Source: a virus
Virus record (IMG/VR): IMGVR_UViG_3300032053_000189
Coordinates: 1 to 39,920 of that record
Strand: one strand, 5' to 3'
Length of the DNA: 39,920 bases
The stretch's first letter is position 1, and every line of letters begins with the position of its first letter. Below, in pieces: positions 1 to 39,920 of this stretch. A model generated the notes under the pieces. It saw only the letters and a program-made list of their open reading frames with translations, searched no databases and was not told the origin of the DNA. Made by a program: the position numbers and the translations under genes.

Positions 1-1
1 G

Positions 2-157
2 GCAAGGCCTTGGTTCGTAGTAGATGACGAGGGCCATGCCGCTCGGACTAAGCCCGGAGACGCTTACCCACGGCGCTTTGACACCGGTCAGAAGGCGCAG
101 GTCTGGGCGAATAAACTCAATGCCAGGGCGAGGGGGGATGGCACTCATGGGACTTGA
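2..157 (+). CDS. C-terminal part of an unknown protein, cut by the left edge
   Basis: An open frame runs in from the left edge and stops at TGA 155-157, giving 51 codons without a visible start. The translated end reads like a real protein: a segment 'PWFVVDDEG' followed by 'RRFDTGQKAQVWANKLNA'. That resembles small phage and bacterial proteins with an F-x-T...A-x-x-W-A-x-x-L-N ending (pattern recall, not a search). It overlaps the next gene by 11 bases, as is common in this window. Frame 1 stops at base 27, so the frame used here is the better candidate. Function unknown. Confidence 0.45.
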   Translation, partial: ARPWFVVDDEGHAARTKPGDAYPRRFDTGQKAQVWANKLNARARGDGTHGT

Positions 158-359
158 GTGGCGCACCTACCTCTCCGATCTGCTCTCCGGCCCTTTCGAG
201 GGTCGGGGCGGCAATCGCGCCCTCTGTGGCGCTCTCGGGATACACCCCGTGACCCTCAAGTTTTGGAAGAGTGGTCGGGCCTCACCGACCTACGATCACC
301 GCCAGGCGCTTGAGAGGGTCTGGCGAGAGAAGTGCGGGAATACCACTGGTGGGCGGTGA
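147..359 (+). CDS. Small HTH-like protein
   Basis: A 70-residue protein. The ATG at 147 is preferred over 138 and over a far upstream start because the purine run at 131-137 is a Shine-Dalgarno site about 9 bases before 147. The middle, 'NRALCGALGIHPVTLKFWKSG', looks like the two helices of an XRE or Cro-type helix-turn-helix (A-x-x-L-G-[IV]-x-x-x-T-[LV]-x-x-W). The protein is short and basic, as expected for a phage DNA-binding regulator. Directly downstream lie three direct copies and one inverted copy of GGTGACA, which could be its operators. That link is inference; no binding evidence exists. It could equally be a small structural or unknown protein. Confidence 0.6.
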   Translation: MGLEWRTYLSDLLSGPFEGRGGNRALCGALGIHPVTLKFWKSGRASPTYDHRQALERVWREKCGNTTGGR

Positions 360-472
360 CAACTGACTCGTGTCACCAACCTGTTTGGTGACAGGGGTGA
401 GGGTTCGCCCTCCGCGCATGGCGCGACAACTCCGGCAGAGGCCGGGACCGGGGCATTGCCCCAGAGGTGACA
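355..472 (+). promoter_or_regulatory. Cluster of GGTGACA half-sites forming alternative hairpins
   Basis: GGTGACA occurs at 355-361, 387-393 and 466-472, and its complement TGTCACC at 371-377. The inverted copy can pair with the first copy (7 bp, 9-base loop) or with the second as a 9-bp stem TGTCACCAA/TTGGTGACA with a 5-base loop. The third copy is the Shine-Dalgarno region of the gene at 475. A further hairpin, GGGGC-att-GCCCC, sits at 450-462. This could be a DNA operator or an RNA switch over the ribosome site. The pattern is seen; its function is inferred. Confidence 0.4.
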
Positions 473-474
473 GA

Positions 475-780
475 ATGAAACCGTTTGATACAATTGAGGT
501 CCATGACGGGAAGCGGTACAACACCGCGACGGCGACCCTCCTGGCGGGGAATGACTTCTGGGATGGGCATAACTGGGAGAGGGGCGGGACGAATCTCTTC
601 CTGTTCCGAACGCCGAAGGGCGCTTACTTCACGCAGTCTCGGAGCCAGTGGCAGGGAGCCAACGACGGGCAGTTGCAACCCCTGACCGAAGCCGAGGCCG
701 TGAGCCTGTTCGAGACACTGCGAGAAAAGCGCGTTGATTTCGAGGAGGCATTCCCTGGCCTGACCCTCGAGGACGCCTGA
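475..780 (+). CDS. Small conserved phage-type protein of unknown function
   Basis: A 101-residue protein starting 'MKPFDTIEVHDGKRYNTATA'. The ATG at 475 is chosen over an upstream start at 370 because AGAGGTGA at 463-470 is a good ribosome site. The upstream extension is low-complexity and covers the GGTGACA repeats. The order 'I-x-x-x-G-x-R-Y-x-T-x-T-A', then 'D-x-H-x-W-E-R-G-G', then 'LFRTPKGAYF' resembles a family of small uncharacterised proteins from phages and mobile elements in which a parameter-like strand is followed by an R-T-x-x-G-x-[YF]-F hairpin (recognised by pattern, not search). No catalytic motif is visible. Its function cannot be given. It lies between the HTH-like gene and the radical SAM gene. 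Confidence 0.7.
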   Translation: MKPFDTIEVHDGKRYNTATATLLAGNDFWDGHNWERGGTNLFLFRTPKGAYFTQSRSQWQGANDGQLQPLTEAEAVSLFETLREKRVDFEEAFPGLTLEDA

Positions 781-785
781 GGGTT

Positions 786-825
786 GACTCCTGCCGGGGC
801 AAGAGGTCCCCGGTAGGGGTGAGTC
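786..825 (+). promoter_or_regulatory. Strong hairpin upstream of the radical SAM gene
   Basis: GACTC at 786-790 pairs with GAGTC at 821-825, and CCGGGG at 794-799 pairs with CCCCGG at 808-813. A G-T wobble and two more pairs extend the inner stem, with a 4-base bulge on the right side. The loop has 8 bases. No U-run follows, so it is not a classical terminator. It could be a transcript-end or leader structure between the genes at 475 and 845. Confidence 0.4.
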
Positions 826-844
826 CTAACAGCACGAGTGAATC

Positions 845-2188
845 ATGAGAAATAAAATGGGCGAAGGCCTCCTCCATCCGAAGCCGATCCGCCTCCTGCG
901 ACCCATGTGGGAGACGGGTCTCTTCCTCAACTGCAACGTCTACTGGGACTGCCCCACGGCCTGCCGCTATTGCTTCTCACGCCTGAATCGCATCGGTCAC
1001 AACGTGGTCGGCAAGTCCGCCACCAACAAGGCTCTCGGCACCTTGACCGGATTGGTCAACAAGGCCTTTGGCCCGAAGTACGATCCGACCGACGCGCTGC
1101 AGTTCTTCCTCCATGAGCACTACCCGGTCATGGTCTCCAACAACTCCGACCCGCTCTCTCAGTTGGAGGTGGCGCACGGCTACACCCGCCAGTATCTTGA
1201 GGTCCTGGCCGACTGCGGCTCCCCCGTCAATCTGCTCAGTAAGTGGGCCGGCTGGGAAGGCCTCGACCAGGACGCCTACCTCGCCACCTTCAAGCGGTTC
1301 GACCGCTTCTGGGCCTCCATCACCATCACGGCGGATAATGATGCCTCCCTCGCCAAGTGGGAGCCGGGCGCTCCCTCGTTGGAGGTGCGCCTCAAGATCA
1401 TCCGCCAGCTCACGGCGGCGGGGATCGCCGTAGACGTTCGGGTGATCCCCTTCTTCTTCACCGACAGCTTCCCTGGCGGCCCGTGGGATGACGGGACCAC
1501 CTATCGGCCCTTCCTCCAACAGATCAAGGAGGCGGGGGCCTTCGGCGTCTCACTCTCCCACCTCGACTTCTCGATCTATGACGCCTACGCGATAGATGAG
1601 ACCTGCAAGCAATACGTTAGGCAGCATGAGTGGGTCTGCTCACAGCTCGACAAGCCCTGGGCCTACTTCCGCCCCGACCCCTCCATTATGGCGGAGGTCT
1701 CGCGGATATGGTATGAAGAGGCTACCTCCCTGGGGCTGAAGTGCGGCGTCCACCAGGCAGTCAATTCGACGACTTGCCGAGAGGGGGACCTCTACTGCGC
1801 GGTAGTCGGCCCGGACTGGCTCGACCTCTCCCTCTCATGGGTACGGGCGGCGCAGGACTTCCGGTGCTTGCAACGGCAGTATGGTGCTCTGATCGTCGCC
1901 ACCTCGCGGCAAGTAGCTGAGGCCATAACCGCCGAGCACCGGCACGCCGATCATCAGTTCTCGTGGAAATCCTGGCGGGATACTTTGCCCTCTCATGCTA
2001 CAGGCGATATGGACTACGAGGCACGGTGCGATACCATGCCCCGGCAGGTTTCCCTCGCGGACATCATGGCTTTCCAGATGGACGAACTCACCTGGCCCGA
2101 CTCAATCCTGGCTGACCTTGCTACGGCCCCGGTCTCCGTGGAGGCTGGCAACCAACTCTACGACGAGGAGGGCGGTTTTGCACTTTAG
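845..2188 (+). CDS. Radical SAM protein, SPL/Rv2578c-like
   Basis: A 447-residue protein. Residues 36-43, 'CPTACRYC', are a CxxxCxxC motif (C36, C40, C43) as used to hold the 4Fe-4S cluster of radical SAM enzymes. It is followed by an aromatic residue, as in spore photoproduct lyase and Rv2578c-like members. Further on, 'WASITITADND' then 'KWEPGAPSLEVRLKIIRQL' and 'GIAVDVRVIPFF' match the barrel strands and the E-P-x-A-P-S-x-x-x-R-L segment typical of that branch. The start at 845 has only a weak ribosome site; ATG 857 is an alternative. The substrate is unknown. DNA repair or base modification is possible because a DNA methyltransferase lies 0.8 kb downstream, but this is inference. Two small genes separate them, so co-function is not shown. 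Confidence 0.85.
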   Translation: MRNKMGEGLLHPKPIRLLRPMWETGLFLNCNVYWDCPTACRYCFSRLNRIGHNVVGKSATNKALGTLTGLVNKAFGPKYDPTDALQFFLHEHYPVMVSNNSDPLSQLEVAHGYTRQYLEVLADCGSPVNLLSKWAGWEGLDQDAYLATFKRFDRFWASITITADNDASLAKWEPGAPSLEVRLKIIRQLTAAGIAVDVRVIPFFFTDSFPGGPWDDGTTYRPFLQQIKEAGAFGVSLSHLDFSIYDAYAIDETCKQYVRQHEWVCSQLDKPWAYFRPDPSIMAEVSRIWYEEATSLGLKCGVHQAVNSTTCREGDLYCAVVGPDWLDLSLSWVRAAQDFRCLQRQYGALIVATSRQVAEAITAEHRHADHQFSWKSWRDTLPSHATGDMDYEARCDTMPRQVSLADIMAFQMDELTWPDSILADLATAPVSVEAGNQLYDEEGGFAL

Positions 2189-2280
2189 GCCAACGCGGTG
2201 CGCCCCTAAGTCACCGCACCATAAGAGACCCGCCGCCATCGTAGGCCAACGCAAGTTGGTGGGCGGTGGGTAGACATTCC

Positions 2281-2316
2281 AGCCTCGCCCTCGCCGGCGG
2301 GGCTTTCCGCGTTTTG
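2281..2316 (+). terminator. Probable Rho-independent terminator after the radical SAM gene
   Basis: AGCCTCGCC at 2281-2289 and GGCGGGGCT at 2296-2304 form a 9-bp stem with one T-G pair and a 6-base loop, followed by TTCCGCGTTTT. The U-tract is imperfect. It lies 93 bases after the radical SAM stop. Confidence 0.55.
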
Positions 2317-2432
2317 AGGCACCGATGAACTACCTCTACTCGCTCTGGATGTTGACAGTCAACTAGACACCTGCACTTCAGCCAATCCACGAAGCCGGCT
2401 GGTGCTGGAATGACGGGTGGCGGTCCTAGCCG
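2305..2432 (+). other. Gap with a mini-ORF and a 13-base palindrome
   Basis: Between the terminator and the gene at 2433 there is a 13-codon reading frame at 2325-2366 (ATG to TAG) with GAGG 7 bases upstream. It could be a leader peptide or chance. Inside it, GTTGACAGTCAAC at 2351-2363 is a perfect palindrome around a central A, which could be an operator. It also contains TTGACA, but I see no good -10 element at the right distance. Confidence 0.25.
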
Positions 2433-2681
2433 ATGTATAGAATCTACAATAGTGATGATGCAGAAGGCGCAGTCGTAGAATCGGCGCCCGCTTGGGAGGC
2501 AGGTGGGATTGAGTGTCCTCCGACGGGCACTATCACGGTCGTCAGGAGAGACGGCGTGGGGTGGCCAGGCCGATACCCAGTCCGGCCTTCGGCGGCAGAC
2601 CTGAGCCTTTATGAACGTTTCCTCCGACCGGTCAAACTCATCGAGGACCTCGTCAACGAAGTGCGGGATTCTCCGGGATAA
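2433..2681 (+). CDS. Unknown small protein
   Basis: An 82-residue protein with a mixed, mostly soluble composition. A GGTGGCGG stretch at 2415-2422 could serve as a ribosome site. No family is recognised and no motif is visible. It ends 9 bases before the next gene, in the same direction, so both are probably cotranscribed with the methyltransferase. Its codon use fits the window, but its short length means it could be spurious. Confidence 0.5.
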   Translation: MYRIYNSDDAEGAVVESAPAWEAGGIECPPTGTITVVRRDGVGWPGRYPVRPSAADLSLYERFLRPVKLIEDLVNEVRDSPG

Positions 2682-2690
2682 GGGAAGCCG

Positions 2691-3023
2691 ATGTACTGCG
2701 CGGACTGCGACGACTGCTGCGACGCCAGCAACGGTGACGGCTTCTCGCGGCACGTCTGCGCCTATACCGGCGTGACCGTCTACCCGGCGAAGTATGCCAA
2801 CCCGGCCGGTCACCTCGCGGTCGGGGACCTGAAGGACGCCATCTGCCCCCGACGGTTGGAGACGCTACTATACAGCCACGCGGGTCGGATGCTGACGCGG
2901 GGCATCCTGGTGGCGGTGGCGGCGCGGGGAGAGTTGCGGCGGCTGCTGGGTTGCTACACGGCGAGGGAGGCGGTGCTGTTGGAGGGGTTGGCGGCTTCAA
3001 GAGCGGCCAAGTTGCCCAGATAA
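2691..3023 (+). CDS. Unknown cysteine-rich small protein
   Basis: A 110-residue protein preceded by AAGGGAAG at a good distance. The N-terminal half is cysteine-rich: 'MYCADCDDCCDA', then a cysteine in 'RHVCAYTG' and one in 'DAICPRR'. This spacing suggests a small metal-binding fold such as a zinc ribbon or knuckle, but no named family is recognised. The C-terminal half is a leucine- and arginine-rich helix. It directly precedes the methyltransferase and may be coupled to it. Confidence 0.6.
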   Translation: MYCADCDDCCDASNGDGFSRHVCAYTGVTVYPAKYANPAGHLAVGDLKDAICPRRLETLLYSHAGRMLTRGILVAVAARGELRRLLGCYTAREAVLLEGLAASRAAKLPR

Positions 3024-3028
3024 TCAAG

Positions 3029-3895
3029 TTGACCCTACCCGGTGAGGGTGGAGACAGCGGCTGGCTTCGTATGGGAGGGCCAAACCGGAACAAGTGGTTC
3101 AACCTCAGGCGGCTGGCATGGGATAAGCCTTCACCGGTACTGACGCAAACTGAAGGCAGCAGTTGCCTGATACATCCTGACCTTGACCGGGCTTGCAACC
3201 TGCAGGAGCTTAGACGTATCTGCACCTTTCCTGATGAGTTCCAACTCTTTGGCCCATACCGGGACGGTAAGAGGCGGCTTGGCAACTGCGTCCCTCCCCG
3301 GTTTGCACAGGCCATAGCGGAAACGGTGCGTGATGGCGTCTTGGGCAAGCGGGAGTTCACCTACGTCTCGACCTTCGCCGGCTGCGGCGGCTCCTCCCTT
3401 GGCTACAAGTGGGCCGGTGGCAGGGGCCTCCTTGCCATCGAGTTCGACGCCAACGCCGCCGCGACCTACCGGGCCAACTTCCCGGAGACGCCGGTGCTGG
3501 AGAGGGACATCCGGACGGTCATGGCGGAGGAGGTCCTGGAACTGACGGGCCTCAAGGTCGGGGAACTTGACATACTGGATGGGTCACCGCCCTGCCAAGG
3601 GTTCTCGACCGCCGGCAAGCGCAAAATGTCAGACCCGCGCAATGACCTCTCCTACGAGTTCGCCCGCCTGGTGGATGACCTCCAGCCGAAGGCCTTCGTC
3701 ATGGAGAACGTCAGCGGCCTGGTCAAGGGCAAGATGCGCTACCTCTTCCGGGACATCATGACGCGGCTGAAGGCGACGGGATACGCCGTGCGATGTAAAC
3801 TGCTGAATGCCATGTACTTCAACGTGCCGCAGAGCCGGGAGCGGCTGATATGGATAGGGGCAAGACCAGACCTAAGAGTGATTACCCATGACTGA
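3029..3895 (+). CDS. Cytosine-C5 DNA methyltransferase, circularly permuted
   Basis: Transfers a methyl group from S-adenosylmethionine to C5 of cytosine in DNA. The motifs occur in the order IX, X, I, IV, VI, VIII instead of I...VIII, IX, X. In bases, motif IX-like 'LQELRRICTFPDEF' lies near 3203-3244, motif X-like 'RRLGNCVPPRFAQAI' near 3275-3316, motif I 'TFAGCGGSSLG' near 3371, motif IV 'GSPPCQGFS' near 3581 with the catalytic cysteine, motif VI 'MENVSG' near 3701 and motif VIII 'QSRERLIWIGAR' near 3833. The frame stops 11 residues after motif VIII, where a normal enzyme would begin its target recognition domain. Only a short recognition segment before motif IX is available. The start is uncertain: TTG 3029 sits just after the previous stop; ATG 3071 and TTG 2951 are alternatives, none with a strong ribosome site. 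It overlaps the terminase small subunit gene by 8 bases. Confidence 0.88.
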   Translation: MTLPGEGGDSGWLRMGGPNRNKWFNLRRLAWDKPSPVLTQTEGSSCLIHPDLDRACNLQELRRICTFPDEFQLFGPYRDGKRRLGNCVPPRFAQAIAETVRDGVLGKREFTYVSTFAGCGGSSLGYKWAGGRGLLAIEFDANAAATYRANFPETPVLERDIRTVMAEEVLELTGLKVGELDILDGSPPCQGFSTAGKRKMSDPRNDLSYEFARLVDDLQPKAFVMENVSGLVKGKMRYLFRDIMTRLKATGYAVRCKLLNAMYFNVPQSRERLIWIGARPDLRVITHD

Positions 3896-4496
3896 GCAGC
3901 CCGACGCGACAACCGAGGAGGAGGCGGCACCGAAGCGCGACTGGGCAGGTATCGCTCTTGAGTATGAGACGACGCCTGTCACCCTTCAGGAGTTATCCGA
4001 GAAGTACGGTATCCCCATGCCGACCGTTACCTGGCATAGTGCGCAGGAGGGATGGGTTGGACGTCGTCAACACTTCTTAGAGAAAACTGCTGAAGAAATC
4101 CGGCGCAAAATCAGGTTGCGCTATACCCAGGAGGCCATCCGCGACTACGATCGGATAGAGGGCGCGACTATCCAGGTAGTCAAGCAGATCGTAGCGGGCA
4201 AGCCGGTCAAGTTCGTGGATAAGGACGGGAAGGTAGTCCAGTTCACGGCGATGTTGGAGGCCAACTCCCTGGACGCGGCGGCGAACGCGCTCATCAACCT
4301 GGTCAAGGCCAAGGCGAACTTGGCTGGCGTGCCAAGCGAGTTCACAAAGACGGAAGTAATTGGTGACCTGAAGCATACGGTCCGCATTGACCTGAGCGGG
4401 ATGACCGATGACGAACTCGACCAGTACGAGCGAAACCTCCTTGCGCTCTGTGAAGGAAGAGAAGACGAACCGCCAAGTGGCGAAGGCAGCAGGTAA
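3888..4496 (+). CDS. terS: Probable terminase small subunit
   Basis: A 202-residue protein directly upstream of the terminase large subunit and overlapping it. Residues about 18-50 contain an HTH-like segment, 'TLQELSEKYGIPMPTVTWH' followed by an A-x-x-x-G-W end, the usual form of phage terminase small subunits that recognise packaging sites. The rest is mostly helical and charged, suited to ring assembly. The ATG overlaps the methyltransferase stop. The role is inferred from the HTH, size and position; sequence similarity was not searched. Confidence 0.75.
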   Translation: MTEQPDATTEEEAAPKRDWAGIALEYETTPVTLQELSEKYGIPMPTVTWHSAQEGWVGRRQHFLEKTAEEIRRKIRLRYTQEAIRDYDRIEGATIQVVKQIVAGKPVKFVDKDGKVVQFTAMLEANSLDAAANALINLVKAKANLAGVPSEFTKTEVIGDLKHTVRIDLSGMTDDELDQYERNLLALCEGREDEPPSGEGSR

Positions 4497-6195
4497 GGCA
4501 CCCATCAATCCCAAGGCCTTCGCCCTCGCCCACATGCGTACCGAGCGCGGGGAGCCCCTCGACTTCCTGGACCGCCCGTACCTGGTGGGTCCGCTGGTTG
4601 ACCCGAGGGTGAATCACGTAGTCATCGCCTGTGCTCAGTCCGGCAAGACGGTCACGTTCCTCTCCAAGGTCTTCCAGCAACTCATCTACCCGGTGGGCCG
4701 CAAGTCCCGCACGGTCATCTACACGTTCCCCACCAAGGAGGACGTGCAGGAGTTCTCGGCGGCCCGGGCCAAGCCGATGATCGAGGCGTCGCCGCTACTC
4801 GTGCAGGAGATCGGCGACCTCGACAATGTGATGGTCAAGCAGTTCCGCAACGGCAGCACCGTGTACTTCCGGGGCACCAAGACCGAGAGGACCGCCCTCT
4901 CCGTACCGGCGGACATCCTGGTGCATGACGAGCTCGACCGGTCGCAATCCGATACCTTGCAGATGTACGCAGATCGCACCCGGGCGAGCGACGACCCCCG
5001 GCGCTACCTGTTCAGCACACCGACGCTCCCGAAGTTCGGGGTAAGCGCCGCCTGGGAGGGTACTGACCAGCACGAGTGGGTCTGGAGTTGTGGCGAGTGT
5101 GGGGCGGAGCAGGTCTTCGCGCCAATGGACCGCTCCGTGTCCTGGCGCGAGCACCTCGATCTGGAGGCCAAGGTCTTCCGGTGCTGCCGCTGCCGGGCCG
5201 CGGTGGACAGGAAGTGGGTGGTGGCTGGTCAGTGGGTGCCATTCGCGCCAGCTAAGGTCAGCATCGCCGGCTATCATGTCACGGGCATCATGCCACCGCA
5301 GACGACGGCGGTGCGTTTGGCGGACGAATACGGGAAGGCAGTCTTCGAGGAGTTGTGGGTGCAGGGGGCCATCGGCATCCCCCAGGCCTCGGGGAAGGCC
5401 GAGATCACGAAGGAGAGCATCATCTTCGGTGAGTGGATCAACACCCTGCAGAGCGAAGACCGGCTCTTCGGCGGGTTGGACGTGGGCACGAAGCTCGACT
5501 TGGTGGCGGGCGACGGCCACGGGAAGATAGTGGCGGTACACCGGCTGGACGACTGGGGCCAAGTCAAGTCCGCCGTCCGCACACTCAAGCTTCGTATGCT
5601 GGTGGTGGACTCGACACCCGAGCCACGGGCCGTGCAGAACCTCATGGCGGAGTTTCCGGGGCGGGTGCTGGCAGCCGACTATACCCTGATGACGGTGGAC
5701 AAGGACCCGTTTGAGCGGGTGGCGACCGAACCCAGGGTCAGGATACACCGGACGGGGATACTGGACTGGACGCGGGATCAGATACTGATGGGGCCGGATG
5801 GTGGGGACGTGTGGCCGGCTCTGCCGTATGCCGAAGCCGAGGCACTCAAGGACCACCTCACGAATACGATGAGGCAACTTGACCTGGACAAGCATGGCAA
5901 CCCGGTGGCGACCTGGGTGGAGGTGGGACCGGATCACTTCCGGCACGCCCATGCCTACTACACGGTGGCGGCAGCTCTCATGGGTGGACGCAAGATAGGC
6001 TTGAGTTATGTGAAGCAGAACACCGGGACGCCGCACTTCCTGCAGGAGTTGGCGGCGGGCCAGCAGACCATCAAGCAGGACGACGAGCCGGTGGAGATGA
6101 CCGACCAACTGGGGAGGCCGGTCAAGGTGACGAGGAAGGACCGGATGAAGCGGCCGATCCTGCCGCCGGGATCGAGAGTCAGCAAACTGTACTGA
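4408..6195 (+). CDS. terL: Terminase large subunit, gpA-like
   Basis: The DNA packaging motor and genome-end nuclease. The ATPase domain has a Walker A-type 'ACAQSGKT' at residues 74-81, a Walker B 'ILVHDELD' at 170-177 with the catalytic E175, and a coupling motif 'LFSTPTLP' at 201-208. A zinc-knuckle pattern follows: C228 and C231, then C259, C260 and C262. This is typical of the lambda gpA type. The RNase H-like nuclease half shows acidic residues in 'GGLDVG' (D358), 'MLVVDS' (D401) and 'GPDHFRHA' (D509). At 595 residues it has normal length. The start overlaps terS by 89 bases; ATG 4408 has GAGCGGG upstream. A terminator follows the stop. Confidence 0.93.
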   Translation: MTNSTSTSETSLRSVKEEKTNRQVAKAAGKAPINPKAFALAHMRTERGEPLDFLDRPYLVGPLVDPRVNHVVIACAQSGKTVTFLSKVFQQLIYPVGRKSRTVIYTFPTKEDVQEFSAARAKPMIEASPLLVQEIGDLDNVMVKQFRNGSTVYFRGTKTERTALSVPADILVHDELDRSQSDTLQMYADRTRASDDPRRYLFSTPTLPKFGVSAAWEGTDQHEWVWSCGECGAEQVFAPMDRSVSWREHLDLEAKVFRCCRCRAAVDRKWVVAGQWVPFAPAKVSIAGYHVTGIMPPQTTAVRLADEYGKAVFEELWVQGAIGIPQASGKAEITKESIIFGEWINTLQSEDRLFGGLDVGTKLDLVAGDGHGKIVAVHRLDDWGQVKSAVRTLKLRMLVVDSTPEPRAVQNLMAEFPGRVLAADYTLMTVDKDPFERVATEPRVRIHRTGILDWTRDQILMGPDGGDVWPALPYAEAEALKDHLTNTMRQLDLDKHGNPVATWVEVGPDHFRHAHAYYTVAAALMGGRKIGLSYVKQNTGTPHFLQELAAGQQTIKQDDEPVEMTDQLGRPVKVTRKDRMKRPILPPGSRVSKLY

Positions 6196-6220
6196 GATAA
6201 CCACAGCCGACAGCACGAGC

Positions 6221-6247
6221 AGCCCAGCTTTCGAGGTGGGCTTTTTT
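6221..6247 (+). terminator. Rho-independent terminator after terL
   Basis: AGCCCA at 6221-6226 pairs with TGGGCT at 6237-6242 around a 10-base loop, followed by a run of six T at 6242-6247. It separates terL from the portal gene. Confidence 0.75.
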
Positions 6248-6265
6248 GCGTTCTGGAGCTAGTTC

Positions 6266-8167
6266 ATGCCCTCAACCGCGATGGTCAGACCCCAGGAGGT
6301 GCCGGCGAAGGTCGTGCCGACGCACCTGTTCCGCTATCTGTACAAGGGCCTCCGCGAACCCCGCGCCCTCACCTCCGTCTCCAATCGCCTCCTCCGGGCG
6401 ATGGGCAATCACCCCTTCGTGCGCATGATCGTAGAGCGCCGCAAGAGTCAGGCCGTCAACTACTGCCGCGAGCCGCGCTTCCGGGGCGACACGGGCTACG
6501 ACATCATGCTCCTCAACGAGCAACGCCTCGCGTCCGAAGACGAAGAGCGGCGGCGCCAACTCCTCAACTTCCTCAAGAAGGGCGGCTTCGAGTGGAAGCG
6601 CCCCCAGGACGGGCGCAAAGCGGCGTGGATGGGCGATGCGAAGACGCGCGCCATTCCCTTCGCGGTGATGATCAACCTCCTCCTGGAGGACTCGCTCATC
6701 TTCGACTCGGCGGGGTTGCGGTTGGAACCTGGGGCCAATGTCAGGGATTACCCGGTGGCCTGCTACCGTCCGGTGAATGGTGCCAACATCCGCCTCGCCG
6801 ATCCCGAAGACTATGTGAAGGAGTACCGCCAGGACCTCAAGTACCCGGAGTTCGTCGTCCTCGACCCCAACCAGCAGGACGTGAAGTACGAACTCGGCTG
6901 GGACGAGTTCGCCTACTGGGTGCGCAATCCCACGACCATCGAGGAGCAGGAGGGCTATGGCCGCAGCGAGTTGGAGTGGGCGGTAGACATCCTGACCGGC
7001 CTCATCAGTTCCTACAAGTACAACGTCTCGCAGTTCACGGAGAACAAGTTGCCCCGGGGGATCATCCAGGTTCCTGACGTAGACGAGGACATCCTCGACG
7101 AGTTCCTGACCACGCTGGAGATGAACATCGGGGGGCCGGGTGGCCAGTGGAGCAGCATCCCGGTCATCCGCACACGCGAGGGCGACACCAAGCCGACGGT
7201 GCAGTGGATACCCCTGGGCGAGCGGCCCACGGACATCCAGTTCCAGCAGTTCATCGTCCTCTCCATCGGCGTCCTCTGCAACCTCTACAAGATGAGTTCC
7301 GAAGAGATCGGCTTCCAGTCGTTCACCACGAAGACCAGCAGCCTCCAGGAAGCGGACCCCGAGACCAAGATACTCCACGGCGAGGACACCGGCTTCGTGC
7401 CGCTAATGACCTCGCTGGAAGACTTCATCAACGACAACATCATCAGCAAGTACGACGACGGCAAGTGGCGCTTCGTGTGGAAGGAGTTGGGCAAGCAGCG
7501 CGAGGAGCGGGACAACCTCCTGCGGCGGGATCGGCTCGGCGTAGGTTTCAGCACCATCGAAGAGGAGCGAACGTGGGCCGACAAGCCGATGAGGAGGTAC
7601 CCGTTGGACCTGCCTCTCTGGCAGAAGACCCAGGGCGAGATAATGAAGGAGCACGGTCACCTCCTGGACGACCCGGACAACTTGTACTTGGCCACCGAGA
7701 GACTGTACGCCGCCCAGGGAGGGAGTTTCTCGCTGGCGACACAGGTGCCGCTGTCGGCGGTGATGATGCAGATGTGGTCGCAGGAGATGATGCAGCGGCA
7801 GCAGGTGGAGGAGCAGAAGCGCGGGGAGGAGGAGGTAGACCCGTGGGCGGCGCACGGGTTGGAGCCACCGGAGGACGCCAACCCGCCGCGCTTCGGACAA
7901 CAGCAACGGCCGGGCCAGCAACGAGATGAAGGGGAGGGGGGGAGAGGCAACGGAGACGAGCGGGGCCAGCAGCAGAGCCAGCGACGGGAAGAGTTGCGGA
8001 AGAGCAGGCCCAACCCGCCCGTCGGCTCCACCTGTGGCCCAGTAGGTTCGGTGACGAAACGAGATCGCCGGCCCAGTTATCTGCGCAACGTCACGCGCCA
8101 CCCGGAGGACTGGGTAGAGTGCTACGTCCGCACGGCACTCGGGCCGGATGATGACTACAATGAGTGA
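6266..8167 (+). CDS. Portal protein
   Basis: Forms the dodecameric channel at the capsid vertex for DNA entry and exit. The 633-residue protein follows terL and precedes the minor head gene. Its middle has portal-like features: 'YGRSELEWAVDILTGLISSY' near 230-250 and 'NKLPRGIIQVPD' near 260, then 'IGVLCNLYKMSSEEIGF' near 345, the helical stem and crown region. The C-terminal 130 residues are rich in Q, E, G and R and look disordered. CTGGAG at 6253-6258 is the ribosome site. The assignment rests on these motifs and on synteny. The subfamily is not certain. Confidence 0.88.
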   Translation: MPSTAMVRPQEVPAKVVPTHLFRYLYKGLREPRALTSVSNRLLRAMGNHPFVRMIVERRKSQAVNYCREPRFRGDTGYDIMLLNEQRLASEDEERRRQLLNFLKKGGFEWKRPQDGRKAAWMGDAKTRAIPFAVMINLLLEDSLIFDSAGLRLEPGANVRDYPVACYRPVNGANIRLADPEDYVKEYRQDLKYPEFVVLDPNQQDVKYELGWDEFAYWVRNPTTIEEQEGYGRSELEWAVDILTGLISSYKYNVSQFTENKLPRGIIQVPDVDEDILDEFLTTLEMNIGGPGGQWSSIPVIRTREGDTKPTVQWIPLGERPTDIQFQQFIVLSIGVLCNLYKMSSEEIGFQSFTTKTSSLQEADPETKILHGEDTGFVPLMTSLEDFINDNIISKYDDGKWRFVWKELGKQREERDNLLRRDRLGVGFSTIEEERTWADKPMRRYPLDLPLWQKTQGEIMKEHGHLLDDPDNLYLATERLYAAQGGSFSLATQVPLSAVMMQMWSQEMMQRQQVEEQKRGEEEVDPWAAHGLEPPEDANPPRFGQQQRPGQQRDEGEGGRGNGDERGQQQSQRREELRKSRPNPPVGSTCGPVGSVTKRDRRPSYLRNVTRHPEDWVECYVRTALGPDDDYNE

Positions 8168-9212
8168 TGGCATCCGCGTCTTCTTCGAGCCGGGAACGGA
8201 TCCCGATGAGGCCTTTGCGTTATTGGCGAAGGCGCTCAAGCACCCGTTGACCAGTGCCGAGGTGTCCCTCGCGCTGGAGGACACCAGGGAATTGCGGGCG
8301 GAGTTGACGGGGATCATGGAGCGAATGCTCCCGGCTTACGAGGCGCACTACCTGTTGTTGGAGCAGACGCTCAAGCGAGCGCGGGGCCGCAGGCGCGAAG
8401 GCCTCCTGGAGGAGCAGGGCCACCTGCGGGCGCGGTACGAATGGCTCTTCCGCATTCACTTCAACCGCTACTATGCCGACCAGTTCCTCGCCGGGAAGAG
8501 GCTGGCGGGCAACGGCAAGGGCCTCGACCGTTCGGAGAGGGAGATCGTCCGCAGGTTGAGCAACAGCGAGGCACAATACGCGCTGAACTTCATGCTCGAC
8601 GCGCAGACCGGCGAGTATCGGATGCCATTGGAGAAGCGCGGCGCGCTCTACGGGAACGCCCTCGACGAGTTGAAGTGGCTGGGGTTCCTCTACGGCGATC
8701 TTTCGCAGGATAGGTTTGTGAGGTGGGTCATAGACGCACCTCAAGAGAGTTGTGTTGACTGTCTCTTCCTCGCTGGCCGGCTCGACCTGCTGGAGAGTGA
8801 GATAGCGAACCGGGCGGCGAAGAGGACACCCCCGGACCCGACCGAGGCGGAGCACGCACTCCTGGCGATAGTGGAGGCCAACCGAGAGACGCAGGGCGGA
8901 CGTTGGGGCATCGGCGTCTACCGGGCGCAGGAACTGGTGCGGATGGCGATAGTGCCGCAGTCCGGGCGGCTGACTTGCACCACCAACTGCAAGTGCGGCC
9001 TGGCTGAGGTCGAGAGGCCCGCCGGGAGGGGTAAGCAGCCGGAACGGCGGGAGCCATTCGAGGCCCTGATCCCGAAGAAGCCGACCATGCTGCAGCGCCG
9101 GACCAGGAGGGGCGAGCGGGTGAAGTTGGCGGGGCGGGCGGGACACTGGAAGCATGAGCACGTCCGCAGGGCCGGCGTAGAGCCGTTGCCCAAGGCGAGG
9201 AAGCCCGATTGA
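8148..9212 (+). CDS. Minor head protein, MuF/gp7-like
   Basis: A 354-residue protein beginning inside the end of the portal gene, where minor head (SPP1 gp7, Mu gpF) proteins usually sit. A long helical N-terminal half is followed by the usual cysteine signature: 'CVDCLFLAG' at 202-210 and 'CTTNCKC' at 277-283. In the family, C-x-x-C...N-C-[KR]-C marks the MuF domain end. The last 60 residues are basic. ATG 8148, 8151 and 8160 are all possible; the longest is given. No toxin domain is evident. Such proteins join the portal and may enter the cell with DNA; that is family knowledge, not shown here. Confidence 0.72.
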   Translation: MMTTMSDGIRVFFEPGTDPDEAFALLAKALKHPLTSAEVSLALEDTRELRAELTGIMERMLPAYEAHYLLLEQTLKRARGRRREGLLEEQGHLRARYEWLFRIHFNRYYADQFLAGKRLAGNGKGLDRSEREIVRRLSNSEAQYALNFMLDAQTGEYRMPLEKRGALYGNALDELKWLGFLYGDLSQDRFVRWVIDAPQESCVDCLFLAGRLDLLESEIANRAAKRTPPDPTEAEHALLAIVEANRETQGGRWGIGVYRAQELVRMAIVPQSGRLTCTTNCKCGLAEVERPAGRGKQPERREPFEALIPKKPTMLQRRTRRGERVKLAGRAGHWKHEHVRRAGVEPLPKARKPD

Positions 9213-9562
9213 AGTACATACAGTATGCACAGGACACCTCATGCTGGCATCTGATCTTTCTGTCGGCTGGTCCCGATGCGGTAGGAAGTGAACATAATTA
9301 TGACGTGACGTTCTGCGACGGTCTCTGGAGGAACGGTAGGGACGAGGGTACCACAATCCTATCAGAGACCCCGATTGAGGGGTTGACCAAGATCATCTGC
9401 CCAGGGTGCATCAAGGAAATCCTGCGCCTGTATCTTTCTGAACCGCCGAAGGAAATCATCTCAGAGGGGTGGTACCGGCATTGGCAGGAGATGCCACGCA
9501 CAGAACAACTGAAGTATGTGAGCGTCGCTGAGGATTTCATGGGCTGGAGCGAAGCTCTCTGA
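9209..9562 (+). CDS. Unknown small protein
   Basis: A 117-residue protein whose TTG start overlaps the previous stop by 4 bases (TTGA), suggesting translational coupling. It contains 'IICPGCIKEIL', a C-x-x-C pair, with two more cysteines earlier in the protein, so a metal site is possible. No family is recognised. Its base composition is lower in GC than that of its neighbours, which may mean recent acquisition. Confidence 0.6.
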   Translation: MKYIQYAQDTSCWHLIFLSAGPDAVGSEHNYDVTFCDGLWRNGRDEGTTILSETPIEGLTKIICPGCIKEILRLYLSEPPKEIISEGWYRHWQEMPRTEQLKYVSVAEDFMGWSEAL

Positions 9563-9624
9563 ACGGGGGCTGAATTGAGAGCCTAACAACGCGACGTTTG
9601 GCTGCCTTCAGGTGGCCTCAATAT

Positions 9625-9672
9625 GGCGCAGGTCCGGGCGGGCTCACTCACCTGTCCCGTCCGGCCTGCGCC
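9625..9672 (+). promoter_or_regulatory. Long GC-rich hairpin between two unknown genes
   Basis: Bases 9625-9642 and 9656-9672 form an almost complete stem of about 17 pairs, with one bulged T and one G-T pair, around a 13-base loop. Example arms are GGCGCAGG and CCTGCGCC. No U-run follows. It ends 17 bases before the next ATG, close to the ribosome site CAGGTGAGAA, so it could affect translation of the gene at 9690 or protect the transcript. Confidence 0.45.
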
Positions 9673-9689
9673 TCCCATACAGGTGAGAA

Positions 9690-10046
9690 ATGAGCATCTA
9701 CTTCCAAGCGGCGAATATCCACAGCGCGGGTTGTGGCGTCGCGCCCGAGATCAAGGCGCAAGAGTACATTTACGCAGCGTACTGGGAGAATTGCCACGGC
9801 GAGCAGTTCATCCTTGTGCGTGAGAGGGACAGCCGCCAGTTTGTCCTGTACGGCGGGAACCTCACATGGGATGAGCCGCTACGCTTCAAGGACATTCAGG
9901 AATTCGGCACGTTGGGCATCATCCTTGGCCGGTGGGAGACGACTTGGCTCGTTAGTTGCCTCTGCGCCGCCACGGAGTTCGACCGGCCAAGGCGCGTTCC
10001 GGTGGCAGTGGCCGACAAGATGCTCAATGCGTTCCAACTAGGATAG
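9690..10046 (+). CDS. Unknown small protein
   Basis: A 118-residue protein with a good ribosome site (AGGTGAG at 9681-9687). The sequence alternates polar and hydrophobic residues, for example 'EQFILVRERDSRQFVLYGG', which suggests a beta-rich soluble fold. No motif or family is recognised. Like the gene at 9209, it lies between the minor head protein and the large multidomain proteins and is less GC-rich than they are. Confidence 0.62.
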   Translation: MSIYFQAANIHSAGCGVAPEIKAQEYIYAAYWENCHGEQFILVRERDSRQFVLYGGNLTWDEPLRFKDIQEFGTLGIILGRWETTWLVSCLCAATEFDRPRRVPVAVADKMLNAFQLG

Positions 10047-10050
10047 CACC

Positions 10051-11748
10051 ATGCCAGCCTTCATCAAGACAGCCCGCGACGAGCGCCTCTGGTGTGAGGC
10101 TAAGGCCGCTGCTGCCGAGGCCGGGCTGTCTGAGGAGAAGGATGGCGACCGCTACTGGCGGTATGTGAACGGCACCTACCAGCGCATGGCGGGGAAGAAG
10201 AAAGGGAAGGTCCGGAAGGCCTTCGTGGCGGTTGGTCATCTGGCAAAGGCAATTCACGTAAGGGCTTATCTCAAGAAGGCGATGCACATTGAGTTGGGGA
10301 CAAAAGGTCTCCGCCAAACTCACCAGTTGCCCTTCCCGCCGACGACCAAGTGCGTACACTGTGGTGGCGAGGCCCGTATCGCATTCACTGGCATTGAGCG
10401 TGGCCCATCGGCCGGTCCTGAGGCCGGGGGTCCGTTCATCTGTGACCTTTACAGGAATAATCCACCGCACCGCGGCGAAGACGAAAAGGCTCGCTCAGGG
10501 CGTGCGTTGTGGCCGCATGATTGTGCAGCCTTTGCGGTCTATCTGTGCAAGAAATGCCTCGAACGCGCCCAGGCTAACGATGAGCGGGCTGTCGCGCATG
10601 ACTACATAGTGACGAAGCAACCATTGCCCCGGGAGGTCTGTGAGTCATTGGAACTGACCCCCTGCTATGTGCCGCCTGTACGCGGTGATCTGACCAAGGC
10701 CCACGTCCGTGCCCATACCCGGCACGTCGGCGGGAAGTATGTGCAGGTGCAGGCGCACGAAGATAAGCGGCTGGCGGTGCCCAAGCCAAGTAGTATCAGC
10801 CCTGCACCGTCTTGGGCCTCCGAATCACGTGCCTACACTGAAGAGGCCGCTCAATGGGGCCCCGAGTGGATTGGCACAGCAGCCAAACACAACAAGTTTC
10901 CACGAGACAAGGCGATAGCCGTCTGGAACTATGGGCCAGAGGCCGTCGCCATCGGGGGTGGAGGTCATCTGCTGGGTATTGTGTTGTCTGCGGCACTTGG
11001 GCGCGAAGTTGAGCCATTCCGTGAAGGATTCCAGGTCACAGAACATGAGGCACGATGGATGGGCATTGATCCGGACAAGGCAGACCAGGGTTGGTGGCAA
11101 TTGATGCCAAAGGGTCCCCGTTTTCACAGACCCGGCGAACTCGCCAAGGCCGTCGTCCGCGTCTCGCCTCACTACCGCAGCCGGGGCCGCACCTACGTCC
11201 GCGCCCACCGGCGGGAGATGAACGTACCGGCCAGTTTCGGCGACGAGAAGTGCCGCGACACGGTGGCCCTGCCGAACGGCGAGCCAGTGCTTATCCTTAC
11301 CTTCACCAGAGGCCAGGGGCCGGGTGCGGAACTCGCCTTCCTCTCCTACAACAAGGCCGGAGAGTTGGTCGGACATCTTCGCGTCGGTGTGGAGGGCGAA
11401 CTGGGCGTAGACGGGGCCGGCGTCAAGGACCAGGTCGTGCGCGTACAGTGGGCCGAGACGGATGGCTCGGCGCTGGAACAGGACCTACACGGGCCGGTGA
11501 TCCGCCGGCTCGTCTCCTTCTACGGGGCGATGTACGTGCCGGAGGGCGTCCACCCGGACTTTCAGGCGACCATAGATCGTCTCGGCCCAGGGTATGAGAA
11601 GAGAGAGACCAATCCGGTTGTCACCACACCAGGCGGGCGGTTGAGACTCTCTAACGACTGGGAGCCGCAGTGGCAGCGGGTGAGCCGGGTGCTGCCGACG
11701 CTGTTCAAGTCGAGGACGCGATGTCTGCAAACTTCCATGACCAACTAG
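10051..11748 (+). CDS. Large multidomain protein with VRAH motifs (polyvalent-type protein 1)
   Basis: A 565-residue protein. The N-terminus, 'RLWCEAKAAAAEAG' to 'YWRYVNGTYQRM' (residues 12-46), matches a short module I associate with phage head and scaffold-type proteins (W-x-x-A-K...Y-x-x-V-x-G-x-Y-x-x-M). A cysteine/histidine region follows: CVHC at 101-104 and CKKC at 166-169, a possible zinc ribbon. VRAH-type motifs lie near 67-76 (weak), at 216-237 and at 366-389; the last two are bipartite, K-x-x-V-R...G-[KR]...V-x-A-H. The C-terminal domain (about 395-515) is not recognised. AGGAT at 10040-10044 is the ribosome site. Its size and place after the portal block suggest a packaged polyvalent protein; this is inference. 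Bases 10761-11145, between two motifs, are visibly less GC-rich than the downstream part. Confidence 0.72.
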   Translation: MPAFIKTARDERLWCEAKAAAAEAGLSEEKDGDRYWRYVNGTYQRMAGKKKGKVRKAFVAVGHLAKAIHVRAYLKKAMHIELGTKGLRQTHQLPFPPTTKCVHCGGEARIAFTGIERGPSAGPEAGGPFICDLYRNNPPHRGEDEKARSGRALWPHDCAAFAVYLCKKCLERAQANDERAVAHDYIVTKQPLPREVCESLELTPCYVPPVRGDLTKAHVRAHTRHVGGKYVQVQAHEDKRLAVPKPSSISPAPSWASESRAYTEEAAQWGPEWIGTAAKHNKFPRDKAIAVWNYGPEAVAIGGGGHLLGIVLSAALGREVEPFREGFQVTEHEARWMGIDPDKADQGWWQLMPKGPRFHRPGELAKAVVRVSPHYRSRGRTYVRAHRREMNVPASFGDEKCRDTVALPNGEPVLILTFTRGQGPGAELAFLSYNKAGELVGHLRVGVEGELGVDGAGVKDQVVRVQWAETDGSALEQDLHGPVIRRLVSFYGAMYVPEGVHPDFQATIDRLGPGYEKRETNPVVTTPGGRLRLSNDWEPQWQRVSRVLPTLFKSRTRCLQTSMTN

Positions 11749-14638
11749 CCGAATGGGATAGGCGCTTCACCGCCGTCCGCAAGAGTGTCCACATGCCTCT
11801 GTTCGCCAAACTGAGAAAGGCGATGGTCCGGGTCCGCGCCCATCCTCGGCAGAAGCCCAAGGGCGGCGTCACCTTCGAGCGGGCGAAGACGCAACAGCGC
11901 AAGGAGTACAAGCCGAAGGCGAAGCCCACCGAGGAGAAGATCGCCCGCCTGCCGCTGGCGACCGTCCGCCCGGATCCTTCTCAGCATCGCAAGCTCTTTG
12001 ACAGGGCGAAGTTGCAGGAACTCGCCGACAGCATCCGCGAGACCGGGCAGAAGACGCCGATAGTGGTGCAGCCCATCGCCGGCGCGGGTGCCGTCAAGTA
12101 TCAGATCATCGCGGGCGAGCGTCGCTACCGGGCCTGCCAACTCCTGGGCCTCAAGGAAATCAAGGCGATCATCCGCCACGATGTCACTGAGGAGAGCGTC
12201 CTCACCGAGCAGGTCATCGAGAACGTGAACCGCGAGCAGGTCACGCCGATGGAGGAGGCCGTCGCCTACCGGCAGTTGGCCGACCTGTTCATCAGGAAGG
12301 CGAAGCGCACGAAGAGGTGGCAGGGCAAGGACTTCAAGGACCCGGCGGTGGCGGCGCGACTCGAGGACGCGGCGCGCGAGTGGGTGGCCAAGCAGACCGG
12401 GAAGAAGCAACACCACGTCACTTTCTATGTCAAGTTGACGGAACTTGAGCCGGAAGTGCAGGAGATGGTGAGCCGGGGGGCCCTGACGCCCCGGCACGGC
12501 AACATCCTGACGCGCTTGACGGACAACGTGACGGAGCCGAAGCAACGGCGGGAACGCCTACTCCACCAGGTGCGGATGGCGCGGCACGCCCGGGCGCACA
12601 GCCTCGCCGCCGACATCCTCAACGGGATGATTACCGAATACATCCGGGCGCAGGAACAGCAGGTCATGTTCTCGGAGGAGGAGGCCACGGGCGGCGAGAG
12701 GCAGGTGGCGCGCGGGGAGCAGAAGGCCAAGATAGACCGGATTGCCGAAGCGGTGGCCGACGCCATAGCGGTCGCCTTCTCGGAGGAGAAGGGCGCTTTC
12801 CAACCGGAGTTGCTGACCAGCGGCGACCTGCAGGTGAACTTGCAGAAGGTCGAGGGGGCCATCAACACTCTCGGTCAGATAGTGGGGCTGATGAAGCAGG
12901 AGATGATGAAGCGGGAGGCGGTGGAGGCGACGAAGCGGCGGCAGGTATCTACTGGCGGCGGGATGGTGGAGGCCGGGGCGTTGGTGGTGCCAGTGGCGAC
13001 GCGTTCACTCTTCGGGACAATGGAGAAGTCCCTGGCGACGCTGGAGGACCGGCGGGAAGCACTAGGCAAGGAGTTGGACAGGCGCGGGGCACCGCTCAAG
13101 AAGGCTCATGTCCGGGCACACCGCCGGCGGTTGGAAAGCGGAAAGATCACACAGGTCCAGGCGCACGAGACCAGTGCCGTGCCAGCCTCGCAGGGAACGG
13201 CACTCTTTGAGGTTCCCGTTGCAGTGCCAAAGACGAAGGAGGACCGCAAGCGGGAGAGGGCGAGGCAGAAACTCAGCGCTCTCTTCCAGCCCACGGCTGA
13301 GGACCTGGAGCAGGAGGAGCGGCGACACAGCGAAGCCACTGCCTACCTAGCGGGTGATCTTGAAACACTCAAGGAAGCGCGCGGTGGTTTCCGCTTGCTG
13401 CCCGACCTATTCATGCGGCTAAAGGGTCAAGACCTGTCGGAGTTTCCCGAAGCAGTCTTCCAACGGTACTGGCAAGTGGTCAAGGACCGAGTGGGTGAGG
13501 GTGTGAACGTCGAACCACCACCAGAGGGCAGTCATCTGCGGCGACGGTGGGATGAGTATGAAGTACTGCGCCAGAAACTGGGCCAGAAACATTATGACCC
13601 GGAGTACAACGACGCAGTCCGGCTAAATGAGAAGTTCGAGGCGGAGGCAGTGCAGCGGGGGGCGCGGTTGAGCAAGTCCCGCCGGGTGAAGGCCCATCCC
13701 CTCCGCACGAAGACCGGGGCCGTAGTCATCCGCCGGGCGCATACCGACATCCGCCCATCCAAGGCCACCACGCCCGAGATCAAGAAGCGCACTATGAGGA
13801 AGTACGAGGCGTGCCTGACGTTGCGGAAGGCACTGTCCGAGATAGACGCCGCCGTGGAGAAGGACCTGCAACGTCGGGATACACCCATCACCAAGGTGGC
13901 GGCGGCGATGGTGGCGCTGATTCGGCAGTTGAACCTGCGGGTCGGGTCGGAGAGCATGGCCCAGACGCACGGCACCTTCGGTGCGGCCTCCCTCCGCAAA
14001 GAACACATCAGGATCGAGGACGACACGGTGAGATTGCAGTTTCCTGGGAAGAAGGGCGTGGCCTGGGATCGCACAGTCGCCGATCCGGCGCTCGTGGACT
14101 TCCTGCGGCAACAGGCAGACCGCAGCCCGGGCGAGAAACTCTTCTGGTATAACGACCACGGTGAGCAGGTGGAGGTTGACGAACGGGTGCCGAGGGCCTA
14201 CCTGCAGAAGTTCGGCGTGAATCCGAAGGACTTCCGCACCTACCAGGCCAACCTGCGGCTCTTCGAGGAGTTGAAGGCGCGGGAGTTGGGTGAGGGAGCC
14301 AAGCCTAGCGAAGTCAAGAAGTCCCTGCGGGAGGCGATGGCGGTGGTGGCCGAGGAGATGGGCCACGATCCCGGCACCTGTCGGACTTCGTACATCTTCG
14401 AGCCGTTGTGGAGGTCGTACCTGGAGAACGGCGGCCGGTTGACGGTACGGCAACCGTTCTCGGGTGGGGCACTGGCGAAGGGGGTAGTATGCCTGTGAGA
14501 CTACCTCAGCGGGCGGACTTGGAGCAGGACTTCTGGGCCTGGCTCGACCAGTGGCAGGGCGGACTGCGGAAGAGTCGCGTCCGGGCGCATCCCATGCGCA
14601 CAACCTCCGGCACCGTGACCATCAGGCGGGAACACGAG
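10696..14638 (+). repeat. Recurring VRAH linker motif in three adjacent genes
   Basis: Copies encode a basic 20-24 residue motif, roughly K-x-x-V-[RK]-x-H-x-x-x-x-x-G-x-x-x-x-[RV]-x-H. Locations are 10696-10761, 11146-11217, 11826-11879, 13101-13169, 13680-13742 and 14573-14638. A seventh copy is at 39732-39791, far outside this block. The DNA copies are alike in the core (GTCCG-GC-CA) but clearly diverged, so they are old or under protein-level selection. Several lie exactly between recognisable domains, for example just before the topoisomerase domain and before the SNF2 protein's unknown module. Confidence 0.7.
11721..14498 (+). CDS. ParB-like nuclease/partition domain fused to type IB topoisomerase
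   Basis: A 925-residue protein. ATG 11721 is preferred over GTG 11670 because GAGG lies 5 bases upstream of it; it overlaps the previous gene by 28 bases. Order: VRAH motif near 36-53; ParB/Spo0J N-domain 74-188 with 'GERRYRA' at 132-138; a KorB-like helical region with 'PEVQEMVSRGALTPRHGNIL' near 244-263; VRAH motif 461-483; unknown helical module; VRAH motif 654-674; topoisomerase IB domain about 688-901. The latter has all five catalytic residues expected from vaccinia and bacterial TopIB: R740 in 'LNLRVGS', K777 in 'FPGKKG', R839 in 'KDFRTY', H882 in 'MGHDP' and Y891 in 'CRTSYIF'. It should therefore relax supercoils through a 3'-phosphotyrosine. Substrate and time of action are unknown; delivery with the injected DNA is inferred. 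Confidence 0.88.
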   Translation: MSANFHDQLAEWDRRFTAVRKSVHMPLFAKLRKAMVRVRAHPRQKPKGGVTFERAKTQQRKEYKPKAKPTEEKIARLPLATVRPDPSQHRKLFDRAKLQELADSIRETGQKTPIVVQPIAGAGAVKYQIIAGERRYRACQLLGLKEIKAIIRHDVTEESVLTEQVIENVNREQVTPMEEAVAYRQLADLFIRKAKRTKRWQGKDFKDPAVAARLEDAAREWVAKQTGKKQHHVTFYVKLTELEPEVQEMVSRGALTPRHGNILTRLTDNVTEPKQRRERLLHQVRMARHARAHSLAADILNGMITEYIRAQEQQVMFSEEEATGGERQVARGEQKAKIDRIAEAVADAIAVAFSEEKGAFQPELLTSGDLQVNLQKVEGAINTLGQIVGLMKQEMMKREAVEATKRRQVSTGGGMVEAGALVVPVATRSLFGTMEKSLATLEDRREALGKELDRRGAPLKKAHVRAHRRRLESGKITQVQAHETSAVPASQGTALFEVPVAVPKTKEDRKRERARQKLSALFQPTAEDLEQEERRHSEATAYLAGDLETLKEARGGFRLLPDLFMRLKGQDLSEFPEAVFQRYWQVVKDRVGEGVNVEPPPEGSHLRRRWDEYEVLRQKLGQKHYDPEYNDAVRLNEKFEAEAVQRGARLSKSRRVKAHPLRTKTGAVVIRRAHTDIRPSKATTPEIKKRTMRKYEACLTLRKALSEIDAAVEKDLQRRDTPITKVAAAMVALIRQLNLRVGSESMAQTHGTFGAASLRKEHIRIEDDTVRLQFPGKKGVAWDRTVADPALVDFLRQQADRSPGEKLFWYNDHGEQVEVDERVPRAYLQKFGVNPKDFRTYQANLRLFEELKARELGEGAKPSEVKKSLREAMAVVAEEMGHDPGTCRTSYIFEPLWRSYLENGGRLTVRQPFSGGALAKGVVCL

Positions 14639-17600
14639 AAAAGGGAGACTCCTGGGCAACCGGAGTTCACGGTGATGCGTGGCCCTCACGGCCTGGATGT
14701 GAAGGTCTATCACGACGGACGTGAGACCGGGGGTTCGTGGGTGGTCTACCTGCACCACGGCAGTGGCAAAGCAGATCCTCCTCGCTTGGCGGTTTTTGAC
14801 AAGAAGCCCGTACCGGGTAGGTCCACAAAGTTACCCCGGCAGACGGCACATCACAGTTACGTATTCAACTCCAAGGATGCCGCATTGCGCGTTGCTCTCT
14901 CTCCTGACCTATTGAGAGGAAATGAGTTCACCGACGCCTACAAAGCCACTCATATTGGGTCTGCCTACTATATAGGTGTAGACTATTCCAAGCTGCGCAA
15001 GGCCGTCACCATCCCTCAAGCCCGCGAAGGCGGCGTACTGGTCGTCCTCCGCAAGGCGCACTTCAGTGCTCAGGAGATGAAGCAACTCGGCCTCCGGTGG
15101 GTGACGGCCCGCCCAGGCGGCCAAGGCACCAAGGGCGTACCAATCATCGTCAAGGACCTCGGCGAGGATGAGGCGATGGTTGTTGGTGGGGCGGGTGGGG
15201 AGCTCAACTATGTGCGGTTCCGCAAGCCCGCCGGCGGCTTGAAAAAGATAGGGAAGAAGCCCAAGGACCAGACACCCCTCTCGGAAGAGGAAACCACTGA
15301 ACTGGAGAAGCAGAAGGGCGAGGCGGGCGCGGCCCGCCAGCAGAAGCAGACCGAGTTGGAGCAGACCATCAGGGAGCGGCTCGGGGAGAAGTACGGTGAG
15401 TTGACGGCTCAGGAGCGACGCCGCATCGCCCTGCAGGCCCGCCAACGAGCCGAGAAGATGGGCGCGAGCGAGCAGGAGGCGAAGCAACTGGAGGAGGGGG
15501 CCATCAGCGAGCAGGAGAAGGCGGTTGCCGAGGCGGCGAAGAAATCCGCCGCTCAGGTCGCTCGCGCCGCCCTGGACGCCCTCGCCCGGGAGGAGGCGAC
15601 CGGCCAGCCGCAGGATAGTGAAGTTCAGGTCACAGACGCCTCCGGCGAGGTGCGGAAGATACGCCTCTCGGCAGAAGACGCCCAGGAGATCGCGGCCAAG
15701 GTCTTCGAGTTGCGCCGGGCCCGGGGCGAAGAGAGAGCCGTGGCCAGGGCACTGAGGCGCGGTGACGCCAAGGTGCAACGGGCCGTTGAACTCCTGACTC
15801 AGCCGCTCTCCGAGGAAGAGGTGCGGCGCCTCGCCCTCGCAGACCACGTAGACCGGGAGCAGGTGAAGACCAACGTGCAACTCGCGGAGTTGGCCGACCC
15901 GGACCAACCGCTGGCCGCGAACGCGATGCAAGCCGGTGCGGTAGACGCGGGCGCCGGCATGGCGGCTGAGGTCTCCGGGGAGACCATCCTGCGGCCGGAG
16001 ACGGCGCAGAGGCTGGGGGTCACCGGCAGCGCCCGCGTGATCGCCCACTACCTCCGGGGCAAACACGACCCGAAGAAGATGGCGAAGGCCATCCAGCAGT
16101 TCATTGCGACGACGGGCGGGGCGACGGCGGCGATGGCGGTAGCGAAGAGTGAGGAACTGCAGGGGCAGGCCGAGAAGATCAGGGCGATGGGCGGCGCTGG
16201 CGGCTTGCTGACTCAGAGGCAGGCGACCGCCAAGGCCCTCGAAGCCACCAACGAGGCCAAGCGCATCTGCGCCAGGGCACTCGGGGGCCTGGAGACGATG
16301 GCTCAGGTCGCCCTCATGCTGGAGCAGGGCGTAGGGGGCAACCTCGCGCTCACGGCGCGGTCTACGCGGCTAGGAGCAGTGGCGCAGGCGGAAGAACTCG
16401 GCCTCGACAGGGGCGACTATGCCATTACCCAGGGGGCCGCAGGCAAGTACGTCGTGAACGTGAAGGAAGAGGCCCTGGACAAACTCGCCTCGCCGCAACC
16501 GCTGGAGCAGTGGGAGGGCGACAAGGAGATTCAGGAGATCAAGGTGCGGGGGCGTGGTGAGGGCTGGGAGGACTGGAAACCCGAGGGTCAGGGGGAGGGT
16601 ATCATCCTCTCCGCGCACCAACAGGCCGACATCAAGTTCTGGGAGCGACAGAAGAGCATCCTGGTGGGCGACGAGGCCGGATCAGGGAAGACGGCAGTCG
16701 CCCTCTGCGGCATCGCCCACCTCGCCAAGCAGGGCAAGGTAAAGAAGGCACTGGTGGTGGTACCCAAGTCGGTTCTGCAGCAGTTCGGCAAGGAGGCCGC
16801 CGTCTTCCTGGACCCGGAGACGGCCAATAACTATGTGACGATCAGTGCCGAAAAGATGAGTGGGTCTCAGCGTCGCAAAGCCTACGCAGGGGACCAACTC
16901 TTCACGGTGGTAACGCACGACACCCTCCGCAACGACGGACTATTCATCCAGGAGGCGGGCTTCGACGCGATAGTAGTGGACGAGGCTCACTACCTCACAC
17001 AAAGGGAGGGCGGCAAGCCCAGCCAACGGAGTGAAGTCCTGCGGGAACTCCAACCCCCGTATCGCATGATGATGACTGGCACGCCGGTGAAGAACGACCT
17101 CTCGGAGCTCTGGTCAATGGTCGAGTACCTCCAGCCGGGGTTGCTCGGTTCGCAGAAGGAGTTCATGGCCCGCTACGGCAAACTGGGGCAGACGGTCGGA
17201 CCCATGGACACGAGTTTGCTGCACGCCCTCCAGCAGAAACTCGACGGGGCGATGATCGGCATAAAGATGACGACGAAGCACACCGAGGGGGGCCGCGAGG
17301 TTCTGGAGATAGCGCCGGAGAAACGCGGGGGCAACCCCATACGACTGCGCCAGGACGAGAAGCGGGTAAAGTTGACCGAGAGGCAGGCGGCGGATTACCG
17401 GGCCATCGAGCAGAACTTCCTCAAGATGAAGCACGAGGCCGCGTTGCCGAAGGGCGCTGCCCTGAACAAGGAGAGTGATCAGAGGAGGATAGTCAACAAC
17501 ATCTCGCCGGAGGACAACAGGAAGGTCGGTGCGGTCAAGGAGATCATGGCCGCCCACCCGGACGAGAAGGTCATCATCTTCGCCACCAACGACTACGCCA

Positions 17601-18034
17601 TCGAAACCGTGAAGGCGGGGCTGGGGCTGCCTGAGAATGCCTATGGGATGATAAACGGTTCGGTCGGTTCCGGGAAGCGCTCGGCCCTGGCCGACCAGAT
17701 GACCACGGATCCGAACCTCAAGGTGCTCTTCTGCACCGACGCGGCCAACTTCGGCATGAACATTCAGGGGGCGAGTGTGGTAGTCAACTTCGACACGCCG
17801 GACACGCAGGCCACGGTGGAGCAGCGAGTGGCGCGTAGTTTCCGGCGCAAGCAAACGCGAGACGTGACGCTGTATCACGTTCGCTCCGAGACGCCCCTGG
17901 AGTTGACGGCGGCCCAGAGATTGAAGAGGAAAAAGGCCAGTATGAGTGTAGCCGATTCGCTCTCGATGGCCGACGAGACCGGGTTGGCCGGGACCCTCTA
18001 CGAGTTGCTGCAGGCGCAGGAGGTGGCGGAGTGA
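14489..18034 (+). CDS. SNF2-family helicase with long N-terminal extension (polyvalent-type protein 3)
   Basis: A 1181-residue protein. ATG 14489 with AAGGGGG 5 bases upstream is better than GTG 14408; the gene overlaps its neighbour by 10 bases. A VRAH motif at 29-50 precedes an unrecognised module (about 60-240). A long charged helical and coiled-coil region (about 260-560) follows, then the SNF2 ATPase: Walker A 'GDEAGSGKT' at 727-735, 'DEAH' at 831-834, 'TGTPVKN' at 863-869, and the C-lobe motifs 'CTDAANFGMNIQ' and 'QRVARSFRRKQ' near 1081-1115. The domain predicts ATP-driven translocation on double-stranded DNA. SNF2 domains in phage head-region proteins are a known trait of polyvalent proteins. 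Partner and substrate are unknown. Confidence 0.9.
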   Translation: MPVRLPQRADLEQDFWAWLDQWQGGLRKSRVRAHPMRTTSGTVTIRREHEKRETPGQPEFTVMRGPHGLDVKVYHDGRETGGSWVVYLHHGSGKADPPRLAVFDKKPVPGRSTKLPRQTAHHSYVFNSKDAALRVALSPDLLRGNEFTDAYKATHIGSAYYIGVDYSKLRKAVTIPQAREGGVLVVLRKAHFSAQEMKQLGLRWVTARPGGQGTKGVPIIVKDLGEDEAMVVGGAGGELNYVRFRKPAGGLKKIGKKPKDQTPLSEEETTELEKQKGEAGAARQQKQTELEQTIRERLGEKYGELTAQERRRIALQARQRAEKMGASEQEAKQLEEGAISEQEKAVAEAAKKSAAQVARAALDALAREEATGQPQDSEVQVTDASGEVRKIRLSAEDAQEIAAKVFELRRARGEERAVARALRRGDAKVQRAVELLTQPLSEEEVRRLALADHVDREQVKTNVQLAELADPDQPLAANAMQAGAVDAGAGMAAEVSGETILRPETAQRLGVTGSARVIAHYLRGKHDPKKMAKAIQQFIATTGGATAAMAVAKSEELQGQAEKIRAMGGAGGLLTQRQATAKALEATNEAKRICARALGGLETMAQVALMLEQGVGGNLALTARSTRLGAVAQAEELGLDRGDYAITQGAAGKYVVNVKEEALDKLASPQPLEQWEGDKEIQEIKVRGRGEGWEDWKPEGQGEGIILSAHQQADIKFWERQKSILVGDEAGSGKTAVALCGIAHLAKQGKVKKALVVVPKSVLQQFGKEAAVFLDPETANNYVTISAEKMSGSQRRKAYAGDQLFTVVTHDTLRNDGLFIQEAGFDAIVVDEAHYLTQREGGKPSQRSEVLRELQPPYRMMMTGTPVKNDLSELWSMVEYLQPGLLGSQKEFMARYGKLGQTVGPMDTSLLHALQQKLDGAMIGIKMTTKHTEGGREVLEIAPEKRGGNPIRLRQDEKRVKLTERQAADYRAIEQNFLKMKHEAALPKGAALNKESDQRRIVNNISPEDNRKVGAVKEIMAAHPDEKVIIFATNDYAIETVKAGLGLPENAYGMINGSVGSGKRSALADQMTTDPNLKVLFCTDAANFGMNIQGASVVVNFDTPDTQATVEQRVARSFRRKQTRDVTLYHVRSETPLELTAAQRLKRKKASMSVADSLSMADETGLAGTLYELLQAQEVAE

Positions 18035-18321
18035 AGACCGAGGGCGCCAAGACCCGCCTGGTGCAGCAGATGGCGAAGTTGAGCAAACTCGAAGAGGAAC
18101 TCAAGGCCGACCTGTCCAGGATAAGCGCGGAGGCGCGGGTGCGCCTCACGGTGATTGACAAGCGGCTCGACCAGATACGGCCGGTGTTGGAGAAGTGGAA
18201 GAAGGCCGACTTCCAGCCCGAGACCGACGCCCTCCGCCAGTTGGCACAGGAGTATGTAGACCTCATCCGCGAGCGACAGGACACGCTGTACGCGGAGGCC
18301 GAACCCGAACAGTCATCATAG
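18031..18321 (+). CDS. Small coiled-coil protein
   Basis: A 96-residue protein starting with GTG in a GTGA overlap with the helicase stop, so it is probably translated by coupling. It is almost entirely charged helix with heptad-like leucines ('LSKLEEELKADLSRI', 'LTVIDKRLDQIRPVLEKW'), suggesting a coiled coil. No enzyme motif. It may be a partner of the helicase or a capsid component; neither is shown. Confidence 0.65.
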   Translation: MKTEGAKTRLVQQMAKLSKLEEELKADLSRISAEARVRLTVIDKRLDQIRPVLEKWKKADFQPETDALRQLAQEYVDLIRERQDTLYAEAEPEQSS

Positions 18322-18327
18322 GCATAT

Positions 18328-18363
18328 AGGAGAGGATCCTCTGAATGAACAGAGGGTCCTCCT
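18328..18363 (+). promoter_or_regulatory. Long bulged hairpin upstream of the protease
   Basis: AGGAGAGGATCCTCTG at 18328-18343 and CAGAGGGTCCTCCT at 18350-18363 form a stem of about 14 pairs with a 2-base bulge and one T-G pair; the loop is AATGAA. It lies just after the coiled-coil gene stop and 27 bases before a clear terminator. It may be an RNA processing site or a second weak terminator. Confidence 0.4.
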
Positions 18364-18389
18364 AAGAGACAGCCGGATCGCGGCGCGAG

Positions 18390-18420
18390 AGAGGCCGATC
18401 CTAACCAGGTCGGCCTCTTT
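18390..18420 (+). terminator. Rho-independent terminator before the capsid genes
   Basis: AGAGGCCGA at 18390-18398 pairs perfectly with TCGGCCTCT at 18410-18418 around an 11-base loop, ending in TTT. It divides the polyvalent block from the protease gene at 18438. Confidence 0.7.
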
Positions 18421-18437
18421 CGATTCAGGAGGCCATC

Positions 18438-19559
18438 ATGCCAGACCCCATTCTTGAGACCAGCAAAGCGGAGGCCACCGTGAAGTTCGCGGTGGTCGTG
18501 CCGCTGCAGAAGGGCATCTACCAGGAGGACGGCTCCATCCTCTTCCATGCCATCGCCAGTTCCGACGCTCTGGACTGGGAGAACGAGCGCGTACCTCAGG
18601 ACATGGTGGCCAAGTCCTTCCCCTACCTGGAGCGGTTCGGGAAAATCAATTTCGACCACGGTGACGTAGATATCGGCGACGTGCAGGAGATACGCCGGAT
18701 CAGCCCCGAGGAGGTGGCGCAACACTTCGGGCGGAGACTCGACGGGGAGAACGGGACCTACGTCAAGTTCCGCGTCTACCCGTTGGGTGACGCCTTGCTG
18801 GCTCCCGAGGACCTGAAGCGCGCGCACTACTACGCCCAGAGCGGCGCGAAGTTGGGTGTGAGCGCACAGGGGACCGCGATCCGCCAGGGAGGAGAACTGG
18901 TCGGAGCGATGGTCGCCAAGTTGGCGCTTACTCCCCACCCGACGAACATGGACTGTCCGGCGGTGCCGCTCGTGAAGTCGCTGTCGGAGGTCATGGCCCT
19001 GGCCGCGGGCGACGCGAAGACCCCGGACGCGATGATATTGTGCCCGGAGTTGGAGGCGACTGGCGAAGTGGAGAGTGAGATCGTGACCCTCAGCAAGGGG
19101 TTCTTCGGGGCGTTGGTCAAGGCCATCATCGAATCGGGGTACGGCACGGATGTGGCAACTTTCACACAGGGCCAGGCTCTGCGTCAGCAGTCCCTCGATG
19201 GCGCAGACAAGGCCAAAGCCGGCAAGTGCCCCAAGTGCGGTGGCCGTACCCGGGGGGGCAAGTGCGAGAGGTGTGATGATGGGATGAAAGAGAAACCGAC
19301 GGAGTTAGGCAAGGCTCTCGCGGAGGTGGCGGCGCTCTACAAGGCAGTCTGCAGCAAGGCAAAGAAGAAGAAAAAGAAGAAGGCGCCACTGGGGTCCGGC
19401 GAACGCTTCGAGGAACTGGAGGAGGAGGCGCGTAAGGGCGGAGCCCGTGATCCGGCTGCCGTCGCCGCCGCGGCGGGCCGCAAGAAGTACGGGAAGAAGA
19501 GATTCCAGGAACTCGCTGCCAAGGGAAGGCGGCGCGAGTCCAGGGGAGGTGGCGAGTAA
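18438..19559 (+). CDS. Prohead protease with zinc ribbon and basic tail
   Basis: Cleaves scaffold and capsid precursor during head maturation. The protease part (about 12-180) has 'FHAIASSDALDWENERVP', then 'INFDHGD' with probable catalytic H74, and 'LGVSAQG' with probable catalytic S142. These are the usual histidine and serine positions of herpes/U35-type phage proteases. The extension is unusual: residues 225-254 contain 'SGYGTDVATFTQGQALR' and nearly repeat the major capsid protein N-arm; C264, C267, C276 and C279 form a zinc-ribbon pattern; then a poly-lysine run (309-315) and a basic end containing 'GRKKYGKKRFQELA'. The start has AGGAGG upstream. A scaffold-like role for the tail is possible. 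It is followed by a terminator and the acidic scaffold gene. Confidence 0.82.
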   Translation: MPDPILETSKAEATVKFAVVVPLQKGIYQEDGSILFHAIASSDALDWENERVPQDMVAKSFPYLERFGKINFDHGDVDIGDVQEIRRISPEEVAQHFGRRLDGENGTYVKFRVYPLGDALLAPEDLKRAHYYAQSGAKLGVSAQGTAIRQGGELVGAMVAKLALTPHPTNMDCPAVPLVKSLSEVMALAAGDAKTPDAMILCPELEATGEVESEIVTLSKGFFGALVKAIIESGYGTDVATFTQGQALRQQSLDGADKAKAGKCPKCGGRTRGGKCERCDDGMKEKPTELGKALAEVAALYKAVCSKAKKKKKKKAPLGSGERFEELEEEARKGGARDPAAVAAAAGRKKYGKKRFQELAAKGRRRESRGGGE

Positions 19560-19589
19560 TGCGATGAAAACCAAGGGCAGTAGCCCCCG

Positions 19590-19619
19590 GCCCGCCAGCG
19601 ATGGCGGGCTTTGTCGTTT
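19590..19619 (+). terminator. Terminator-like hairpin after the protease
   Basis: GCCCGCCA at 19590-19597 pairs perfectly with TGGCGGGC at 19602-19609 around the tetraloop GCGA, followed by a T-rich stretch TTTGTCGTTT. The U-run is broken, so read-through to the scaffold gene is likely. Confidence 0.6.
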
Positions 19620-19660
19620 CCGAACCTAGCACACTGAGACGGAAGGAGATAGAAGACACC

Positions 19661-20422
19661 ATGAGCATGACGATCGAAGAACTGTGTGAGAAGATGGGAG
19701 TTGAGTCTTCCACCCTCACCGAGACAGACGTGGATGTCATCAGCAAGGCCCTCGGCAAGGCGGCGGAAGATCAGGCGACCGTGGGCCAGAGCGAAGACGG
19801 GAACGGTCTCTTCGCCAAGGCCCTCAGCGCCGTCGTCGGCCTCCTGCGCAAGGGCACGAAGAAGGCCGAGGAGGATGAGGATGAGGATGAGGATGAGGAA
19901 GACAAGGACGAGGACGCCCGGCTGAAGCAGGCCGTCAAGGATCTGAACCTCGGCGAGGATGAGGACGAAGAGAAAGAGACGACCAAGGACAAGATCAAGA
20001 AGTCCCTGGCTGAGGACAAGGACGTGGAGGAACTGGTGTCGGCTGACGAGTTGGTGAAGGCAGTAATGGTCTCAGCGACCGGTGCCTACCAGGCCATCGC
20101 AGACAGCCAGACCAAGGTCCTGACGAAACTCGCCAAGGCCATCAGGGTCCAGGCGAACCAGATCAAGACCCTCAACGAGAAGCTGGACGGCATCGGCCAG
20201 CGGCCAGTCAGCGCGCTTGCGCCTTACCAGGTTCTCCAGAAGGGCATAGCCGCCGAGGGAACTACACTACCCGATAAGGCCACGGCCATGAAGCAGGCTG
20301 AGGTGGCCCTGAAGAAGAGCCTCATTACGCCCGCTGAGAGGCGACAGGTCGAACTCGCCTATGATCAGGGAGCGCCGGCAGCCGCCGCCTCAGTGCTGGC
20401 GCGCATCCGGACTGCAGAGTAG
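19661..20422 (+). CDS. Acidic scaffold-like protein
   Basis: A 253-residue protein between the prohead protease and the major capsid gene, where scaffold or head-assembly proteins are found. AAGGAGAT at 19643-19650 supports ATG 19661 rather than an upstream start at 19601. The composition is strongly charged, with two acidic tracts near 69-85 and 97-104 and helical, probably coiled-coil regions after them. This matches scaffold proteins, although no sequence family is recognised. The acidic tract is encoded by a GATGAG-type tandem repeat. It is likely a protease substrate. Confidence 0.7.
   Translation: MSMTIEELCEKMGVESSTLTETDVDVISKALGKAAEDQATVGQSEDGNGLFAKALSAVVGLLRKGTKKAEEDEDEDEDEEDKDEDARLKQAVKDLNLGEDEDEEKETTKDKIKKSLAEDKDVEELVSADELVKAVMVSATGAYQAIADSQTKVLTKLAKAIRVQANQIKTLNEKLDGIGQRPVSALAPYQVLQKGIAAEGTTLPDKATAMKQAEVALKKSLITPAERRQVELAYDQGAPAAAASVLARIRTAE
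19872..19899 (+). repeat. Short hexanucleotide tandem repeat in the scaffold gene
   Basis: About four and a half copies of GAGGAT encode alternating E and D residues. Length changes here would be in frame and only alter the acidic tract, so the site could vary without breaking the protein. Confidence 0.6.
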
Positions 20423-20436
20423 GGTCCTCGGCCACA

Positions 20437-20459
20437 CTCTGGCGGTACTCGTGCCAGAG
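20437..20459. repeat. Hairpin whose sequence recurs, inverted, in the tape measure gene
   Basis: CTCTGGC at 20437-20443 pairs with GCCAGAG at 20453-20459 around a 9-base loop, and CGGC (20429-20432) with GCCG (20460-20463) can extend it past a bulge. The reverse complement of about 20432-20472 resembles 30097-30137 in the tape measure gene (33 of 41 bases by eye). It lies between the scaffold gene and the main terminator before the capsid gene. Confidence 0.4.
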
Positions 20460-20497
20460 GCCGTAGACGGCAACTAGTTCGCAAACGCCAAGGAAAG

Positions 20498-20528
20498 CCC
20501 GTGTCTGCTTGAGCAGAGGCGGGTTTTT
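20498..20528 (+). terminator. Rho-independent terminator upstream of the major capsid gene
   Basis: CCCG at 20498-20501 with TCTGC at 20504-20508 pairs with GCAGA at 20513-20517 and CGGG at 20520-20523, with a 2x2 internal mismatch and a TTGA loop. TTTTT at 20524-20528 follows. It precedes the capsid ribosome site by a few bases. Confidence 0.75.
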
Positions 20529-20550
20529 CGCATGACAGGAGGTTGTACCA

Positions 20551-21993
20551 ATGGACGTACTGGGAACGACTCCCTTCGCAGATCTGGGGGCCCTGGGTCT
20601 CGGTAATGTGAATGACCTGGTCAAGGCCCTGACCACTGGATATGGTACAGATGTGGCAGCTTTTACAGGAGGTCAGGCCCTCCGGGTGCAGTCGCTGGAC
20701 CAACTGCTGTACGACACGATCTGGGCTGACCGCCATATCCAACTGTTCAAGCTTCTCAAGCGGACCCCGATCCAGAGCACCGTGGACGAATGGACGGAGC
20801 GCAGCGAGTATGGATCTCCCTATGGAGGAGTATCGGGCGAGGCTAACAACCCCGTCTCCACCAGCGCGACGCTGGCTCGCAAGACCGGCAACGCGAAGTT
20901 CTATCGCACCTACCGCGAAGTTTCGCACGTTGCTACAATCGTGAGGAACATCATCCAAGCGGTGGCCGAGGAAGAACAGGCCGGAACCAGGTTCCTCCTC
21001 GGGAACCTGGAGCGCGACGTGTTCTTCGGCGATAGTTCCATCATCCCCGAGCAGATTGACGGGATTCTGCCGGTGGTGGTGGCTGCTGCGGCCACGGGTT
21101 GCATCCAGAACCTCAACGGCGTCGCCCTGGACAACCGGGACTACATCCACGACGGGGCCAGCACCATCGGCAGTTACGCCGGGGTGCCGACCCACTTCTT
21201 CGCCGACCCCTTCTCCAAGACCGACATTGACAAGGCCTTCCTCGGGTCTGAGCGGTTCATCCCCCAACAGGCCGGGGACGGGCAACTCCAGGTGGACCTG
21301 GGCATCGGTCGCCTGGCGACTTCCTACGGTGTCCTGCAGATGATCTCCGACATCTTCCTGGCACCCGAGCGCGGCTGGTTCAACGAGACCACGCCGCTCC
21401 ACAAAGCTCCCACGACCAGCCGGGGCGGCGATACCAGCAACCCGGCCCCGGCTGCGCCCACAGTCCTGACTTCGGCGGCTGCAGGCGCCGATGGGACCAT
21501 CCCCGCCGGTAACTACTTCTACCGGGTCAGTTCCATCAACTGCAATGGGGAGTCCGCCTCGTTGGCGAGCATCGTGCAGGCGGTCGGTGCGACCAACCAC
21601 GTCACCCTGACCATCACCCACACGGACGCGGCAGTCAAGGGCTTCCGCATCTATCGCACTGCGAAGAATGCGGCCTCCGCTGCCGACTGCCGCTACCTGT
21701 ATCAGTGTGTGGCCCTGGTGGGTGGCGTGACGACTTGGGTAGATACCGGTACGTGGGTCCCCGGCACGACCGTGTGCTTCATGGTGGACGCCAACCCCCT
21801 CGACTCGGCGCTCGACTGGCGGCAGCTCATGCCCATGATGAAACTCGACTTGGCGATCGTCAAGCCGGCTATCCCGTGGCTGCAGATGATCTACGGGTTC
21901 CTGCGCGTGACGCGGCCCAAGCGTCTCGTCATCTACAAGAACGTTCTGCCCAGTCTCATCAAGGAGGGTGGGTGGAACCCGCTCGGCACCTAA
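20551..21993 (+). CDS. Major capsid protein with an Ig/FN3-like insertion
   Basis: The main shell protein, probably HK97 fold. At 480 residues it follows protease and scaffold, with AGGAGG near 20540 as a strong ribosome site. The N-arm (22-50) contains 'TTGYGTDVAAFTGGQALR', shared with the protease tail. The following stretch 'QLFKLLKRTPIQSTVDEWTE' and later 'EEEQAGTRFLLGNLERDVFF' are typical of a class of capsid proteins. Residues about 300-420 look like an extra beta-sandwich: 'GTIPAGNYFYRVSSINCNG' and 'VKGFRIYRTAKN' have the FN3/Ig pattern. The end returns to capsid-like helices 'KLDLAIVKPAIPWLQM'. Such surface domains are known on phage capsids. Cleavage by the protease is likely but the site is not proven. 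Confidence 0.88.
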   Translation: MDVLGTTPFADLGALGLGNVNDLVKALTTGYGTDVAAFTGGQALRVQSLDQLLYDTIWADRHIQLFKLLKRTPIQSTVDEWTERSEYGSPYGGVSGEANNPVSTSATLARKTGNAKFYRTYREVSHVATIVRNIIQAVAEEEQAGTRFLLGNLERDVFFGDSSIIPEQIDGILPVVVAAAATGCIQNLNGVALDNRDYIHDGASTIGSYAGVPTHFFADPFSKTDIDKAFLGSERFIPQQAGDGQLQVDLGIGRLATSYGVLQMISDIFLAPERGWFNETTPLHKAPTTSRGGDTSNPAPAAPTVLTSAAAGADGTIPAGNYFYRVSSINCNGESASLASIVQAVGATNHVTLTITHTDAAVKGFRIYRTAKNAASAADCRYLYQCVALVGGVTTWVDTGTWVPGTTVCFMVDANPLDSALDWRQLMPMMKLDLAIVKPAIPWLQMIYGFLRVTRPKRLVIYKNVLPSLIKEGGWNPLGT

Positions 21994-22013
21994 CCCGAGA
22001 CGCCGAACTAACG

Positions 22014-22047
22014 GCCCGGGGAGAGGCGACTCTCCCCGGGCGAACTT
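22014..22047 (+). terminator. Perfect 12-bp terminator hairpin after the major capsid gene
   Basis: GCCCGGGGAGAG at 22014-22025 and CTCTCCCCGGGC at 22030-22041 pair without mismatch around a GCGA (GNRA) loop. GAACTTTTG follows, so the U-tract is short. It may end or stabilise the abundant capsid transcript. Confidence 0.7.
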
Positions 22048-22066
22048 TTGAGAGGAGACCAGGAAC

Positions 22067-22444
22067 ATGGCTATCAGCGTGACTCAGTTGTTCAACCGCA
22101 TCCGCAACGCCTTCCCGGAGGAACGGAAGTACCAGTTGCTGCTCGGGCAGGAGTTGACCGGTACGCTCGAACTGATCGGCTTCCACGACGGCGATGCGGC
22201 GCTGGTCGCTGTTGACCACTCGGCGGATGGGACGTTCGTAGACAGCCCGATGCCCTCGTTCGCCGCCGCTCCGGGGTTCATCATCATTCCCGTGGTGGAC
22301 GGCACGGATGGCTCGAAGTTCCGAGTGCATGTCATCTATGACGCGGATGAGTATGTGTACTACGCCGGTGCGGAACCGGGGGTGGGCGGGGCGGCTGACG
22401 TGGTCTGGACGAGGCGTGGCATTCTCCTGCCGACGCACCTCTAG
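22067..22444 (+). CDS. Unknown small structural-type protein after the capsid gene
   Basis: A 125-residue protein with AGAGGAG at a good distance from ATG 22067. It is rich in beta-type segments ('FIIIPVVDGTDGSKFRVHVI', 'DEYVYYAG'), suggesting a small beta-barrel. Its place directly after the major capsid protein fits a decoration or head protein. No family is recognised. Confidence 0.62.
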   Translation: MAISVTQLFNRIRNAFPEERKYQLLLGQELTGTLELIGFHDGDAALVAVDHSADGTFVDSPMPSFAAAPGFIIIPVVDGTDGSKFRVHVIYDADEYVYYAGAEPGVGGAADVVWTRRGILLPTHL

Positions 22445-22470
22445 GCGGGATACAGAAGGGAGGATAACCG

Positions 22471-22860
22471 ATGAAAGTCACCTGCGAGACACTCGCCGGT
22501 CAGTTGGTGCGCGTGAACGACGTAACGGTGCGCTTCGACGACACCGGCGAGTGCCTGGGGATCGTGGGGATCGTGGCGCGGCCCGGTGAGGAGTTGAACT
22601 TCGCGGACGCGCCGGAACCTCTGCGGGCCCAGGACCTGGACGTGTTCCGGCAGATCCCGGTCTTCACAGTAGAGGAGGACGAAGAGCCGGCTGCCGGGAC
22701 TACACCGCTAGCCGACCTCAGCCGCGCCGAACTCCTTCACAGGGCGAAGGAGGTCGGCCTGACCTGCGACTTGACGTGGAAGAAGTCCGAACTCCTCGCC
22801 GCCTTGCAGGAACCCGAAACTGTACCATCCGACGACGAAACAGGCGAGGGCCATGAGTAA
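22471..22860 (+). CDS. Small protein with a C-terminal SAP/HeH-like motif
   Basis: A 129-residue protein with a strong ribosome site (AAGGGAGG). The C-terminal part has 'LSRAELLHRAKEVGL' followed by 'WKKSELLAAL', the paired-helix L-x-x-x-x-[LR]...K-x-x-L-[LI] pattern of SAP, HeH and Rho-N-type domains found in phage head genes. Whether it binds nucleic acid here is unknown. It overlaps the next gene by 8 bases. Probably a head-tail junction or head protein. Confidence 0.65.
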   Translation: MKVTCETLAGQLVRVNDVTVRFDDTGECLGIVGIVARPGEELNFADAPEPLRAQDLDVFRQIPVFTVEEDEEPAAGTTPLADLSRAELLHRAKEVGLTCDLTWKKSELLAALQEPETVPSDDETGEGHE

Positions 22861-23605
22861 GATCATCACGCAGGAACAGGTAGAGGGGCACCTGGGCGGC
22901 ATCACCCCTTACATTGACGCCTTAGGCGCTCAGGGTACTTCCCAGTACACCGAGTCCATCGCGGAGGCCGAGGCCGACTTTCAGCGCCGCACCCGGGTAC
23001 TACTCACCCTGAAGACGATTCGCATGGACCCGGTGGCCGGGGCGACCTATGACCTACTGGAAGACCCCTATCCACTCCACCGGGCGATGTCCTCACGACC
23101 CATCCGGGTGGTACTGCGCCATCGCCCGATAGTGGAGATTCTGGACTTCCGGCTGGCCTTCAACATCACGACTGAGATACTGACCTTCCCTTCGTCGTGG
23201 ATCCGGACGAACAAGCGACTGGGCATAGCGACGATCATTCCCTTCGGGGCGGCGGCACCAGCAATGGCGGCGGCAGGGGCGAGCATGTGGCTGCCGGTGT
23301 TGGGCCGGGGCGCGTGGCCCGGCGACGTAATGCCACAACTCATCCATATTGACTACACCGCTGGCTACGAGGACGCGGCCACGAATGACGCCTTGGCTGA
23401 TGTCAGGCACTACGTGGCGACGGATGCGGCGGCACGTGTCCTCCAGGCGTGCCGGCGGGCAATCCCCGACAGCATCCAACTGGATGGGTTCACTCAGACG
23501 TTTACGCCAGTCCAGCAGATACTCGAAGACCTGCGGAAGGAATCCAAGGAATACCTCCAACGCTTCGAGGGCCGCGAGAGGCCGTTGGTGGTGGGTATCC
23601 TCTGA
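22853..23605 (+). CDS. Probable head-tail connector (gp6-like adaptor)
   Basis: A 250-residue protein, overlapping both neighbours. It has helical N- and C-terminal parts ('SIAEAEADFQRRTRVLL', 'VATDAAARVLQACRRAI') and a central beta region, as in adaptor proteins that bind under the portal. The role is inferred from position after the capsid genes and secondary-structure impression; no specific motif proves it. Confidence 0.55.
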   Translation: MSKIITQEQVEGHLGGITPYIDALGAQGTSQYTESIAEAEADFQRRTRVLLTLKTIRMDPVAGATYDLLEDPYPLHRAMSSRPIRVVLRHRPIVEILDFRLAFNITTEILTFPSSWIRTNKRLGIATIIPFGAAAPAMAAAGASMWLPVLGRGAWPGDVMPQLIHIDYTAGYEDAATNDALADVRHYVATDAAARVLQACRRAIPDSIQLDGFTQTFTPVQQILEDLRKESKEYLQRFEGRERPLVVGIL

Positions 23606-24240
23606 TGTTGAACCCAGAAGGCTTCCGACAACACATCCGCCGGGCCGGGGAGAGGGTACGTTGGTTCAAGGCTTATCCGCACACCTGCTACGATCCGGCG
23701 ACGAACTACGACCACCAACGTGGGTGTGAGGACTGCGAGTTCGGCATGTACTATCAGGAGCACGCCCTCAGGAGTGCCGTGCGGGTGCTGCTCACTGAGT
23801 TGAAGGAGCGGTTCCTGCACCCTGAGTTCGGGGTAGTCAAGATGGGCGATCTCGTGTGCCAGACCATGCCCGACGAACTGCGCCTGGGCCTGCTCGACAA
23901 ATTGGTCCTGCAGGAGCGGAGTCTGCTCAAACGGGAGAGACTGACCAAAGGCGTAGACACGTTCTCCGAACCGTACCCGGCAGAGTTGGTCTCAGTGACC
24001 GCAGGGGCGACGGTCTACCGCGTGGGTACGGACTGCCGGTTGGGACCGACGGCGGTGACGTGGATGGCCGGTGGCAACGCGCCCGCGACCAACGCACTCT
24101 ACGCTGTGGAGTTCCTCTACCATCCCGTGTTCTGGTGCATCCTGGGTGATGAGAAACCACCGCGGCCACTGCCGCTGTGCACGGGAGGGCTGACGCCACA
24201 GAGAGTCTACCTGGTACGCAAGCACCCAGGTGAGGCCTAG
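23605..24240 (+). CDS. Unknown head-closure-type protein with CxxC
   Basis: A 211-residue protein; ATG 23605 shares a base with the previous stop (TGATG), so it is preferred over an upstream start at 23449 inside the previous gene. It has 'HTCYDPATNYD' and 'GCEDCEFGMYYQEHALRS', giving a C-x-x-C pair and a further cysteine in an N-terminal zinc-type pattern, then mixed alpha/beta sequence. Its position suggests a neck or head-closure protein. No family is recognised. Confidence 0.58.
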   Translation: MLNPEGFRQHIRRAGERVRWFKAYPHTCYDPATNYDHQRGCEDCEFGMYYQEHALRSAVRVLLTELKERFLHPEFGVVKMGDLVCQTMPDELRLGLLDKLVLQERSLLKRERLTKGVDTFSEPYPAELVSVTAGATVYRVGTDCRLGPTAVTWMAGGNAPATNALYAVEFLYHPVFWCILGDEKPPRPLPLCTGGLTPQRVYLVRKHPGEA

Positions 24241-24242
24241 AT

Positions 24243-25061
24243 ATGCGACTGCAAGAGTGGCAATTCCTCGAGGAGCACCCGATCTATGAACGCGAGTGGC
24301 AGGAGACCCGTTGGCCTGCGGCATTGCCCGGTATGCGCCCCCGAGCCTACCTGCCTTATGTTCCACCGGGACGGACCATGCCGATGGCCGGAGTGCGCGA
24401 GCCGCTCCTGATGGAGATGGTGGGGCACCCTTCGGTGGACATCCACCAGGCGGCGAGCGGCAACACCGTCCAGACCGTTCACCTGCAATCCATCTATGCG
24501 CCGTACATTCGCCTGGATCGGATGCGAGACTTCGCCCGCCGCTGGGTGGAGGCCCTGCGACGGTTGAGTCGGGGGCCGTACTCTCAGAAGGACCTGCGGG
24601 AGATGGGCCACCCCTACGGGTTCGGTGTGCCAGGGTCCAAGGCGTCGTGGGTGCGGCTCGGGACCCCGAGGGTGATACCGAGTTTCCCAGTGGGGACGAG
24701 GCGGGGAGCGAGGGCGGCGGTGCCGAACCGGGCGGTCATCAACCTGCAGAGCGGCGACTTTGAGAGTCACTGGCGTTGGAGCGTACTGAGATGGGGCGAG
24801 GGGATCACGCTCAACTTCTGGAACGAGGCCAAGTCCAAGGAAGGCGCACCTTACCCGTGGTTCCTTAGCCACGGAACGGTGAAAATGCAGGCACACGGCC
24901 CGTGGCCTTATGTAGCCGAAGAGTTGCTGCCTCAGGTGCAGAACGACTGGCGGCAGGGCGCGGCGGAGGCGGCGCGGGCACTGGCAGCGGCAGAGGGACA
25001 ATTCGGAGAGGAACCGGTGGCAAAGACCGAACAGGACTTTGAGGCGGGAGGGTTCATGTGA
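24243..25061 (+). CDS. Unknown neck/tail protein
   Basis: A 272-residue protein starting 2 bases after the previous stop. It contains many aromatic and proline residues ('MRPRAYLPYVPPGRTMP', 'HWRWSVLRWGEGITLNFWNE'). The C-terminal part is helical and acidic. It lies between neck and tail-terminator candidates, so a neck or tail-completion role is likely, but no motif allows a firm call. A GCCCCC/GGGGGG hairpin lies just after it. Confidence 0.55.
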   Translation: MRLQEWQFLEEHPIYEREWQETRWPAALPGMRPRAYLPYVPPGRTMPMAGVREPLLMEMVGHPSVDIHQAASGNTVQTVHLQSIYAPYIRLDRMRDFARRWVEALRRLSRGPYSQKDLREMGHPYGFGVPGSKASWVRLGTPRVIPSFPVGTRRGARAAVPNRAVINLQSGDFESHWRWSVLRWGEGITLNFWNEAKSKEGAPYPWFLSHGTVKMQAHGPWPYVAEELLPQVQNDWRQGAAEAARALAAAEGQFGEEPVAKTEQDFEAGGFM

Positions 25062-25118
25062 TCGTTGCCCCCGTATGAATGGGGGGACACTCGATTGTAA
25101 ATGGGAGGCGAAGTCGTA

Positions 25119-25655
25119 GTGGCAGTCCTCGACTTGACTGAAGTTGAATACTGGCTGGGGCGACTCGGGAGACCGACGCCTGCCCTGGATGAGATATTGC
25201 GGGCCTTGAAGGAGAACCTATGGCCGCTGATGGACCACCTCGGTTTCCCCGCCAGGTGCCAGCCAAAGACTTGGCACTATGCCGGTGAGGCCAAAATTGG
25301 CGAGTTGGGGTGGCCCTGCATAGTGGTCGGCGGGGCCTTCAACAGTACGGAGTTCGGCCTCGGCCAGATGGATGAGGATGAGATCAACGTGACGGTGGCC
25401 TATGCGCCCGCCATAGAGCGGCGTGAGTTCCAGGAGTCGTTGGACATCGCCTGTCTGACCAGGGGGATCCTCTACCACCCGACTTACCGGGCACAGCACA
25501 AGGACCCGGACGCCCCGAGTCGGCTGCTGTGGGTGGAGATACATCCGCTAGGCCTACGGATGGTTCCCCCGGAGTTCAAGAACTACTCGGGCTGGATGGC
25601 GAGGTATCTCCTGCGGCAACCGCCTGGCAGCAACCTCTGGGGTAGCCACGTTTGA
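25119..25655 (+). CDS. Probable tail terminator/completion protein
   Basis: A 178-residue protein. GTG 25119 is chosen because GGGAGG at 25103-25108 is the only good ribosome site, 10 bases upstream; ATG 25101 would place that site inside the gene. It has helical start 'EILRALKENLWPLMDHLG' and beta strands 'PCIVVGGAFNS' and 'DEINVTVAYA', which looks like the alpha/beta order of tail terminator proteins. The role is inferred from this and from its place before the tail tube candidates. Confidence 0.5.
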   Translation: MAVLDLTEVEYWLGRLGRPTPALDEILRALKENLWPLMDHLGFPARCQPKTWHYAGEAKIGELGWPCIVVGGAFNSTEFGLGQMDEDEINVTVAYAPAIERREFQESLDIACLTRGILYHPTYRAQHKDPDAPSRLLWVEIHPLGLRMVPPEFKNYSGWMARYLLRQPPGSNLWGSHV

Positions 25656-25660
25656 GTCGG

Positions 25661-25676
25661 CGAATTCGGGAATTCG
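25661..25676. repeat. Perfect palindrome upstream of a tail gene
   Basis: CGAATTCGGGAATTCG is CGAATTC, two G, then its exact complement GAATTCG. A second small hairpin, TTCGG-cata-CCGAA, overlaps at 25673-25686. No U-run follows, so an operator or a leader structure is as likely as a terminator. It stands out as AT-rich in this GC-rich DNA. Confidence 0.35.
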
Positions 25677-25715
25677 GCATACCGAACTAACGAAGAGACG
25701 GAAGGACGATGAAGA

Positions 25716-26687
25716 ATGGCACTGACTGCAATCGAAACCGGCATCCTCGGCATCCTTGACCGTTTCGCCTACCAGGTCAAGGCGATGGCCCTGGCTGGCA
25801 CGGGCGGCACCGACGTGTGGACCAGGGTAGACGCAGTAGGTGACGAGACCTTCGAGAACCGGGTCAAGGGCGTCAACGGCACCGCCCTCGATGCCGCGAT
25901 TCTCGCCATGAATCTCGGCGACCTGCCGGAGATGAAGACCTGGCTCGCGGACCTGGACACCTACTGCACGACAGACGCGGCGGCCTCGCACATCAACGGG
26001 TATCTGACGGATCGGCAACTGCGCCTCGACTATGTATGCAAGGACATCATCGAGACCCTCCTGGGGCCGAATAACATCTCGATAGCGAACGTCCACGGTC
26101 CCGCAGACGGAGGGGCGGCTGCGCCGGGGGTGGCGCTCGGGGACTTCACCAAGGGCGGTAGCCTCGTGGCCGGCACGGCCCTCGATCCCTTGCTGTGCGC
26201 GACTAGCGCGGTGTTGGCCAGGGTGACTGCGTTGGGTGTTGCCGACTGGACTCTGAGCATCACCTGTCGCTTGGCTGACGATACGACCAAGGTCATCGGC
26301 CAAGTCATAAGCGGGACTGGTGCCGGTGGTGCCGTCGGTGACACCTATGTAGTCGGCAGGCAGGCCATCGGTTCGGGAGCTGCCTCCGGTCAGGCCATCG
26401 TCTCGGTCGCGGCCACGGCGCAGTTCAAGGTCGGCCAGACGGTTCTGATAACGCAATGGTCGGGTTCGCCACCCAACGAGACCTGGCTGGAGCAGGAGTG
26501 GGGCGTCGTCAAGACTATCGTGACCAATACCAGCCTCGAACTGGAGGACAACCTCCTGCACACCTACACGACTGCTGGGTTTGTGTATCCGTGTTTCGAG
26601 GCGGTGACCGTCTGTTCGGATTCGGGCGGAACCGCTGGCGACAGGGTATACTTCTACCCGGCGGCGGACCGCCGCCTGAAACTCTAG
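25716..26687 (+). CDS. Structural protein in the tail region, possibly tail sheath/tube associated
   Basis: A 323-residue protein with GAAGGACG as ribosome site. The first 120 residues are helical ('ETGILGILDRFAYQVKAMAL'), the rest glycine- and beta-rich ('QAIGSGAASGQAIVSVAA', 'QFKVGQTVLITQ'), as in many virion proteins. It sits before the clearer tail tube candidate, with hairpins on both sides, which suits an abundant structural protein. No family is recognised. It could be a second tube-like protein or a decoration protein. Confidence 0.55.
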   Translation: MALTAIETGILGILDRFAYQVKAMALAGTGGTDVWTRVDAVGDETFENRVKGVNGTALDAAILAMNLGDLPEMKTWLADLDTYCTTDAAASHINGYLTDRQLRLDYVCKDIIETLLGPNNISIANVHGPADGGAAAPGVALGDFTKGGSLVAGTALDPLLCATSAVLARVTALGVADWTLSITCRLADDTTKVIGQVISGTGAGGAVGDTYVVGRQAIGSGAASGQAIVSVAATAQFKVGQTVLITQWSGSPPNETWLEQEWGVVKTIVTNTSLELEDNLLHTYTTAGFVYPCFEAVTVCSDSGGTAGDRVYFYPAADRRLKL

Positions 26688-26708
26688 ACCGAGACCACAT
26701 GCCGTGAA

Positions 26709-26737
26709 AGGGGCCGCCTCGTTCAGGGGCGGCCCCT
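26709..26737 (+). terminator. 10-bp hairpin between two tail genes
   Basis: AGGGGCCGCC at 26709-26718 and GGCGGCCCCT at 26728-26737 pair perfectly around a 9-base loop. A U-run is missing, so it is a weak terminator or an mRNA-protecting element upstream of the tail tube candidate. Confidence 0.45.
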
Positions 26738-26764
26738 GCGGTTCTACGGAAGGAGAGACGCGAA

Positions 26765-27739
26765 ATGGGTCTTTACGGTAGCGGCAACTTCAGAGCCGCG
26801 CATCAGGGCTACGCCCACTACAAGTTGCAGACTTCCCGGTTGGTGGCGATGAGCGCCGTTGCTGACCCCTCATTACAGGGCACCGTCAATACGGCCATCG
26901 GCGTCTGCTCGCTCCCGGCGCTCAACCGCGACGAGGGTATCCGCGATGTCGAAGGCATCGGGGCCAGTCGCGATCTCGCCAAGGTGCCGGGCCTGCGGAC
27001 GTACACGATGCAGACTCGCATCGAGGTGGCGAATGGGACGTTCCTGACCTATGCCATCCGCGACAGGAGTGATCCCGATAAAGCGGGCACCGTTGGCGGA
27101 CTGCAACTGCTCACCATCGAGACCGGCACGGACCCGGCCTTCGGCGATGGGTACGCGGAACAGGCCCTGGACTGTCTCATCAACAGCCTGTCATTGGACA
27201 TCGCCGAGAACCAGAACCTCGTTGCCGACGTGGAGATATGGCCCGCCGTGGCCCTCGAACAGCCGAGTCCGGCGACGATAGTGCTGCCGGCGGCTGATGT
27301 TCTGTACTGGTCGAACCTGACGGTGAAGGATGCGGGCGGAACGGATTACCACTCCATCCTCTCGCGGGCCTCGGTACGGGTGCAGAACGGCCTCCAACGG
27401 CGGGGCATGAGGCAGCAGTTCGGCGCTTTGGGCACGGCGGAGTTGGCCATCAGTCGCACCTGCTACAAGATCGTGCCTCTGCTGGAGAAGTTGACGCTCA
27501 GTTATGGCCTACACGACCGGTTGCCCTCGGCGCTACGGGATACCGACGACTGGGCCGCCGTAACACTGCGCGCGGAAGCAGCAGGCACGGGAGCCGGTCG
27601 CAAGTACGTGCAGGTAGTGGTTGACCACAACTACCTCAACCGCCAGGGCCGGCAACAGGCCCCAGCCAATCAGATGCTCACCTGGACGGTGGACACCGCT
27701 TCCTACGCGGTGGCCATCACCTCCGGGGTGACAACGTAA
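26765..27739 (+). CDS. Probable major tail (tube) protein
   Basis: A 324-residue protein immediately before the tail assembly chaperone genes, the usual place of the major tail protein. AAGGAGAG is the ribosome site. It is beta-rich, for example 'YTMQTRIEVANGTFLTYAI' and 'YVQVVVDHNYL'. The call rests on synteny and composition; no specific domain is proved. The protein at 25716 could be the tube protein instead. Confidence 0.6.
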   Translation: MGLYGSGNFRAAHQGYAHYKLQTSRLVAMSAVADPSLQGTVNTAIGVCSLPALNRDEGIRDVEGIGASRDLAKVPGLRTYTMQTRIEVANGTFLTYAIRDRSDPDKAGTVGGLQLLTIETGTDPAFGDGYAEQALDCLINSLSLDIAENQNLVADVEIWPAVALEQPSPATIVLPAADVLYWSNLTVKDAGGTDYHSILSRASVRVQNGLQRRGMRQQFGALGTAELAISRTCYKIVPLLEKLTLSYGLHDRLPSALRDTDDWAAVTLRAEAAGTGAGRKYVQVVVDHNYLNRQGRQQAPANQMLTWTVDTASYAVAITSGVTT

Positions 27740-27757
27740 GACGAGATAGGGAGGCCG

Positions 27758-28222
27758 ATGATGCTACTCAAAGGTGAAGAGGGCTACTACTGTCCGCCCG
27801 AGGTGGAGTTCGGCGGCGAGAAGTTCAAGGTGCGCGAACTGGAGGACCTGGAGGCAGAGACCTGGGATCAGGGGGCGCAGGAACTCATCCAACTGCAGAC
27901 CGAGGCGGCGCGTATCAGTGAACGGATGTCGCCGCAACCGGGGAAGCCCTTTCGTGCGCCCAACGAGAAGGACCTGGGGAGATTGAACGAGGTGGGCCGG
28001 AAGATCACGGGCATAACACAGCGGCAGACGGACTTTCTGGTATCGCATGGCCTGGTCGCGTGGTCACTGGAGCAGGACTGCACCCCGGAGAACGCCCTCC
28101 GCCTGCCGCCGGTGGTGAAGGCCGCCCTCGCGGAGAGGATCGCCAAGGATACGACGCTGACCTTCGGGGAGGCCGATTTTTTAGCCGGGTCGCCGACGCC
28201 CTCAGCCGAGGCGAAGCCCTAG
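27758..28222 (+). CDS. Tail assembly chaperone, short form (gpG-like)
   Basis: A 154-residue protein between the tail tube candidate and the tape measure gene, as for lambda gpG. ATG 27761 has slightly better spacing from GGGAGG than 27758. The sequence is charged and helical, beginning 'LLKGEEGYYCPPEVEFGG', and carries no enzyme motif. It ends at TAG 28220, just after a -1 slippery site at 28177-28183 that adds a longer second half. Only a fraction of ribosomes would make the long form. Confidence 0.78.
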   Translation: MMLLKGEEGYYCPPEVEFGGEKFKVRELEDLEAETWDQGAQELIQLQTEAARISERMSPQPGKPFRAPNEKDLGRLNEVGRKITGITQRQTDFLVSHGLVAWSLEQDCTPENALRLPPVVKAALAERIAKDTTLTFGEADFLAGSPTPSAEAKP

Positions 28223-28440
28223 ACTTCTTCGGTGCGCCGGACACGGCGGTTGACTTGCTGATGGCCTACCTCGTGACGCGGGACACGGGACTGACGCCGT
28301 GGGCGTTGGGGAAACCAATCAGCAGGCGCCGGTTCTCCCTGGCGGCCTCAGTGCTGGCCCCGGTCTTCACACTGACGCCGCTGTACATGAACTTTGCGGC
28401 CTTGAGAAAGGCGGGCACCTGCCCGCTCTTGGGAGCTTGA
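27758..28440 (+). CDS. Tail assembly chaperone, -1 frameshift product (gpGT-like)
   Basis: Same start as the short form. At the heptamer T TTT TTA ribosomes would slip back one base and continue in the frame that stays open to TGA 28438. The added part begins after 'FGEADF' and reads on as 'SRVADALSRGEALDFF', then 'TAVDLLMAYLVTRDTGLTPW', ending 'TCPLLGA'. The extension is hydrophobic and arginine-rich and would be about 86 residues, similar in kind to the T domain that binds tape measure proteins. The frame has no convincing start of its own downstream of the site, which supports frameshifting. The tape measure follows 2 bases after. Confidence 0.8.
28177..28219 (+). other. Programmed -1 ribosomal frameshift site with downstream stem
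   Basis: The zero-frame codons are GAT TTT TTA GCC, so the slippery heptamer is T TTT TTA at 28177-28183, the exact X XXY YYZ form used by many -1 frameshift signals. Downstream, GGG (28187-28189) with CGCC (28191-28194) can pair with GGCG (28210-28213) and CCC (28217-28219), giving a candidate stimulatory stem about 3 to 7 bases after the heptamer. Confidence 0.85.
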
Positions 28441-28442
28441 CG

Positions 28443-31253
28443 ATGTGGCCGGATAACGACCCGGAAGTGCTACAGGTCCTGGCGGAACTGATGGCTGGCG
28501 GCCTCACGAACGTCAGTTATCGGGACGGCCAATGGGTACACCTGACCGGCCTGGCCGGTACGGGGATGCCGGGCCTGGGCGTCCGACCGTTGCCGTCCGC
28601 CGACGTGCAGGCCCTCAATCAGCGGGTGCAGGAACTGAAAGGGCCGACCCCCAGTGGCGAGGTGACTTCGGCGTTGGACGCGGCCCGAGCAGCGGTGGCG
28701 GCGGGCACCGGTGGTCGCTATGCAATCGGCCCCGGCGGCGGTTGGATGGCGGGCGGCCCCGGCGTCGGCCCAACCGGCGGACTGAGGCAGCGGGGTGGGT
28801 TCATAAGCGAGCGCGAGCGCGCCTCACTGGAGAGACAAGCAACCGAAGTCGCCGACGAGGGGGAGTTCGCAGGCGCGGAACTGTGGGGTGGTGCGGGCGG
28901 CGGCGGCGCGGCACCGACAGGGCGCACGTACACCACGGGTGAGGTGGCCAACCTCCTGGGCGTGAACCCCGAGACCGTCCGCGCCCACGCTCACCGGCTG
29001 GGCATTCCACGGCAGGGGCGCACCTGGGTTTTCACCGAGCAGGACCTAAGCCGTCTCCGGGATTCCATCCAAGGCGCCGGCGGCGAAGAAGGCGAGGAGG
29101 AGGGTGGTGCGGCCGGCGGCGGTGGTCGTGGCGGCGGTCTAGGCGGCGCCCTGAGTGGCCCGTTGGCGGCGGCCACCGGCTTTGCGGGCGTCGCCCTCGG
29201 CGCGGGGTCGAATGCCCTCCGGGGCCTGGTGGGATTCCTGGAGAATGCCCTGGGTACGGCGTTGTCGGCGGCCGGTGGATTGACCGGTGCTGGCCTGGCG
29301 CGGATTGGGTCCGGCATAGCGAACCTCCTCTCACAGGGATTGGCGGTCGGAGCACAGGCGGTACTCGGCATCGGGACTGCCGTCATGGAGGCCGTCGTGG
29401 GGGGGTTGCGCCTGGTCGGCAACATCGCCATGTTTGCGATCGGCGGCGCCCTCCTCGGTATCTTCGTCGGGGCGCTAGGGGCGATTGCCAGCGGCCTGGG
29501 TGAAGCCTTCGGGCGCGCCGTCGGCGCAGTCTCGCAGGCCGCTTCCGAGGCTCTGCAGGGTGTGGTGTCCGTCCTACGGGACCTGGTGCAGACCGGTCGT
29601 CAACTGTCCCAAGAGGGAATGCGGATGCGTGGTCTGGCGGGGGTGCGTCCGGGACAGGACATCGAAGCCATGATGTTCGGGCGGGCGGCGGGGGCCGATG
29701 TCGGCGGCATGTTCTCCACGTGGCGAGACCGCCCGGAGTTTGCCGGGCCGCGCCTGGGCGCGGTCGGGGCGCAATTCAACCCGCAAGACCTGGTAGGCAG
29801 CACCATTGCGGCGGTCGAGGCCATCCGCCGACAACCGGAGTTCCTGCAGTTGCCCTTCGCCAACATCGTCAGCGGCGGGCGGGGCGAGGAACTGATGAAG
29901 TTGGTCATGCTGCCGCCGGAACGGCTGCGCGAAGCGGCCGGGGCCACCCGGGAACTCGGCCTTGACCCGGCCCTTCTCCAACGCATCTTCAACTCGCTCG
30001 AACCGATGCTGAACAAGATCAGCATGGTCTTCACAGGTCTGAAGTTGGAGATACTGGAGGCGACACTCCCGCACATCCTGATCGCCCTGCGGTCCGTGTA
30101 CGCCCTCTGGCACGAACACCGCCAGAGTATAGACGGGTTTCTCCACAACACCTTCCCGGAACTCATCGGGCGCGGCATACAGGGATTGCTCCTCGGCACG
30201 GCTGCGGCGCTAGGGTGGCTGGAGAGGGGCTATCACGTCGCCCGCGAGGTCTGGGAATGGCTGAGGGGGTCAGTCTGGCCCATACTGCAGGGGATAGGAC
30301 GCGGCTTCCAGCACGTCTTCGGTGGGGGCGAGGGCGGCGTTGGGGGCGGAGTTGGCGCGCCAGGTGGCGCTGCTCCCTGGGGGACGGCTGGCGGGCCGGG
30401 CAGCGGGGGCGAACCTCCTGGTGACCGGGTACAGCGATGGACGGAGACAGCGGGCCACGCGGTGAAATGGGCGTTGGAGAATCCGGTCCTGGCCCTGGGT
30501 GGGGGCGTACTGGCGTATACCCTCCTGCACGAGGGAGCTAAGTTCGCCCACGCGCAAGCAGTGAGGATACCGGGATTGGGTGCGGCGGGAATCGGACTGG
30601 GAATAGGTCTAGGTACAGCCGCACTCGCCAGTCAAGTAGAGAATCCCTGGGCGCAGGCCGGCATCCAGATGGGGGGCATTGTCGCAGCCACTGTGGCAGG
30701 TTTCGCGCGAGGTGGCGGTCCGCTCGGTGGGATTATCGCGGGCGGCACCGCCGCTGTTACCGAGGCCGGCCTGGGCACGGGTTACTTCCAGGCCAAACTC
30801 CAAGAGCAACAGAACCTTCAGGACGAGCAAGCGCGACAAGCCAGGGCGACGGCCCAGGGCTATGTGACGCCAAAAGCCTACGCCATGCAGCATGGCATGA
30901 GCGCCAAGGAGTTTGAGCGCGAGGGCCTGGGTGAGTTGGAGAGGGGATACTTCGCCGAGGTGCATAGGGTCGGTCGTCCTGCCGGCGGTGTGATGGGTAC
31001 GGGGATCGAGGATCCGGTCACGAAGCAGATGCACTCCTGGCAGGAATGGTTGAGACAGCAAGCAACTTCCTATTCGCCGGAGAACATTCGCCGGGCCATC
31101 GCCGAGGGACAACTGGAGGCCAATCGCCAACAGCAGGCGCGGGACCTCGGGACGCTCAAGGTGCAGGTGGACCCCTCGCCGGAGTTTGCGGCGCGGATGG
31201 AGTACCAGCAGTCCCTCGCGCTCCTGAGGTCCATCCAACTGGCGGTGGGGTAA
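28443..31253 (+). CDS. Tail tape measure protein with internal MerR-like HTH
   Basis: Sets tail length. ATG 28443 follows GGGAG by 7 bases and the chaperone stop by 2, so it is preferred over 28299. The 936-residue protein has an unusual N-terminal part: residues about 160-210, 'TYTTGEVANLLGVNPETVR' then 'RLGIPRQGRTWVFTEQDL', match a MerR/excisionase-type winged HTH. A G/A-rich hydrophobic stretch (about 230-390), partly membrane-like, follows, then helical segments and a second hydrophobic region near 670-780, both usual for tape measures. The hairpin copy near 30097-30137 lies in it. The tape measure call rests on length, composition and synteny. The HTH is what is odd. Confidence 0.85.
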   Translation: MWPDNDPEVLQVLAELMAGGLTNVSYRDGQWVHLTGLAGTGMPGLGVRPLPSADVQALNQRVQELKGPTPSGEVTSALDAARAAVAAGTGGRYAIGPGGGWMAGGPGVGPTGGLRQRGGFISERERASLERQATEVADEGEFAGAELWGGAGGGGAAPTGRTYTTGEVANLLGVNPETVRAHAHRLGIPRQGRTWVFTEQDLSRLRDSIQGAGGEEGEEEGGAAGGGGRGGGLGGALSGPLAAATGFAGVALGAGSNALRGLVGFLENALGTALSAAGGLTGAGLARIGSGIANLLSQGLAVGAQAVLGIGTAVMEAVVGGLRLVGNIAMFAIGGALLGIFVGALGAIASGLGEAFGRAVGAVSQAASEALQGVVSVLRDLVQTGRQLSQEGMRMRGLAGVRPGQDIEAMMFGRAAGADVGGMFSTWRDRPEFAGPRLGAVGAQFNPQDLVGSTIAAVEAIRRQPEFLQLPFANIVSGGRGEELMKLVMLPPERLREAAGATRELGLDPALLQRIFNSLEPMLNKISMVFTGLKLEILEATLPHILIALRSVYALWHEHRQSIDGFLHNTFPELIGRGIQGLLLGTAAALGWLERGYHVAREVWEWLRGSVWPILQGIGRGFQHVFGGGEGGVGGGVGAPGGAAPWGTAGGPGSGGEPPGDRVQRWTETAGHAVKWALENPVLALGGGVLAYTLLHEGAKFAHAQAVRIPGLGAAGIGLGIGLGTAALASQVENPWAQAGIQMGGIVAATVAGFARGGGPLGGIIAGGTAAVTEAGLGTGYFQAKLQEQQNLQDEQARQARATAQGYVTPKAYAMQHGMSAKEFEREGLGELERGYFAEVHRVGRPAGGVMGTGIEDPVTKQMHSWQEWLRQQATSYSPENIRRAIAEGQLEANRQQQARDLGTLKVQVDPSPEFAARMEYQQSLALLRSIQLAVG

Positions 31254-31254
31254 G

Positions 31255-32385
31255 GTGCCGTGGTCCGCATGGCACAGCCTGACGAGCACCGGCCTCATCG
31301 CCCATACGCCTGCGGCCGGTTTCCAGTTCAAGTACGCCATAGACATTACGATGGAGTCGTGGCAGTTAGAGCCGGTGCTGGGCGACGCGCATTTTGACAT
31401 CGAGATAGTGGCCTCGGACAACACGACGCTCTTCCGCCAGACTGTCACTTTCCACTATGTGTTCGTGAGTTTGGTCATCGGCCCGGCGGTCTTCATGTTC
31501 ACCTGGTGGGCGGACCTGCAGAACGCCCATGTTACCACGACCGTGCCGGCCTCACCTGCGACCATCGGCGGCGAACAGCCCTATGGCGACTTCTCTTACG
31601 GCACCGGGGATGTGGTGATGGGGATGGCGCACATGATGTGGGACTACTACTCGGGCCTGTACTTGGTCTCACTGCCCGCCGGTGCCAAGTTGCGGGTGCG
31701 AAGAGCGAATATCGGGTTGCCCGACCTGAGAGACAGCGATTCGGCCATCCAGGTACGCGTCCTGGAGGGCGGTGGCCTCTCCGGCGCGAGACTGATGCAG
31801 GATGGCATGACGCGCCTACTGCGGCAGAGATCCGGCGGGGGATTGGAGTTCGTCGCCAGTTGTGACGTACGGAGTCTGGACGCGGTAGGCGAGGCGGCGT
31901 GGCCCTATAGCGCCACTGCGGCCCCGGCAACCGCGCAGATAACCAGCACGGTGACGACGCACACCATCGCCACCCAGGGCCTCCTGTTCTACCTCCACGA
32001 GATAGCGCCCCTGGTGCTCTACCAAGAGGGCAACGAGGTGCTGGCGAAACGTTCGGGAGACGACGGACGGAGTTGGGGCGCCGAGATGGTCATAGCGACG
32101 GGCGTCAAAATGGTCGCCGCAGAGATAGGGCCGGATGGCGGGACCATCTACCTGGTCGGGATGCGCGGCAGCGCGGCGGTGGCCCTGGTGTGCAGCTTCG
32201 AGCGAGACGAGACTGGTGCGCACCTCCTCAGGGCGACCGACGAGTTCCCGGCGACGGGACTGAGCAACCTGCCGACGAGCCTGCAGTTCCTGAAACTGCA
32301 GAACAACGTGGCCCATCTCATCGTTGACCAGGGCGGCACGTTGGAATACTTCCGCAGCACCGATAGTTTGAGGACCTGGCTCTGA
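31255..32385 (+). CDS. Distal tail-type protein with Asp-box repeats
   Basis: A 376-residue protein starting with GTG 2 bases after the tape measure stop; GGTGGGG precedes it. The first 230 residues are beta-rich. Near 266-273 'SGDDGRSW' fits the Asp-box pattern S-x-D-x-G-x-x-W of BNR/sialidase propellers, and near the end 'STDSLRTW' is a second, weaker copy. This suggests a small propeller, perhaps for sugar binding. No catalytic set for a sialidase is seen. The position after the tape measure fits a distal tail protein. Confidence 0.65.
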   Translation: MPWSAWHSLTSTGLIAHTPAAGFQFKYAIDITMESWQLEPVLGDAHFDIEIVASDNTTLFRQTVTFHYVFVSLVIGPAVFMFTWWADLQNAHVTTTVPASPATIGGEQPYGDFSYGTGDVVMGMAHMMWDYYSGLYLVSLPAGAKLRVRRANIGLPDLRDSDSAIQVRVLEGGGLSGARLMQDGMTRLLRQRSGGGLEFVASCDVRSLDAVGEAAWPYSATAAPATAQITSTVTTHTIATQGLLFYLHEIAPLVLYQEGNEVLAKRSGDDGRSWGAEMVIATGVKMVAAEIGPDGGTIYLVGMRGSAAVALVCSFERDETGAHLLRATDEFPATGLSNLPTSLQFLKLQNNVAHLIVDQGGTLEYFRSTDSLRTWL

Positions 32386-35129
32386 TGGCGATCAAAACTA
32401 CGCCCTACATGGAGGTCTGGTGTTACCCCCTGATCCCGACCAAACGGTGGCGGGCGCGGTCCTTCGGCCTGTCGGACAACCTGGCGAACCTCGATAAGGG
32501 TCCCGAACCCAGGGGCGGCTACACGGGCTTCATCGGCACACCAGCGACCGGTACGCTAAGTCCTTCGGTTGGCCCCGGCCAGGGCGGGCACATCACGGAG
32601 ACTGACGGGTTACAGTGGTTCGACCTGTGGGATGAGGAGGACAAGACGCGCCTCGCGGGATACACGGTACAACCTCGGGCCGTGCCGCTGTCCAGCGTCC
32701 TGGAGAACGAGACCAAGTTGAACCCGCCGACCACCACCGTGGGGTTGGTCTGGCGAGCTTCGGGTGACTTCAGCGAGTATTGGCAGACGGTCCTCCCAGA
32801 CCGTGAGCCGCTCTGCACCGGTATCAAGTTCTCCTCGGTGAACATGCTGCACCGGGCCGCTGCCAGCACCGTGGAGAATCTCCCGGAGGGCCAGGAGTTC
32901 CGCGTCGAACTCCAACTCCTCGGTGTGGACAGGAGTACCGACTGGGGTTATCAACCGTGGTTGAAACTGACCTGGGGCCTGTCGCACGGCGTCTACTTCG
33001 CGGCGGGGCAACAGGCGGTGTACGGGCAGATGCCCCCGCCGACTGGCAGTGGGGCCTACACGAGTAGCGACCTGCGGCCCCTGCGAACCTTGGCAATGCT
33101 CGACGGCTTCTGGGGCTACGGCGTAGTGGCCTTCGATGTGCGGTATGTCGGCGGGCGGCTAGTCCTGCAGAGTGGAGAGAACGGCGTCGTCTACACGAAC
33201 CGCAACCGCAACAAGAACCCGCAGAAGAGCGGCGAACAGGACCGGGAGGGAGCGGTTGATCCAATCCGGGCGGTGGCGGCACCCTTGCAGGTGGAGGCCG
33301 TGGGGTTGGCCTTTACCGTGCGGGTTCAGGAAATAGCGTATGCCGACGCGACCATAGCCTCGCCGACGGAGGCCAATCCAGTCCCGGGGGCCGTCAACTC
33401 CAACAAGACCGGCTACTTCAAGCGCCGGTTCTACGCGGCCCAGGCTCCCGGTGCGGACGCGAAGGCCTATGTGATGGGTTATCACCCGGCCGTGGTGGCC
33501 CCGAATGGCCGCGAACAGTCGCCGGAGAAGATAGGCGTCGTCACCATCGAGCCGGGCACGGCGGCGGCGCACGATTATCGCTGCACCCTGACAGCGAAGG
33601 TGAACGCCCGGGATGACCTCGAAACGTCGGCCTGGCGGAACGATGTCCTGACCTACAAAGCCAAGGCCATGCGCGGCCAGAAATCGCCCTTCGTGCATGG
33701 CGTCGTGATGAAGCAGCCGCCCTCCTGGGAGACCGTCACCACGGCAGACCCGGTGAACATCAGGCCCGCCCTCCTGCGGGCGACCGAGAGTTGCGCCGAC
33801 CCGCTCCTCCAGGCGGGACCGGCGTGGGAGTTCGACATTGATCGCAACGTCCTGCAGGACTTGGCTCATCCGTCCGGGGGCACACTCGGGGAGGATTGGG
33901 ATGATTACGTCAACCGCTACCACCTCATCGCGGTCAACACCGGTTGGGTCTACGACGACGGAAGCATCAGGGCGTGGATCACGCCCTCGCTACTCGGCAC
34001 GACCCGCTGCCGGCTCTTCGGCTACCAGACGAGCATCGGCCCGGCGGCGCCCGGTTACGGGAAGCGCGAACTGAAGATGAGTGCCCGCGATCCCGTGGTC
34101 CGTTTGCAGCGGCCGGCCGGGATGGTCAATGCGAGGTTTGCGGCTCTGGACTTCCTCCTGGCTAACAAGTTGGCGACCAGCAGTCTCAGCAGTCAATCCG
34201 CTCTCTACGGGGCGGATGCCGTTCACTACATGCTGCAAACGGCTCTCGGCGAGCAGTACGCGGATAACCTCCAGGTCTACTATCCCGGCTACATCGGGAG
34301 TTGGCCACCGACCGGCAGCAGCCGGCCGAATCAGTGGACCCTGCTGGAGTATCGGGCCTACACGGACCCGCCCTCGGGCAGCGGGTTCATCTTCCCGCCA
34401 CCGTTCGGGTCCCCAACCCTGGAGTGGATGCAGAAGATGGGGGAGGCCGACTTCGCCATCTTCTTCTACGGTCCGTCCTGGACTACACCCGGTCAACTGG
34501 CTCCCTGCTACGGGAACTACTTCGTCTACCTGTACGGCAGGGACACCTCGCGGATAACCGATGCCGAGTATATCGCCGGCGATCCCAACCTGGCGATGAG
34601 CACCGCCGATTGGCGGCAGGTGGCGGAACACGATTTCAACGTCTTTACGGTCTGGGGCCAGGCTCCCGGCGGCGGCGACCTCGGCGGACTCATGCCGGCC
34701 CTCCCGCAGTTCTCGGCGGAGTCCATCATCGAGGGTTCGGCGCTGCCCGAGCAGGACGTGAGCAAGACCTGGGAGCGCACGAAACTGCTGCAGGGGACGC
34801 AGTTCTGGCTCCCCGGAGTGGCGCGGATAGTGGCCTTCCTCGCCCGGGAGATGGTGCGGGGCCTGCAGGTGCGCCGGGTGTCCCTGCGGGTGCGCGGCCT
34901 CGAATGGCTCTGGTGGGGTGATAAGGTGCAGGTGACGGCCAGCGGAGCGCAGAGCGACCCGCAGTTCGCCTTCGCGCCCGGAGGGACACCGCAGACCTTC
35001 CGCGTCATGCGCATACAGAACACCTATGACCTGCAGGGCGGCAACTGGGAGGGTGTCCTGAGCCTCGCCGACCAGCCGAACTGGGGAAGCATCGGCAACC
35101 CGAACAACTGGCAGTTCAGGAGTCGCTAG
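32385..35129 (+). CDS. Large tail-tip/baseplate hub-like protein
   Basis: A 914-residue protein starting in TGATG overlap with the previous gene. It is beta-rich with many aromatic residues ('YQPWLKLTWGLSHGVYF', 'LEWLWWGDKVQVTASG'). Size and place after the distal tail protein fit a tail-associated lysin or hub protein, but I see no hydrolase motif. The C-terminal strand pattern 'QTFRVMRIQNTYDLQGGNW' resembles tail hub domains that end 'L-S-L' (impression only). Function by synteny only. Confidence 0.62.
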   Translation: MAIKTTPYMEVWCYPLIPTKRWRARSFGLSDNLANLDKGPEPRGGYTGFIGTPATGTLSPSVGPGQGGHITETDGLQWFDLWDEEDKTRLAGYTVQPRAVPLSSVLENETKLNPPTTTVGLVWRASGDFSEYWQTVLPDREPLCTGIKFSSVNMLHRAAASTVENLPEGQEFRVELQLLGVDRSTDWGYQPWLKLTWGLSHGVYFAAGQQAVYGQMPPPTGSGAYTSSDLRPLRTLAMLDGFWGYGVVAFDVRYVGGRLVLQSGENGVVYTNRNRNKNPQKSGEQDREGAVDPIRAVAAPLQVEAVGLAFTVRVQEIAYADATIASPTEANPVPGAVNSNKTGYFKRRFYAAQAPGADAKAYVMGYHPAVVAPNGREQSPEKIGVVTIEPGTAAAHDYRCTLTAKVNARDDLETSAWRNDVLTYKAKAMRGQKSPFVHGVVMKQPPSWETVTTADPVNIRPALLRATESCADPLLQAGPAWEFDIDRNVLQDLAHPSGGTLGEDWDDYVNRYHLIAVNTGWVYDDGSIRAWITPSLLGTTRCRLFGYQTSIGPAAPGYGKRELKMSARDPVVRLQRPAGMVNARFAALDFLLANKLATSSLSSQSALYGADAVHYMLQTALGEQYADNLQVYYPGYIGSWPPTGSSRPNQWTLLEYRAYTDPPSGSGFIFPPPFGSPTLEWMQKMGEADFAIFFYGPSWTTPGQLAPCYGNYFVYLYGRDTSRITDAEYIAGDPNLAMSTADWRQVAEHDFNVFTVWGQAPGGGDLGGLMPALPQFSAESIIEGSALPEQDVSKTWERTKLLQGTQFWLPGVARIVAFLAREMVRGLQVRRVSLRVRGLEWLWWGDKVQVTASGAQSDPQFAFAPGGTPQTFRVMRIQNTYDLQGGNWEGVLSLADQPNWGSIGNPNNWQFRSR

Positions 35130-35347
35130 TGGACACTTACGTTGACGCCATCCGCGAGATCATCGTCGTCACCGAGGATCGAGCCACCCGGGCCCTAGCG
35201 GAGGGGGGCGGCAGGGGTCTGATGCTGCGGGAAGGCGTGGGGGCGGCGGTGAACCAATCGCTCCCGGCCTCCGGTCTCTACGATGCCGAGGGTGATTGGC
35301 AGACGGGGTTCGTCTTCGGGGTTACCACTTTCGGGAGCAACTTCTAA
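35129..35347 (+). CDS. Small unknown tail-region protein
   Basis: A 72-residue protein with GTG start in a TAGTG overlap with the previous stop and a TAATG overlap with the next gene. This tight packing supports it as real. It starts with a helix 'DAIREIIVVTEDRATRALAE' and ends in a beta-type stretch. No family is recognised. Confidence 0.6.
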   Translation: MDTYVDAIREIIVVTEDRATRALAEGGGRGLMLREGVGAAVNQSLPASGLYDAEGDWQTGFVFGVTTFGSNF

Positions 35348-36282
35348 TGGCTCTCCCGCACTACGATCAGCTCCATGATACCTATATAGACGGCGTGGAC
35401 CACCTGCACGCCGGCGAGTACGATTCCCTCGTCCGCATCCTGGATACGCAAGTCGTCGGCTCTCTGGAGGGCATCGGCGAGGGTATCATCAGCGGCGGCG
35501 AAGTCACGGCCTTGGGTGGCCTGGACGCTGAGGCCTCGGCGGTCAAGGCGATTGTCAACACCACCAAGGGCCTCTGCTATGTTGCCATCGAGAGCGCCAC
35601 AGAGTTGGAGGACCTACCGGATAGCTCCTCACTCTGGTTCTGGTTGGTTGCTCTCCTGCCCGAATCGAGCGCCTACGATAGTCGGGAGACCGGCGTCGCC
35701 TATGTGGTCTACACTACGACGAACAGCCAACCGCCCGATTCGATTGCTCTCTACACGGGCACAACCGCTGGAGGGGTATTCACACCGGGGACTGATGCCC
35801 GAGTCTACGTGCCGGGGCGCGCGGGTGCCGCCTATCTCGCCCGGATAGTAGGCCTCGAAGCGGCAGTCGGCATACCCTACACACCCGCCGCCGATGACCT
35901 CGACCAGAGAGTGACGGACCTCGAGTCTGGTGCGGTTGCCGGTGGTGGCTACGAGTATTGGCGGGACATGCCGGAGGCCGTCGGAGACCCTACCAAACCC
36001 GGGCAGGAGATGGACACGAAGGACGCGGCGGCGGTCGCGGCGCACCTGGCGGCCTATCACAGCAGCCAGACCACACCGGTTGAGGAGTCCATCAACCAGC
36101 CGTGGGATGTGGACGCGGTGAACCAGGGCAAGCACCTGCTCCTGAGCACGCAGTGGCACCCGGACCTCCCGCAGACGCAGGTGGACGCGGCGACGGTCAT
36201 CTGGGACATCTACGGCGACGGTAGCGGCGCGGACGCCAAGGACTTCGTTGACCGCGCGAATAGCACCTGGCTACCGAGCTAA
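35347..36282 (+). CDS. Tail fibre-like protein
   Basis: A 311-residue protein; ATG 35347 overlaps the previous stop, which is preferred over the in-frame start at 35296. It has a glycine- and acid-rich N-terminal part ('HAGEYDSLVRILDTQVVGSL') typical of fibre attachment regions, a short coiled-coil-like stretch 'DDLDQRVTDLESG' near 185, and a C-terminal part 'DVDAVNQGKHLLLSTQWHP'. The mix suggests a trimeric fibre or tip protein. No receptor-binding domain is identified. Confidence 0.58.
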   Translation: MALPHYDQLHDTYIDGVDHLHAGEYDSLVRILDTQVVGSLEGIGEGIISGGEVTALGGLDAEASAVKAIVNTTKGLCYVAIESATELEDLPDSSSLWFWLVALLPESSAYDSRETGVAYVVYTTTNSQPPDSIALYTGTTAGGVFTPGTDARVYVPGRAGAAYLARIVGLEAAVGIPYTPAADDLDQRVTDLESGAVAGGGYEYWRDMPEAVGDPTKPGQEMDTKDAAAVAAHLAAYHSSQTTPVEESINQPWDVDAVNQGKHLLLSTQWHPDLPQTQVDAATVIWDIYGDGSGADAKDFVDRANSTWLPS

Positions 36283-36284
36283 AC

Positions 36285-38006
36285 ATGATCTGGCCCATCA
36301 GCGGGACAACCGAGAAGTATACCGACGTGGCGCAGATGAGCGACGGGTCGGTATTCATCGGCTCCTGGGCCGGGGCTTACCCGCTCTACAAGTTGACCGC
36401 CTATGACCAGGAGGTGATCGCCGGACAGCAGGGCCGCACTCTCTTCGAGTTGACGGATTGCGTCGTGTCCGGGGTGACTGCACCGGCCGCGGCTGGGGTC
36501 GTGACCGGGGTTTTTCGTCTGCACCCGGCGGGTTACGCACTCGCGGTCTCTGGCGACCTGCTCCAGCTCTGGACTTACTCCGCCGGGGTCTGGTCGGTGA
36601 CTGCCGCCCTGGACTTGACCTACGAGTTCGAGGTCGGGCGACACGCCTACCTCGATTGGCGGATAGTGCGGGCCGGAGAGAATGTCTACCTCGTCTGCAT
36701 GAATCCCTGGGCGGCCTATGTCCTGAAGGGTTCGGCACTGGCAACGGCGGCGGCAGAGATTCCCGGGCCGGTGCGAGATTACTACGGGTTGTTACAGGAG
36801 TTGGGGCAGAATGCGCCCATTGACAAGTTCCGGGGCCGGCACACTTCAGGCGAAGTCGAGAATGAGGCCCTGAGGATAGTGCAGGCGGACAACGGGGCGG
36901 TCGAGGTCCTGGCGGTGCTTCAGGACGCCAGCGGCGCAGTGGAGACGGTCACGAGCGACGGCGGGGCCCTGCACCTGTGGACCTCCTACGCGGGTTCGAT
37001 GCACGGGCCATACGAGACCGCCTGGTATTGCTGGAAGGGTGCTACCGTCCAGCACAAGCACTTTGACGCGACCTCCATTCGTCTGCCGGTGCCCTGGTCG
37101 GGCAATGGGGCGGAGGGCAATAGAGTTTGGTTTCTGGGGCAGGACCTCAGCGGGGCCTCGCAAGACACCATGAGCAATTGGCGCGGGGGGCGGATTGATA
37201 CTGACTGGCCATGGGCGTCCGGGCCGCAACGCCTCTATCAGATCGGCCCCGCCGGCCTCGCCATCTTCGAGGCGACGCTGGAGTGGGCGAGGGTCCGTCT
37301 GATCCCGTCACTGGCGGAGGCGTTGCTGGAGTGGAGCACCGGCGCGGGCGGCAACAAGCCGGTCATCTCGGAGGCGAGTCTCGAATGGGGCGGCGGCACC
37401 GGGACCAACAAGCCGGTCGTCGCGGAGGCCTCCCTGGAGTGGGCGGCTATCCTCCGGGCCGTCGTCTCGGAGGCCGTGCTCGAATGGGGGAACCCGGCCA
37501 AGCATCTCCCGGTCATTGCGGAGGTCCTGCTGGAGTGGAGTACCGGCGCGGGCGGCAACAAGCCGGCGGTGGCCGACGCTACCCTCGAATGGGGTGGGGG
37601 CACCGGGAGCACCAGGCCCTCGGTGGAGGAGGCGAAGTTGGAGTGGTCGCGGCCTGGTAAGGTCAGGCCCTCCGTCAGCGAGGCGGAACTGGAGTGGGCG
37701 GCGCATATTCAGCCGGGCGCGGGAGAGGGCGTCCTGTTTCTTACTGACGATGACGATGAGCGGCCCGCCAGTGCGATCCGCGTCACGACCGGGGAGGACT
37801 TGGCGACTGAGGAGGCGCTGAGGGTGCTGGTGAGGGCGGACAAGGAGACTTTGGCGATCAGTGCGTGGCCGAGTTACCAGACCGGCTACATCGGCGAGGA
37901 CATTGAGTTGGAGGAGCCGGGACACGAGGTGCGGGTGGGGATCATGGGCAGCACCGCCACCGACCCGCCGGACGTGCAAGTCGTACTGAGACGCGCAGAA
38001 GAGTAG
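36285..38006 (+). CDS. Tail protein with nine LEW-ending repeats
   Basis: A 573-residue protein beginning 2 bases after the previous stop. Residues 1-320 are beta-rich ('GSVFIGSWAGAYPLYKL', 'NVYLVCMNPWAAYVLKG'), propeller-like. Residues about 327-470 hold nine repeats of 15-18 residues ending in [ED]-[AV]-x-L-E-W. The last 100 residues start with an acidic tract 'TDDDDE' and end with a beta region. The repeats may form a beta-solenoid or stacked strands of a fibre shaft or host-contact part. Length variation by in-frame recombination is likely, as units 2-3 and 6-7 are close copies. Function is inferred only from position. Confidence 0.68.
   Translation: MIWPISGTTEKYTDVAQMSDGSVFIGSWAGAYPLYKLTAYDQEVIAGQQGRTLFELTDCVVSGVTAPAAAGVVTGVFRLHPAGYALAVSGDLLQLWTYSAGVWSVTAALDLTYEFEVGRHAYLDWRIVRAGENVYLVCMNPWAAYVLKGSALATAAAEIPGPVRDYYGLLQELGQNAPIDKFRGRHTSGEVENEALRIVQADNGAVEVLAVLQDASGAVETVTSDGGALHLWTSYAGSMHGPYETAWYCWKGATVQHKHFDATSIRLPVPWSGNGAEGNRVWFLGQDLSGASQDTMSNWRGGRIDTDWPWASGPQRLYQIGPAGLAIFEATLEWARVRLIPSLAEALLEWSTGAGGNKPVISEASLEWGGGTGTNKPVVAEASLEWAAILRAVVSEAVLEWGNPAKHLPVIAEVLLEWSTGAGGNKPAVADATLEWGGGTGSTRPSVEEAKLEWSRPGKVRPSVSEAELEWAAHIQPGAGEGVLFLTDDDDERPASAIRVTTGEDLATEEALRVLVRADKETLAISAWPSYQTGYIGEDIELEEPGHEVRVGIMGSTATDPPDVQVVLRRAEE
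37264..37710 (+). repeat. Nine tandem protein repeats [ED][AV]xLEW
   Basis: Spacings between units are 16, 18, 18, 15, 17, 18, 18 and 17 residues. Units end in EATLEW, EALLEW, EASLEW, EASLEW, EAVLEW, EVLLEW, DATLEW, EAKLEW and EAELEW. Two units carry the same linker 'STGAGGNKP' and the next unit in both cases begins 'GGGTG', so a two-unit block seems to have been duplicated. Confidence 0.85.
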
Positions 38007-38036
38007 CCGCAGGCAAATAGTAGAGATGATCAGGGG

Positions 38037-38069
38037 CGGCCTCGCCAACAGTGGCGGGGCCGTTTCGCT
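38037..38069 (+). terminator. Rho-independent terminator after the LEW-repeat gene
   Basis: CGGCCTCGCCA at 38037-38047 and TGGCGGGGCCG at 38052-38062 form an 11-bp stem with one T-G pair and an ACAG loop, followed by TTTCGCTTT. The next gene has its own ribosome site (GGAGGCGAC) directly after. Confidence 0.72.
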
Positions 38070-38083
38070 TTGGAGGCGACGGT

Positions 38084-38479
38084 ATGGCAACCAAGACCTG
38101 GACCTCGCAAGCCGACTGGCAGACCTGGACCGGCGACGCGGGCTGGGATACGACCACCACGCCGGGTAGCGTGACCATCGCGGCGGGGCAACTCAGCACC
38201 GTGGGCGTCAGTCCGGCCTACGAGGCGACCGACTGGGCCTCCGGCTACTGGCGGGTCTTCAAGGTGACAGGTACGCGGGCGGCAGGCACCATTTACTACC
38301 TGAGGTTCAAGACCGCGACCACCAGTGCGGGCCTCGCGACGGCGACCTATTCCGAGTACATCAATGGCGTGGATGCCGACGGGGTCATCACCTTTGACAT
38401 GCGCAGTTGGTGTCGCAACAACGTCGCGTGGAATGTTGGCCCGTGGATCCAGATCGAGTTGACCCTTGAGAGCGATTAG
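38084..38479 (+). CDS. Small unknown protein, likely virion surface
   Basis: A 131-residue protein; ATG 38084 with GGAGGCGAC upstream is preferred over 38051 inside the terminator. It is rich in T, W and G, as in 'TKTWTSQADWQTWTGDAG' and 'ATDWASGYWRVFKVTG', and looks like a small beta-sandwich. Tail-tip and decoration proteins often look like this. No family is recognised. Its stop overlaps the stop of the minus-strand gene. Confidence 0.62.
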   Translation: MATKTWTSQADWQTWTGDAGWDTTTTPGSVTIAAGQLSTVGVSPAYEATDWASGYWRVFKVTGTRAAGTIYYLRFKTATTSAGLATATYSEYINGVDADGVITFDMRSWCRNNVAWNVGPWIQIELTLESD

Positions 38480-39663
38480 CGCCGCAGCAACTCCTCCCGG
38501 AGTGCGACCAACCGGTACAGTTGCGGCCCCAGGTGGAAGCGTGAGAACTCCAGCAACTGCTGAGCCAGAGCCTCGTCACCCCGGCGACGGACCTCTCGCG
38601 CCAGAGTCTCGGCGTCGCGCAGGTGCCAGGCCTTCACGCGGGAAGCGAAGGGTTTGTACTTCGAGACGTTCGAGGACTCGCCCGTCTTGGCGTCAATGAT
38701 GAGGGAGGCGTGGATTATGCGCCCGCGCTCGTCCCGCTGCAGTTTGTCATCGGCGATGAGGAGATCAGGTCGCGTACCGTCGCTGAGGCTGGGTTGCCGG
38801 AGTACCTTGTCATGTCCATACATGAGGCGGGCCACCTGCTCGCACAAACCCTCCCAACGGCGGGCACGGTCACTTACGGAGGGATGATACTCGCCTCGCC
38901 GACCGAAACACCGGAGAGGTTCGGGGATGTGCTCCTCCTGCACGATCCAATCTACGGCCTCCTCCACGGTGAGCAGAGGCAGGGGCTGGCCGTAACGTTC
39001 GAGGACGGTCAAGGCGTGGAACCGCACCGCGAGACAGGGCGAATGGGCGAGATGCTGCCACAGGGCCAAGGTGGACCTGTCGGGCGCGATCTCCGCATCT
39101 ACGGCAGCCCAACAGACCAGGTTGACGGCCTGGATGACCTCCGCCTCCGTGGAGAGCGGTATCCCGAGAGTTGAGACGACGGCGGTCCGATCGCGGGCCG
39201 CCAGGAGGGCGGGATAGGTGGCGAAGTCCAGGACGGCGCAGACCTGGGCGAGCGTGGCATTCAACGCGACGAGGGCGAGGGCGCGATCATGCCGGTCCAG
39301 CACCGAGAAGGGCGCGCACGGCCAAGAGCGGGGATCGGTCTTGGTCTGCCTGATGACCAACCCATCGGCGGGGAAGAGGTCGCGGGCAAAAGGCGGCGTA
39401 GGGATCGGGAACAGGTAAACCGGGAGAGTCCAGTCCGCAGAGGTCTTGAGCGGCGGGTAGACGTTGAAGGCGTAGGCTTCCAGGACCTTGTAGAGGTAGT
39501 CAACGAGGGACCTAGTCTTCTTCGGGGCGAGGGGACTGTCCTTGCCAGCGGCGGCGCGGAGATAACGGCAGAGGTGAAGGGCCGAGAGGCGATGCACCCG
39601 GCACTTCTCATCGGCGAGGAGGGGGACAAAGGGCAAAGGTGTGTCCTCCGGCGCATCAGGCAT
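38476..39663 (-). CDS. Probable PD-(D/E)XK-type nuclease
   Basis: The only minus-strand gene, 395 residues. Residues 275-326 contain a nuclease-like signature: 'EQVARLM' (E275), 'TRPDLLIA' (D300) and 'LIIDAKTG' (D324 and K326), spaced as in PD-(D/E)XK enzymes, followed by 'KAWHLRD'. The first 270 residues are helical and not recognised. It is convergent with the tail operon (4-base overlap of stops) and divergent from the gene at 39705, so it is its own unit. It may be a moron acting in defence or DNA metabolism, or a late nuclease. No ribosome site is seen; the message may be leaderless. Confidence 0.7.
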   Translation of the reverse strand: MPDAPEDTPLPFVPLLADEKCRVHRLSALHLCRYLRAAAGKDSPLAPKKTRSLVDYLYKVLEAYAFNVYPPLKTSADWTLPVYLFPIPTPPFARDLFPADGLVIRQTKTDPRSWPCAPFSVLDRHDRALALVALNATLAQVCAVLDFATYPALLAARDRTAVVSTLGIPLSTEAEVIQAVNLVCWAAVDAEIAPDRSTLALWQHLAHSPCLAVRFHALTVLERYGQPLPLLTVEEAVDWIVQEEHIPEPLRCFGRRGEYHPSVSDRARRWEGLCEQVARLMYGHDKVLRQPSLSDGTRPDLLIADDKLQRDERGRIIHASLIIDAKTGESSNVSKYKPFASRVKAWHLRDAETLAREVRRRGDEALAQQLLEFSRFHLGPQLYRLVALREELLRR

Positions 39664-39669
39664 GGGAGA

Positions 39670-39675
39670 AGTATA
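39670..39675 (-). promoter_or_regulatory. Candidate -10 element for the minus-strand gene
   Basis: On the minus strand TATACT lies 6 bases before the ATG at 39663, with no Shine-Dalgarno sequence between. A start of transcription at or next to the ATG would give a leaderless message. No good -35 element is visible at 17 bases, so this is weak. Confidence 0.25.
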
Positions 39676-39704
39676 GCATAGCCCGGCAAGGAGAGGGAGA
39701 AAAG

Positions 39705-39920
39705 ATGACAGTCTGGGCGGTTCTCAACAAGGGACTCGTGCGGGCACACCAACGCACCGCGGCAGGTCGCCGGGTGCAAGTGCGCCAGTACCAGACAAAA
39801 CGGACAAAACAGGAACAGAGTCCGCAACGGCACCGCCTATCCACAGTCCGGGAGGAAATGCTGACTCGCCCGGCGATTGACGTGAACCGGTCAAAGGTGG
39901 ACACCGAGGACATCGCACCA
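39705..39920 (+). CDS. Partial VRAH-motif protein, cut by the right edge
   Basis: An open frame of 72 codons running off the window end. AGGAGAGGG ending at 39697 is a strong ribosome site before ATG 39705. Residues 10-29, 'GLVRAHQRTAAGRRVQVRQY', carry the VRAH motif found in the proteins at 10-18 kb, more than 21 kb away. The rest is basic and glutamine-rich, and no domain is complete enough to name. It lies divergent to the PD-(D/E)XK gene with 41 bases between starts. Confidence 0.65.
   Translation, partial: MTVWAVLNKGLVRAHQRTAAGRRVQVRQYQTKRTKQEQSPQRHRLSTVREEMLTRPAIDVNRSKVDTEDIAP

Follow-up and report, generated by a model that had tools for sequence, protein, structure and literature searches.

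Why should a short basic peptide centred on VRAH recur in phage proteins that are otherwise unrelated, often at the joints between their domains? The question is raised by a viral DNA of 39,920 nucleotides, positions 1 to 39,920 of IMG/VR record IMGVR_UViG_3300032053_000189 (the window; the motif, portal, protease, scaffold and capsid genes and the module copies given below lie on its + strand). An earlier note, made from the letters alone, had listed copies in a zinc-motif protein, in a protein joining ParB and topoisomerase IB domains (ParB-TopIB), in an SNF2 protein and in a partial gene at the end of the window, and had offered four options: a packaging or injection tag, a protease site, a nucleic-acid-binding linker or a recombination joint.

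The “VRAH” motif is a real module of about 32 residues, found between domains of large phage proteins, with the consensus [LI]-x-K-[SAG]-x-V-[RK]-x-[HY]-x-R-x(4)-G-K-x-V-x-V-[RK]-x-[HY]-x-[DN]-x-R-x-K, in which the [DN] of H-x-[DN]-x-R is written D in the short form of the pattern. It is longer than the peptide first described and runs well beyond the positions first assigned to it, and the constant L-x-K-[SAG] upstream is its informative part. In order to avoid circularity, significance was assessed with a profile made from 42 copies, all taken from other phages and none from the window. Five window copies score strongly with this leave-window-out profile (E 2e-12 to 7e-7, 24-42 bits), compared with a maximum of 11.7 bits over 100 shuffles of all window ORFs, and two or three further copies are degenerate; the recurrence reported in the earlier note thus holds.

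The zinc-motif protein (10051-11748, 565 aa), in which no Pfam or PHROG domain was detected, carries one strong copy, DLTK|AHVRAHTRHVGGKYVQVQAHEDKR (10684-10794, E 5e-9, predicted cut site 10690-10701), an extra LFK|S near its C-terminus and two degenerate copies absent from the first list, LAK|AIHVRAYLKK|AMHI (10240-10281) and LAK|AVVRVSPHYRSRGRTYVRAHRRE (11140-11217); neither is significant with the profile, and the former is recognised by its shape only. Three copies had been claimed for the ParB-TopIB protein (11670-14498, 942 aa; ParB_N, HTH_ParB and topoisomerase IB by Pfam). Two of them are strong, PLKK|AHVRAHRRRLESGKITQVQAHETS (13080-13175, E 2e-10, predicted cut site 13095-13106) and RLSK|SRRVKAHPLRTKTGAVVIRRAHTDIR (13653-13778, E 5e-7, predicted cut site 13668-13679), the second adjoining the topoisomerase IB domain upstream, at the Pfam boundary; the third, KLRK|AMVRVRAHPRQKPKGGVTFERAK (11793-11880), directly 5′ of the start of the Pfam ParB domain, is degenerate and scores 1.5 bits. 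The copies claimed for the two remaining genes are borne out: GGLRK|SRVRAHPMRTTSGTVTIRREHEKR (14558-14650, E 7e-7, predicted cut site 14564-14575) lies near the N-terminus of the SNF2-type ATPase protein (14408-18034, 1208 aa, Pfam), and MTVWAVLNK|GLVRAHQRTAAGRRVQVRQYQTK (39702-39833, E 2e-12) is the N-terminus of the gene cut by the window end, which the first list had placed at 39705.

Other VR.H matches in the window, such as the one at 28977 inside an HTH_17 helix-turn-helix, are attributed to chance; the protein concerned (28299-31253, 984 aa) is encoded among the tail genes and has its MerR-type HTH_17 at residues 211-252. No named family of Pfam or PHROGs covers the module, a profile search of the PDB for the motif returned only a chance match, and our literature search turned up no paper that deals with the peptide or Bacteroides phage BS162P1. 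As a separate observation, the zinc-motif protein begins (window 10051-10200) with a helical N-terminal module, R/KDExxWxxAK...YWxxVxGxYxxM, also present in two relatives, L106 (12698) and L110 (5766).

To look beyond the window, IMG/VR was scanned with DNA patterns written from the hairpin core of the module only, yielding independent phage contigs. The module recurs in about 30 of them, and profile searches of the matched records showed as many as 9 copies per contig and ORFs of up to 2824 aa. A peptide-pattern search of IMG/VR gave no close relatives of the window proteins, and tblastn against GenBank phages, with the zinc-motif protein or a motif copy of the window as query, gave no matches. 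The earlier note had considered that the motif might occur equally in non-phage housekeeping proteins, and this is not what we found: a similar pattern gave two matches in 84,980 bacterial and archaeal species (257 Gb), about the number expected by chance, and the only match of the profile in 398 genomes of one bacterial phylum was a genome already chosen for its pattern match. The module is therefore characteristic of phages.

The proteins that carry it belong to the polyvalent proteins described by Iyer et al. 2017 (PMC5512222), in which unrelated enzymatic and DNA-binding domains share one polypeptide. Pfam recognises InPase, ART-PolyVal, LPD1, DarA_C, ParB, topoisomerase IB, SNF2, S-AdoMet lyase and others among them, in varying combinations: ParB with TopIB in the window, InPase, ART, DarA_C and SNF2 or TopIB, ParB and LPD1 in relatives; the 2824-aa protein reads InPase, module, module, module, ART, module, module, DarA_C, SNF2. 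The placement at joints seen in the window is confirmed, since none of the 35 copies scored overlaps a Pfam domain (10.1 +- 2.6 expected under random placement), and for 12 of the scored copies a domain edge is no more than 30 residues away (3.4 expected). The earlier note had also asked whether hits group near portal and protease genes, and they do: in the window, as in the phages G015, G024 and G026, genes for motif proteins stand between the portal gene and that of the capsid protease.

Copies at the joints of mosaic proteins are what one would look for if the module were repeated DNA that allows domains to be shuffled. However, at the 1446 residues that within-genome copies share, codon identity (0.432) is what codon usage predicts (0.421), so that conservation acts at the protein level. 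The recombination-joint option of the earlier note is not borne out, and we regard it as the least probable of all the readings considered. Copies within a genome are more alike than copies from different genomes (0.55 vs 0.43; 0 of 2000 permutations), and such likeness without shared codons favours protein-level selection by a shared partner.

The hairpin core can also be met outside polyvalent proteins. It is inserted, without the LxK[SAG] edge, in HK97-gp10-like head/tail-completion proteins of L004 (8031-8087), L014 (8469-8525) and L016 (3867-3923), and in Bacteroides-type phages it stands at the start of neighbouring small proteins, as MKKEKxVKAH with no cut site (L123 6289-7295, L023 7430-8479); in L023, an annotated topoisomerase IB gene lies about 5 kb from the hairpin protein. 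As the copies of group G020 and those of the Bacteroides type lack the edge, the hairpin can exist without LxK[SAG]. The insertions in head-completion proteins would suit a small, mobile structural element that is directed at the host or binds neck proteins, but the copies of L004, L014 and L016 lack both the LxK[SAG] and the D-x-R flanks and may be convergent; such a role strikes us as very improbable.

What partner could read the copies? An excess of LxK[SAG] was first spotted by eye in the window and then tested in other phages: for six motif phages, all a-x-b-c patterns in the scaffold and protease sequences were counted against shuffles. No pattern is more enriched there than the module's left edge, [LI]xK[SAG]. 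L.KS heads the list (23 vs 1.26, p 3e-21), followed by I.KS (13 vs 1.25); LxK[SAG] as a whole occurs 42 times for 4.4 expected, and LxK followed by any other residue is not enriched. Taken one by one, all six phages are significant, and so are two cultured relatives, Aeromonas phage ST4 and Pseudomonas phage Touem01; HK97 shows the signature weakly. Counted over the whole genome, the pattern is not in excess in the Bacteroides-type phage G010 (22 vs 22.9), where the motif has no such edge. Across phages, scaffold sites and module sites tend to agree in the residue that follows the cut, but the trend is not significant (rho 0.52, n = 6).

Within the window, the enrichment is confined to portal and head genes and to the motif proteins, with about none in the tail genes. 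The portal protein (6266-8167, PHROG) has 3 LxK[SAG] sites for 0.38 expected; the capsid maturation protease, with its scaffold-like C-terminal region (18438-19559), has 6 for 0.75 expected; the zinc-motif and ParB-TopIB proteins have 5 each, for 0.5 and 1.25 expected, respectively. The match of the protease to phrog_1028 is weak in the window (E 0.001) and strong in relatives, and gene order also supports the assignment. Directly downstream, a protein of 273 aa (19601-20422), without a PHROG match and probably the scaffold by its position and composition, carries 8 [LI]xK[SAG] sites, 6 of which are LxK[SAG] (0.67 expected). The motif proteins thus carry the same cleavage signature as the scaffold, protease and capsid proteins of their own phage. 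One has to keep in mind that some LxK[SAG] matches fall inside folded domains, for example at 13821 in the topoisomerase domain, so that the short pattern alone is insufficient, and that the enrichment in scaffolds could partly reflect helical capsid-binding repeats. We also observed LxK|[SAG] within about 15 residues of the C-terminus in the minor head (9186-9197), zinc-motif (11701-11712) and ParB-TopIB (14472-14483) proteins.

An experimental anchor is provided by the major capsid protein (20551-21993, phrog_752), which is homologous to those of Staphylococcus phage K/812 and of SPO1. In PDB entries 9row, 9rox and 9roz, the chain spans residues 25-463 of the phage K protein, neither more nor less, and so begins directly after V-V-K24|S25; aligned with this position, the window protein has D-L-V-K|A-L, its predicted maturation site, within NDLVK|ALTTGYG (20617-20628). 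V.KS is moreover the top pattern in the protease/scaffold set of phage K (8 vs 0.47), which is the form of the known cut. Two further features of these head proteins were recorded. In the window capsid protein, residues 299-407 are additional and match a PHROG annotated as esterase/lipase; they probably make up an inserted surface domain. The protease carries at 19107-19200 a near copy of the N-arm of the capsid protein at 20611-20700 (ALVKAIIESGYGTDVATFTQGQALRQQSLDG vs DLVKALTTGYGTDVAAFTGGQALRVQSLDQ), a mimicry also found in phage K (SFLTGHGTSPDTQVDAGALRKE vs SFQTGYGITPDTQIDAGALRRE), ST4 and Touem01, which may dock the protease in the procapsid.

Because LxK[SAG] is common to the protease and scaffold, and because cleavage at a site of this type is known for a homologous capsid protein, the reading that we favour, with a probability of roughly 0.6, is that polyvalent proteins are head-packaged precursors cut at the module joints by the prohead protease, the hairpin being left on the downstream unit. 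The module would have two parts: on the left, [LIM]-x-K|[SAG], a recognition site of the capsid-maturation (prohead) protease; on the right, a short basic beta-hairpin, V[RK]xH...GKxVxV[RK]xH.D.R. Long precursors carrying ParB, topoisomerase IB, SNF2 ATPase, pyrophosphatase-like, ADP-ribosyltransferase and other domains would enter the procapsid along with the protease and scaffold, and cleavage at their joints, at the time of scaffold cleavage, would release separate effectors, which exit together with the DNA. Copies inside a protein would serve as polyprotein joints, and every downstream unit would keep the hairpin at its new N-terminus, where holding the genome or ejection are guesses at the hairpin's task. 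With one partner in each phage reading the copies, likeness within a genome without shared codons would be expected. Packaging, cutting within the polyvalent proteins and the role of the hairpin are what we infer from these patterns. The protease-site and packaging-tag options of the earlier note have both gained strong indirect support, from an edge that is the protease/scaffold signature and from a homologous capsid protein cut at K|[SA]; the cutting is predicted from sequence.

The edge precedes the hairpin in most copies. [LIMFV]xK[SAG] stands directly upstream of it in 46 of the 52 copies of the profile set, and in 20 of the 30 distinct copies found with core-only patterns; outside module copies, polyvalent proteins have LxK[SAG] barely more often than chance predicts (67 vs 55), and the sites are therefore concentrated at the module. 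Proteins of the cluster that lack the hairpin and start with other modules often still have a hydrophobic tag ending in LxK|[SA], for example MKFIFK|S, MKLLIK|A and MNRVRFIIK|S; MIFYLLKSHVKQH is a further example of an N-terminal tag. The units that follow such a tag are of several types: a second short N-terminal module, KxxxPGxRGGxYWxDxxGxIxYG, recurs there in many of these proteins, in L106, L107, L109, L110, L114, L115 and L126, and further types are KPGHKYxxRxGxxGxYxYxY and VKGYTRKNGTRVGGY.

N-terminal copies, made of M, hydrophobic residues and LLK|S, would on the favoured reading act like the capsid-targeting propeptides of T4. N-terminal tags shared by proteins whose following modules differ, and the fact that the T4 targeting sequences are N-terminal peptides of 10-20 residues (PMC5694885), would suit a packaging signal alone, a hydrophobic-LxK[SAG] element binding the scaffold or protease for entry into the procapsid, with the internal copies left uncut. 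However, up to five internal copies per protein at domain joints would be superfluous for packaging, and the strict S, A or G after the lysine is what a protease subsite selects and matches the K|S cut of phage K; we thus hold packaging without cutting to be unlikely, if the most serious of the alternatives.

AlphaFold2, run on 47 aligned copies, models the right part as a beta-hairpin (mean pLDDT 96 over residues 21-30), the fold predicted for the copy at 13080-13175, with L-K-K|A just before the first strand and outside the hairpin strands. A basic, hairpin-forming sequence next to partner domains many of which act on DNA could be a nucleic-acid-binding linker, tethering the domains to packaged or injected DNA, with the upstream LxKS merely part of the fold. 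Yet this would not account for LxK[SAG] ranking first among the patterns of scaffold and protease, nor for its place ahead of units without a hairpin, and the model puts LKK|A just outside the strands; as a full account of the module we consider it improbable. Binding of nucleic acid by the hairpin half could possibly operate alongside the cutting of head-packaged precursors.

The proposal can be set beside several known systems. Iyer et al. (PMC5512222) describe polyvalent proteins with the same domain set (InPase, ART-PolyVal, LPD1, DarA_C, ParB, SNF2), encoded by late genes near those of the portal and packaging, and liken them to polyproteins released by embedded peptidase domains; an embedded MPTase, carried by about 36%, is proposed there to process them. 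The terms searched in that text returned no mention of such a short module. An embedded MPTase is not a defining feature of every polyvalent protein, and no MPTase family, MPTase-PolyVal included, was detected at E<=0.01 in about 30 motif proteins; what we propose here differs in that the joints would carry sites read by the capsid protease, a separate enzyme.

In T4-like and giant phages the cut sites are of the form [hydrophobic]-x-E, the T4 N-terminal targeting propeptides being 10-20 residues long (PMC5694885). T4 capsid targeting with gp21 processing, and the A-x-E sites of phiKZ and SPN3US, likewise combine a short N-terminal propeptide ending in [hydrophobic]-x-[charged] with internal proteins that are ejected, but in the module lysine replaces glutamate at the cut, copies are internal too and a constant hairpin follows. 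With [LI]-x-K where T4-type sites have [LI]-x-E, the module would work like the T4 targeting and processing signals by analogy and is not a member of that family. A cut after lysine and before serine is known from HK97, whose capsid protein is cut at K103/S104 (PMC10275583), and from the proteases of Herelleviridae (K24/S25 in phage K). The known substrates of these proteases are capsid, scaffold and protease, and their predicted use on polyvalent effectors is a new proposal.

If true, the proposal would explain how some polyvalent proteins are split without a peptidase of their own, and would add a T4-like targeting tag for heads of the HK97/SPO1 type. Trypsin also cuts after lysine, and such cuts would therefore easily be missed in ordinary virion proteomics; the sequence signature would predict which phage proteins are packaged and injected, and where their mature boundaries lie. 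More tentatively, and with the odds against it, a widespread group of phages may build injected effectors as head polyproteins, in which interchangeable domains are set apart by a standard cassette of protease site and basic hairpin. One maturation protease would then convert scaffold, capsid and effector precursors together, and the hairpin would be a uniform N-terminal tag, holding each effector with the genome or ejecting it along with it.
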